NCBI GenBank assembly: GCA_949825025.1
Contig: OX463788.1
Location: 29,505,715-29,569,714 of the forward strand
Length of the DNA: 64,000 nucleotides
Reading direction: 5' to 3'
From: Siphlonurus alternatus
Taxonomy: Eukaryota > Arthropoda > Insecta > Ephemeroptera > Siphlonuridae
Shown here: piece by piece, positions 1-64,000 of the stretch
Numbering within the stretch: the first letter of the stretch is position 1
Layout: the number at the start of each line of letters is the position of its first letter
Notes under the pieces: generated by a model
Database searches by the model: none
Told to the model about the DNA's origin: nothing
The model's input: the letters and a program-made list of their open reading frames with translations, nothing else
Made by a program: the position numbers and the translations under genes

Positions 1-567
1 CACTGCACCTTTAGTTAATTGAACCACATAATTATTTATAAATTTCCGTATATGCATAATAGCAAGCGTATAATGAGTGCAATAAAAGATATATAATATA
101 ATGCCTTATATGTATGTTAGACTAAATATAATAATTTAAAGTATATTGTATTAATAATTAATAATGGTAATATCGAATAATGACTATATATGCTGCATAT
201 TTATATAACTTATTAGTTAGATACAAATGTCGAAGAAAGTAAATAAATAGCGATCATGCACAAAATAATAACAGTTTTAGTTGCGTGTTTGCCGTGATTT
301 TATAATTATATAATGTAAGGCTGCGGCTAAAATCATAGGTAATTAAAATACTGTTTAAAAATACCATATACATAATATAAATCTATGTACTGTACATATA
401 TAATATGTCAATCCAATACGTGTGTCTACAATAAAGTTATTAGATGCTTGATAAAATATTTTATGTGTTTAATGTGACGTCATAGTAGACTTTTGACCGG
501 GCGGTATGGAAGGAACGGGGAGTCGGAGGAAAGTGAAGTTTACATTTTTGGAAAGAAGATTTTTTGG
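1..567. other. AT-rich stretch without recognisable gene
   Basis: I see no exon, RNA gene or transposon end here. It is AT-rich with one TGACGTCA palindrome near 476. If the exon at 1571-1636 is real, this is part of its first intron. Confidence 0.5.
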
Positions 568-597
568 TGAATTTTTAATTTTGAAAAGTCACACCCC

Positions 598-808
598 CTT
601 TAAAGTTGACTAATTCAACATGGGAGTTCCATTTCTCCATGTTAAAGTAGTCAACTTTAAAAATTCATAACTCAAAAACTAGATCGTATTTGTATACCTG
701 ATATTTTAGCTACTGATAGGGGGTGTAGAGGAGAACATTTTAATTTTTTTCAGAATTTTTGTGTGAGGGACTTTTTTTAACATTGGTGGCGCGTTACCTT
801 ACCCTTAA
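598..808. mobile_element. TTAA-flanked MITE, left-truncated copy
   Basis: The right two thirds of a fold-back MITE seen complete at 38003-38360 and 46115-46469. The shared centre is a hairpin around AACATGGGAGTTCC, and the right terminus is GTTACCTTACCC followed by TTAA (805-808). The left arm is missing: homology starts near 598 and unrelated sequence precedes it. The TTAA flank and GGGTAAGGTAAC terminus suggest a piggyBac-type non-autonomous element. That is inference, because no transposase is present. Confidence 0.75.
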
Positions 809-1200
809 TGAGAATATTCTTTACATTATTTTTAAATATATTTATATTATCCATTTCTCTCAGACAAGCTGGCAAAAAATCATAAATTTTAGCTGTCTGA
901 TAAGCAGAACTCTTTTCTAAAAGGCTTGAATTATGCGCCTGCAAGACTATTTTATCTCTATTTCTAGTATATTATACAAATGTAACTCACTATTATGCGT
1001 ATATAAGTTTGGATTTTTTTTTTTGAACATTGCACTATTTAAAATACATATATACTTGGCAATGTTAACATTTTAAGCTCTTTAAAATGTCCAACACACG
1101 AGTCATGTTTTTTAAAACGCAGAATTGTTCTTAGTGTCCGTTTCTGTAAAACAAATAGCCTGTTTAGATGATTAGGGTAACCAGTGGTAAAAGTAGTTTT
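809..1200 (-). pseudogene. LINE reverse-transcriptase C-terminal fragment
   Basis: Minus-strand translation reads a decayed LINE ORF2 tail, including RLFVLQKRTLRTILRFK and then LTLPSIYVF. The same motif order (FVLQKR, LPSIYIF) occurs in the LINE copies at 6143-6598 and 14633-15316. It has stops and frameshifts, is 5' truncated, and abuts the MITE at 808. Confidence 0.65.
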
Positions 1201-1240
1201 ACTTTTTTGCCGGAACGCAAGTTAATTACGGATAGGGACA

Positions 1241-1300
1241 TTCATCGGGGGGTCTGGGGGACGGAGCCCCCCAGTAGCCCGCCGCAGGCGCGTCTTTTTT
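1241..1300. repeat. GC-rich hairpin repeat, copy 1
   Basis: A G-run/C-run hairpin (GGGGGGTCTGGGGG, then GGAGCCCCCC, then CCGCCGCAGGCG) in otherwise AT-rich DNA. A diverged copy in the opposite orientation lies at 11655-11720, so this is a dispersed repeat rather than unique sequence. Confidence 0.6.
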
Positions 1301-1570
1301 TTAAAGGTGCGTGGCAGTTTATGTTTTTTTTTTTTTACAATTAAATTACATATTTGGTACAATTAAATAATGAAATTACAGTTGAAAATTTGATAAATAC
1401 CTGCAGCTCACAAATGGTAATATATATATGCATTGATATTTTATGCGCAACAAAATCTCGTCGATTGAAAACTATAAAGTATATTAACAAGTAGTAGATA
1501 AAATTTGAATGCTATATGGTATTTGAATGATTATTAATAACATGTGGCCATGTGGTGGTGGTTGACTTAC

Positions 1571-1636
1571 AATACGTTGAAACTGAGGATTTGGTAACGG
1601 TGGATAATCATCGTATCTACCTGCAGGGAACGCCAT
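1571..1636 (-). CDS. putative first coding exon of a leftward gene
   Basis: An ATG in a good context (AAAAATGGCG) opens a 22-codon reading frame, MAFPAGRYDDYPPLPNP and five further residues. It ends exactly at a consensus 5' splice site (ATT|GTAAGT, intron phase 0). Composition is tyrosine/proline-rich and its GC content is above the surroundings. The rest of the gene would lie left of 1571 or outside the window, and I found no second exon in 1-1570. The family is not recognised. The call rests only on start context, donor and composition. Confidence 0.45.
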
Positions 1637-2019
1637 TTTTGTAGAAAAACCTCACTACTGTTTTTAACGTATCTTCACTTTACCACATTATAATAACATT
1701 CACTTTTTTTTTAATAACACCAATAATATATTTAAGAATATAATAACACTAATTTGATGATACTACAACTACAGAGAATACTATAAAAATTAAAATCTTA
1801 ATTTTGATAGAGAACAGATAGAAGCAAGAATAATACTCAAAGGTGCTGCCACCTATCTTACTTCTTAGCTAGCTGTCCTTAATTAACAGATTAACGATGA
1901 TGATGACAAAGACGGTGACAGTATTATATATATAATAAAAAAAAAGTTAATATCCTTGACGCCATTTTACCCTTTCGGGTGTGGCCAGGTATTTAACCTT
2001 GTGTGTAAGAGTTATCTTG

Positions 2020-2020
<1 letters not shown>
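1637..2020. other. possible promoter side of the 1571-1636 exon; nothing specific seen
   Basis: AT-rich sequence between a putative leftward start codon (1636) and a TA microsatellite. No TATA box or other element could be assigned with confidence. Confidence 0.3.

Positions 2021-2096
<76 letters not shown>
2021..2096. repeat. (TA)n microsatellite
   Basis: An uninterrupted run of about 38 TA dinucleotides. The open reading frames through it (tandem Ile-Tyr) are artefacts of the repeat. Confidence 0.95.
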
Positions 2097-2099
<3 letters not shown>

Positions 2100-2210
2100 C
2101 AGGTTGAACACTTTCATTGGAGGGTGAATTTGGTATGTAAATGGTATTGTAAATTCACTTTCAACTCGTATGTAAGTAATGTAACTGCTTCCTGTCGCCC
2201 CCTCCTCCAG

Positions 2211-2282
2211 GCTGCCGCTGGTCAATGAGGCAGAAGAGCATGTCGTCCCTGGTCCAGAATAATGATCTATCTGCTATTTCAG
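2211..2282 (+). CDS. putative 72-nt internal exon, phase 1-1
   Basis: A pyrimidine-rich tract and acceptor (CCCCCTCCTCCAG|GC) precede 72 nt that end at a consensus donor (TTTCAG|GTGAGC). In the phase-1 frame it is fully open and reads CRWSMRQKSMSSLVQNNDLS then AIS; the other two frames contain stops. The length is a multiple of three, so it could be a cassette exon. It lies on the plus strand, opposite to the large gene, and its host gene is not visible. The last 40 nt and the donor are repeated in inverted orientation just downstream (2319-2367). Confidence 0.45.
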
Positions 2283-2318
2283 GTGAGCACAATTATTAGG
2301 TATAACAAAGTACATTAT

Positions 2319-2367
2319 TGCGCTTACCTGAAATAGCAGATAGCTCATTGTTGCAGACAAGGGACGA
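2319..2367 (-). repeat. inverted partial copy of the 2211-2282 exon and its donor
   Basis: Minus-strand sequence from TCGTCCCTTGTC to TCAGGTAAGC matches the exon 3' end and 5' splice site of 2211-2282 over about 49 nt with roughly 8 mismatches. A loop of about 30 nt separates the arms. No acceptor is present on this copy and its frame meets a TAA just upstream, so it is probably not an exon. A plus-strand transcript could fold exon end and donor into a hairpin. Confidence 0.7.
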
Positions 2368-2369
2368 TA

Positions 2370-2679
2370 TATTTTATAAAATAACATAACAGCTGTACTG
2401 CACTTTTCAACAGCATAGTTTTGTAAGAGTGTCTGGGTGAATAGTTTTCTGACAAATTCCTTTCTAGATGTGCTTGATTTTGAAGGATCTGTTAATGTCA
2501 AAATAAATTATAAAATTTTTACAATTTTCAAAATCAATTTATTAAAAAATAAATCATGCATCCCACCCCCCACAAAAATAAAAGAAAAAATAAAAATAAA
2601 AAGGTTACAGCATACAGCAAAAAGTACCTTAATATTTGCTTTTAGCATTTGTTTCCATAACATATAATTAAAAACGTAG

Positions 2680-2713
<34 letters not shown>

Positions 2714-5700
2714 AAAAAAACGTATACAGCATAAAGTACCTTAATATTTGCTTTTAGTATTTGTTTTCATAACATAATAATTAAAAATATATTAAACATA
2801 ATTTTATAATTTTACACAAAACTGAAAACACTATCCATTTTGCAGTTTATACTTATACACTTTTATAAAAAAAATTATAATATATGCACTTAATTCGTGT
2901 CTGTTCGTTGTTTGTCACTCGTCATATCACCTGCCACAGCATCTTATCATATTAGCTGGCTGACAGGAGGGCTGGCTGACATCCATCATCATAATTTTTT
3001 TGTTTAAGTCTCTCACAATTTCAACAGTTTTAAGTGATTCCATAAGTAATGGCAGGGAGGGGAAGTAGACTTCAATCCTGGTTGTTAAACAAACAAAATA
3101 AACAATTACAAACTATATTTACTCGTGCCTAGAGGATTTTCTTACTGCTGTGGTCCACCTTGATGAGAAAAAAGTGAAAAACAAATTTGTTCTTAACATT
3201 CTAACATCACATTGCTAAAGGTACACTTTTACACACAATATTAAGTGACTTGTTTATTGTTTATGTAAGTTTTTAGTGACATATAAATATAATTAAATAT
3301 GACTTGCAGATGCAAAACAAGACAAATAACTTTGTATAAGACAGTCCGATTGTCTGGTTTTCCATTTAGCAGTTTCAAATATTTATATCTTATAACAGTA
3401 TCCTGTATCACAGTTTTGACTTTATTTGGCAAAGGAAGAAACATTTTAAATAATTAAAGTTAATAACAGAAAAATGATTATATTGATATAATTTAAATAT
3501 TTTGCAGGGTCATTATTTTTATTGAATGTAACTGAAATCACATTAAATGTGTGGGAGAAACGCACATACACAAATTTTAATACATTTTTATAGATTACAA
3601 GACATTCTGTTTCCAGCAAGGATGGATATATAATAGACAATCAATTGACATGGAAAACTTTTTTACTAAGGCCCAAGAAATAATGGTATATACTAATAAT
3701 TTATGTCCAGATTCAAATACTTGTACCCAGGATAACTCAAGTATATATTTTACTCTAGATAGTATTTTGAAGAAAGGGTCTTTCATATTTTCAATTATGA
3801 ATAATGTTAGGCAACTTACAAGTCTTACTCAAATTACACTTTTCAAGAACATGAATATCATCAAAACAGGTGACATAATGGCATAATAATATTACAAATA
3901 CTAATATTATTAATCATAAAAAAGGGCACATATTATGTCCATCAGTAGGACGAAAAAAATTTTCTACTAACACTGACAAGTGAGTATCAGGAAACACAGA
4001 CTAATATCCATAAAATACTATGGGTCCATTCTGTCGATAGTTATAATTAGAGACTACAAAAATAGTCTTTTGACTATTAACAATTTTGAGACTATTTATG
4101 CTTTTATTGCAGATTTCACAGATCTCATGAACAGAACCGAACAGAACCAATGGAGAAGTCAAATGAAAGACTATTTGTGCCTATAAAAAAAAATAATAAT
4201 ATATTGCAATATTTTGGTCATTTTTCCACTTTTAGTGTGACTTGTGAGCTAGTGCATCAGAAATCCAATTCTGTACTTAACTAACATTTACTTGAATTAT
4301 AAACTAGAAAACCCCCATCACAGTTTAACAGAATCCTGTATATTTATAACCTCTATACTATCTTGAAGCTCCCAAATTCATGATTTTTTAGACTAACTTT
4401 TTAATGGGAGACTATTTTGTGGAAAAACAGTGACTATAAAACTATTTTGTTGTTGCACTCTAAATAGAGAGAACATTGTGATGGATACTCACAATTCAGC
4501 TTTTGCTTGTTACAAAGTTGGAGATTTACAATTTCTTGCATGATAAATATTGAAAGAGTGAGTTTCAATTTTCAAGTTAAAACTAAAACAAATAAATGTT
4601 AAATGACTGAATTTTATTGTTTTTATTTATCTTTTTCCTTCAAAAGTGTTATTTATTTTTTGTTTATATAACAGTTCTAAATGCATAATACCCTGCATGG
4701 CATTTGTGATGATATACTATATGTGATCTATGTTGTAAAGATCAACCAAATATTTGTTTGTAATAATTTTAGTATTTTTATTCTATTCTGCTGCTGCTAT
4801 CAAAGATTTGGCTACAAATGGATTTAAGGGAAGATCTACAGGGAGAAAGGTCTCCCTACTCCCTTCCTAACAAGCCACATCCTGATGACATACATTCAAG
4901 TCAGGCGCAATGATGGCCTGATAAGGTTAAAAGTTAAAATGCTGTTTTTAAAGCTGCGGGGAAGAAGGCCTTAAAAGTAACTAACTTTACAGGGTCTACA
5001 TGGTAAACCAAAGCTACAAAAATTAATACAGTATAACCTCACGAGAGAAAAAGCTGACCACATAGATGATTCTTTTATATATCCACGCATTTCATTATTT
5101 AGTAAATAATTAATATTGTAAAACCAATCAACTTTAAAATAGAATTTGTTTAAATTACTTGCCAAATAACAGGATAGGCACTTGATTTTTCATATCGTGA
5201 GCACGGTCATTGACACAATGGCAGCACGAACTAACTGGCAAAAGACAAACTCGCAATTTTTCTACATTTCCAGTAATTTTCTGATCACTTTTCTTCCCCC
5301 TTCCCCCCCACCCCCCACCTTGTTTGATTCTATTGTATCTCTTTGCAAACTTTCTATTCATCTCTCGTCTTTTTTAAAAAATTATATAAAAACAGTATTT
5401 CTAAAACATTAAAAAATTAATAAATTTTAATGGCCGAATATTTACTGAACAATATTATGCATACATTGAATCAGTTTTAAATGCAACTGTAAAATAACGG
5501 TGCCATTTGCATTTATAAATTATAGTCTTCTGCATTATTACATTATAAAGTAATACGCACAATGTTAATTGAAATGTTTTAAACAAAACCATTCATTGCC
5601 ATTTTTGTACACACAACTTTGTTTGAAATATTATTTTACTTGGCAATGATGCTATGCTCATGACATTTTTGACTACATCTGAGATCACTTGCAATTTCCC

Positions 5701-5995
5701 AACTTATGTTCCATGCAATAATAATAAAAGTAGAGACAATAGCAAAATTTAAAATACAATCAACAAAAATCTCCTTTAAACCCACAACAAGTCATAGTTA
5801 TGATGAGTATGCCAGTGACAGTGTTAAAGCTGGATTCAGCTAGACACATTTTTTTGAGCGAGTTGAAATATCAATTTTCAATAATTAAAATTCTTAAAGT
5901 GGGATATGAAGCTTAAAAATAGATCCTTTACAACCCCCCCCCCCCATAAAAAATAATAAAAAAAACTAATAAATAAAATGATTCTCCAAGTAATG
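2370..5995. other. AT-rich DNA without recognisable gene
   Basis: Only short open frames of low-complexity composition are present. A CA/poly(A) tract lies at 2681-2720 and a C-rich run at 5296-5322. No splice-bounded exon, RNA gene or convincing transposon terminus was recognised. Confidence 0.5.
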
Positions 5996-6003
5996 AATAA
6001 AAT

Positions 6004-6943
6004 CGTTGCCTCAGAATGCAAGTCAGATAACTACACAAAAAAATGTATAGGGATATGAACCTTAAATACTATTAGCATAAGAGTCATTATAGTTTGAAAT
6101 TTTCTTGTATTTATCAGACTTGCATTTTCTAACATAAACAGAATGTTTGTATTACAAAAAAGATCAGTTAGAATAATGAAAAATTTGAAGCCAAGAGTAT
6201 CTTGTAAAACGCATTTTTCTGATTTAGGCATTATGACAATGCCTTCCATATATATATTTAATGCAATAATGTTTAAAAGAAAAAATATGGACCAATATAT
6301 TGAAAACAGAGATATACACTCTCATAATACACGTAATAAGAATAAAACATTTGTATTACCTCATTCATCTACTATTCTTGAAAAGAGTCCATATTATCAA
6401 ACATCAAAATATTATGACTTTCTCCCGGTTTTGGTTCGTAATATAACAAGTGACACTTTGTTTAAAAATATATTAAAAAAAGTTCTGATCTCTAAGGAAT
6501 ATTATGATGTAACAGATTATTTTCACAATGACTGTAAAATCACGTGCACAGATGTTCTTAAGTTTGTTTCCAGAAAAAATATTGAACAATATTCATAGCA
6601 TAATTAATGTAAAAGTGTTGTAGATGAAATGTGATATTTTCAATACTTAATTATATAACCATGTGTCAAAAAATACAAATATCTTTAAATATTTAATAAT
6701 ATATGTGCATATAATATAATTAAAATACATTGTATATAATATTCTGGTTTTTGAAATATTAAAACTGACAAGTTATGTAATAATGCTTATCTAATTTAGA
6801 TTATATAATTTATAGAATGTATATTATGACAAGATCTATGTTTGTATTGTGATTTTAATTAATTACTGTATACTGCCAAATGATCAAATAAATATTTCTA
6901 ATTTCTAATTTCTTGTAGTTACCCAACTTGCATTCTGAGTCGA
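6004..6943. mobile_element. MITE with LINE fragment inside
   Basis: The left end (GTTGCCTCAGAATGCAAGTC) and right end (GACTTGCATTCTGAGG-like, 6923-6943) are the terminal inverted repeats of the 133-bp element found intact at 40586-40718. Here the ends are about 0.9 kb apart because a LINE 3' fragment (about 6135-6905) lies between them. A target-site duplication is not clear for this copy. Confidence 0.6.
6143..6598 (+). pseudogene. LINE ORF2 C-terminal fragment
   Basis: An open frame of 151 residues beginning MFVLQKRSVRIMKNLK and ending KNIEQYS. It aligns by eye along its length with the end of the LINE at 14633-15576 (FVLQKRSGRTIKNLK ... KNISTYS). This is the region after the reverse-transcriptase core, so the copy is 5' truncated. 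A 3' UTR follows to about 6905 and ends in repeated ATTTCTA units, a typical LINE 3' end. It is not a cellular gene. Confidence 0.75.
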
Positions 6944-7151
6944 CAAAGTATAAAGTGGCATTTCAAATACAAAAAGAAACAAACATTATGTTTTCAGCAA
7001 TGAAGAGCAACCATTCCAAAAAGTGCAAGATTGCAAAAAAAGTAGTTTACATTTCTTTCCTTTTTCATTCCACTAAAATGGTTACAAAATCTTAAAAATC
7101 ATGCTAAAATATAAAAACAGACCGGGTTGGAGGACTAGATGAGTTATTTCA

Positions 7152-7363
7152 TAAAGGATAAAGTAACACACCCAACGTTAAAAAAATTCTCACACTTGAA
7201 AATTATGAAACGTATCTTAAAATGTTCTGATATTTCAGTAGCTAAAATATCAGGTACACAAATTCAATCTAGTTTTTGAGTTATTAATTTTTAAAGTTTT
7301 AAGATATGTTTCATAATTTTCATGTGTGGAAATGTTTTTAACTTTGGGTGTGTTTCCTTACCC
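7152..7363. mobile_element. fold-back MITE related to the TTAA family
   Basis: Arms GATAAAGTAACACACCC (left) and GGGTGTGTTTCCTTACCC (right) enclose a palindrome. Internally it shares the stretch TCAGTAGCTAAAATATCAGG and the phrase 'TAGTTTTTGAGTTAT' with the complete TTAA MITEs at 38 and 46 kb. A diverged relative; boundaries are approximate. Confidence 0.55.
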
Positions 7364-7503
7364 TCATCTCGAATTTAAAAGAAATCTGAACGGAAATTTT
7401 GTGGTTGTACTTTTACTTTTTTGCATTTATATCCGAATTGCTCAAACATCCAAAACAGCATCTCTGCTTCCTCCACTGTTAAACCTCTTATAATGGTTTT
7501 AAC

Positions 7504-7653
7504 TATAGTCCAGCAAGCGAGAGTTTGACCATGAAAATTGCCAGAAATAACGTACGGGAACTTCCGATTGCGGGTTATACCATGGCAACCGGAAGCAAAA
7601 ACTACTGAAATTACGTCATTTCCGTGGTCCAAGTGTCGCTTGCTGGACTATAC
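7504..7653. mobile_element. 150-bp MITE with 17-bp terminal inverted repeats
   Basis: TATAGTCCAGCAAGCGA at the left is matched by its reverse complement at 7636-7652. The TA(TA) at each end suggests a TA-target (Tc1/mariner-like) element. The open frame across it is fortuitous. Confidence 0.7.
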
Positions 7654-8019
7654 AAGCATTTCGCCATAGCCAATACTTCTCGGCGCTTAATTGTTTGAAC
7701 ACATTGAAAGCACAGAGATAGTTGCATCACATTTTTGTGAAAGGAGGAAAAAAAGGAGGGCGGGATAAGGGGGAGTATAAAACACTCAAACATCATGCAG
7801 GATTATTATTATTTTTGCAATTTAAGGTGAGTGTTTGCAAAGATTTATTTCTTTGATGGCATATATCTACTCAATAATTAATTCAATGAGAGATATCTTT
7901 TGCGCACTTCAGATTTCTAAAAAGTTAAGTTGCTACACCATCCAATCATTATTTAATATGAAAAATTTGTATCGTCAGACCATCCACATACTAATTAGAT
8001 TATAGAAAGAAAGAAATGC

Positions 8020-8050
<31 letters not shown>

Positions 8051-8316
8051 CTTTTTTTCTTTTTGAGTTGTGACAAAATTGACCTGATAATTTTTATTTG
8101 AACACAGCAACTGCAATTGTTAGGAGTCAAGTGATTCATATTTCAATAAAAGAAGTTGCATAAAAATGTGAAATATCTGCCAAAAGAATTTGTCTGCCTT
8201 GAAACTATAAGAATTAAAAATAAATGCATGAAAGTCCAGGTTGTACATAACAGTATTATATAAAATATTGAAGTAATGTATATTATTAAATACTGCCTTG
8301 ACAAAAAACGGTTATG
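7654..8316. other. intergenic, (TTA)n microsatellite inside
   Basis: No gene seen. A TTA repeat occupies roughly 8023-8052. This lies downstream of the poly(A) signal of the large minus-strand gene. Confidence 0.5.
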
Positions 8317-8440
8317 TACAGTCATCGCCTTGGAAAATTTCCCTTTGCAGCCTTGTTAATCACCTTACTGCATAAGAATAACACAGGGCATGGTGATTAA
8401 CAAGGCTGTGAGTAAGAAATTTTCCAAGGCGATGAGTGTA
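8317..8440. mobile_element. 124-bp hairpin MITE, TA target
   Basis: Arms of about 45 bp, TACAGTCATCGCCTTGGAAA at left and its near-perfect inverse at right, flanked by TA. The inner arms share GCCTTGTTAATCACC. It sits just 3' of the poly(A) signal at 8496-8501. The terminus type is mariner-like (inference). Confidence 0.8.
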
Positions 8441-8495
8441 CTTGTTTTCGAAAAAAGTCAATATTGTGACTTCTACAATCAAATTGAACAGTATA

Positions 8496-8501
8496 TTTAT
8501 T
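8496..8501 (-). promoter_or_regulatory. poly(A) signal AATAAA
   Basis: A minus-strand AATAAA about 115 nt after the phase-consistent stop codon (8616-8618) of the large gene's last exon, and 2 nt after the stop of the alternative frame ending at 8504. Confidence 0.55.
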
Positions 8502-8615
8502 CATCAAAAGGTGTCATAAGAATGTTGCATTAAAACAGTTTCCAAAATGGCATTCTCCACATTTATTTTGTTTCTGTTGCTTTTACTTAAAACAATAATT
8601 TTTTCATTGGCGCCT

Positions 8616-8638
8616 TTAACGATTAAAGGTACCTGTAC
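8616..8638 (-). CDS. last coding exon of the SR/acidic gene
   Basis: The acceptor TTTATTTCAG|GTACAG follows a long T-rich tract on the minus strand. With the phase-1 donor of the 10-kb exon, the frame reads G-TGTFNR and stops at TAA (8616-8618), leaving a short 3' UTR to the AATAAA at 8496. Caution: another frame of the same exon (8504-8638) stays open for 44 codons (VQVPLIVKGANEK ... HSYDTF) and ends 2 nt before the AATAAA. An unseen phase-changing exon between 8.64 and 10.2 kb would make that the true C-terminus. Confidence 0.5.
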
Positions 8639-11600
8639 CTGAAATAAACATATTTGTAATTGTAAAAAAAAAAAAAAAAAAAACTGATGCAACGAAAAAA
8701 AAAAAAAAAAAGTGTATTATACAAGTAGCACACTATCAATCATACAAAAGTGTGATAATAGTAAGGTAGTAAATGACATGGCAATGAATAAAAGCTACAT
8801 TTTCTAACTAATAGAACTTAAGATGGGGGGAAAAAAAACAACAACAACAACAAAAAAGAAGGCTTCCTTTCTTAGCCTTCAATGACTATATTTAAAACAC
8901 AATCTGTAATGTGATCAAATCATGGTTTATATCACTTTGCGTCAAAACAAGTTAATCCTGTTAATGTATTACAGTGAGCGAGATTTAAAAATGATTCAGA
9001 GGTAATTGAATAAAAAATAATTCACTGACAATTTCCTATGACATACAGAGCCAATTTGTTTAAATTCTAGTAATCTAGCTACAGTACTATAACTGTGCTG
9101 CAAACAAATAATAATTAATAAAAAATTGCGCCGCATTATGTATTTTAAGTGCAAGCATACTTGTTATATAGCTACAAAAATAATGTTCGTCTAACTCCTA
9201 TTACAGAGATTTCTCAATGGTACAAAACACAGGTACAGTAAGTAAATCTACAAATATGAATAAAAAAAAAAAAAAAAAAATACTTGATAAAAGTGAAAAT
9301 AACACATTAAAAATACAAGTCTATTAGTTCTTTAAAACTAATAGACTTGTATTTTTAATGTGTTATTTTCACTTTTATCAAGTATTTTTTTTTTTTTTTT
9401 TTTTTTTTTTATTCATATTTGATATTCAAGAAGTTTGTTATCAACTTATTTATCAGTGAACACAATTCTTATCAAAATTTAAAGGACAGTTTGAAACTGG
9501 TAGTATAGGCTCATATACGTATATTATTAATTATAATAATATTATATATTAATGTATGAACATAATCTAGAGATTGATTCTTATTGTGATTCCAATACTA
9601 AATACTAATAAATAATACCAAAAAATCAAAATAATAATAATGGAAGCAAGAAATTTAAAGAAGCAATATTATTACTACCATGAATTTTTTAATTATAAAA
9701 TGATAGATAGACCTGAGCTATAACACTATTTGCAAGACCTGGAAGTGAATGGGGAAAAGGGAGGGAAGGAAGTTATTATGAATTGGTGTTTAACACTTTA
9801 AAGTTAATAATTGAAGTGTATATTTAATTTTCAGTCTTAACAAATAACACCAATAAAAACTTAACGAAAAATTTAGAAGAAAAAGAAGATAAAAAGCCCA
9901 ACTATGAATGCATTGGAGACAAACCTAGGAAATAATTTATTTACTACAATACTATGCTATGTGTGAATAATCAATTCATGATTGCAGTTTTACAAGGTCT
10001 TGCATGTTTACATATAATATATGCTATGTGGTTACGCCTATTAGGCAATACAATTTATTTACATCAAACAAAGTTGAAGTATGTTGTAATGAGGGAACAA
10101 TCAATGCATTGGTGTTAAATTTAGTCTATAGAGTCAAGCTCTGGAAACTCAGTATACACAGCTTTAAGCTGCTGTAGAATGTATAAGTAGAGTGAAACAA
10201 TTACCTGGATAAGGATGATTTGAAAAGGAACAACCAAGGTCGGGCCACATTACCTTCTCCTCATTGTGTGGTGGTGATTTGACAAGCATGCTCCGCTTGA
10301 GGTGCACTTTCCTTCCCTTGCCTGAGCTGGTACGCTGCTGCTGATGACCATGGCTTTTGGACTTGGCTGTCTTGTTCTTGCGGCGGTGGCTCCGAGGGGC
10401 TGCCAGATTTCCTGCCACGTTGCCGAGTCTTGAGTGCACGGGCCACTTGCTCTGCTCCTCACCTGCAGCAACCAAACTTATCTAAGCACCACTAACCAAA
10501 ACAAGCCAAAGTACAGTACTTAGTTCCACTTAGTCAGACTGATATACATCCTGGACAACACAAACTTTACCCTTGCTCTCTTTGTGAGCATTGACATGCA
10601 GTTTATACAGACAAGGCAATTTAAAAAAATAGAAGTGTTTTAAAATGAGAAATTAGAAGTTAGTGTGCATTTAAAAACACAATATTCCCATGGGTAGAGA
10701 TAGGCAATTGTAATGGCCTCCATATATGGCGGCATCCAACCTCTGACATAGGTGGGCCAAGTATACCACTCTACTTCAGCTGGTATTACAAGATACAATT
10801 TTTCTGATTATTGTATGCAATTTTTCCTTACAAGAAAACTTAATCTCCATTTGTTTGTATGGAGAGGAAATTTTCTTGCAAGGAAAAATTGTATACAATA
10901 ATCAGAAAAATTGTATCGTGTAATATAGGCTTTATATTTAAGATCTTTGGGTGAACTTTATATATTAGAGCAACCACTCCAGTAGCACACTGGTTCCCAG
11001 TAAACACAACTCTGTCGGTCCAGTGTTGGTCCAGTGCCAAGACTGTTGGGCCAGTACTATGCCAACACTCTATAGCGGGGGTGTCAAACTCGCGGCCTGC
11101 AGGTCGCATGCGGCCCGCGAGGCAGTTTTCAATGGCCCGCGATCAGCGTCGGTAGAAAATATAATATTCTTAAAAAAAAAAAAAATGAAAAATGAAAAAA
11201 ATAATAATAAAAAATAAATTTTCAATTATTTAAATTAAGTATATAAAGTTTACTGTAATATTATCTAATCAAAATATTGCACATCTGATCTTAATATAAT
11301 TTTAATTCACAACAGCAATTCAGTTTTACATTTAATAACAATTTTCTTTTAGACAATTTTTTTTTTTTTATTCTGCACGTGTTTCTGTAATTAATCTTTA
11401 ACTTCAGCTTGACTATACTTGGTACAATAATTTGTATGAAATATGAAAATGAATGAACAAAGATATAAAATAAGAGAGGCATAAAAGGTGTTTGACAATA
11501 TTCTAAAGACTTGAACTGCATTAATAAATAAATTCCCACATAAATGACAAAGACAAGTAGTGTAGGTGAATAAAATATGAAGTTTGTATGAGATAAGTCA

Positions 11601-14600
11601 CTTTTTTATATTAGCAATTTTCCATAATTTTATTTTCAAAACTGACAAGTGACCTTAAAAAAATTTGCGCCTGCGGCGAGCTATTGTGGGGCATAGCCCC
11701 CCAAACCCCCCAATATATGACATGTTCTCGATTTTGAGAAACTCCTCTCTTGAGCAAATCTTAGATACGTAAGGGGTAATAGACCCGGGTCCTACGGGTG
11801 TGATTCCGTGGAGGCTGGGTCTTACCGTGGCCGAAAGTCTGGCACTCCGAAAGGGCATAGTGGGGGAAGGGAAAAAAAAAAAAATAATAATAGTAATAAA
11901 TAATATAAATAATTAATTTATTTAATTATTTAATATTTATATATATATATATATATATAAATCAAGTTTATATATATAAATATATATAAACTTGATGCTC
12001 TTACATCTGATTTACTTAAATGGACAGAAAGAGAGGGTATAAGCAGTGGCACTGGTGTCGAGGATATGCAAAGTTCTCTTGATGCTGTTAACCATAATAA
12101 TGCAGCGATGGAGCCAGAGCAACAAGGCACACTCGAGCAGCGAGTAAACTCAGGAGGAGAGAGAGAGAGGTTTCGGAACAACGCACCCCCGAACAGCGCG
12201 GACCTCTCAACAGTACGGGGCGCCGCTCTTTCGTAACACGTCCACTGTACCCCCGCACTCCAGTAAAACAGCCCAACAATCATAGTTTGATGGAACCGCC
12301 TTCGTCGCCACATGACGATACAAAATCTGCAAGTATTGACTCATCTCCAAGTAAGTTAAATTTTTCCAATGACTTCTCTGATAACGAGAGTGAGTCACTA
12401 CCATGTGAAAATAGTCCCTTAAATAGTTCTAACAAATTTAAAATTGTACCAGAAACAATAACTCTTTCTCCTTTTTCTTCCCTCATGCAATCAGTGAGCC
12501 AAACATAAAAAATAGTGTTAATCATAATATTTTCATTGTTAAAAATAAGAAACAAGATAATAGTAATATTAATATTATGCAAATAAATATTAATGGTATT
12601 AAAAATAAAGTATCACTTTTAGAAATTTTATTAGAGAATGAAAATATTGACATTGCATTACTTTGTGAGCATGGTTTAAAAGGCAACTTGATTGAGTGTG
12701 TTCATTTAATAAACTATATTTTGGTTACTTACTTCTCTCGGAAAAGACAAAAGTGTGGTGGTGTAGTTATATTTGCAAGAAAAAATTTACAGCTACACAA
12801 TATAAGTAAAATCAAGTGTTTAGAAAATATTTTTGAATGTGTTGGTGCTAGATTTGAAATATCTAATCAGTCATTTGTTGTAGGATCCGTCTATAGATCT
12901 CCACATGTCAAATATTTAAAAGGATTTTTAAATTTATTTGAGACTTTTTTAAAGAGTATTACTAAAAGTAAATTGAACGAAACAATTATTTTGGAGTTAG
13001 ATATGAGTATAAATATTAATTGTACTAATAACAACGTTAAAAAATACATTTCATTACTTGAATCTTACAATTTAAAGATACTAAATAATGATAATAGAAG
13101 AGTAGCAAAAAAATCTTCCTTCTTAATTGATCATGTCATTACAAATAATAATGGAGATAATATTAACACTGTAACAAAAAATACAAACATAACGGATCAT
13201 AAGTATACCATTGTAAATTTGAATACTCTTATTAATCATCAGACTGGTAAGAAGAAAGATAATGTTAAATTTAATTACCGTAGAATATTTAATAAATGTA
13301 ATAAGGATGCCTTTTTTAACTAATTATTAGAAGAAAATTGGGATGGACTTAAAAATGAGATGTTAGACGTCGATCAAAAATGGGATGTTTTTTTCTCAAT
13401 AGTCAAAGATCATTTAAATAACGCAATTCCTAAAACAAAAAGGAGGGTCAGATATGTAAGAAATACACCTCGTTGGTTACGAAGAAATCCACATTTGTTG
13501 GTGGAGGGTGATTATTTGAAGGATCTTTTTGAAGAAGCTAAAAATAAAAATCCAGATCTCATGCCGAAGTATAAAATATTATTTAAAAAGTACCAAGAAA
13601 AAATAAAAATTGCAAAGAAAAGTGATAATAGTTTACATGTTAAAAAATCTAAAAATAAAATTAAAGCCACATGGGAAGTTATTAATAATGAATGTTCGGT
13701 ACAATCAAAACAACACACATTTGTTAATGAAATTATTAAGGATGATATAGTAATTAATAATCCACATGATATTGCTGTTCAATATAATAATTTTTTTGTT
13801 AAAACCGTTGAAAATTTAGTCCAAGAAAAATTTAAGGATCCTCAATCTCAATCTCAAACTAATAATAAAAATATTAATAAACCTAAATTTAAAATTGAAT
13901 ACACAACAGAAAAAAAAATATTGAAAATTATAAAATCATTAACTAATAAAAATGCAGCAGGACCTGATGAAATTCCATATACTCTAGTTAAATATTGTGA
14001 CGCTCTATTTACTGCTCCATTATGCTATCTAATTAATGAGTCTATAAAAAATGAAACTTATCCTAAACAATTGAAAATTTCTAAAGCTATACCCTTACAT
14101 AAAAATGGTTGTAATAAAAACATATCAAATTATAGACCCATTTCGTTACAATCAGTTTTTTCTAAAATATTTGAAAAAGTTATACAGCCTCACTTAAATG
14201 AATTTAGAAAATCAAACAATTTAATAAGTGAATGTCAACATGGCTTTGTTGAAGGTAAATCAACAACAACTGCATGTTTTGATTTCTTAAAACCTTTATA
14301 TAATAATGTTGAGAGCAATAATCAAAGCCTTGGTTTATTTTTTGATATGCATAAAGCTTTTCATGCTTTAAATCATGAAATTATTATTACAAAATTAGAT
14401 AAATTGGGTTGTGAAGAAAATATTATAAATTTATTTAGGTCATATTTAGCAGAAAGAAAGCAATATGTTGAGATAACTTACAAAGATGAAAATGACATTA
14501 ATCAAACTGTAAAATCTCCGGAATTAAGTGTAGAGTTGGGGGTTCCACAAGGTGCGGGACTATCTCCTGATTTATATGGAATTGCAACAGATGATTTAGA

Positions 14601-17600
14601 AAACAAATTGCCGGGTGTTGTTTTAGTTAAGTATGCTGATGATAAAAGTGATGATATCGGCAAACAAGCATGAAAATTTAATTGAAAAAGCAAATATTAC
14701 AATTGAAAAATTTGAAGCTTGGTGTAATGAAACTAGACTTATGATTAATCCAAACAAAACTAAATACATGCAATTTCACAGTGATTATAAGGAGCCGGAG
14801 AGTAGCTTACTTTTAAAAATTGACAATACAATAATTCATCGAACTGAGGACATTAAATTTCTTGGACTAAATATTCAGGAAAACCTAAAATGGAATGTTC
14901 ACGTTGCTCAGATAAGCAAAAAACTTAATTCTGCAAATGTTGTACTCTTTTCTGTTAAAAATTCTGTGTCTCTAGAAACGCTGTTAACAATTTATTATGC
15001 ATATGCTTATCCTCATCTTTCAGCTAACATTATATTTTGGGGAACCACGGAGAGTAATATTAGAAATGTTTTTGTACTTCAAAAAAGGTCAGGTAGAACA
15101 ATAAAAAATTTGAAATCAAGAGAGTCCTGCAAAACCCATTTTGTATCTTTGGGGTTGATGACGTTACCTTCTGTATATATTTTTAATTGTATTATGTACA
15201 AGAGAAAACATCCAAATTTGTATGATGTATTTCATGATGTTCACCCATATAATACAAGAAACAGTTGTAACGTTGTTATACCAAACCATAGTAAGTCAAG
15301 CACATTGATTGATTGAATTGATTGATGTATTGACTTCGGGTCAATACATCAAGCACAGAAAAGAGCTCATATCAACACACAGCTAAATTTTATGATCAAC
15401 TTCCTAGTCTTTTAAGAAATATAAAAAATGAAACCCTGTTTAAGAATTTGTTAAAAAAAGTGTTAGTATGTAAAGAGTATTATGAGGTAATTATTTTTTT
15501 TAAAAATGAATTTAAAATAACAGAAAAAGATATTTTGCGTCACACTTCTAAAAAGAATATTAGTACGTACTCATAATGCATAAATTTACTTGTTATGTAA
15601 TTTATATTTAAATAAAGGGTCCATTATATGTGTAATAAATCTGTTACTTGTTTCAGTTTGCTTAAAAGATTGTTGTGCACTTGACGAGACTGATTTATCC
15701 ATGTGACTTTGTTTTTATGTTATAGTATTAAATTTCTGTATTGACATGACTAATGTTGTACTGTGACAAATTTTTGTTACTGTATGTACCACCTGTGGTC
15801 GAATAAATTATTCTATTCTATTCTATTCTATATGTGTTTGGGAAAAAGAGTGCAAAATTGCACACCCTCCACCTTTCCCGCTGGAGTTGGTCGTGCCCAC
15901 GGCATTGCGGCCCGAGGTCAGTACGTATTTTTCTTATGTGGCCTGCTACTATAAACGAGTTTGACACCCCTGCTCTATAGTACCGACCCAACACATTTTT
16001 GACACCCTGTGTTTACTGGGTTGCAAAATAGTTGCCAACCGTTGCTTTATAGAGATGCTCCACCATTTGGCAACGATTTGGCAACCATACTTTTTTGATC
16101 TTAAAATGTACTTAGAAGCTACCTAGATGATATTTTTCAACGCAATGGGGTACTGATCGGTATTTGAGTTAGCAATACTAATAAAAAGTACTGTGAATTC
16201 TATGAAGAACGATCGAGCCCTATTAGAGCATTTTACGACAATTTGTTGATTTCATATGAATTTTTAAAACATTTTTTGATGACGTCATAGCATTGAATCT
16301 AAAATGGGAAAATGCATCAGTTAACATTGCTAAAATGAAAAGTTATTGAGGTAGGAATTTGAAACCTTCATTATCGTGATAATGAAAAAAACCTAAAAAC
16401 CTTGCAAATGAAGTTTTGGTTACATTTCAATACAGTAAAACCTCGATTTAACGAAGTTGAAGGGACCGAAAACTCGGGACTTCAACTGCAACGAAGATCG
16501 CGATTTACGCGAGTGATCGATCGCGTTTTATATATTTAAGTCGCGCGGTAATTCGGGACGACGTGAAAACATTAAAATAAATCAAAATGTTAGTTTAAGA
16601 CTCATACTATGGCATCAAATATTAATAATGTAAAATACATTGACGTTGTGATGTAAATTCTCTTAAGAAATCGCAATTTTTACGTGAATATCATAACATC
16701 GCGGACGTGACTTGAAGGGGGGCGGGGGGAAAGCTTCAGTTCAATTCTGTGTACTTTGGGCCTTTTAGAAAATGAAAGAACTCGTATTACTTTCGTTTTC
16801 GAAATTCGCAATCGACATTTGAAATGCAGTCAACATTACTAATTTATTTCTATGCGCGAATTCATGTCAATAAAATAAAAATAAGTACATTTGTACTGTT
16901 CATATACGCGGTTAATTTTCTATAACGACGTGCATTTTATTTTTTTTTTTACTTTTTAGTTTTTAATTTCTATATAATTTATTGAATAAAATTTAAAATT
17001 GAACATTAAAATTGAACATTAAAATTGAATGAAGTTTTGAGGGCGAGTACTATATTCATGTAGCAATGCGATTGTGGGTCGTACGATCTGGCGAAAAGGA
17101 TTCGACACATTGTCATTTTTAAGATCACATTTACATCGTATTAGACCACGCAGTTGCCATACAAATAGAAATTTTATTAATATATTATTGTTTTTTGACT
17201 GTAAAAAATAAAAAATCCTTGGCGTTGACGCTAAAATAAATCTCGATTCTCGATCGTAAATTTTACGTTACAACGTGAGCGAATTTTAGGTTATAGGAAG
17301 TGCATGTGGGTGGAAATGTATTTCTTTTTTTAAATTGCCAGCCAAATGTTAATAAAGCATTCAATTTGAACGTTAAATTTAATAATAAATCTCTGAAAAT
17401 GCAGACAGGAAAATGCAGACGGCAATCTCTTAATGGACAACCTGCATGACTTTTTTAAATGCAAAAATTGGAAAGTTCACGATGAAAAATGTTTTTGGAT
17501 TTTTTTTTCAGATTTTTGGAGCCCTCATTAATTTTTTATGGGCTGATTAAAATCGTTGCATGCCTCTCAATTACATGACTCTCAAGTCATCAAATCATCG

Positions 17601-20600
17601 GACAACGTACCTTACTTCGCTGTACTTTGTTTACTTTAAATTGAAATTTAATTGTTGGAGGCTTTGGAGCTATCTTCATTACTATTACTGAACACTTGTT
17701 TGTTATTGGCTGGCATGCCGCCATGACAACCAACCACATTTTACTATACAGTCTCTCCGTATTTGTTAATTATCTAATAAATAACTTGATCAAATTTAAA
17801 ACTGAGTTGTTCAGTTTGTCTCTTTTCTTATCCATTGCGACTCTACCTCAGCACTTAATTTTTAGTTATAATTGTTTTTTGTTCTTTTATTTGACTTTTG
17901 TTCAACCCCCTGGTAACGGCTTAGAAAGCATGGCACACAAATTAGGTTTAAATAAACTAAAATCTCTGACATTGGCAACGAGGTGGACGTAGTGTAGTGG
18001 AGAGCGTACCCGCTTCGCGTGACGAAAGTCTTGGGTTCGAATCCCCATTGTTTCATGATCTTTCCAATTTTTGCATTTAAAAAAGTCATGCAGGTTGTCC
18101 ATTGACCCTCAAAACTCTCAGAAGTTTCGTATTTTGCTGCTGCCGAAACATATTCGTTCTTTATTTGATACTGTGATATACTGCTAATTTATTTTTAATT
18201 TATTCGCATGAAAGTTCGTGTGTCGATGATAATAACTTTTTTATAACCTTTTTGTTTCACTCTTTAATTTCTGCAAGGTCAAAACAGCCTATTACATTTT
18301 TTATTTTTTAATCTCAATAAATTTCCAACAAACTCTCGGCGAATTGACGATTTCTCTTTAATTAGTTTGCGCGCTAAACTGACGCAATCACGCGATTGAC
18401 CCGAGATTATTCAAATCATCGCATCTTCATTATTATTATTTTTTTCTCGCGATCACAAATTTTACGTCACGAGTGTCACGACGCGGGCGTATTTTACGTT
18501 ACGTCGCGCACGTAATTTACATTTAAAAAGACGCTTTAAATTCAAATTCAAAAAAATTTTTTTTTTCGTCAATTTTCCAAGCACACAAACATTATGAAAT
18601 GCAGCACTTTGAATGAAGGGTTAGACACGTCAGAAACAACATATTAACAAACATATTAAAAAAACATTAAACATTAGAACTTAAATTGCAAATAAGCGTT
18701 TACACTATAAAAACAACACTGAATTAGTAGTGTTCTCACTGATTTTTTAAAATCTTCATAATTTGACAATTCTCTTATACAACATGGTAGCTTATTATAC
18801 AGTCTAATGCACATTGATAAAGGTCCTTTATTACAAAGTTCATGCCTGCTAATTGAAGGAGTTATAGTTGTATTCTTGTTTCATAATTATAATTTTTTGA
18901 TACAGGAAAATGTTCTTTACATTCTTTCCTGGTGAAACATACACATTCAAATATATACTGGCATGGTAGGGGTAATATTCCCTCCTCTGTAAATTTAGTT
19001 GAGCAAGTTTCGCGCATTTTAAGATTATACATAATTCGGATTGCTCTCTTTTGCAAAACAAAAATACACTTGGAGTCTTTAGAATCACCCCAAAACATAA
19101 TACCATATCTCATGTGTGAATGAAAATTTGCATAGTACAAAGTCTTTAATCATTTAATGTCACATACACTTTTTAGTTCATTTAATGCAAAAATTGTGCT
19201 ACCTAGCTTACTCCTAAGATGATCAATATGGTCTACCCATCTTAAATTTTTATCTACATATAACCCTAAAAATTTGACGGTATTTTTAACTTCAATATTT
19301 GTATGATTTATATTGATTTCTTGAATAAAAGGAGTTTTGTTTTCTATAGTTTGGAAAATAACATCTTCTGTTTTAGAGTAATTCATTGATAAACCATTTT
19401 TAAATATTGTTTTTATGACAAATGTATTCGTAAACTCGAGGTTGATGCTCTCTAGGGACCATTTGAACACTTCGTTATTTCGTAAATTCGAATTTTCGTA
19501 AATTCAAGGTTATTTAAAATGCATTTCCCTATCTAACTGTTCGGGACGAGAAAATACTTGCAAAATCGCGAATTTCGTAAAAACGGAGTCCGTAAAATCA
19601 AGGTTTTACTGTATTAAGTATTAAGTATGGGATTTGGTAATGTTAACTGATATATTTTCCCATTTAAGATTCAATGCTATGACGTCATTTTTGAGAGGTT
19701 TTAAAAATTCATATAAAATCAGGAAATTGACGTAGAATGCTGCAATAGGGCTTGTTCTTCATGAAATTCTCGTGCCTTTTGAAATATTGACAAAAACTTG
19801 CAACTTTTTTTTTGGTCAGTACCCCATTGTTAACAATTTTTTAAGAACAAGGGTAATTTTTTATGACAACATTGCATGATGGTTGCAGCCGCAACGTTGT
19901 TGCAACCATTTCTTGTAGCCGTTGCATTATTGTTGCAAGCTGCAACAAATTTGCAACCAATTGCCCCAACATCTCCTTGGCAACCATTGTGACATAATAT
20001 AGAGAAGTACCTATGCTACAGGGGTCCCCACAATATCAATAATCTGTAATTTAGATTTTAAAATTTTATTTGAATTTAATAAATTAATGTTTTTTGATTT
20101 TAACCTAATAGTTGAGGTATTGAGAAACTCAATTTTGACTAAAGGAGAACAAGGTAACGTCAAAAATAATTAGCATTGCATGGTATAGGAAAATCTCAAT
20201 ATAAGGTAAACCTAATTTCCTGGGTCTCTTGATTTTACCTAATAACAACTTTTACTGTATATTTTTTTAAATATAATATTTCTTTTATGATGATGTTGGG
20301 TAACTAATATGTATAGAAGGGATACATAATTTTGCTTACTCTGCAATCTCTGCATACCCTTGGTAGGAGATGCTGAGGGTTGGTTGGGGCTGCTGGTCTT
20401 TTTAGCTGCTGCTGTTTCTATAGAGTCGGATGAGTCAACTTGTGAGGGGGAACCCTCTCTAGCTTCTGGTTGTGACTCTGTCTTAGCCTCGCTGCCTGCT
20501 ACATCCTGCCCATCTTGCTTATGCACCACCATTACCCGGCGACCCTCTGCTTTCCCTATGACAAACAAAAACAGCATCAGCATCACAACAACAAAACTTT

Positions 20601-21975
20601 TCAACCAAATTTTATTTTCCCTTTTAAGTATCGTCACCACAATTTGAGCATATCTACGAGAACATAGTTTGATCTTGAGAGCATAGTATCTCAAGACCAA
20701 ACTTAATGTACTTATTTTAAAATATTTTAATATAATAAAATACTATAATTTGGATTCTCTATTTTTCATTATATTTTAAAGTGTAATGTTACTCCATCAA
20801 TGATTATGACTGTAAAAGTGAGTCTTTTTCATTATCAAGCAGGCAAATATTAATACATCACACATATAATATAAAGTTCTACAAATTCTTAAGATTACTC
20901 CTTAGATATAGCAGTATATCAGCTGGTGGTACAAGGATTCTGGCTGTACGATGAACAATAAAATTTTGAAACATGGCACTCCTTGGCAAAGCTTATGTTT
21001 CAATTATAAAAGGCCAGAAGATCAGAAACTGGATTCTATCAGATACTGATAGAAGTAATAGTACATTTCCCGAACTGTATATGTAACACAAATTGCCCTA
21101 ATTTGTTTATCAATTTCAACATAATTTCGCATTGATATTTCCCTGTTCAACTTTAAAGAAAATGTGCCTAAGTATGAAGGCTACAAAATATGAGGAAAAA
21201 GTAACAAATAATATTATAAGATAACCAATGCAAACAACAATATATATATTGGTACCATTAGATTTTTTCTCAGTAAAGTTGGTTTTATTTTGAAGCTGTT
21301 GATGAAAGAAAAAGTTTAACAGGAAGAGGAAAAAGGAAATAAATAAAATAAATAAAAATACTGCCCATTAATGAATTAAGGATGTACGTATATTAAACAT
21401 TATAAATAATAATAATGTACACAAATTAGGAGATTTGGGTGAGGTGCACACACACATTAGAAGAAGAAAATACACACAAAAGGCAGCCTCAGAGTTCAAT
21501 GAAGCAAGCATTTTAGCATTGAAATCAAAAGAGACAACGCGGAGCTTGTCTTGTGACGGGTCACCTCAGTGGTGTGCTAGTGTCCCTTTCTCACACATTC
21601 ACAAAATAAAAGGGTGGGGAAAAAAAATCCAAATTCAATGCACTTTTCTAACCAGTTTTAGCTTCAGTCCTTTTAGGAGAATCTTTGGCATCTTTCTTCT
21701 CTCGCCTCTGCAGGGCTGCTCTGTTTTAAACATAAGCCATCTATTAGACTCATTACTGCAACAGCTTAACATACTAATGTAAGAGAAGAAAATCATAACA
21801 AAAAGATTTGATAACTATTGCTTCTAAATAATAATAATAAATAAAAAAAAGCAAGTCTAGAATAAATGTGTTCCAAGTCGCACCTCTCTATCTCCATGCA
21901 TTGATATTTATGTATTTTCCTTTAATATTTAAGTGGAGGTCAATTGCAGTGCAGAACCAGTCCGCTTATTTTTAC

Positions 21976-22015
<40 letters not shown>

Positions 22016-22910
22016 TTTATTAATTTAATTATTAATTAATTTATTTATTCACATTAAATACCAGTTGGTACAATGTGACTACATAATTAATTTAAATGAA
22101 AAAAAATTAAAGAAATATACAATACAAACATTAATAATTAAAACATACATTATAAAATTTACATAAACATAAAAAAAAAGACAAAAATTTAGAATTACAA
22201 ATAAGAATCGACAAATTCATTGTTAATCATCTTTTTGTTAATAGAATAATAATTTTTTTTGAAGATTATTTAACAATTGCTTCGTAAAAATGATATGCTT
22301 TGTTTATAGCAAAGGGATACAATGCTAAATAAGTGCAAAGCTACAACATGAAGGAGATCAATACAGAACTCAGAACTGCTTACTGGAACTCCACCCTAGC
22401 AGCGTTACCGGCCAGCACTATGACAGAACTGATTGCGCTCATTTCAACACTCAGCATGCAATGATTTCCAGTGTCATTGACCATATTTGTACTTTCTAAA
22501 TTCACTTCAAATGATAATGAGAATAAACATTTCAATTGACTTACTTGCCAACTGCCCCATGCAGTGCATTCTGCACTAGACGGGTGGGAAGATTGTGATG
22601 AGCACTGCCAATCTACATAATCAGAAAACATGAGTCTCTTGTTGATTTCTGGTTTAAAGGAAGGAAATAACTTCGGTTATTTAATTTTTACCCTATTAAT
22701 CCTAGCATTACCAAGACGGGGTCATTTCGACACGTAAATCTTTTAAAGCAGAAAAAAAGTGTAAAATACTTCTCCAAAAATTCTCTAAAAAATTGCAATC
22801 CTTAGTTAGCCACCCAGCAATGTATTTCCGCAAACGAAAATTAGTGAGTAAAAAACTTTTTCTAACATGTCGTTTCGACTCCCTCCCCCCACCCTTGGTA
22901 AAGCGTGATA

Positions 22911-22991
<81 letters not shown>

Positions 22992-25900
22992 AAACTTCTA
23001 TCGTGTTTACCCGCCAAGACAAGAGAAGAAAACCTGTCAGAAAATTTAAAAGTCTTCCGAGGTGGGACTCGAACCCACAATATACAGGGTGTTTACTTTG
23101 ATTTGAACGCTTTAAAGTGATAATTAAGGAATGAAGTTCGATGGTATTATAGACATGTTATACATCAAATTAGAGCTTACATTTTAAAATTTTCAAATTT
23201 TAAATTACAAATGACATGTGTGGACTTGTCTTTTTTTGAGACGAAAAAGAAACATAAATGAGCTATTTTTTTGTTCAAATATCGGTGGTAACATGAAATT
23301 AAATATCCTTATAAAAATTCTGGCTTGATTACAAGTTTGACTACACCAAATAACTCAAGGTTATGCTCATGAGCACCGTTGGTACCCTGGCACAGGTTCA
23401 CATGCACCTCTGGTTCTTAACACACGTTGCTAATCCTTTCGGCGTAACAGACTCGACTGCAGAGCTAAATTTCGCTGATGCAACTTTCCGGCATTTCACG
23501 CTGGCGACTGCATCTTACGGGCAGCTTCTTTAAAAAAAATCAGGAGGAATGACGCCTGTGGACCAAAAGACTCATTTCGTGGGTCAATCATGCATGGCTG
23601 ATCCAGTGACCTGTGGAAAGACGTTATGGTTTTGCTGCTCCCACACTGCGTACACCCAGTGGCGGTCATTCGGAAAAAACCTAGCTTGTTTGTTTCGCGG
23701 GGGTCAAGCCAACCTTGCAATCTATCCTGGCATTTAAATGTGATTAATCGCAACGTGGAAACTTGTCAGGATGAATGCCACATGCATCTTAAAATTTTTT
23801 CAATGAACAGAAATGGAATGGTTCAATTCGTAGAGAAACCGCATTGTGGTAATGACCTCTGGATGGGAGAATTGCAATTTTTGTTTAAATTGTCACCCAT
23901 CCAACCACCAAAAACAAAGTTGCTTTACTTTGGTGATCTAAGGAAAATTGGCTAAACGCATTACATATCACTCCCACACCAACCCTGCTCAAAAATCTTG
24001 AGCAACATCTTACAAGATCTTTTATGATCTTGTCAAGTGAACTCAAGAAGTCCAAAAAAGAGGCAAGACAGTAATCAATGCTGGTCAGGAATATATATTA
24101 TCCTTCTAAAAATAATATTTAAGCAAAAAATTTGGGAAAAGTCAAAAAATAAGATATTTTTGGTTTAAAAAGATCTTGAGCAAGATAATAATCTTGTTCA
24201 AGACGTCATTTCTTACGTAAGATCGACATCTTGGCAAGAAACTTACTTGCGCAAGAAAAAATATCTTGCAAGATAGAAAATCTTGCGCGTGTTTTCGAAT
24301 TTTTTGCAAGATTATTTTTTGAGCTAGTTTATGGCTTGCGCACGATGGTAATCTTGCTCAAGAAGTCATTTCTTACGCAAGATAGACATCTTGGCAAGTA
24401 ATTAACTTGCTCAAGAAAAAATCTTACGTAAGATTGAAAATCTTGCGCGCGTGTTCAAAATTTTCTCAATATTTTTTCTTGGGTAAGTTCCCGTCTTGCG
24501 TAAGATCGCAATCTTGTGCAAGAAATCATTTCTTACCCAAGATTTCCATCTTGGGCAAGTAATAGACTCGAACAAGAAAAAATCTTACGCTTGTTCTCAT
24601 AGTTATCGCAAGATTTTTTCTTGGGTAAGTTACCGTCTTGTGTAAGATGGCAATCTTGGCCAAGAAATCATTTCTTACCCAAGATTTCCATCTTGGGCAA
24701 GTAATAGACTTAAGCAAGAAAAAATCTGGCGCGCGTGTTCAAAATTTTCTCAAGATTTTTTCTTGGGTAAGTTACCGTCTTGCGTAAGATGGCAATCTTG
24801 TGCAAAAAATCATTTCTTACCCAAGATTTCCATCTTGGGCTAGTAATAGACACGAACAAGAAAAAATCTTACGCTTGTTTTCATAGTTATCGCAAGATTT
24901 TTTCTTAGGTAAGTTACCGTCTTGCGTAAGATGGCAATCTTGGCCAAGAAATCATTTCTTACCCAAGATTTCCATCTTGGGCAAGTATTAGACTCAAGCA
25001 AGAAAAAATCTTGCTCGCTTGTTCAAAATTTTCTCAAGATTTTTTCTTGGGTAAGTTACCGTCTTGCCTAAGATGGCAATCTTGTGCAAAAAATCATTTC
25101 TTACCCAAGATTTCCATCTTGGGCAAGTAATAGACACGAACAAGAAAAAATCTTACGCTTGTTTTCATAGTTATCTCAAGATTTTTTCTTGGGTAAGTTA
25201 CCGTCTTGCGTAAGATGGCAATCTTGGCCAAGAAATCATTTCTTACCCAAGATTTCCATCTTGTACCCAAGAAATCCATCTTGGGCAATTAATAGACTCG
25301 TGCAAGAACAAATCTTACGCTTGTTTTCATAGTTATCGCAAGATATTTTCTTGGGTAAGTTACTGTCTTGTGCAAGATGGCAATCTTGTGCACGAAATCA
25401 TTTCTTACCCAAGATTTCCATCTTGGGCAAGTAATAGACTCGAGCAAGAAAAAATCTTAGGCTTGTTTTCATAGTTAACGCAAGATTTATTTCTTGGGTA
25501 AGTTACCGTCTTGCGTAAGATGGCAATCTTGGCCAAGAAATCATTTCTTACCCAAGAAATCCATCTTGGGCAATTAATAGACTCGTGCAAGAACAAATCT
25601 TACGCTTGTTTTCATAGTTATCGCAAGATATTTTCTTGGGTAAGTTACTGTCTTGTGCAAGATGGCAATCTTGTGCACGAAATCATTTCTTACCCAAGAT
25701 TTCCATCTTGGGCAAGTAATAGACTCGAGCAAGAAAAAATCTTACGCTTGTTTTCAAAGTTATCGCAAGATTTTTTCTTGGGTAAGTTACCATCTTGCGT
25801 AAGATGGCAATCTTGGCCAAGAAATCATTTCTTACCCAAGATTTCCATCTTGGGCAAGTATTAGACTTAAGCAAGAAAAAATCTTGCTCGCGTGTTCAAA

Positions 25901-28900
25901 ATTTTCTCAAGATTTTTTCTTGGGTAAGTTACCGTCTTGCGTAAGATGGCAATCTTGTGCAAGAAATCATTTCTTACCCAAGATTTCCATCTTGGGCAAG
26001 TAATAGACACGAACAAGAAAAAATCTTACGCTTGTTTTCATAGTTATCGCAAGATTTTTTCTTGGGTAAGTTACCCTCTTTCGTAAGATGGCAATCTTGG
26101 CCAAGAAATCATTTCTTACCCAAGAGATCCATCTTGGGCCAGTAATGGACTCAAGCAAGAAAAAATCTTACGCTTTTTTTCATAGTTATCGCAAGATTTT
26201 TTCTTGGGTAAGTTACCATCTAGCGTAAGATGGCAATCTTGGCCAAAAAATCATTTCTTACCCAAGATTAACTACCATCTTGTACCCAAAATTTACATCT
26301 TGGACAAGTAATAGACTCGAGCAAGAAAAAACTTTACACTTCTTTTCATAGTTATGGCAAGATTTTTCTTGTTTAAAATGGCAATCTTGTTCAAGAAGTA
26401 ATTTCTTACGCAAGATTTTAGTAAGGGTGAAAACCTCCCCATGGTCATATAATTTTTTTGCCGATCGATCGCACCTGTTTGCAGATTTTTTTTCTATTCA
26501 GAATCGCAATATTCAATTTTTTTTTAAATAAGGGTAACAGCACCCCCAATAATTATTCAGGGTTAATTTAATAACCGTCATTAAATTCAGCTTGCCAATT
26601 AACCTCTGGATACAAGTTTTCAGCTTGATCGGTGCATTTTTATTCATTTTCAAAATTGCGCGCGATGGCGCGCTAGAAAACGTTGGGAAACAAATGCAAT
26701 GCGATACACGTTTTTATAACATGTGTTGAAACTGAAAATGGACGGTTGGTGAACGTAAGAGCTGAAGAAGAAACATGAAGATTTTGTGTTCATTTGTGCT
26801 AATTTAGTACTTTATACACAGTTCCAGGTAAGCTTAAACTTATGTTTAGTTGTTTTTGTTTAATATATTGTTAAGCTCATAGAATATTTTATGTTTTTTC
26901 ATGAAATTCGGATGGCCGGACCTGCTTCCTGTTTGCCTTGCAACTGCTTGCCAACCTGGAATATGATGAATATACTGAGGACAACCTGCTGCTTGTTGTA
27001 TGCATAAAGCAACATGTCATAGAGATTAATTGCATTGCAGGGTTTTGTTTGTGATATTTTGAAAAAGGTATGTATAAAATACTGCAATGTATGATAAATT
27101 GATCAAAATCTTGCAAGATCTTGTGCAAGATTTGCTAAATTTCTATAGGAAATGTCTTGAACAAGAACTTTCTAGATTTGTGCCTAATTTTATTGACGAA
27201 TTTCTTTGTTTTTGACCCCCAGGTTCCACCGAGCCTAGCTGAAGGAGAAAATACATAGCATGGCCCGCGGAGTAAAAGAATTATTGAACGGAGAGGTGGA
27301 AGGAAGCAAAATGATGAACATATCCATACAGAAATGAAACCATGCATCATGAGACTTCCTTATTTAACGAAAACTAGCTGCAACTAACAGAATACTAACT
27401 TTGTTTGTTTTTGTTTTTTTTTCAGTACGTCATGTTGGCTATGTGACTCGGAGATTGCTACTTGGAATTGCCGCTACATTACTGACCCAACATGGCTGCC
27501 TTTCAACGGATTTAAACCAACCGACAGCATTGCACAAGATCTTGCGCAATTATTTTGATCTTGAGCAAATATTATCTTGACAAGATCATGCAAGATCTTG
27601 AGCAAGATACTATCACAAGATCTTGAGCAAATATTATCTTGCGCAAGATAATATCACAAGATCTTGAGCAAATATTATCTTGCAAGATCTTTCCCAAGAT
27701 CTTGCACAAGATCTTGCAAGATCTTGAGCAAAATGCTGTCACAAGATCTTGAGCAAATATTATCTTGAGCAAGATAATATCACAAGATCTTGAGCAAATA
27801 TTATCTTGCAAGATCTTTCCCAAGATCTTGCACAAGATCTTGCAAGATCTTGAGCAAGATGCTGTTACAAGATCTTGAGCAAATATTATCTTGAGCAAGA
27901 TAATATCACAAGATCTTGAACAAATATTATCTTGCAAGATCTTTCCCAAGATCTTGCAAGATCTTAAGCAAGATAACAATTGCTCAAGATATTGTGATAT
28001 GTCTTGCTCAAGATCTTTCCTAAGATCTTGCAAGATCTTGTGCAAGATCTTGGGAAAGATCTTGCAAGATTATCATCAGCATAATCTTGCCAAGATCTTA
28101 CAAGATCTTGGCTCAAGATTTTTGAGCAGGGAACCTGGCAATCCAGTGAAGGATTCAACAGTTAATTTCATGTTACCACCGATATTTGAACAACAAAACG
28201 GCTCAGTTTTGTTTCTTTTTCTTCTCAAGAAAAGACAAGTCCACACATGTCATTTGTAATGTAAAATTTGAAAATGTTAAAATATAAGCTTTAATTTTAT
28301 GTATGACATGTCTATATTACCATCGAACTTCATTCCTTAATAATCACTTTAATACGTTCAAATCAAAGTAAACACCCTGTATATATATATATAGATATAG
28401 ATATATAATATATTTATTCATGTATAATTCATGTATATATATAATAAACATTAAAATGAAATTAGCCTTTGATGTTAGGATAGATATGATAATAATTAAT
28501 AATAATTTTTTAAAAGTATAATAATAATAATATATAGATAATATAATATTATAATAAGATAAGTGTTGAATTTTAGAAATTCCACGCTTCCCGTCTCTTG
28601 CGCGAGTTTATCAATTTAATATAAACTTTAAATTCACTCTTGCTGCAAATAAATCTGTGGAATGCTTCATTTACAAGTATTTTGTAAATAGAGATAATGC
28701 CACAATACAATAATATCGAAAAATCTGTAATTTGTGATTTCTGTAGATATAATATCAAAAACCTTTAAAACGAGATACTTGATGCTGCTATGTTTCAAAC
28801 CTGTGTGCGCCGAGAATTTCGCGCATGCGCAGACAGAGGAGGAGTTGATTCCATTCCTGCGATGAATGTCTCGTTAACCTTGAAGTTAGTTCCACCGGAA

Positions 28901-31900
28901 TTCCAAGTGGCCACACTACTAACGACCAATCATCGTTAGTTTCATCATCAGTGACGTCATCTGAGATAGCCAATCGGCGATTTTGTGTTCAGCGATTGGC
29001 CAGCTCGGATGACGTCATTAATAATGAAACCATGATGATTGGTCGATAGTGGCGTGGGCACTCGGAATTCCGGTGGAACTGAATTCAAGGTTCTTCAAAT
29101 TCCTACCCATAAGACACGGAGGTCTCTGTAGGGTCTTTGATACCAGGCATACATATAATATTAAATAAATAATGTTTTAACTATAAACTAATAAATACTG
29201 ATATTGGTTAAACTAAATTTGAAAATATATGTTTCATCTTGCTTCTTGCACTAATATATTAATACATATAATATTATTACATTATATTATTATAATTTAT
29301 TTTTTACATTTAAATTTTAAAATTTCAAATATTTCGATTCCTATATAGTTTTGTGAGAATACACTTTGAGGTGATACTGAGGGAACCGTGGAAAACCTCA
29401 GCCAGGGCGGGCACCTCTATTTTTTTCAATGGACCAAAGTGATGTCTTAAATCTGTGGGATTCGAACCTCATACAATTATTAAGCATTGATCACTGTACT
29501 ATTAAATATATATATATATTATATAATATGTGTGATAAAAATCAAAGAAAAAAATAGAGTACCTATAATTGCTGGTGATATAAATATAAATTTATTTGAC
29601 AACACAAATATTGTGAAATTGTTAAAAGATATGTTGTCTCTTCATAACATTCAGCCGTTAATTTCAAAAGCAACTAGAGTCTGTGATACAACGGCTACTC
29701 TAATTGATAATGTGTTTGTACCAACTCAATTTATAGAAAATGTGTGTAGGCGCTCCGTGGTTGATTTTCAGTTATCAGATCACAAAGCACAAGTTATCGG
29801 TTTTAAAAGTGATTGTGTTAAAAGATGTGTCATAACTAAACAATGTAGATCATTCTCGGACAATAACAAAAATAAGTTTAATGAATATTTATTAAAGGAA
29901 AGCTGGGGACCTGTGTTTACTGAACCAGATTTTGATAATAAGTTCAATAATTTTCACAAAATATATTCTAGTCATTTTAATAATTGTTTTCCGTTAAAAA
30001 ATATAAAGTTTAATGAAAATTGTAAGAATAAATGTAATAAATGGATGACTGTTGGCCTTAGAATTTCACGCAAAAAAATAAAAATTATTGCAAAACTTTC
30101 TAAATTATACCCACAAAAGTGGACCAAGCAGTATAGTAAATGTTACAAGAAAATAAATTTTCAATAGGTGACTTGTCCTTACACTGATCCTCGCCATCTG
30201 TGCGAGTGGCGCTGCAACTTCGTGTACGGTGAAAGCATGTAGAAACGAAATAATACATTGCGAAGATGGGGGGGGGGAAATTTTGTGAACCGCGAGTTAG
30301 GTACGAAAGAAAATAAAAAGTTAACATTTTTCACTGCCAAAACGTGGTATAACTATTCTAGTTTGCTTCAGTGCAATTGTTTTCACCCTAGCACTGCTCA
30401 ATTCCAAATACCAGCGAGATAAAGACAACTACCTCGGGCCACCGCGGCTCGCCATGCTGCCAAGCGATTCTGCGATTGGTTGACCACAGAGCAGCCATTG
30501 ATGGGTTAGAACGACATGACGTCATGCTGTCAAGTTATTGGTCGATTTTGAACTGCAAGTTGCAAAAAGTTGCAGCGCCACTCACAGATGGCGAGGATCA
30601 GTGTAAGGACAAGTCACCTATTAATTCCAGTTGCAAAAAAAAAAAAAAAAAAAAAAAAATTACAACAAAAATAAAATTCAAACTGCTTCCAATAAAAGTG
30701 TAGCCATGTGGAACATTATTAGAACAAGGCAGGGGAGATCAAAAATAAAGAGCTCTACTGATTCTTTAAATATTAACAATAAAATTGTAAATGATCCCCA
30801 AATTATTGTTGATAATTTTAGCTATCATTTCGAATCAAGTGTTGATAATATTAAGTAAAATACAGGGAGTCGAACCGAAAGTGTAATGGTTCCGGTTTTT
30901 GCGGAACCGGTTCGAGTCGTTGGGGTTCGCGATGCGATCCGGTTTTGAGAGCTAATGGCCAAGGGGTTTGGGATGCGATTCGGTTTTTAGAGTTCATTGC
31001 CAAGGGGTTCGAAGGAGCGGTTCGAACCGGTTCCGGAAAATATTGCGGTTTTTAAGGGTTTTTGTTGTTGCGTTCCGTTCCGGTTTTTGTGAAATAATAT
31101 AACATAATACTACGAGCTATACGTGATCATTATAAATATATAACATCACTGGAAAAAAAAGTGATTTTTCAAACAATCAAAACTCGTTCAAAATAATCAA
31201 ATTAATAAATTAAAATTAATAAATAAAGTGCAAAACTTGAGAAAAGTATTAGGCGCACATAAGTTTCCAGCAGCAGGTCTTTAGATGAGTAAACTCTCTT
31301 GTATGCATAGACTGTAGACTGTATTATATAAAGAGGGCCGATACAAAAAAAGTTGTAAAATTCAGGTAAGGAGCGCATCCCCAAGCTGGCCGAACCGCAT
31401 GGAGCTGATCGTGAACCGATAGCTGTAGGAGCGCAAGCTTGGCTCACGTGCTGGTTCAATCAACTCCACTGCAGGCTTTCGTTCTGCGGGAACTGTCACA
31501 TCAGCTCCAAATGCTCCGAGTCTTTCGGTTCGGTTTGAAGAATGTTTGAACCGAACCTGCTCACGAGCTTGCACTCCTAGCTATTGGTTCGGCTCCAAGG
31601 TTTGCGTTCGTTTCGCTCTCTGCTGATCCGCTCCGTCATGAGGTTCGCGATCAGCTCCGGCTTGAGGTTCGCGATCAGCTCCTTACCTACGGCTCCGCCC
31701 GCTCATCACTTGGTGCGTTATGTGCGCCTGATACTTTACCATTATATTGCAGCTTATTTCAGTGGCTATAGTGATTGATGTTGGTTAATTTTAAAATAAA
31801 TTTTTATTATTGATGATCATTACATTTAAAAGCACTTATTTTTATTTAAAAAAAATACTCAAGAAACTCTAAAATGAAAAAATCCAAACCGCTTCTGATT

Positions 31901-34900
31901 GATCTCGAGAATATTATGTTTGACACGAATTGAACCGCTTCCAGGCTCTCCCAGTTTATGCGTTTCTCTGAACCCGCTCCGAACCGGTTCAACAGTTTAT
32001 GTGCTCCTCAGAACCCGTTCCGAAACGGTTCTGGAGTTTTTTCGTTCCTCTAAACCCGTTCCGAACCGGTTCGGAGTTCTTATGTGGTTTTAAGCGGTTT
32101 CAATCGTTCCGTTCCGGTTCGACTCCCTGGTAAAATACAAATCTTTGTAAAAATAAAAATAATAGTAATACAGATAATTATAAATACTTGAAAAATATTC
32201 CTATAAATACAAAATCCATGTTTCATGAACCAACTTATCTTAATGAAATTAAAAATATAATAAATTCTTTTAAAAATAAAAAATCCTCTGGATTTGATGA
32301 TATTCCTGATAATATTTTTAAGAAATGTTGCGATGGTGTTTTAGAGTGTTTTAAATGTAATTAGCTATTTGTATAATTTAAGCATAGATAATGGTATTTT
32401 TCCAACTTTATTAAAAACAGCCCAAGTTAACCCACTGTATAAAAAAGGATGTAAAAGTGATATTTGTAATTATCGGCCAGTTAGTTTGTTATCTTGCTTT
32501 TCCAAATTATTTGAAAAAATATTTTACAAAAAACTTCTTAAATTTTTACGTAATCATAATATATTATCAAAGTTTCAACATGGTTTTCAGGCGGGTAAAT
32601 GTACTGAAACAGCAATTTTTAACATGATTAATAAGATTTTAAAAGATATTGATGCAAAATATAAAACTGCTGGTATATTTCTGGACTTATCAAAAGCGTT
32701 TGATAAAGTAGATCATGAATTGTTATTGTATAAATTGTACAGATACGGCATTAAAGGTGTATGTAATGATTGGCTAAGATCCTTTGTAACTGGCCGCAAA
32801 CAATATGTAACATTAACAAAAGTGGACAAAAACGGTATTGCTTGCAATTATAAATCACAAGACCAGATATTAACCTCTTCTGTGTCTCAAGGTTCAATAT
32901 TGGGCCCAATATTATTCTTATTGTATGTAAATGACCTTCCAGATATTTGCCTTTTATATAAATCCGATCCACCTTTGTTTGCCGATGATACCAGTATTAA
33001 AATTTCAGCCGAAAATAACGAGTCACTTGCATGTAAGATAAATAATACTATCCCTCATATAGAGCAATGGTTCTCAAATAATGGTTTGTCAATTAATATA
33101 AACAATACAAATATTGAAATAAAAGATAATGTTAAATTTTTGGGATTGTATGTTGATAATAATTAAAGATGGGTTAATCATATTGATCGCCTGAGAAATA
33201 AGCTCGCTAGCACAATTTTTGCATTGAAAGAATTGAAAAATATTTGTGATATAAATTGTTTGAAAACTCTCTATTTTGCAAATTTTCATTCTCATATGAG
33301 GTATGGTATAATGTTCTGGGGAAATTCAAAAGACTCTGATTGTATTTTTATACTGCAAAAGAAAGCAATAAGAACCATGTATAACATAAAAAAAGTGAGA
33401 CATGTTCTACTAAATTTTCAGAGGAAGGAATATTACCACTACCTTGCCAATTCATTCTGGAATGTGTATGTTTTGCTAGAAAACAATATGATGAATATTT
33501 TAATGTACAAAAAAAATACAATTATCAGACAAGAAATAAAAATTTAATAATAACTCCATCAATTTGCAGGCTAGAACTTTGTAATAAAGGACCCCTCGCA
33601 ATGTGTATTAGATTGTATAATAAGTTACCACTTTGTGTAAAAGAAATTACAAATTATAGAGATTTTAAATATTCTGTGAAAATGTTACTTAATGATTGTA
33701 GTTTTTATAGTGTTAGTTCTTATTTACAGTTTAAGTTCTAATACACAAATTTTTGACGTGTCTAACCTTCATATTTAAAGTGCTTGCATTATCAATGTTT
33801 GTATTTGTATATGTGGAATTTGACGAATAAACCATTTGAATTTTATATAAAACATATATAAAGAGATTTTATTTTTATTTACGTGTACCCCATATAATAA
33901 TATATAATATTTGTTTATTGGGTTATAAAAATACATAATTTGGAGGGAAAAATAAAACGTATCAAAACCAATTGGTGAATGCAATAGACGAAAGTCCATA
34001 CACAAAATGCGTAAATTCACCCAAAGAAAATAATATCATTCAGACAATAATATTGTAACTACTTCGTCAAAATAATAAAATGAAAAGTTAAACAATTAAT
34101 AAAACAACAAACACCTAATTGATATACACGTATATGCAAGAGCATATCACACATCAGGTAAATGATATACTGGCCTTGCGGCCTTGCACAGTCAGGCAAG
34201 GAATTGTAAGCCCTGACCATAATACACGGGGAAAGAAGGAAGCGAGGTAAGCAGAATTTCCCATAGGTGTAGAGAGCACAATCTGACTATCACGCAATAC
34301 AGGTCTACGCTAACTCCTTTTGGTTGACACCCTCTCAGTGCTGAGAACACATTCAAATCATAACAACTTGAAAAACACTTACTTAAAAAGAAATATCAAT
34401 TTTGCACCACTGATCTCCCAAGCTTAATATGTCACACACTTAAAGCCTCTTCTCCTTATATGTATATATCTCCCATATATAGGAGCAACGCAATTGTTAC
34501 TTGAAACGTTCACCCATCCAATTAGTAACCACACTCAACGTTATATATAGCTTGACTTCGGTGATATAACGAGAATGCCAAGAAGCTCTTTGAATAAAGC
34601 CTCGCGATCTTTATTTAATTGCATATTTCAATTAACGTCAAACTGCCGGGATGATTTTCTACTGTGACGTGCGCTACGATATATAACTATCAAAAATTTC
34701 ATTAACAAAACACTTTTGTTAAAAGAGTATTAAAAAATTACATTAAATTTAAGTTTCGATAAAAAATCATGAAATATTATTCAGAAAGCCTCTTGGCGTA
34801 TTTCAATTAAAGGAGGGGAACCGCTTCAGCTTTTATATTTTTAACGTGTTATACATAATGTCAAACTTACTTGTGCACCAAAAAAAAAAGTCACCACCCT

Positions 34901-37900
34901 CCGCCTTCCACCAGTTGAAATTCAAAAAGTGCGCCAAAGAAAATTGGGGCATATGACGTCAAGATCAAAGATTGGTTGATAACGAGAATGCCAAGAAGCT
35001 CTTTGAATAAAGCCTCGCGATCTTTATTTAATTGCATATTTCAATTAACGTCAAACTGCCGGGATGATTTTCTACTGTGACGTGCGCTACGATATATAAC
35101 TATCAAAAATTTCATTAACAAAACACTTTTGTTAAAAGAGTATTAAAAAATTACATTAAATTTAAGTTTCGATAAAAAATCATGAAATATTATTCAGAAA
35201 GCCTCTTGGCGTATTTCAATTAAAGGAGGGGAACCGCTTCAGCTTTTATATTTTTAACGTGTTATACATAATGTCAAACTTACTTGTGCACCAAAAAAAA
35301 AAGTCACCACCCTCCGCCTTCCACCAGTTGAAATTCAAAAAGTGCGCCAAAGAAAATTGGGGCATATGACGTCAAGATCAAAGATTGGTTGCGCTTGACC
35401 AATCATGGCGCTTGACGTCATATGCCCCAATTTTCTATAGCGCGATTTTTGAATGTCAACTGCTGAACTGGTGGAAGAATGAGGGTAGTGACTATTTTTT
35501 TGGTGCACAAGTAAGTTTGACATTATTTATAACACGTTAAAAATATAAAAGCTGAAGCGGTCCCTCTTCTTTAACGTCAAACTACCAGGATGATGATTTT
35601 CTACCGACATGTACGTATAGTACGTGCTACGATATACTGTCAAAAATTTCATACACAAAACACTTTTGTAAAAAAGGATTAAAAAATTACATAAAATTCA
35701 AGTATTTTCGATAAGAAATCATTTTTAAAAATTAAATATCGTGATTGATTCAAGTTTCGAAATTTGAGGTTGCATGCGCGTGCGTGCACGGCACAATGCA
35801 TTGACCCGCGGTTCTCGTTATATCACCGAAGTCAAGCTATATACGTTAAGTTTGGTTACTAATTGGATGGGTGACCGTTTCAAGTAACAATTTCGTTCTG
35901 CTCCTACATATGGGGTACTTAAATAAAAAAAAATCGCTTTCCAACCCATGCATACATATATACAGCTAGTATATAATAGTGCAGTGATCGATGCACTTAA
36001 TTGTATGTGGTTCGATCGAATCCCCATGCACATGCAGTCTTTCGACATCACTTTGGTTCATTGGAAAAAATAGAGGTGCCCGCCCTGGCTGAGGTATTCT
36101 AATATATAGAGTCTATAACGTCAAAAGAACGAAAAATAAAAGAACGAAAACAATTTATATGAAAGAGGCATTACAAACCGAAAACAAAAAGGACGAAAGT
36201 AATTTAACACGAAAACATTTTATACGAAAATATAATTAATCGAAATGAAAAATGTGCGAATGCATTTATAACGAAACTTAAAAAGCATGCACGAAAGCAT
36301 TTACAGCGAAAACATTTTATATAGCCGAATTCAATAATCACGGAAAGCATTTGGTCGATAGTTTCTTGAACGAATTGAAAAACACCGATGAAGAAAAATA
36401 TTAATAAAAAATTATAACAATTATTAAACAAAAAATAAAACAAATAGAATTAATGCAATAGAGTCGAAGTATATTAAACATTTAGTAAAGTAAATTTGAT
36501 ATTATTTAGGAGCTAGCTATAGACAATTATTAAATGTATCGTGAAAACACGCATCATTAAAAACTTAAATTTTAGAAATCACGAATTGATGTTATATTAA
36601 ACACTTAAAGGCATACAGGCCTCAAATTACAAATTAGATAGTCACCAAGTGGGTTTAGAGTAAATAATCAACATTCGCATCATTTTTTTCCACACGTGAT
36701 GCATCCGTGCGAAGTCGCAGTTCAAAGTAAGAAATTTAGTCCTTGATGACGTCATGAAGTCCTTGATGACGTCACAACTCAATGCTAATCGGTGCTAGCT
36801 GTGAGTTGTGACGTCAGCAAGGACTTTCTTTGTAGTGCGACTTCGCACAGTCGCACCGCGCGCATGTAAAAATAATACGAATGTTTATTATAAACTCGAG
36901 CAACACTTAATGTCTGTCTAATTTGTAATTTGAGGCATGTGTCCCTTTAATTATAGCGGCGCTGTATATAAAATCAAAATTCATTATTACAATCATGTCG
37001 AGAGGCCTTAATTCCTAGTTGAAAAATTTCGTCTTCAACTCATTCTTTACACACACACACGACCAAACCTTACCTTTTTACCTCTAAAACACATCTTATT
37101 TCTTCTTCGCTGAAAGTGATGAGGATGAAATGAAGACAATATTTATAACATTTTATGTTCAAGAAGAGAAAAAAAGAGGTAATCTCGTCTATTTCACGTG
37201 TACCTCTTTTTTCCTCTAAAATGCATGGTGCAAAATAAGAGGAGATGAGAGGAGAGTTTAAAGTGAAAAAAAGATGAAATTTATTTCAACTCGTAGCGGG
37301 CGCTATATATGTATGTATAATATATTATATTATATATAGCATTGGTATAAAATGCATGCAGTTGCATGACATACATGATATTATTTTATATAAGGGTGTA
37401 TCTTTTTTCCATTATACTTCATAAATATGTATGTGTGTATTTCTATTATATATTATAATTATATTTTTTAGTAATTTTAATATAATATATTATAAAACTT
37501 TATTAAGTAAAAAATGTTTCCTTGATATAATATAAATATATATTTATATTACTTTTTTTTTCGTTCGTTTTTTCGTTCTAATTATATATTTTGCATTTCA
37601 TAAATTCGTTCAAATAAATTTTGTTCAAAGTGTTTCGTTATTTTTGTATTCGTCTTAAATGTTTTCGTGATTTTTGGATTCGTATTATAATAATTTCGTT
37701 CTAATTTACTTTCGTCCTTTTTTATTTCGGTCAAATTACTTTCGTACAAATTGTTTTCGTGATTTTTGTTCTCATTATTATTTTGTTTCGTATTAATTTA
37801 ATATCGTGGTAAATGATCGTTTATATTGGTTTTCGATGTAATTGTTTTCGGGATAGTTAAAGTAATTCCTTAAAAATGCTTTCGTGATTTTTGTTTTCGT

Positions 37901-40900
37901 GGTATATTGACGTGATACCTTTTCTACGGTTCCCTCAGTATCACCTCATCACCTCGAAGTGCATTCTGACAAAATTATATAGAAATCGAAATATTTGAAA
38001 TCTTAAGGGTAAGATAACGCCACCAATGTTAAAAAAACTCCCTCTCACAAAAATTCTGAAAAAAAAAATTTAAAATGTTCTCCTCTACACCCCCTATCAG
38101 TAGCTAAAATATCAAATATATAAATACGATCTAGTTTTTGAGTTATGAATTTTTAAAGTTGACTAATTTAACATGGGAGTTCCATTTCTCCATGTTAAAG
38201 TAGTCAACTTTAAAAATTCATAACTCAAAAACTAGATCGTATTTGTATACCTGATATTTTAGCTACTGATAGGGGGTGTAGAGGAGAACATTTTAAATTT
38301 ATTTCAGAATTTTTGTGTGAGGGATTTTTTTTAACATTGGTGGCGTTACCTTACCCTTAATATGTATATATATATATTATGCTTCATAAACCCAAAACAT
38401 GGTCCAATTTTAAATTTCTTAAAATTTAAAGATTTTATCATCATCAAAACTAAATATTTTACAGTCATTGCCATGTACCTTAATCCATATTTTACAGTTC
38501 TCGAACTAATGGAGGTAGTACTATATGCAATAAGCCTCACAGAAAATGATGCTAATGTAATTTTCACGGGCGATTTTAACTGTAGAATTGACCTTTCAAA
38601 TGTCCAGAAACATCTACGAAACAAGACAGACATTCTATTAGACATTTTAAATTCAAATGGCTACTTACTCTCTAATAGCCCCCTAGAAAAAAACTTTTGT
38701 AAACGCAAATGGTTCAAGTACAATCGACCTGCTTTTTTATAAACCTAAGAATTTTATATTAATAAAACATGTCATTATTTCTGAGACAAACTCGTCACTG
38801 TTAAAGAGTCATCTACCCGGTGAAATTATTTTAAAATTTACCCCTAGCAATCCTCCCAATAAAAAACTTTTTTACAGATCAAATTATTCAAACAAAATTG
38901 ATATTAGAAATTATAATGACCAAATTTATACTTATGGTGATACCATAATTACTCATATCAATAATAAAGATGTAAATAGTCTAAATACTTTAATTACTAA
39001 TGTCATTCTTCATTCTACTATTGCAAAGAAAAATAATAAAAGAGTATCTAAACCCTGGTTTAATAGCGAATGTTATCTATCAAGGCAAGATCTTCTATCA
39101 AAATTTCATGCCAGCAAATTATATTTATTCAAAAACCCAAATTTGCATGAGCAATTTATTCAGGCAAGAAGCTGTTATAAGGCTTTATTGAAACAGAAAG
39201 AATTAGAATTTAAAATTAAATCGGAAGATAAAATGATTAAAGACGCAGAGCTAGAACCATACACATATCTTAGGAAAGATAGACCACCAATTAAGTCATG
39301 CCCAATTAATATAGACAAATGGGAAAACTATTTTACAAATATCTTAAATACAAATAAATTACAATCCGACCAAACTCTCAATCTTTTATCATTAACAAGA
39401 GACTATAATTGTAACTCAAATTATATTCCTCTTAATGAATTTGAAGTCTATAATTGTATGCAAAGCCTAAAAAACAATAAAGCTTCGGGCCCAGATTTTA
39501 TTACGAATGAACATTTGAAGCTAGTAAGCAAGTCGTTAACCCCAACAATCACCAACATGTTTAACTTCTGTATTGAAACGGCTACAATTCCGGAATTGTG
39601 GCGGATCGCCTACCTAATGGTATTATACAAAGGGAAGGGTAACATTATGTCACCCGATTCATACAGAGGTATTATCCATGGTGATACCATGTACAAACTC
39701 TTCTCGAGATTAATTGCAAACAGGCTTTTTGATTCCACCCACTATCTTATTCCAAAAGAGCAATACGGCTTTATGCCAGGACGTTCCACAATACAAGCTG
39801 TATCCACAGTATATAATCAAATTAAACTAGCACTGGAGAAGCCAAAGGGTCATTTATATATTGCTTTTGTAGACTTCAGAAAAGCTTTTGATTCGGTCAA
39901 TAGGAATTTGCTCATTGAAAAGCTGAAGTCACTTAAAGTAATTCCTTCTGAAATTTTGAATATCTTAGCTGTTATTCTAAATATCAATTATGTATGTGTT
40001 CAAGATCGCTTATCATGTTCTAGTAATATTATTCAATCTAACGGAGTTTTGCAAGGAGACCCGAGCAGCTCTCTTCTTTTCAATCTTTTTACTGCAGATA
40101 TAACCGAGATTACAAAAGATATAAACTGTGAAAATGAAAATGATCAAGTCGTACTAAATTTATATGCAGATGATCTTGCTATTATTTCAAAGAGCAAAGT
40201 CAAGCTACAAAAAGCGCTAAATAATCTATCTATCTGGGCCAAAACAAATGGTCTAGAAATTAACACAGAGAAAACCAAGGTTGTAAAGTTTAGAAGAGGC
40301 GGACCGCTATGCAAAACGATGAAATTTATTGTGACGGTCAAAAGATTGAATTTCTAAATTCATTTAAATATCTTGGCATAATACTTCAAATGACAGGGCA
40401 TTCTTTTTCTAAACATATAACAGAAAGATGTAAGAACGCTATCACTGTTATGTACACTATCTCAGGTCTGTCTGGTCTATCCGTCAAAACAGGGCTCAAA
40501 CTATTCAATTTAAAAGTCGCCCCTGTGGCTACTTATGGTATTGAAATTGTATGGCCTCATTTATCTGTATCCGATTTTGATAAATCGTCGCCTCAGAATG
40601 CAAGTCGCGTAAGTACAAAAAAATTTGTTGGGACTTTGAGCTTTAAGTTATATTGAGATAAGGTTCAAAGTTACATCAAATTTTTTTGTACTTACGCGAC
40701 TTGCATTCTGAGGTGACGAAATTAGAATCAGTAAAAGCCATGTTTGTTAAAAGACTACTGTGTCTGTCAAAATTTACCGAAACTAGACTGGCCTATAAAC
40801 TGATAGATTCCAATTATTTTATTACAGGAATCAAAGAAATGTTTAAACTTCCAACGACAGATCAATATTCCAATTTTATAGCTGTCAGGAATCAAAAAGC

Positions 40901-43900
40901 TCAGGATATTAATCCTGAGTTTTACAGCACTGATGCTATGACATGTAAACATTGGTGTCTGCCCCAATTGGATAGATCCAATGTTAGAAATGTCTTAACT
41001 CGCCAAGCTGTTCACGGCTTCCACCATCTAATTTGTAAATCCTCTGGTTATCATAAAGCTGAACAATCTTGTGTATGTAAATTATGTAATGAATATTGTA
41101 GCCAATATCATTTAAATACCTGTAAATCTAGAATTAAGCCTATCAGCGATTATGCCAGGGGAGATTTCATATAGTCTATAGATTTTGAATAGCAATGAAG
41201 CAATAAGTTTTTCATTCTATCTATTTTCTATGTCATATTTTGTTTTATATATGTGATTATATATATGATATATTATGATGTAACAGGCTGTTAGTATCAT
41301 CTGTTATTTTATTTTATATTGTTTTATTATCATTTTCTATTGTTCTATTATTCTGTAACTATTATAATATATGTTTTGTATGTATGTTTTATGTGTTCTA
41401 TTGTAATGTTTTTCTATAATGTATGTTTCTAGTGCTGTTAATATGTACACTTTCTGTGTTTAATAAATGACTAATAATAATATATATTTATGTAGAAAAT
41501 AAATTATAATAATATAATGTAATAATATTAGATGTATTAATATATTAGTGCAAGACGCAAGATAAAACATATATAAGCAAATTTAGTTTAACAAATATCA
41601 GTATTTATTAGTTTATAGTTAAAACATTATTTATTAAATATTATATGTATGGAGCATCGTAAAAACGGTGGTATTTTGTTGTCTCTTACATTTCAAATGT
41701 TTGCGCTAGGAAATCCGCGCATGCGCATCGATGCGCATTGGTCTGGAAATCGTCGCTCCCTAGACCCAAGTGTTTCCAACTTTATTATGTTAAACTTAGT
41801 TTTTCAACAAAAGAGACATCATCACCCTCGGTGACAACGATGCCTTGCTAATGCAGCCAGAAAAAGTTTAAAGTCTCAGATCGACGCAAAGCAAATGTGT
41901 GAATGTTATTCAACAGCGCTACAACTTTTAACTTTTTTTTTTTTTTTTTTCCTGGAGCAAAAATAATAAAATTGTCACCGTCAAGTCTTTCCCCTCTTTT
42001 AATGTTATGGCAACATAAAGGATAATGAAAATTTAATTTTTGTAATTGTTTTGCAGTATATCCCGAGCAGACAGTATGATTTACGTAAAATACCCTCATC
42101 TCATCTGACTTTATACATTATAACCACAATTTATGAATTATTGTTAGTCCCCTACAGCCACAGGAGTTAGCTGCTCTCACCATCGTAAGTCGCTCTGCAC
42201 GGCGGCGGCGCAGCTCTGCCCTCAAATCATCACTTTTCGCCGAAGTTTCTGCTTGGTGAAAAGAAATTATGGTTAACTTAAAATCTGCACAAAAACATAT
42301 CGTGTTATAGTAGAACCATCATATGGTCAGCGCTGTCACTTTGACATGGCAGATAAGCCAGGAATGCATAAAAAAGTCTGAAGAGACAGGCAGGTGGGAT
42401 GGATAATATTATGTTATGATTTACATTTATTAAATACTTCAATATTCTTATGCGTTATTATACGGCGACCTTATAAAAAAAGTATGTGTCAGGAACACAA
42501 ATATTTTAATTTTACCTGTTTTTAAACTGATTTATTCTATCACATTACTCCCACTATTCCACCTCATTTTCTTTATATCTTGTCTCAGGAAGCCGCGAAC
42601 AATTTCAAACCTTGAAGAGAAGATATTAAGAAAAAGAGGTGGAATAGTGGGAGTTATGTGTTAGTATAAATCAGTTCAAAAATACGTAAAATAAAATATT
42701 TATTTTCCTAACACGTACTTTTCTTATAAGGTCGCCGTATAATAACGCATAAAAAATTGAAGTATTTTATAAATAATGTAAATCATAAAATCATATTATC
42801 CATTCCACCTGTCTGTTTCTTCAGACTTTCGTATGCATTCCTGACTTATCTGCCATGTCAAAGTGACAGCGCTGACCATATGTTGGTTCTACTATAGTAG
42901 CAGTCAGAATTTCGATTTTGTTTTAGATTTAAATAATTAAAGGGGGGGGGGGAGGGGAGGGAATACAGAAACGCTTGTAATTAATAATATTAGTGGAAAG
43001 TAAGGTCTAAAAAATTCCTGTATGTAATAAGAAGATTGAACCAGTTGATATAAATTCTTAATATCCAGTACTCTACTGAAATGAACAGTACTTTGGGAGC
43101 ATTAAAGAGGAAACCCAATGAAATGAAAATTATTAGTGAAAAAATTCAGTCACTCAAGCAAAAAAAACAACAACAAAAGAATGAAAAAAAAAAATAAACA
43201 TACTGCCCAACTCACACTTTCACCTAAGCTTTTACCTTGAGGAATAGTTATTATGTTAACTCTGCCTAGCTATACACTAACTGACCATGACAGAGTAAGG
43301 CTCTTGGCTACAGCTTGAACTCTAAACTCACAGCTAAAAAGCTAGGCAGGTCTAAGGATTTTTATAATGATCTGAAATTTACAGAACTCTTACAGTACAT
43401 TTACATTATAATGTTCTTGGATCATTTTCAGTGGATGCATTTTTAACAAAACGATGTTTCACCAACTGCAGGCACGGACTGGGCCAAAACGGACCACCGA
43501 GCGAGAAAGAACGACGACCCACATAGCCCGCAGCATGAGCGATTTTTTTTTAGGTTTTCAGTAGAATTTTTACTAAATTTCACTTAATTTTTCACAAATT
43601 ACACTAAATAGCTTCAATTAAATTTTAATATTAGCTGCAATTAAAATTTACTTTATTATAATACTAAGTATTAAATCTTAAAATAATCAAGTCTTATAGT
43701 TATAGTTATATATGTATAAATTTCCTATAAATTTTGAAAAACGAAAGAAGTATAGAACTCGATCTCTACTTGATTTTGATTCCTTAATTAAATGCATATC
43801 TCTTTTTCTAAAGCAGTACTGCTAAATTTACTGCATTTAGCATTTGCTTAAATTTTAAATGTTGTGTTAAATTGTTGCATAAATTGTAATTGTTCGTGAT

Positions 43901-46900
43901 TTTTAAAAGCCAACAAATAGTTTGACTGCACTTAGTTACATTATAAATTAATATAAAAATGCTTCCTGGATCCGGAAGTATACCAGCGTATATGGAGGAG
44001 GAAAAAAAAAAAAAAAAAATAGTAGCAGAATTATACCTTCGAGAGCTCGATATCTTCGAGAATCGTGTATGTAGGCGGTTAATTGTTCACTGGAGAACAT
44101 ATATATTTTATAATATATAAGAAGGATTTTAGATTTCAAATAAAGAATAAATACAATTTTATTAATAAATTAATAAATTTAGAAGGTTGAGAAAGGATTT
44201 TTTAAGCAAAACGATAATTAAGAGAATAATAATGCTGAGAATGTTTAATTACTGTCTCCATTTTACTTAATTTAAGTTCAAATTTTTTATATTTACAAAT
44301 TGCTTATTTTGAATACTTTTGTCAAGGTAAATTAATGCAAACTATTTTACTGAGAATTTTTTATTTACTGTTATGAAGTATTTGATTGTAAGCAACAGTT
44401 AATTTTAATTATTATTAAATTAATTTTTAAACTTTATTTCATGCAAGACCCACGTACAATTTCCTTGCTGCTATAAAATTTTTTATTCATCTTTCAATTG
44501 AAAATTTAATTGCTAAGTGATAATGATTAGAAATACGCCAAATTAAAGACGCCAGCAGCAATAGTTAAAAAATAAACCTAACCAGGAAAAAATAAATAAA
44601 TGTTGCTGTATTCACAATCATATCTTGTATAAATAGACCATAATGGCCCGCTTTTTTTATGAGCTAAATCGAAAGAGGGTAAAAAATTATGATGCTGTGA
44701 TTTTTTTGCGAATTTTTTGCGACCTCAAACATCTTTAATTTAATTATTATAATTTTAATTTTCAGTACTCCTTACCTGCTGGACATCCCTTACGACATTA
44801 TACATTCTTTGACGCGATGTATAGCAGCTTCCGTTAGTGTTTTTTTAACAGGTAATCATGGGTAAATTACGTAATTCCCGGCGCCACCTGGGCGCCGCGT
44901 AGTTTGAATATGATTCGACGAACTCATGGCAAAAATTCCCGTAACTTTACTAGAATCAATGCAGTGTACACTTGTAAGATCTGAGTAAATTTTGAACTTA
45001 TATAATTTACTTAAAAGATTAGGAAATTATACGAACTAACCATTATTTATGGCATACAATTCTAAAGTGATAGGAAATACCTTGAAATATAAAAAAAAGA
45101 CGTACCTGCCACGATCAACGATAACAATTTTTCAAACAGCACTTAAATTGCTCACATTGACACTAAACATTCATTGAAACTGTAATTTAATATTTGCACA
45201 AATCACTATTATATATGTTTCTTTATTAAAATTTTAGTATTATAAGCACTAGGCATAATAATATATTAACGAGGATCGAGAGAGAACATTCAGTAGAATT
45301 ATTACAAATGTTTATGTTATATATTCTACGAAGTTTATTTATCATGGCTGCTTCGAAGCTAGAAATCTTTGGTTTATATCATGTTTGAATAAAAAAACTC
45401 GGTTAACCTGCTCATCCTCATAAAAATATATAAAAATAGAGAACAAAGTCAACAAAACTTATTATTTATTGTGAAAATAACCATGGCATGCATTGTTTTT
45501 ATTTTCACTCAGCTGGAGTCGGCGAGTAGTCTCTTTATTTTATAGCGATCTATAATAAATCGATAATTATCTGCCTGATCAGAAGAGACTTACTTGTTAG
45601 TTCTCATTTCTGCCACGCATCATGTAACTAACAAAAATCATGTGGTGCTACTGTTTCTTACAATCATACAGATTATTATCGATTTATATCTAGATCGCTA
45701 TGAAATAAATATTATAGGCTCGCCGACCAGCTCCGTGTCAGCTGAGTGTTCTGAGAAAATAAAAACAATGCATACAAAGATTATTTTTTGCAATAAATAA
45801 TTTTTTTCTCTATTTTTAAGACTTAATAAATGATTAATATTTAACTATCCAATATTATAGTGGAACAAAGTCTGTAAGGATGAGCAGGTTAAATGAGTTT
45901 TTTTATTCAAACATGATGTAAACCAAAGATTTCTAGCTTCGAAGCAGCCATGATAAACTTCGTAGAATGTTTATAATAATTATACTGAATGTTCTCTATC
46001 CTCGTTAATACTATAGTGCTTATAATATTAAAATTTTAATGAAGAAACATAATAGTGATTTGTGCAAATATTAAATTACAGTTTCAATGAATATTTAGTG
46101 TCAAAGTGAGCAATTTAAGGGTAAGGTAACACCAACAATGTTAAAAAAAGTCCCTCACACAAAAATTCTGAAAAAAATTTAAAATGTTCTCCTTTACATC
46201 CCCTATCAGTATTTAAAATATCAGGTACACAAATACGATCTAGTTTTTGAGTTATGAATTTTTAAAGTTGACTAATTTAACATGGGAATTCCGTTTCTCC
46301 ATGTTAAAATAGCCAACTTTAAAAATTCATAACTCAAAAACTAGATCGTATTTGTATACCTGATATTTTACCTACTGATAGGGGGTATAGAGGAGAACAT
46401 TTTAAATTTTTTTCAGAATTTTTGTGTGAGGGATTTTTTTTAACATTGGTGGCGTTACCTTACCCTTAAGTGCTGTTTGAAAAATTGTTATCGTTGATCG
46501 TGGCAGGTACGTCTTTTTTTTATATTTCAAGGTATTTCCTATCACTTCAGAATTGTATGCCATAAATAATGGTTAGTTCGTATAATTTCCTAATCTTTTA
46601 AGTAAATTATATAAGTTCAAAATTTACTCAGATATTACAAGTGCACACTGCATTGATTCTAATAAAGTTACGGGCATTTTTGCCATGAGTTCGTCGAATC
46701 ATATTCAAACTACGCGGCGCCCAGGTGGCGCCGGGAATTACGTAATTTACCCATGATTACCTGTTAAAAAAACACTAACGGAAGCTGCTATACATCGCGT
46801 CAAAGAATGTATAATGACGTAAGGGATGTCCAGCAGGTAAGGAGTACTGAAAATTAAAATTATAATAATTAAATTAAAGATGTTTGAGGTTGCAAAAAAT

Positions 46901-49900
46901 TCGCAAAAAAATCACAGCATCATAATTTTTTACCCTCTTTCGATTTAGCTCATAAAAAAAGCGGGCCATTATGGTCTATTGTGATGCATGCAGAGCCTGC
47001 AGGAAAATTGCAGGATCACCTTTATTTGTTTCAGTTTTGGTAAGTCTGAGGTTGAGTACTCGCAGCTATAATAGCTATCGGATACGTATGCTATCGTTAA
47101 TTTGTTATAAAAAGTTCCTCTTTTTTGCGGTAAAATAAATAAATTTAGATTTTAGATCAGTATTTCAAAAAAAAAAAAAAAAAGAAAAAAAAATAATAAA
47201 ATACGAATCATAAATTTCAATCACATGGATAATTTTTTTTTTCTCTTAATTATTTCATAGCGCTTGATTTTAAATGCATGATGCTTTCATAAAATATAAT
47301 GTAAGACCAGAGCCCTAAGAAAGCTCTGATTATAATATGATATGAGACGGAATATTAAATTTAAACACTTAATTTAAAGAGGAGTCAGCGAGTTGAGTGC
47401 GCAGTGCATGACGGGAATGACGTCACGCACTATATATGTGCATACGAAAAAGTTACGTCGGCTCCTCAAAAGCTGCGCAGTAGAAATTTATGCAAGTTGC
47501 GCAATACGAGCATCTGCTGAAGTTATATAGTGTTGTTGATCCCGTTGATCCAGTCAGCTGTTAACCCGTAGACCGCAACATTTGAAATGAAAATTTGCCT
47601 CGGATTTTGGTATTGTATCAGAATTTCCTCAAAATTTTTATGAAGGGCTAATAAAGGTTATGACACTTTCTGATTCACCATAATATGTTCTATCTTAGAA
47701 TATTTTTTAAACACATTTTACGGGAGATTGCGAAAGAAATTAAAGTTCGAATAGAAAAGAAGCCACGTTTTTCGAGCGTTAGCATGGAGTAGATGGACGA
47801 AGTCATCGACTTTTAGACCCAAATGCCCAGAATTTTTACGAAGGACGGTCTCAACTGATTTCAGATGCTTATTTATGGTGCTCCAAAGAAAATTTTTAGA
47901 TGCAAGAGAATGAGCTTTACCATCGGTCAATTTTTCGCTCACTCTACTTTAAAAGATTGCGGAAATAATTGACACCTGGGCTAGACTACTGCAGTACAAC
48001 ATATAATATACATATTTTCTTCTTCATCCCACAAATACAGCTGATACATGCACTTTCATTCCCTCCAATTCGATCCCTGATCAATTTATGTAAAAGAGTC
48101 GCGTGCTCTTTAATTCCATTGGTTTTAGTTGTCATTTTCTTTTTATTTCCCTCTTTTTTTTCTCCGTCTTTTTCTTTTCTCCCTTTTACCCCATTTTTTT
48201 TCTTTCTGACCGGCGGCCCAAATTTGCCCAGGTGGACCACTTTTGCCGCGACCCACCGACCCATGCTCGGTGGATCGGTAGGCCAGTCCGTGCCTGACCA
48301 ACTGTATACATGAGGATTTTTTATCCATATTGAACGTTGGATACGCTTGAAATGAGCGTTGTACTGTTAAGCCGGTATTACATGATACAATTTTTCCAAC
48401 TATTGCATACAGTTTTTCCTTTCAAGAAAACTTGAACTCCATTTATTTGTATGGAGATGAAATTTTCTTGCAAGGAAAAATTGTATGCAAAATTGTACAG
48501 TGTAATACAGGCTTTAGTGTTAGTAAAGAGATGATATTTAAAACCTGCCTCATTTCTCCGTTCAAAAAAACACACCACAATGTCTTTGTCCTTAAGAATG
48601 CTCCTCACCTTGTGGATTGCTGTCTGCAGCAGCGATGTCACCCATTTCTTCCGTGTCTGAAATTCGAACCTTGTCTTGCCTCTCAGCCGGCTCCAACTCT
48701 GTATCGGAGTCAGACGGTGACGACGACCTATGTTCAGATTGCGACATACTGCTGTTTAGCAAAGTCTCATTGATTTCTTCTTTATTTAGTTTTTTAAGAC
48801 GTATTATTATTTTGTTTGATTCTACATGAATTGGTGCTGATGACTCAAACTTACGTCTCCTTGCTTCTAAGACTGTAGACACTACTTTAGTTTCATGATG
48901 TGGTAAAGGGACATCCTTTGGCTTTGATTTAACTTTTAAATTATTCCTTGCTTCTTTCTTACTCCTTACAAGAGGATCTTTTGTGGTTTTATTTGTCATT
49001 TTCTCATTATCTGTGACAAGAAATTTTCTTTTGTCAGTTTTAACAACTTTGATTGGTACCATCCGTCTCCTACATGCTTGCACTTTTCTAGGTGGAGGTG
49101 ACGGACTTAAACTTAATACACTAGAAGAGCAACTTCTAGACACAGAATGAGATCTTCCTTGTGGTGGTGGAGAAACAGTGTTCCTACTGATATTTAATCG
49201 AGGCCTTTTTGGTGCATATGGTGCATATGGCACAGGGGATAGGGACCTTTTAAACAACTTATCATGTGGCGAGAGATTCCTTTTTGACGTTCTTATTGAG
49301 GGACTTGCAGCATGCTTCCTCATAAGAGTTCTTGGCGGAGACTGAGATGTTGACCGTTCTCTGGGCGGTGAGAACCGTCTATAAGGTGAGGTTGAGCGTC
49401 GTTTTATTGGAGAGTGATGAGAGGGAGGTGACCTTCTGCAAGGAGAAATCTGACGGGGCCAGTGCCTTTCAGGCGTAATTGAACGCCTGGAGCCTACTCT
49501 CCAGGAAGGGGAATGCCTTCGAGATCCCGATCTTGACCGCCTTCTAGGAAACCTCCATGCTCTTGGAGAACCTCGTCTTCTCTCAGGAGACACAGATCGC
49601 CTACTTCTGCGTGGTGACACTGGTGAAAGCCTCCGCTCTCGAGGTGGTGGTGAGGGACTTCTTTTAGGTGACAGACTATCAGGTACTATTTTTCTGACTG
49701 GAGGATTGTGACTGTCACTAAAAGTTTTGCCAACTGCAAACTTCTTGGGCTTGACACTCGTGGATGCAGACACGGAACATCTTCTTTTCGGCTTCTCATC
49801 ATCTCCAAACTCCTGCTCAAACTCATCCAGAAGCTTCCCAAGACTGTCCTCATCTTGCATGAGGATGACATCAGGATCAACATCCTCCTCAATAGGCTGT

Positions 49901-52900
49901 GGCGCTTCTTTTTTGCTGTCCATGGCCTCGGCTGCCTCCTCATCCTCGTCCGCAGAATCATCCTCTTTTATGGGGCTAGAAGTGGCATCTTCCTCCTCTT
50001 CTTCTTCACTCTCATCAGAGTCAGATCGCTCATAGCGGCTGAACTTGCTGGGAACTGCAAAGAAAACATTAATATTTCAGAATATTTTTTAGTTGATTAC
50101 ACAATTCAATGTTCTGCATTGCATTTGATTTCACACTCGTGTGCCATCAATTAATAACAATAATTTTAATATTTTAAATTTTTAATAATGCAATATTTGA
50201 ATATTTTATTTTGAAGAAAATCTTAGAGAAAATTATAAGGTTGTGATTTTCATTAATTTAAAGGATAAATATTGCCTTAGAGCAAGACATTTTTAATAGA
50301 CAGGCCACACATAATAGGTGAGAATTTTTGCCACTTTAATATTATTAACATATGTTAGGTGACCCTCCAAAGTTCATGCAACATAAAAAAAAAGGTTTTT
50401 GAAAATGTTCTGTTAAAACTGTAATAGGCTAGCACACTACACTAATTCTTGAGACATTTTTGAGGCTGTCAGGTGATTTCCAGTTTCTCTTTTTTAAAAA
50501 TATTACCGATACAGAAGTCAATAATAATCAAAATAACTTGAAAATAGATACAGTAATGAATTCATGTTTTTATTTATTTATTTTTTTTTATTGCTAAATA
50601 TGACAGATAAAGTTCCCTATTTTCAAACAGTTCAGTTATATTTTATTCAAAATTTCAAGAGATTTACATAACTGGGTAATATTGAGCAGCAACTATTATT
50701 ATTTTATTTACTTCCATTATGCAATTATGTAGTTTCTTTTAATTAATATGTATGATATTATACATATTGCTATATGTTTGCTCAATAAACATTTATTATT
50801 ATTATTTAGTTGTAAAACTCCCAACCTAGTTGGGGTGGTTAACCGCCAGCACCAGTCCCAATTGGGCCAAGATGAAGGCACGCCCCGGATTTTGTTAAGG
50901 GTGTTATGGTCCAGCATCTCTTATTCAGATGCGGGCAATGAGGGCTTCCCGGGTCTACCCGCAAATAGGGGCAGGTGCTCTCCTATCCGCGAGCACTCGG
51001 GATGCTAGTCATCTTTTACCAGAGCACTTAGAGGTGGGGATTCTCTTGGGCTTCCCAACCAATACCCTGGCCGCCCTGTGGTTCTTGAACCACAGGCTAG
51101 GGGCCAGAGATCACACTCGCAAGGCAACTTCCAACCATCCTGAATGTCCTTTCTCGACGGGGAGGGGGGGGGGAGAGGGGAGAAGGGACGTGTACTGCGA
51201 GCCAGGACATGAGATAATGCCATGCCTTTATTATTATTATGATCTTCTAGAAAAAAAATTAAATATTAAATGACCATTTATAATTACATATTTATTATTT
51301 CAACCATATACTGTACAATGTACAATTACTGAATGTACTGAGAGCACTCAGGTAGTCATGATGAAAGAAAATTGATATGGCAGAATTTTCACAAAAATAG
51401 GAGATATTTATCTACAATTGGAGAGAGATTTACCAGAAATTTAATTGAAACTTGAGGGCTTCAAATTTCTTACTGTATTTTTCTATTCTAACAAACAACT
51501 GGAGTACATAAATTGAATGATTCGGTAAGCTACATTGCTAGGAAACCTACCAGATGATTTTTGCTCTATTCTTGGCTCAGACTCAAGTTTTGCCACCTCT
51601 GCAGATATACAGTAGTGGTCTTGCGGAAGCACTAGCTTGGTGTCAATAGCTGTCATCGCCGATAATTCAAGACCAACAGGCTTACAAAAGCTTCTCACTG
51701 GCAAAGTTTCTTCTGAGCCAATAGGAACTATTGATATTAAATTGCTACGATTTATTGGTTGCTGAACCTGCCAGCCTCCTCTGTTCATATAGCCATTGCC
51801 CCGAGTTGATCCATACAATGGCTGAAAACAAGAAAAAGTATTAAATACAGTATGTTATAATAATAGTGTACAGTAAAACCTCGATTTTACGAAGTTGAAG
51901 GGACCGAAAAATCGGGACTTCGTTAATTTGAGGTTCGTAAACTCGAGGTCCTCGAAAATATTTTAAGAAATGCCATAAAACGTATGAATTAATTAACAAA
52001 TTATTGCAATAAAAATTCGTTTTTATAATTTATTCAGACTTATTCGAGTGGTAAAAGAGATAAAAACAGTAGAAATATATGAAATAGCGTAAGTTAAAAA
52101 GATCGCGATTTACGCGAGTGATCGATCGCGTATTATATTCAAGTCACGCGGTAATTCGGGATGACGTGAAAATATAAAAAATAAATTAAAATGTAAGTTA
52201 GACAAATAACATATGGCATTAAAAAATTATTATTAATGCCATGTAAAAGAAAACATTAACGTTGCGATGTAAATTTACATCTCTTAATTAAGGGTAAGAT
52301 AACACGAACAATCGACTGTTGGTAGTCCCATTTGATTAACATGTAAACCTTAGCAACCTCATAATGATTCTGATATATGATATATAGTCCAGGAATATTA
52401 AGTTATGAGGTGGACAAAATTAGATAAAAGTTGAAGCTTGGTACACATGTTCCTGAGGACCATCTAAAGCATCCCTGAAAAGTCCCCTAAAATCCGATCT
52501 CCGCTAACCGAGAAAACCGGGTTTTTGCCCGGGACACTTGATATTTTCAAAAATCATTAATTTCTTTGCATGTAAGCATTTCACATGGCTACTGAAAGCA
52601 TTAAATTACAACCAGTGCCATAATTATTAATGTCAGAAACCACCGGGATGGATTTCGAAAATATAGTGCCCGAAATTCCAGTCACAAGTGCATCTAGGTT
52701 GCAATTTTCATTATGAATTTGCATTCACGTGGTAAATATGCTATTTATCGCTGTAAATCTTATTATAAATCTGATCTTTTCTTTCGTGCTGACAATTTAA
52801 AATGAATTTGAAATAAATAACACGTACGGTCTTAATTTTATGTGAATTTTTGAATCTAATATTAGGTAAAAAAGGGGCGTGGCTTACATATAGTATTGGA

Positions 52901-55900
52901 TCATATACGTATTATATGCTACAGAATGTCAGATATTGCTTTTCCTACGATAAGTGTAGTCTTAAACTTAATTAACAGAATGGTAATTACCCTTATGATT
53001 CCTATCTAACCCCCCCCCTCCCCGAAAATTTTGACCAACCCCAAAAATAATTCTCAAGTTTTAAAAAAAGTTTTTTATTTTATACAGAAAATAACTTTAT
53101 GATGCAGGGTGAGTATAGGCAAGGTATAGTACGTACCTTGAGGCGGGGGGGAAGGGGGGTAACCCCCACCCCGATCCGAAAATTTATTTCCTCTTGATAC
53201 ATGTCATATAGATATATATAGATAACTCTATTATCTTTTAGTGCATGGGCATAAATATTATATAAATAATTTTACTATTCATTTTGAAGCTATAATGCCT
53301 AAGATAAATTAAACTGTTGTTTATACTATTAAATAATTTTAGTTTCTAATAATATAGAAAGTACAAACTCTATATATTATGAAACTATACTTTATATAGT
53401 TAATGATGAAGACAGGAGAGTCGTAACCAAAATTTCTGATCATTGAACAAAATATTTTAAAAAATATATGTAGTTTAGATTATTAATTGTTTCATAAGAA
53501 ACTCAATTGTTCTATAAATTCACACTTTTGCAATGGTTAATTTATTTATTTAAAATTTCAACTTAACTTATCACCAATAAGAAATTTTTAGAAGTCAACT
53601 TAATTGATTCTTTAATTCTTTTACTAACTTTATTCAAATTTTGTATAAGTTTGTTTGAAATAAAAAATAAACAATCAAACTCATATGGCGAAGTTGACAG
53701 TTTTATAGATAAAGACATCTTTAATTTTATTTTCAACAAATCTTATATAGTGAATAGGTTGACAACTAGCCTCTATAAATATCTGCTCTTTTATGAATAA
53801 TATTACAGTACATAATACAGCTGACTATGATGAGGGATTGCAAATCTTGGATGAACTAAACCAGGTGCACATATATAATTATTTACACCTGACATGGACT
53901 TAACAAGGAAAAAATTTTACTGAAAAATTAGTTAATTGTTTACTTGTAATACTGTATCTGTATACTTATACTGTATAATTATATGCTTTAAAATTGATAA
54001 ACTTTTTTTCTTTTGAATTTATAATTATCCATATATAAAAGTCGAAAGTTGATGGCACTAACAATCAAGAATTTGGCTAAATTTGCAATATAAATATATG
54101 CACACTAATTATCAAATATCTGTATATTATATCATATCAAGGGAAAATAAATTTAGGGATCGAGATGGGGGTTACCCCCCCGCCCCAAGGTACGTACTAT
54201 ACCTTGCCTATACTCACCCTGCATCATAAAGTTATTTTCTGTATAAAATAAAAAACTTTTTTTAAAACTTGAGAATTATTTTTGGGGTTGGTCAAAATTT
54301 TCGGGGAGGGGGGGGTTAGATAGGAATCATAAGGGTAATTACCATTCTGTTAATTAAGTTTAAGACTACACTTATCGTAGGAAAAGCAATATCTGACATT
54401 CTGTAGCATATAATACGTATATGATCCAATACTATATGTAAGCCACGCCCCTTTTTTACCTAATATTAGATTCAAAAATTCACATAAAATTAAGACCGTA
54501 CGTGTTATTTATTTCAAATTCATTTTAAATTGTCAGCACGAAAGAAAAGATCAGATTTATAATAAGATTTACAGCGATAAATAGCATATTTACCACGTGA
54601 ATGCAAATTCATAATGAAAATTGCAACCTAGATGCACTTGTGACTGGAATTTCGGGCACTATATTTTCGAAATCCATCCCGGTGGTTTCTGACATTAATA
54701 ATTATGGCACTGGTTGTAATTTAATGCTTTCAGTAGCCATGTGAAATGCTTACATGCAAAGAAATTAATGATTTTTGAAAATATCAAGTGTCCCGGGCAA
54801 AAACCCGGTTTTCTCGGTTAGCGGAGATCGGATTTTAGGGGACTTTTCAGGGATGCTTTAGATGGTCCTCAGGAACATGTGTACCAAGTTTCAGCTTTTA
54901 TCTAATTTTGTCGACCTTACCCATGTTATTTGAACTAAATTTCCTGGACTAATATTATGATGTAACAGGCTGTTAATATCATCTGTTATTTTATTTTATA
55001 TTCTTTTATTATCATTTTCTATTATTCTGTAACTATTATATATAGTTTGTATGTGTGTTTTATGTGTTCTATTACAGTGTTATTTTATAATGTATATTTC
55101 TAATGTTATTTTGTATGTACACTTTTTGTGTTTAATAAAAGACTAATAAATAAATAATGATTCTGAATTTTTTTTGAGAGACAGTTCTTGGCACCAAAAA
55201 AATATGGAAAAAATTTCAAAACAATCGGACGATCCAATTTTTTTAAATTAATTTCTTAGTTTAGGTCTCCACGGGAAAGCCCTATACTGAAAATTTAAAA
55301 AATTCATTTAAAAAAAATTGGATTGTCCGATTGTTTTGAAATTTTTTCCACATTTTTTTGGTGCTAAGAACTGCCTCTAAAAAAAAATTAAGAATTATTA
55401 TGAGGTTGCTAAGGTTTACATGTTAATCAAATGGGACTATCAACAATCGATTGTTCGTGTTATCTTACCCTTAAGAAATCGCAATTTTTACGTGAATATT
55501 ATAACATCGCGGACGTGACTTGAAGGGGCGAAAAAAAAAAAAAAAAAGCTTCAGTTCAATTCTGTGCATTTTAGGTCTTTTAGAAAATGAAAGAACTCGT
55601 ATCAATATCGTTTTCGCAATCAACATTTGAAAAGCAGTCAATGTTAGTAACGTTATTTCTATATGCGTAGTCAATAAAATAAATATACGTATCATTCGCA
55701 CTGTTCATATACAGTACGTGGTTAATTTTCTATAACGACGTGCGTTTTATTTGATTTTTTTACAGTTTTATTTTCTATTAATAATTTATTAAATAAAATT
55801 TAAAATTGAACATTAAAATTAAATGAAGTTTTGAGGGTATATTAATGTACTCCATGCAGCAATGCAATGTACGATCTGGACGAAGAGGATTCATCATGCA

Positions 55901-57565
55901 CATTTACATCGTATTAGACCACACAGTTGCCATACAAATAAAAGTTTTATCAATCAGTTATTATAATTGTTTTATGACTGTAAAAAATTAAAAATCCTAC
56001 GAGTTGACGCTATAAAATAAAATTAATCTCGATCATACTCAATCGAAAATTTTACGTTACGACAGGAGCGTTATAGAAAGTGTATGTGGTTCGAAATATA
56101 TATGATACATATATATATTTTTTTAATTTTTACCAAATATCAATACTGTAAAACATTCAATTTGAACGTTTAATTTAATAATGTATCCCTGCATTTTCAG
56201 AAAAATGCATACAATCTCTTAATTTATCCTCAAAACTCTCAAAAGTATCATATTTTGCTGCCGATATATTTTCGTTCTTTGATACTGTGATGTACTGTAC
56301 TGCTAATTTATTTTTAATGTATTCGCGTGAATGCTCGTGTGTCGGTGATAAAAACTTTTTTAACTTTTTTACAAATTTTTTTTCACTCCTTAATTTCTGC
56401 AGCGTCAAAACAGGCATTTTTAATTTACAGCTGTAATTTATTTATTTTTTTAATCTCAATAAATTTACATCAAACTTTCAGCAAACTGATGATCCCTCAA
56501 GTTTGCGTGCTAAATTAAAGCAATCACGCGATTGACCCGAGATTATTCAAAAGATCTTCATCATTTCATTTCAATTCATTTTTTTTTCTCGCGATCACGA
56601 ATTTTTTTATTACGTCGCGCGCGTATTTTAAGTTTTAAGTCACGACGCGCGCATAATTTACATTTAAAAAAAAGACGCTTTGTCTTTTTTTTTTTTTTTT
56701 TTGACAAATATAGTCGTAAACTCGAGGTTATGCTCTTTAGGGACCATTGGAGCACTTCGTTATTTCGTAAAATCGAGTTTTCGTAAATTCAAGGTTATTT
56801 AACCTGTATTTCCCTATCTAACTGTTCGGGGCCGACAAAATACTTCGTAAAATCGCGAATTTCGTAAAATCAGAATTCGTAAAATCGAGGTTTTACTGTA
56901 GTGTAGCCATTAAGCCATTTATGCTGCATTATTGTTTGATTAAAGGTAGCACCTAGACTAGTATTTTTGTTGCAATTAAGCAAGAGAAACTTTAGAACTT
57001 GGTTATTTTAACATTTCATCAAGTGATAATTTATTCATATTACTGTATTCAGTTTTGATATAGTATAACAAATCTTAAAATTTGAATTTATTTTTTTTTA
57101 ATTTAGTTTACCTCTAGACAGTTCAGTAGACTAAACGGCGCCAGTGGGGGCATACATGACCAAAATGTGTCAATTGCCCCAAAATACCAACCAACCAACC
57201 AAACGGCACCAGATATATCAGCCAATGAAAAGGTGGTCAGCTAACATTTAAGCCTTATCATTGGCTGATATATCTGGTGCCGTCTAGTCTACTGAACTGT
57301 CTAGAGGTTAACTAAGATCTGTTATAATGTAGATTACCTTTCTTGGACTCCCTCTCCCACGACCACCAATATTATTAAAAGGTCTTGCTCCACCTCTCCT
57401 AGCCCCCAGGGTGGGCCATTGTTGTGGCTGAGACTGTGAGGTTGCAATTAACTGTGTAAACACAGTTGGAGATCTCTTTTTATCTTGTAAGCTACGGAGA
57501 GCTGCAAGCCTCAAAGAATCTAAATCTTCTTCATCACTATCACCACCAGCCATTTTCATGGGCAT
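8616..57565 (-). CDS. SR/acidic nuclear-type protein gene, joined model of six coding exons
   Basis: Join (minus): 57338-57565, 51551-51821, 48609-50054, 20340-20555, 10205-10462, 8616-8638. The sum is 2442 nt, 813 residues plus stop. Every junction is GT-AG and phases agree (0, 1, 1, 1, 1). A cassette exon at 21653-21718 would add 22 residues in frame. Domain layout: acidic/LRLAAL N-terminus (1-30); Gly/Arg stretch (57-76); acidic Ser/Glu block (176-215); RS/SP-rich basic region (about 295-410); basic helix-like VLEARRRKFESS (about 562-573); Lys/Arg-rich C-terminal third. Such composition is typical of nuclear RNA-processing factors, but I recognise no folded domain (no RRM or zinc finger) and no family. 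Introns reach 28 kb and are filled with transposons, so RNA evidence is needed for exact exon usage. Confidence 0.75.
8639..10204. other. intron between last two coding exons
   Basis: Apart from the palindrome at 9251-9421 and homopolymer A/T tracts, I see no feature. I looked for a phase-changing exon that would join the 10-kb exon to the longer frame at 8504-8638 and found no convincing candidate. Confidence 0.5.
9251..9421. repeat. near-perfect palindrome in intron
   Basis: Two arms of roughly 80 nt, including long A and T runs and a uniquely matched 48-nt segment ending CAAGTCTATTAGT, around a loop of 6-8 nt (about 9329-9336). Apart from the poly(A)/poly(T) length the arms appear identical, implying recent formation. 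It lies in the intron between the 10-kb and 8.6-kb exons. Confidence 0.85.
10205..10462 (-). CDS. exon 5 of the SR/acidic gene
   Basis: The acceptor TTGGTTGCTGCAG|GTGAGG and donor CCATCCAG-type end TATCCAG|GTAATT bound 258 nt (phase 1-1). It encodes (S)EEQSKWPVHSRLGNVAGNL and then a Lys/Arg/Ser/His-rich stretch ending SNHPYP(G). The phrase PVHSRLG resembles short R-x-L-G motifs found in RNA-binding adaptors, but that is suggestive only. Two other frames are also open for 60-70 codons because the exon is GC-rich; phase agreement with exon 4 selects this one. Confidence 0.75.
10777..10930. mobile_element. fold-back MITE, copy 1
   Basis: Arms beginning GGTATTACAAGATACAATTT fold on the right arm ending ATTGTATCGTGTAATATAGG. 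The centre contains a smaller hairpin (TCTCCATTTG/TGGAGA). A second copy lies at 48368-48515, just 3' of the big SR exon. Confidence 0.75.
11655..11720. repeat. GC-rich hairpin repeat, copy 2 (inverted)
   Basis: GCGCCTGCGGCGAG, then GGGGCATAGCCCCCC, then AAACCCCCC. This is the reverse orientation of the repeat at 1241-1300. Confidence 0.6.
12001..12508 (+). pseudogene. LINE ORF1-like region
   Basis: Two overlapping frames together give a hydrophilic Ser/Glu/Asn-rich protein: SDLLKWTEREGISSGTG to a stop near 12236, then from 12287 MMEPPSSPHDDTKSASIDSS to 12508. No zinc-knuckle motif is seen. Position directly before the endonuclease suggests ORF1; sequence similarity could not be assessed. 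Confidence 0.45.
12577..14673 (+). pseudogene. LINE ORF2: endonuclease and reverse transcriptase, one in-frame stop
   Basis: One frame runs through both domains, with a single TAA at 13321-13323. The N-terminal part is an APE endonuclease (MQININGIKNK ... VVGSVYRSP ... IDHVITNN ... ITDHKYTIV), but the usual GDFN is degraded to ELDMSI. The reverse transcriptase has AGPDEIPYTLVKYC, NYRPISLQSVFSKIFEKV, CQHGFVEGKSTT, a fingers/palm motif degraded to FFDMHKAFHALNH, GVPQGAGLSP and the catalytic KYADD near 14630. The frame shifts near 14650 into the next segment. It is probably inactive. Confidence 0.8.
14633..15576 (+). pseudogene. LINE ORF2 C-terminal part, broken by a 53-bp insertion
   Basis: Continuation after a frameshift: KFEAWCNETRLMINPNKTKY, VKFLGL-like IKFLGLNIQENLKWNVH, then FVLQKRSGRTIKNLK and LPSVYIFNC. 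A 53-bp insertion at 15304-15356 causes a premature stop at 15316. Past it the frame resumes and ends KKNISTYS with a stop at 15574-15576. The 6143-6598 fragment matches across this point without the insertion. Confidence 0.8.
15304..15356. mobile_element. 45-bp mini-insertion with 8-bp target duplication
   Basis: TCAAGCAC occurs at 15296-15303 and again at 15349-15356, bracketing 45 bp made of ATTG repeats and the hairpin GTATTGACTTCGGGTCAATAC-like stem. Removing 53 bp restores the LINE frame (KSST-EKSSYQHTAKFYD). An 8-bp duplication suggests a hAT-like or filler insertion; ends are not clear inverted repeats. Confidence 0.7.
17434..18101. mobile_element. fold-back insertion containing a tRNA-like sequence
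   Basis: Terminal arms TGGACAACCTGCATGAC / GTCATGCAGGTTGTCCA extend for about 60 bp. The paralogous pogo copy reads straight through the site (CTCTTAAT...CCTCAAAACTC near 56217), showing this is an insertion. Flanks are TTAA at left and TTGA at right, possibly a diverged 4-bp duplication. Confidence 0.75.
17983..18050 (+). tRNA. tRNA-like sequence (pseudogene or SINE head)
   Basis: An A-box-like TAGTGTAGTGGAGAGCG (17990) and a perfect B box GGTTCGAATCC (18034-18044) are at normal spacing, with an arm CCCGCTTCGCGTGACG between. The would-be acceptor strands do not pair and the anticodon arm is irregular, so I do not assign an isoacceptor. It looks like a tRNA-derived SINE head or tRNA pseudogene rather than a functional tRNA. 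It sits near the right arm of the fold-back. Confidence 0.5.
18540..19420 (-). pseudogene. reversed LINE 3' fragment
   Basis: On the minus strand, NTVKFLGLYVDKNLRWVDHI, then HMRYGIMFWGDSKDSKCIFV and ETCSTKFTEEGILPLPCQYI. These match the LINE at 29.5-33.8 kb (VKFLGLYVDNN ... HMRYGIMFWGNSKDSDCIF). The 3' end is toward 18540 and shares the terminal TTGACG/ATTCAAAT-type sequence with 33780-33845. There is a stop between the two blocks near 19150. Confidence 0.75.
20340..20555 (-). CDS. exon 4 of the SR/acidic gene
   Basis: Acceptor TTTGTTTGTCATAG|GGAAAG and donor TTGCAGA|GTAAGC bound 216 nt (phase 1-1). Product KAEGRRVMVVHKQDGQDVAG, then a Ser/Glu/Lys-rich stretch with AAAKKTSSPNQPSASPTKG. It is hydrophilic and likely disordered, with several SP/TP sites. 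Length is a multiple of three. Confidence 0.75.
20556..21652. other. intronic sequence, nothing recognised
   Basis: Unique-looking AT-rich intron between exon 4 and the possible cassette exon. No transposon ends recognised. Confidence 0.5.
21653..21718 (-). CDS. possible 66-nt cassette exon of the SR/acidic gene
   Basis: The minus strand reads ...AAAACAGAG|CAGCCCTGCAG ... AAAACTG|GTTAGA. Used after exon 3 and before exon 4 it keeps frame (phase 1-1) and encodes (A)ALQRREKKDAKDSPKRTEA then KT. This charged, SPKR-containing stretch matches the character of neighbouring exons. The donor GTTAGA is weak and the acceptor could shift to the nearby AG, which would break frame. It could be alternatively spliced or fortuitous. 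Confidence 0.45.
21968..22015. repeat. (TTTA)n microsatellite
   Basis: About ten to twelve TTTA units followed by looser AT repeats to about 22050. Confidence 0.9.
22380..22655 (-). CDS. possible exon or gene remnant, unrecognised
   Basis: After an acceptor-like CTTCCTTTAAACCAG, the minus strand stays open for about 90 codons. It includes RLMFSDYVDWQCSSQ, AECTAWGSWQ, LKCLFSLSFEV and VLAGNAARVEFQ. Composition (Cys, Trp, hydrophobic strands) looks protein-like and unlike the SR gene, possibly a secreted or extracellular domain. Donor-like GTAAGT (after GSWQ, 22551) and GTAAGC (after GAGTTCCA) occur, but neither keeps phase with exon 4. It may belong to another nested gene, an alternative exon or an old transposon. 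Confidence 0.3.
   Translation of the reverse strand, partial: KPEINKRLMFSDYVDWQCSSQSSHPSSAECTAWGSWQVSQLKCLFSLSFEVNLESTNMVNDTGNHCMLSVEMSAISSVIVLAGNAARVEFQ
22918..22986. repeat. (TA)n microsatellite
   Basis: About 34 TA units. The Ile-Tyr frames across it are artefacts. Confidence 0.95.
22987..23084 (-). mobile_element. tRNA-derived SINE remnant, cut by the 23085 element
   Basis: The minus-strand B box GGTTCGAGTCC (23065-23075) lies in a T-arm-like GTGGGTTCGAGTCCCACC. The tRNA A-box half should lie to the right, but the sequence is cut at 23084 by the TA-flanked element 23085-28379 and is not evident past 28381. Confidence 0.4.
24170..26425. repeat. 142-bp satellite array
   Basis: The phrase GATTTCCATCTTGGGCAAG recurs at 24541, 24683, 24825, 24967, 25109 and 25251, exactly 142 bp apart, then onward with a 20-bp extra piece near 25261. 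There are about 13 units. Two unit types alternate at first (one with TTTCATAGTTATCGC, one with TTCAAAATTTTCTC), giving a 284-bp higher-order period. Each unit contains several self-complementary blocks (TTCTTGGG/CCCAAGAA, TCTTGCGTAAGA). Open frames through it are repeat artefacts. Confidence 0.9.
26426..27540. other. non-repetitive centre of the satellite element
   Basis: Unique sequence between the two arrays. It contains several short open frames but no recognisable domain, splice-bounded exon or RNA gene. Confidence 0.45.
27540..28110. repeat. CAAGATCTTG palindrome array
   Basis: Dense repeats of the perfect 10-bp palindrome CAAGATCTTG and variants (CTTGAGCAAG, CTTGCAAG), organised in units of roughly 115-120 bp (phrases 'GAGCAAATATTATCTTG' and 'CTTTCCCAAGATCTTGC' recur). 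The resulting Ser/Arg/Cys/Leu-repeat reading frames are artefacts. Confidence 0.9.
28382..28875. other. AT-rich intronic DNA, nothing recognised
   Basis: TA-rich simple sequence to about 28560, then unique sequence. No gene or transposon terminus identified. Confidence 0.45.
28876..29094. mobile_element. fold-back MITE with paired TGACGTCA sites
   Basis: Arms TCCACCGGAATTCC / GGAATTCCGGTGGA and CCAATCATCGTTAGTTTCAT / ATGAAACCATGATGATTGG surround a centre with GATTGGC boxes. Each arm carries TGACGTCAT. Confidence 0.7.
29340..29510 (-). mobile_element. tRNA-derived SINE-like arm, left copy
   Basis: On the minus strand, an A-box-like TAGTACAGTGATCAATGC and perfect B box GGTTCGAATCC (29458-29468), then a body with GAGGTGCCCGCCCTGGCTGA and ACGGTTCCCTCAGTATCACC. 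The order A box, B box, body is that of a tRNA-derived SINE. Confidence 0.6.
29550..30164 (+). pseudogene. LINE endonuclease part
   Basis: VPIIAGDININLFDNTNIVK, ATLIDNVFVPTQF and the SDH motif (FQLSDHKAQVIGF) identify the C-terminal half of an APE endonuclease, followed by the linker NKWMTVGLRISRKKIK. The 5' half of the domain is missing and the frame ends at the MITE insertion. Confidence 0.8.
30167..30618. mobile_element. 452-bp TA-flanked MITE in LINE
   Basis: GGTGACTTGTCCTTACACTG and its inverse, with arms of about 55 bp running into CTCGCCATCTGTG and GGCGCTGCAACTT, flanked by TA (30165-30166, 30619-30620). The interior has GATTGG boxes and a TGACGTCAT. Mariner-type by target; no transposase. 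Confidence 0.85.
30863..32129. mobile_element. hAT-type element with 8-bp duplication GTAAAATA
   Basis: CAGGGAGTCGAACC at left and GGTTCGACTCCCTG at right; GTAAAATA at 30855-30862 and 32130-32137. Interior subterminal regions are full of GAACCGGTTC and CCGTTCCG motifs in both orientations, a plausible transposase-binding array. No transposase frame. It lies inside the LINE 29520-33845. Confidence 0.85.
32230..33166 (+). pseudogene. LINE reverse transcriptase
   Basis: KSSGFDDIPDNIFKKC, then YKKGCKSDICNYRPVSLLSC, QHGFQAGKCTETAIF, IFLDLSKAFDKVDHELL, SSVSQGSILGPILFLLYVND and catalytic FADDTS near 32979-32996. A frameshift or stop lies near 32360. Around 33105 a segment is deleted: ININNTNIEIKDNVKFLG joins directly, whereas the 18.5-19.4-kb copy has about 25 extra residues. 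A stop at 33164-33166 follows. Confidence 0.8.
33167..33741 (+). pseudogene. LINE ORF2 C-terminal region
   Basis: RWVNHIDRLRNKLASTIFAL, HMRYGIMFWGNSKDSDCIF and, after a frameshift near 33390, LCNKGPLAMCIRLYNKLP-type sequence. Matches the minus-strand copy at 18740-19300. Confidence 0.65.
33846..34471. other. no gene recognised
   Basis: AT-rich DNA between the LINE 3' end and the 5S-like fold-back. A GGCCTTGCGGCCTTGC motif near 34170 is the only notable local repeat. Confidence 0.45.
34508..34576 (-). ncRNA. 5S rRNA-like sequence, left arm
   Basis: On the minus strand, TCTCGTTATATCACCGAAG, then GGTTACTAATTGGATGGGTG and ACC-type sequence. It resembles the 3' two thirds of metazoan 5S rRNA, including the internal-control-region phrases CACCGAAGTTAAGC and TTGGATGGGTGACC. 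It is a partial, diverged copy, as in 5S-derived SINEs, not a functional 5S gene. Confidence 0.6.
34571..35391. repeat. tandem duplication, 413-bp period
   Basis: 34571-34983 and 34984-35391 appear identical by eye, starting GAGAATGCCAAGAAGCTC and ending AAGATCAAAGATTGGTTG. It duplicates the left arm of the 34472-35914 fold-back. Identity implies a very recent event or an assembly artefact. Confidence 0.9.
35810..35880 (+). ncRNA. 5S rRNA-like sequence, right arm
   Basis: GGTTCTCGTTATATCACCGA, then AGTCAAGC and GGTTACTAATTGGATGGGTG followed by ACCG. It aligns in order with the 5S rRNA segment GGTTCTCGTCCGATCACCGA ... GGTTAGTACTTGGATGGGTG ACCG. About 21 of 24 positions agree over the last block. 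Inverted relative to the 34.5-kb copy. Confidence 0.65.
35960..36104 (+). mobile_element. tRNA-derived SINE-like arm, right copy (first part)
   Basis: A-box-like TAGTGCAGTGATCGATGCAC (35977) and a B box expanded by four bases (GGTTCGATCGAATCC, 36009-36023), then the body GAGGTGCCCGCCCTGGCTGA. It is cut near 36104 and resumes at 37921 with ACGGTTCCCTCAGTATCACC. Inverted copy of 29340-29510. Confidence 0.6.
36105..37920. mobile_element. 1.8-kb fold-back built of degenerate TTCGT repeats
   Basis: This segment splits the SINE-like sequence (GGCTGAGGT | ACGGTTCCC, continuous in the 29.4-kb copy). Its left 330 bp is a run of ACGAAAA...AATTTA motifs and its right 360 bp is the inverse (TTTCGTGATTTTTG...). 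Termini contain ACGTCAA / TTGACGT. An inner palindrome lies at 36602-36951. No gene. Confidence 0.6.
36602..36951. repeat. inner palindrome with TGACGTCA sites
   Basis: Arms GGCCTCAAATTACAAATTAG / CTAATTTGTAATTTGAGGC, with inner pairs GCGAAGTCGCA / TGCGACTTCGC and three TGACGTCA copies, one duplicated as TCCTTGATGACGTCA. Confidence 0.7.
38003..38360. mobile_element. TTAA MITE, complete copy 1
   Basis: TTAAGGGTAAGATAACGCCA and its inverse, TTAA at both ends (38003-38006, 38357-38360). Arms of about 150 bp around a hairpin centre CATGGGAGTTCCATTTCTCC. The inverted SINE-like copy at 29.3 kb has an uninterrupted TTAA at the corresponding place. Confidence 0.85.
38362..38800 (+). pseudogene. LINE endonuclease fragment
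   Basis: AMYLNPYFTVLELM, IFTGDFNCRIDLSN (the GDFN catalytic motif) and, after a frameshift near 38700, NGSSTIDLLFYKPKN. Only the C-terminal half of an APE endonuclease remains. Confidence 0.75.
39143..41174 (+). pseudogene. LINE reverse transcriptase and zinc-knuckle-like C-terminus
   Basis: NNKASGPDFITNEHLKL, PDSYRGIIHGDTMYKLFSRL, EQYGFMPGRSTIQAV, FVDFRKAFDSVNRNLL, NGVLQGDPSSSLLFN and catalytic LYADDLAI near 40161-40184. A frameshift lies near 40310 (frame continues EIYCDGQKIEFLNSFKYLG). After the MITE at 40586-40718 the frame resumes LESVKAMFVKRLL. The C-terminus has CVCKLCNEYCSQYHLNTC, a CCHC/CCCH-like cluster. Upstream of 39143 the same frame extends with NSECYLSRQDLLSKF-type linker in another frame. 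Only the frameshifts and MITE prevent function. Confidence 0.85.
40586..40718. mobile_element. 133-bp MITE with 4-bp duplication AAAT in LINE ORF
   Basis: CGTCGCCTCAGAATGCAAGT and its inverse; arms of about 40 bp. AAAT lies at 40582-40585 and 40719-40722. Removing element plus one AAAT restores codons DFDK-LESVK exactly. Relative of the split element at 6004-6943. Confidence 0.85.
41651..42305. other. no gene recognised
   Basis: Unique sequence including a GCGCATGCGCATCGATGCGC alternating stretch (41715-41737) and a GGCGGCGGCGC run near 42201. Neither strand shows a convincing exon. Confidence 0.45.
42306..42895. mobile_element. 590-bp fold-back, TA(TA) target
   Basis: TATAGTAGAACCATCATATGG-like left end and inverse right end TGGTTCTACTATA. 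Arms match for over 250 bp (TGTCACTTTGACATGGCAGA, TTATACGGCGACCTTATAA, CCCACTATTCCACCTC). The loop is about 42590-42615. Confidence 0.8.
42896..43460. other. no gene recognised
   Basis: Contains a G-rich run at 42943-42962 and A-rich tracts. Nothing else supported. Confidence 0.45.
44634..46978. mobile_element. 2.3-kb palindromic element, TA ends
   Basis: TAGACCATAATGGCCCGC and its inverse. Arms of about 1 kb are nearly identical (GGCGCCACCTGGGCGCCGCG mirrored; TGGGTAAATTACGTAATTCC mirrored). Centre near 45620. The right arm is longer by the TTAA MITE 46115-46469, whose empty site is kept in the left arm (45143-45146). Confidence 0.85.
46115..46469. mobile_element. TTAA MITE, complete copy 2
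   Basis: TTAAGGGTAAGGTAACACCA to GGCGTTACCTTACCCTTAA, TTAA at both ends. The opposite arm of the host palindrome reads GCACTTAAATTGCTC without insertion, proving target TTAA and its duplication. Confidence 0.9.
46979..48290. other. right internal part of the hAT element
   Basis: No gene. Contains TGACGTCACGCAC near 47417, an A-rich tract at 47167-47200, and a pyrimidine-rich stretch 48120-48205. Short frames are low-complexity. Confidence 0.4.
48368..48515. mobile_element. fold-back MITE, copy 2
   Basis: Second copy of the 10777-10930 MITE: GCCGGTATTACATGATACAA ... GTGTAATACAGGC with the central hairpin TTTGTATGGAGATG. It ends about 95 nt from the exon 3 donor. Confidence 0.75.
48609..50054 (-). 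CDS. exon 3 of the SR/acidic gene (main exon)
   Basis: Acceptor TTTTCTTTGCAG|TTCCC and donor CCACAAG|GTGAGG bound 1446 nt (phase 1-1). It encodes residues 167-649: (V)PSKFSRYERSDSDES followed by an acidic run; EFEQEFGDDEKPKRR; an RS/SP-rich region (RRSRRSVSPERRRGSPR, RRRSRSGSRRHSPS and similar); YAPYAPKRPRL; Lys/Arg-rich VVKTDKRKFLVTDNEK; VLEARRRKFESSAPIHVESN; and a Ser/Asp/Glu tail. Arg-Ser and Ser-Pro density suggests a nuclear-speckle or splicing-related protein and targets for SR/CDK kinases (inference). No folded domain is seen. The exon is clearly richer in GC than surrounding introns. Confidence 0.85.
50055..50800. other. intron 2, part
   Basis: AT-rich intron. Near 50740-50805, TATGATATTATACATA ... 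CAATAAACATTTATTATTAT looks like a LINE 3' terminus with ATT repeats. Confidence 0.4.
50808..51235 (+). mobile_element. GC-rich SINE-like repeat with ATT tails
   Basis: A 420-bp relatively GC-rich block (AACTCCCAACCTAGTTGGGG ... GAGATAATGCCATGCC) ends in TTTATTATTATTAT and is preceded by the same tail, as expected for a SINE or LINE-mobilised repeat. Includes a G-run at 51161-51180. Open frames on both strands give no recognisable protein. Confidence 0.4.
51551..51821 (-). CDS. exon 2 of the SR/acidic gene
   Basis: Acceptor TTTTCTTGTTTTCAG|CCATTG and donor AAATCATCTG|GTAGGT bound 271 nt (phase 0 to 1). Product PLYGSTRGNGYMNRGGWQVQ, then NRSNLISIVPIGSEETLPVR and ELSAMTAIDTKLVLPQDHYC, ending IEQKSS(V). 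It is the least charged part of the protein and could contain a short ordered motif. It continues the Gly/Arg-rich end of exon 1. Confidence 0.8.
54952..55158 (+). mobile_element. solo LINE 3' tail
   Basis: TATGATGTAACAGGCTGTTA ... TTTAATAAAAGACTAATAAA matches 41264-41475, the 3' UTR of the second LINE family. It is present only in the right arm of the TTAA palindrome, so it inserted after the arms formed. Confidence 0.8.
55165..55395. repeat. palindrome within the TTAA element
   Basis: AGTTCTTGGCACCAAAAAAA ... TTTTTTTGGTGCTAAGAACT, with inner arms AAACAATCGGACGATCCAAT / ATTGGATTGTCCGATTGTTT. Absent from the left arm of the host element. Confidence 0.75.
57109..57310. mobile_element. fold-back MITE next to exon 1 donor
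   Basis: ACCTCTAGACAGTTCAGTAG and inverse CTACTGAACTGTCTAGAGGT, with inner arms CACCAGATATATCAGCCAAT / ATTGGCTGATATATCTGGTG. Only about 25 nt separates it from the 5' splice site of exon 1 on the minus strand. Confidence 0.8.
57338..57565 (-). CDS. exon 1 (first identified coding exon) of the SR/acidic gene
   Basis: Opens MPMKMAGGDSDEEDLDSLRL and ends with a Gly/Arg stretch GGRGRGSPRK at donor CCAAGAAAG|GTAATC (phase 0). An acceptor-like TGTGTGTTTGTAG|ATAGAACTG lies 9 nt before the ATG. If it is used, the exon starts at 57574, is preceded by an upstream exon, and the reading frame may extend 5' (the unspliced sequence has an in-frame TAG just before). So the start is either M1 or M5 here, or further upstream. 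Confidence 0.75.
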
Positions 57566-57574
57566 CAGTTCTAT

Positions 57575-57924
57575 CTACAAACACACAAACAGTACACATT
57601 AAATATTGCTTTCGTTTGATTAACAAATAATGTTTGTGCAACATAGCAAATTTAATTTTATTCCTAAAAAAATACAAATCTGAAATCCCATTTTTTATGT
57701 ATGATGGACAAATATTTGCCTTTTTTTAACACACCAGCTATTGAAACAACATAAAAGCTGTAATGTAATATATATTATGCATATTTTAAGTTGTCTTGAG
57801 ATTTTTCATACTTTTTCTTTCCTATTTCTTATAAAAATATTAAAATTATTAAAATAATTATATAATATGCATACTGTAGTATTTATATTTATGCATATGT
57901 ATTTTAGTATTAATGTGTTCATGA
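57575..57924. other. upstream AT-rich DNA
   Basis: Either promoter/5' region or intron upstream of exon 1. No TATA-type element or exon is supported. Confidence 0.4.
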
Positions 57925-58215
57925 AGTATGGGTGAGTCAAACAAAGCATAGGAGTAAGTTGAATGCAGTCGGTATGAGTTTTTTAAGGAATATGTGTGGT
58001 AAAACTAGGATGGATAGAGTCAGAAACACATGGGTGATGAACGAGTGTGGAGTGAAAGAAAGCGTAATTGACAAGTATGAACAAAGTACACTACGTTGGT
58101 TTGGACATGTTGAGAGAACGGGTGATGAACGAATTGCAAAACAGGTGTTTGAAGGTAGTGTACAAGGCATGAAAGGATTAGGTGGACCTAAAAAGGTTTG
58201 GTTGGATGTGATTGC
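57925..58215 (+). pseudogene. RTE-like LINE C-terminal remnant
   Basis: RSKLNAVGMSFLRNMCGKTR, VKESVIDKYEQSTLRWFGHV and GGPKKVWLDVIAECLK. The LRWFGHVER motif near the end of the protein is typical of RTE-type and related LINEs. The frame runs straight into the next LINE (from about 58216), giving a chimeric open frame of 216 codons (57932-58582). Confidence 0.65.
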
Positions 58216-59471
58216 AGAATGTTTGAAGAACTTTGAAATTGATACTAACTCAAATGTTAATGAGGCATATAATCAGCTATCTAACAGTATAACTACTATT
58301 ATTAAAAATAATACTAAAATGACTAAAGTTAAACAGCAAAATAAGAAAAATAATCAACCTTGGATAACAAATGAATTACTGGCTTTAATTAAAGAAAGAG
58401 ATAAATATTTTAAGCTGAAAAATAAATTTACTAGTATGCAATTTTATGAAGAAAAATATGTTTCAGTTAGAAATAGTGTTACTAATCTTAAAAGAATTAA
58501 TAAAACACAATATTTTAATAAAAAATATACTAAGATAGATACACCAAGAAAACTTTGGAATTGTATTAAATTAATAATTTGATTTATAATCAAAATAAGA
58601 AATGCAATTCCTCATTCCCTAGTAAAATTATAGTTAATAATAATACAATTACTGATGAACAAAATATTGCCAACAGCTTTAATAACTTTTTTATTAATAT
58701 TGGAAGTAAATTAGCTAATAGTATTCCTAATGCTATTAATACCTATGATAATAATACTTATGTATCCAAATTGTAACATGTATATTTTACAAACTACTGA
58801 AATTATTCAATATATTAAACAAATGAATAATAATTCCAGTGCTGGTGTTGATGGTATTCCTACAAAAACAATCAAGTATTGCTATGATAATCTAGTTACA
58901 CCTTTTGTTCAAATAATTAATATGTCACTAAAAACAGGAATTTTTCCTGATGCACTAAAAATTGCTTACGTTTTTGCTGCTTATAAAGAGGGTGAGCATA
59001 AGGAACTAGGTAATTATAGACCTTTATCTGTTCTACCTGTCCCATCTAAATTGTTTGAATGGGTTATTAAATACAGATTTGAAAATTATTTATTAGCTAT
59101 AAATGAGGAATCAAATGCTCAGTATGGTTTCATTAATAAATCCAATACTTCAATAGCAACATTATATATAATTCATAAAATTCAATCTAATATTAATTCT
59201 AAAAAAACAAGTGCTCTACTGTTTATTGACTTACAAAAAGCATTTGATACTGTTAATCATGATATTTTACTAACAAAATTACAAGATATTGGTATTACAG
59301 GTGTAAGTTTAAAGCTATTTGAGTCATATTTAGAAAATAGATATCAATATGTGGCTGGACCAAATGTTAATAGTCCAAAAATTAAGATTAATTGTGGAGT
59401 GCCTCGGGGGAGTGTTTTAGAACCTCTGTTGTTTAATTTCTATATTAATGACCGAACTAAATTAAAATTAA
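58216..59471 (+). pseudogene. LINE reverse transcriptase, first part
   Basis: Linker NQPWITNELLALIKERDKYF, then after frame changes near 58580 and 58775: SSAGVDGIPTKTIKYC, NYRPLSVLPVPSKLFEWVI, NAQYGFINKSNTSIATL, LLFIDLQKAFDTVNHDIL, CGVPRGSVLEPLLFNFYIND. The TTAA element interrupts right before the catalytic motif. Confidence 0.85.
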
Positions 59472-59890
59472 AGGGGTACCAAAGTGAATACTTTTTTTAC
59501 ATATTCGTGCAGCTAAGAATTATTCTGATATCCCTGTGTCTCAATATTTTCGTACAATGCCTAGTTATTTTAAAATTAATTATTTAATTTGAAAAGTGAG
59601 TTCTATGGCCATTGGTTGATTCAAGTCGGTGCGCGCCCGCAGCAGCCGCTGATTCGACGAGAATTTCCCGCGAATCATGGGAACCTCCTCCCGCCCCTTT
59701 CTTGTCGTATCACCGGCCGCTGCGGACGCGCATCGGCTTGAATCAATCAACGGCCATAGAACTCACTTTTCAAACTAAATAATTAATTGTAAAATAACTA
59801 GGCATTGTACGAAAATATTGAGCTACAGGGATGTTAGAATAATTCTTAGCTGCCCGAATATGTAAAAAAAGTATTCACTTTGGTACCCCT
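59472..59890. mobile_element. 419-bp fold-back with TTAA duplication
   Basis: AGGGGTACCAAAGTGAATAC and its exact inverse; TTAA at 59468-59471 and 59891-59894. Removing it with one TTAA rejoins the LINE frame in front of ILFADDIC. The centre is GC-rich (GCGCGCCCGCAGCAGCCGCT). Different family from the GGGTAAGGTAAC elements. Confidence 0.9.
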
Positions 59891-59894
59891 TTAA

Positions 59895-60762
59895 GGGGCA
59901 AAATCATTCTATTTGCTGATGATATTTGTTTGAGCTATGTGAATAAGAATGACTTACTTATCAATGATGATATAAATCATGACTTGAAATTGATTGTGGA
60001 TTGGCTAAATGCAAATAAGCTGTCAATTAATATTAAGAAAACTAAAGTTTTATTCATACCACATGAATGTAATGATAGAAATTTGAATGTAAATATATCA
60101 CCTGTTGTTAACAATAATATTATTGAAAGTGTTAACTCTTACAAATATCTTGGTTTAACTATAGATTCACATCTCAAATGGGATAAACATGTTGATGGAG
60201 TAAAAAAAAGATTTCTAGTTACATAGGTGTGCTTTATAGATGCAGAAAGTACTTAACTACACCTATGAGGAAATCTATTTACCATTCTTTTATAAATTCC
60301 CATATTAACTATATGTTACCTATTTGGGGTAATGCAACTAAAGCAGTATTAGATCCATTAAAGATTTTGCAAAATAGAGCAGTTAAATTTATATTTAATA
60401 TGCCTAGATTAACCAGAACTGTTGATATGTTCTCTACAACTAAGATTCTGAATATAAATAAGCAGTATTTTAAAGAGGTTGTAATCATGTTTCATAAAAT
60501 TCATCATAAGTTAATTAAGACAAGTATTAATCTTGAACTTAATGATAATATTCATCATTTTACCAGAAATGCCAGAAATATTCATCTTCATCAAACAACT
60601 TGTAAAACTGGCCAACAAGCATTCTTACATAGAGGTGCTATTTTGTATAATTCAATTCCTATTGATATTAGACAATCTACTGAAAAAGTATTCAAAAATT
60701 ATGTTGTTAATTTGTTGCATTCCTATAGCGAGTTGAACTATACAGATAAATTTAAAATATAG
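59895..60762 (+). pseudogene. LINE reverse transcriptase, second part
   Basis: Starts with the catalytic FADD (ILFADDICLSYVNKND), then LSINIKKTKVLFIPHE, YKYLGLTIDSHLKWDKHVDG; frameshift near 60220; then INYMLPIWGNATKAVLDPL, LQNRAVKFIF, FLHRGAILYNSIPIDIRQ, stop at 60760-60762. Confidence 0.85.
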
Positions 60763-61442
60763 ATTTCTGTGTTTCAATATTTTGATTGCTATACTATATA
60801 ACAAAGTATTACATAGTAAATTTCAATATTTTCTATATTATAAATGTATAGCCTTATCTCTAAAATTATGTTACATGATTAAAAATATATAAAACTTTTA
60901 TAAGTATATTATTCTCACAATAACTGAAATATGTATTTTCTGTATTAATCTGTATAAATGTTGTTAATTTAATGTTTGTTCATTTTATAGTACTGTAACA
61001 CTTTTTTTTTTTTTTTTTCTAAATTTCATTTTTTTTTTTTTCTGTAAATTCTAAATTTTATGTGTTTTGCCATCTTGTTTGGATCTATGTGTATTTGACG
61101 TTCCCCATATATGAGTTTCTAACTCTTGGGGTTTAATTACCATACAATTATATTGTATTTTTTAATTATTTGAAAAAAATCGAACTAAGCGATATTTATT
61201 TTTTTGAAAGTATAGATAGAAAAACACATATGATAGAAAAAGATTTGTTGGGAAGGGAGATAGTTCGAGCTTTTAGCCGTCAGTGACCCAGCAAAAAGAG
61301 AAAAATTAATTAAAACAACGCTATGCGTGTATATTAGGTTTGACTCGCCGCTCGTTTTAGAGAGAGAGAGGGATTTTTTGGCTTGATCAGCTAGTTTTTG
61401 CTAGCAAAATCGTCACACAAATAATACATTTGGTGCGCCACT

Positions 61443-61500
61443 CTCTAGCCATGGACAGCTGTTTCGGCCTACTGGGCCTCATCAGCATGGCGAGGAGAGA
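61443..61500 (-). ncRNA. type I hammerhead ribozyme, minus strand
   Basis: Same sequence as the 62.3-kb copy, on the minus strand: CTGATGA core at 61479-61485, stem II GGCC-CAGTA-GGCC, GAAA, two-base-pair stem III (AC/GT) closed by AGCT, cleavage triplet GTC (61454-61456), then CATGGC pairing back with GCCATG for stem I. Cleavage is predicted between 61454 and 61453. Confidence 0.85.
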
Positions 61501-61578
61501 GAGGCAGCAGCTCCCAGCCAGGTCTACATGAGAGCAAGACTATCGAGCTACTGCCAAAGTAGCAGAGTTCGCGCGGCC

Positions 61579-61585
61579 TTTTATA
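61579..61585 (-). promoter_or_regulatory. TATAAAA box upstream of the minus-strand ribozyme
   Basis: Minus-strand CCGGTATAAAAGGCCG, about 95 nt upstream of the CTGATGA core. Mirror of 62223-62229. A promoter role is inferred from motif and position. Confidence 0.5.
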
Positions 61586-62222
61586 CCGGCGATCCGAGTC
61601 TCGCAATTATAGCGCGACTCTTCATTGGCTGCTACTTTGTAGGCGCCAAAAGTTTAAATATGTAACGCTATCGCAGCAAAAACCATTGACAAGCCAGGAA
61701 TTTGAAATAAAAGGTAGAGATAGTGGGATTTGATAGAGGGTAAAAGATGGACAACACAGGAGAAGGAAAAGGAAGAGAAAATCGAACTAGCGATATTAAT
61801 TAATTATTTGAAAAAAAATCGAACTAAGCGATATTTATTTTTAAAAGTAGATAGAAACACATATGATAGAAAAAGATGCTGGGTCACTGACGGCTAAAAG
61901 CTCGAACTAAATCCCTTCCCAACAAATCTTTTTCTATCATATGTGTTTTTCTATCTATACTTTCAAAAAAATAAATATCGCTTAGTTCGATTTTTTTCAA
62001 ATAATTAATTAATATCGCTAGTTCGATTTTCTCTTCCTTTTCCTTCTCCTGTGTTGTCCATCTTTTACCCTCTATCAAATCCCACTATCTCTACCTTTTA
62101 TTTCAAATCCCTGGCTTGTCAATGGTTTTTGCTGCGATAGCGTTACATATTTAAACTTTTGGCACCCACAAAGTAGCAGCCAATGAAGAGTCGCGCTATA
62201 ATTGCGAGACTCGGATCGCCGG

Positions 62223-62229
62223 TATAAAA
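62223..62229 (+). promoter_or_regulatory. TATAAAA box upstream of the plus-strand ribozyme
   Basis: CCGGTATAAAAGGCCGCG lies about 100 nt before the ribozyme core, in a locally GC-rich segment. Likely pol II promoter of the element (inference). Confidence 0.5.
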
Positions 62230-62304
62230 GGCCGCGCGAACTCTGCTACTTTGGCAGTAGCTCGATAGTCTTGCTCTCATGTAGACCTGGCTGGGAGCTG
62301 CTGC

Positions 62305-62367
62305 CTCTCTCTCCTCGCCATGCTGATGAGGCCCAGTAGGCCGAAACAGCTGTCCATGGCTAGAGAG
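62305..62367 (+). ncRNA. type I hammerhead ribozyme, plus strand
   Basis: Core CTGATGA at 62323-62329. Stem II GGCC (62330-62333) / GGCC (62339-62342) with loop CAGTA. GAAA at 62343-62346. Short stem III A-C/G-T with loop AGCT. Cleavage triplet GTC at 62352-62354, cut predicted after 62354. Stem I is CATGGC (62355-62360) with GCCATG (62317-62322), extended past an internal loop by GAGAG (62363-62367) with CTCTC (about 62305-62313). All invariant core positions are present. Such very short stem III is typical of animal retroelement hammerheads; the palindromic ACAGCTGT could also allow dimers. Confidence 0.88.
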
Positions 62368-62689
62368 TGGCGCACCAAATGTATTATTTGTGTGACGATT
62401 TTGCTAGCAAAAACTAGCTGATCAAGCCAAAAAAATCCCTCCCTCTCTCTAAAACGAGCGGCGAGTCAAACCTAATATACACGCATAGCGTTGTTTTAAT
62501 TAATTTTTCTCTTTTTGCTGGGTCACTGACGGCTAAAAGCTCGAACTATCTCCCTACCCAACAAATCTTTTTCTATCATATGTGTTTTTCTATCTATACT
62601 TTCAAAAAAATAATTATATTGTATTATGTATTAATGTATATGTGTTTTCTTCATGAATAAACAAATGTAACAAAAAAAAAAAAGTACAC

Positions 62690-63095
62690 AGTGTAATAGA
62701 GAGTGCAGAAGGCAAAAGAGTGTTATGAGTATTTCTGAAGCAAGTGGAGTATGCAAGAATCGAGTGCTTTGAAGGGCAATTTGTAGACGGCCGAGGTAAT
62801 CAAATCAGATTGACAACAATGTACAAAATTACTAGGAACGCCAAGGGAGATGAGTGGAAAAGTGGACAGGGGGAGATATTTGGGGAGAAGGGACCATGAA
62901 TGGAAGCTCGAGTATCAGGGAAGCAACAATGATGTGGGAAAGTATTCGTTTATCAGGAGGATGGCGAGAGAGTGGAATCTGTTGAGGACTGCGGAGGTGG
63001 GCGCGGACAGGATTGAGAAATTCAGGGAGCTGGTGACCTCAAGCAGGACCCAAACTGTGAGCCATAGTGGTGTAACCACAACTGCCGCAGTATAA
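62690..63095 (+). pseudogene. second LINE-type C-terminal remnant
   Basis: Frame 62850-63095 reads GRYLGRRDHEWKLEYQGSN, then YSFIRRMAREWNLLRTAE and IEKFRELVTSS. The pattern 'SFIRRMAREWNLL ... F(R)ELV' resembles the last residues of LINE reverse transcriptases. Preceding sequence to 62690 is frame-shifted. Its parent element is unclear; it could be the continuation of the 57.9-kb RTE remnant that the 58.2-62.7-kb LINE entered. Confidence 0.45.
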
Positions 63096-63676
63096 AAAAA
63101 TATTTACTTTACTTTAATAATGCTGCTGGCTTACCCCATAAAGGGATATGGCGTCATGTTATGTTACATATTAAGCTTTTGATCAAAAATCACCATGGGA
63201 ATTTTGATTAAAACGTTTTGATCAAACACTTTCTTAAATTTTATAAAGGGTGCACATAAAATCCAGTAGTCCACAACTAATTTTACAATAATTTCCTTTA
63301 AATAGTCTCTTAGTGTGCATGGATCTTTGTTGCAGAGTGCAGAGTTGATCTGTTTACAATGTATGCATACAATACATGCATATCATACATACAGCACAGA
63401 TGATCTCCAGATAGAAACTATGCATAATATATGCTGCAGGCCACAAGCTTATTTCTTACCAAAGTTTATTAACTTCGTTTTGTATTCAACACGCTAATAC
63501 ATTAGTAAAAATTATCATATTGTTACACATACACGATATTATTCATATAAATACACAAATAAATAAATACTTTCACATAAAAAATACATAAGAAAATAAA
63601 TAAATATAGTAACTTCACTTATTAATGTCAGCCATTTTCTTTCGCAGCAGGAATCAATGGTTAATGCAGCGCCTGC
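63096..63676. other. no gene recognised
   Basis: Upstream of the SR/acidic gene. Contains GTTTTGATCAAA / TTTTGATCAAAA inverted bits near 63175-63225 and simple AT-rich DNA. Confidence 0.45.
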
Positions 63677-63684
63677 GTCGATAG

Positions 63685-63785
63685 TAGGGATCGGCGATAT
63701 TTATCGATTATACTCGATACCCGATACTTTTTAAAGTACTCGATATAAAAAGTATCGATACTTTTTTCACTATCGCCGATACCTA
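63685..63785. mobile_element. 101-bp hAT-type MITE, TSD GTCGATAG
   Basis: TAGGGATCGGCGATA at left and TATCGCCGATACCTA at right (14 of 15 matched), with 8-bp duplications GTCGATAG at 63677-63684 and 63786-63793. The interior is made of TCGATAC/GTATCGA motifs. Confidence 0.85.
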
Positions 63786-63991
63786 GTCGATAGATTCTTG
63801 CCTTGCACTAAGCGATTTGGTGGGATAGCCAATTGTCGTAAACCGCGACCAAAGTGAAGTCCTCTCCCATTAGGTTACACGCAAACCATAAAAATAAGTT
63901 ACGATAATGATTAAAAAAGTTAATTTTCCAAATAGCTCTTAAAGAGCCCATTCTGAAAAAGTATATCACAACATGGCAAATTTTGACTTAC

Positions 63992-64000
63992 CGGGGCTAA
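63992..64000 (-). CDS. possible 3' end of an upstream exon of the SR/acidic gene
   Basis: On the minus strand the window begins TTAGCCCCG|GTAAGT, a consensus donor. Spliced to the acceptor at 57574 the frame would read ...LAP-IELMPMKMAGG with no stop, so the protein may begin outside the window. GTAAGT occurs by chance many times in 64 kb, so this is weak evidence. Confidence 0.25.

Follow-up and report, generated by a model that had tools for sequence, protein, structure and literature searches.

Head-to-head hammerhead ribozyme units with structural marks of Penelope-like insertion in the genome of Siphlonurus alternatus

Layout of the insertion

The window, which is the whole 64,000-nucleotide stretch of contig OX463788.1 analysed here, comes from the 455.7 Mb genome of Siphlonurus alternatus (102 contigs), and is A+T-rich with several LINE fragments. 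A LINE ORF of the window matched 64 sequences, of which the few that carry names belong to a pseudoscorpion, a springtail, a moth and an aphid (27–34% identity) and to one sequence labelled as a bacterial MAG (42%). Alignment of the two halves of a nearly palindromic sequence at 61160–62611 showed it to be a single insertion consisting of two copies of a 639-nt unit, with the 5' ends of the copies meeting at 61877/61878 and both 3' ends pointing outward (Table 1). The unit length corresponds to the distance between a sequence of ≈100 nt at the start of the right copy and the same sequence at its end. An inverted-repeat search paired 61374–61817 with 61991–62434 (99% identity) and 61192–61379 with 62430–62617 (98%), and the arms of the insertion differ by six mismatches and one gap across 627 nt. 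The first-pass annotation had described one palindromic insertion, and this description is borne out by the 98–99% fold-back arms and by the exact 14-bp duplication that encloses them. Nesting of one copy into the other was rejected, since both copies share a single enclosing duplication and the centre of the insertion showed no further one. In a control with 5,000 random flank pairs (flank windows of 60 × 100 nt, 400–1800 nt apart, which match those used for each insertion only roughly), a match of at least 14 nt was found in 1.2% and of at least 11 nt in 2.3%.

Table 1. Features of the insertion and its flanks (positions in the window).
Feature	Position	Strand	Remarks
Target-site duplication, left copy	61146..61159		14-bp exact repeat AATTATATTGTATT adjoining the insertion
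639-nt unit, left copy	61160..61877	-	718 nt = 1.12 units, from 61877 (5') to 61160 (3', outward); from aligned halves and repeat spacing
Extra 3' sequence of left copy	61160..61197	-	38 nt, absent from right copy; resembles the PLE 'tail' ('tail' as used in PMC11167929)
Type I hammerhead, left copy	61448..61491	-	RF00163, 32.1 bits, E 1.1e-5; cut predicted after 61454 from the GUC motif
TATA box, left copy	61579..61585	-	points outward; read from sequence
639-nt unit, right copy	61878..62611	+	734 nt = 1.15 units, from 61878 (5') to 62611 (3', outward); from aligned halves and repeat spacing
Sequence at 5' end of right copy	61878..61925	+	48 nt, absent from left copy; staggered arms; from alignment
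TATA box (TATAAAA), right copy	62223..62229	+	≈100 nt before the ribozyme core; read from sequence
Type I hammerhead, right copy	62317..62360	+	RF00163, 32.1 bits, E 1.1e-5; cut predicted after 62354 from the GUC motif
Target-site duplication, right copy	62612..62625		exact 14-bp repeat adjoining the insertion

On inspection of the sequence, both ends of the insertion lacked a poly(A) or simple-repeat tail, and microhomology at the central junction did not exceed 1 nt. The longest ORF with an ATG start encodes 45 aa; the insertion has no ORF for the reverse transcriptase and GIY-YIG endonuclease of Penelope-like elements (PLEs), and is thus not an autonomous PLE. At the centre of the insertion, Rfam also matched Plastid-psbM, MIR2118 and MIR6462, but far below gathering; these matches were taken to be an effect of the long A+T-rich hairpin.

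Each copy is longer than one unit, yet contains one ribozyme. Monomer release by hammerheads requires two ribozymes in the same direction. With one ribozyme per strand and TATA boxes that point outward, the known mechanism would not lead to release of a 639-nt monomer, and the circles of ≈640 nt that had been predicted are therefore not expected from this insertion. A read-through RNA containing a ribozyme and its complement had also been envisaged; because the element's own TATA boxes point outward, such an RNA would need an outside promoter.

Hammerhead ribozymes

The twin hammerheads on opposite strands, originally picked out from the sequence as identical, are identical across 63 nt (61441–61503 on the minus strand and 62305–62367 on the plus strand). 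The Rfam model RF00163 aligned to both across all 45 model positions, in agreement with the earlier assignment to type I with a minimal stem III. In the covariance-model check that had been proposed, both strands matched, with an E value that stems from a 1.6-kb search, but the score of the two copies is 1.9 bits lower than the gathering score of 34 and, by that check taken strictly, falls short of the threshold. Because of this shortfall, an Rfam scan of the whole window at gathering gave no match. In an RF00163 search of the same genome, in which 73 of 39,909 first-look candidates were scored, the best four hammerheads had 39.3, 34.1, 34 and 33.3 bits, three of them marked as above the cut-off. 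When six loci were run through cmscan at gathering, two of these best-scoring hammerheads (39.3 and 34.1 bits) were recovered, and Rfam at gathering gave no match in L031 or L009, the two sequences that hold the 554-nt array described below. The window hammerheads share with RF00163 a full-length match, the core and three covarying stems, and depart from it in the low score and the minimal stem III.

Covariation was assessed in an alignment of seven copies belonging to three sequence families: A (the window and L006b), B (four copies) and C (the 554-nt unit). Pairing was found in 89.9% of the 119 cells, and 7 of the 17 pairs had changes on both sides. None of 500 shuffles reached the observed covariation score of 0.305, and slid versions scored at most 0.165. 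Some of the family B copies have broken pairs. The minimum-free-energy fold of the isolated 67 nt at 62304–62370 was not the textbook hammerhead, as the CUG of the core pairs with CAG; the fold has a z score of −2.55 and was equalled by 5 of 200 shuffles. Judged by sequence, the window copies have the core, the three stems and a GUC-type cleavage site with stem I open that define the type I class, and the predicted ribozymes are likely to be active.

Other hammerhead loci in the genome

Hammerheads were sought with a pattern scan (up to two substitutions) of 322,590 bases from 27 sources; L031 was instead covered by comparison with the 554-nt unit and by Rfam at gathering. The sites fall in seven insertion loci, namely the window, L006b, the 554-nt array, L005, L006a, L007 and L008. 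This count leaves aside four poor pattern matches (two in L017, one each in L019 and L029) and pieces of the window family that have no hammerhead (L007:8327-8424, L015:608-681 and L020:8059-8180). The loci differ in provenance: the window was chosen for its palindrome, L005, L006a, L007 and L008 came from the Rfam search, and L006b and the 554-nt array turned up by chance in other sequence.

A head-to-head arrangement in which the inverted arm reaches the 3' side of the element was found at five of the seven loci (the window, L006b, the 554-nt array, L005 and L007), representing three sequence families; setting the window aside leaves four of six. L006b (L006:7821-8735) is of the same family as the window unit and 93% identical to it. 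L007 is head-to-head, but nested palindromic elements obscure its ends. L006a consists of a single arm, with no inverted arm and no flanking duplication of at least 9 nt, and in L008 the inversion is limited to an internal piece of 21–26 nt. A TATA-like box precedes the core by 99 nt in family A, where it reads ATAAAA, by 83 nt in family C and by 91 nt in L005; the ATAAAA box is absent from L006a and L007.

Exact repeats adjoin five of the seven inserts, with lengths of 14 bp (window), 13 bp (L006b), 12 bp (554-nt array), 11 bp (L005) and 14 bp (L008). The ends of the arms were read from the sequences themselves and from alignments of the window and L006b arms. In three of the four measurable inserts, the 3' end of one arm is longer, by 38 nt in the window, 35 nt in the 554-nt array and 37 nt in L005, unlike L006b, where the 3' ends lie ≈70–80 nt apart. 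In the window, L006b and L005, the arms are staggered, so that each has sequence missing from the other. The left arm in the window extends 38 nt further at the 3' end and the right arm 48 nt further at the 5' end, and L005 is staggered in the same sense. In L006b, the right arm is longer at the 3' end and the left arm at the 5' end, the left covering unit positions 92–696 and the right 208 to about 764. The right arm of L006b also contains ≈139 nt of foreign sequence (L006:8498-8636) between unit positions ≈283 and ≈672, perhaps the result of a template jump.

The 554-nt array lies ≈7 kb before the window, from L031:2675 to L009:1813 (C11:29493389-29498527), and its hammerhead unit is unrelated to that of the window. 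In coordinates of the joined L031 and L009 sequences (base 1 = C11:29490715), the plus arm starts at 4125, ends at about 7813 and comprises six full and two part units, ≈6.7 in total, while the minus arm, from 4131 back to about 2675, comprises ≈2.05 units and is interrupted by a foreign piece of 315 nt. A 12-bp duplication encloses the entire array. The foreign piece (L031:2872-3186) has a 9-bp duplication of its own, GGAGAGAGC, and short internal repeats around CAGAAGAAACCGGAAAGC. On the 3' side, the arms end at positions ≈126 and ≈161 of the unit, which places these ends about 93 and 128 nt past the predicted cut; the 5' ends are at positions 101 and 351. The left arm is contained in the right arm at both ends, and there are ≈5 nt of complementarity (TGTTG/CAACA) at the junction.

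The units of the array are 99.3–100% identical to the reference unit. The array thus looks recent, and it may be possible to observe the process of insertion in this animal. Some variants are common to non-adjacent units (A191T in R3 and R5; A309G in R4 and L1), which does not fit a single monomeric circle copied faithfully; linear multimers, a change of template or later exchange between units may account for them. Between the arms, A474T is present in R1 and not in L0, while A309G and G436A are present in L1 and not in R2. With ribozymes in the same direction 554 nt apart, this array, rather than the window insertion, would be the place to expect circles.

Comparison with known elements and origin of the inverted layout

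The closest likeness is to PLEs of the Penelope/Poseidon type, such as rotifer Pen and Anolis PAc. In the accounts of these elements, as here, an inverted unit lies head to head inside one short duplication, with partial tandems, a TATA promoter in the repeat, an optional 30–40-bp tail on one 3' end, an AT-rich target and a type I hammerhead (PMC3846280, PMC11167929). The head-to-head unit within one short duplication is seen in the window, L006b, the 554-nt array and L005, and a tail of 30–40 bp on one outward 3' end in three of the four measurable inserts. For rotifer Penelope, the insertions are described as having a head-to-head inverted pLTR and partial tandems, with a TATA + Inr promoter inside the pLTR and, in some cases, a tail of 31 bp attached to one inverted pLTR; some families mostly lack an inverted pLTR, among them Pen1, whose copies mostly have direct pLTRs only (PMC3846280). 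The same source gives duplications of 8–10 bp, compared to 11–14 bp here, with some copies lacking a duplication. The inverted layout had at first been considered unusual. Head-to-head copies are reported as the most frequent inverted arrangement in rotifer Penelope (PMC3846280) and were found here at five of the seven loci, so that the layout is normal for PLEs.

Purified PAc protein is reported to cut and extend both target strands, to prefer AT-rich DNA, and to start reverse transcription at two adjacent sites, the interval between which forms the optional 30–40-bp tail, called unique to PLEs; PAc has a hammerhead, which was dispensable for insertion in vitro (PMC11167929). Unlike in these PLEs, there is no ORF between or within the repeats of the units described here and no enzyme gene was identified, and only the unit is copied, with as many as ≈6.7 copies in one arm. 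The scanned ORFs (10 of the 33 long ORFs in the sampled loci and 10 of the 37 in the window) included no PLE or GIY-YIG gene, giving RVT_1 or nothing, together with one zf-RVT match below the cut-off.

The animal (non-LTR) retrozymes described in PMC7229834 are likewise short ORF-less repeats with type I hammerheads and low G+C, have duplications that exceed the 4 bp found in plant retrozymes, and occur as direct tandem copies, which are represented here by the six full head-to-tail units in one arm of the 554-nt array. Those retrozymes measure ≈170–400 nt, whereas the units here, at 554 and 639 nt, fall outside this range and are additionally joined head-to-head. The word "inverted" does not appear in the main text of PMC7229834, and we recognised no description of head-to-head hammerhead retrozymes among the papers listed by searches of open-access full text. 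As to what moves animal retrozymes, the Discussion of PMC7229834 names PLEs as a strong candidate because the two co-occur. The kinship with both PLEs and retrozymes that was suggested from the outset agrees with the PLE anatomy and the ORF-less hammerhead units.

ORF-less hammerhead units of three families in one genome thus bear structural marks of PLE insertion, and given the head-to-head layout and the tail-length difference between 3' ends, we file them as PLE-mobilised, ORF-less units and not as autonomous PLEs. The window insertion is probably a non-autonomous Penelope-type element that comprises only a promoter and a hammerhead unit, as the counterpart of a PLE pLTR or as a large animal retrozyme, and that was inserted in one event by the reverse transcriptase and endonuclease of a PLE, supplied in trans. 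The points against this reading are the lack of a PLE or GIY-YIG gene in the ORFs scanned, the wide spacing of the 3' ends in L006b, the single arm of L006a and its lack of a flanking duplication, the short inverted piece of L008, the missing ATAAAA box in L006a and L007, the dispensability of the ribozyme for PAc insertion in vitro (PMC11167929), and the variants common to non-adjacent units of the 554-nt array.

Insertion of such an element would start with transcription from the internal TATA promoter into an RNA of tandem or circular units, which the hammerhead could trim. A staggered cut at an A+T-rich target, to which the duplications attest, would then allow reverse transcription from both cut ends, presumably by a PLE enzyme, with two start sites ≈37 nt apart towards the 3' side of the unit. 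Each copy would proceed through more than one unit, as in the window, or through several, as in the 554-nt array, on a template that may be circular or linear. As the copies cross the ribozyme cut site unbroken and exceed one unit, the template was presumably uncut or religated there, and either tandem or circular; the 639-nt length of the unit fits such a template in the past of the element. The two cDNA ends would finally meet and be joined, which would give the head-to-head 5' ends observed.

More tentatively, head-to-head hammerhead arrays may be the footprint of a two-ended rolling-circle insertion, in which both strands of one staggered cut serve as primers for a PLE reverse transcriptase, the template being circular or multimeric hammerhead RNA that is copied round from each side until the cDNA ends are joined. 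If true, this would be direct evidence that PLE enzymes move animal retrozymes, and self-priming would be replaced as the origin of inverted Penelope repeats.

Self-priming, in which the strand folds back and is copied so that one target-primed start is enough, would produce the inverted arm in the same PLE-type element, and in 2013 a version with an antisense template was preferred for the Penelope elements of rotifers (PMC3846280). It predicts nested arms, such as those of the 554-nt array with their short complementarity at the junction. In the window, L006b and L005, however, neither arm contains the other, and such staggering favours two separate starts, one on each side of the cut, which would accord with the activity of PAc on both strands. 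Trimming of the arm ends could mimic the stagger, so the staggered arms are evidence and not proof; the near absence of microhomology at the window junction also speaks against fold-back priming. In the 554-nt array, the variants of the left arm do not track the units of the right arm, although later mutation or exchange could cause this mismatch, and the array as a whole is compatible with either model. On balance, we consider self-priming unlikely for these insertions. The staggered arms also bear on the origin of the inverted Penelope repeats, a question left to further experiments in PMC3846280.

Movement of a hammerhead retrozyme by a LINE, with the inversion made by L1-like twin priming, appears improbable. 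The window and the sampled loci are rich in LINE reverse transcriptases, and the short inverted internal piece of L008 resembles the product of twin priming. L1 twin priming also places an inverted piece inside one duplication through two priming events, but its two pieces derive from separate parts of a single RNA, whereas both arms here span the same whole unit or several. In addition, the window insertion ends without a poly(A) or simple-repeat tail, and the ≈37-nt difference between 3' ends is described as a signature of PLEs (PMC11167929).

We rejected a palindromic DNA transposon (a fold-back element or MITE) that acquired a hammerhead: an inverted repeat does span 35 of 200 random control points in this genome, but the window copy and L006b have different ends and 5' junctions, the duplications vary from 11 to 14 bp, and the arms of the 554-nt array are unequal, with ≈6.7 and ≈2.05 tandem units, which makes this origin very improbable. 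The automatic palindrome filter flagged five of eight hammerhead positions and missed the 554-nt array, and was therefore used as a background rate only. Long-read data are known to suffer from fold-back chimeric reads, but it is hardly credible that the structure arose as an artefact of reads or assembly, or that two separate insertions happen to adjoin here: the arms differ in sequence and at their ends, both copies lie within a single duplication, and unrelated units show the same layout at independent sites.

Several other repeats were observed. At 34566–35391 of the window, a 413-bp unit forms a tandem duplicate with 100% matches, which is either very recent or a doubling in the assembly. 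Tandem arrays of ATCTTG/CAAGAT palindromic motifs are located at 24175–26371 and 27574–28119, with units of 142/284 bp and 34–126 bp, and large inverted repeats without a hammerhead at 44632–46980 and 52408–54917, with arms of 515 nt (98.6%) and 819 nt (96.7%). Palindromic elements of ≈360–650 bp, some with TTAA-like ends, are common in the genome (L007:2069-2719 and 5421-6062; L020:2109-2500; L025:7825-8187).
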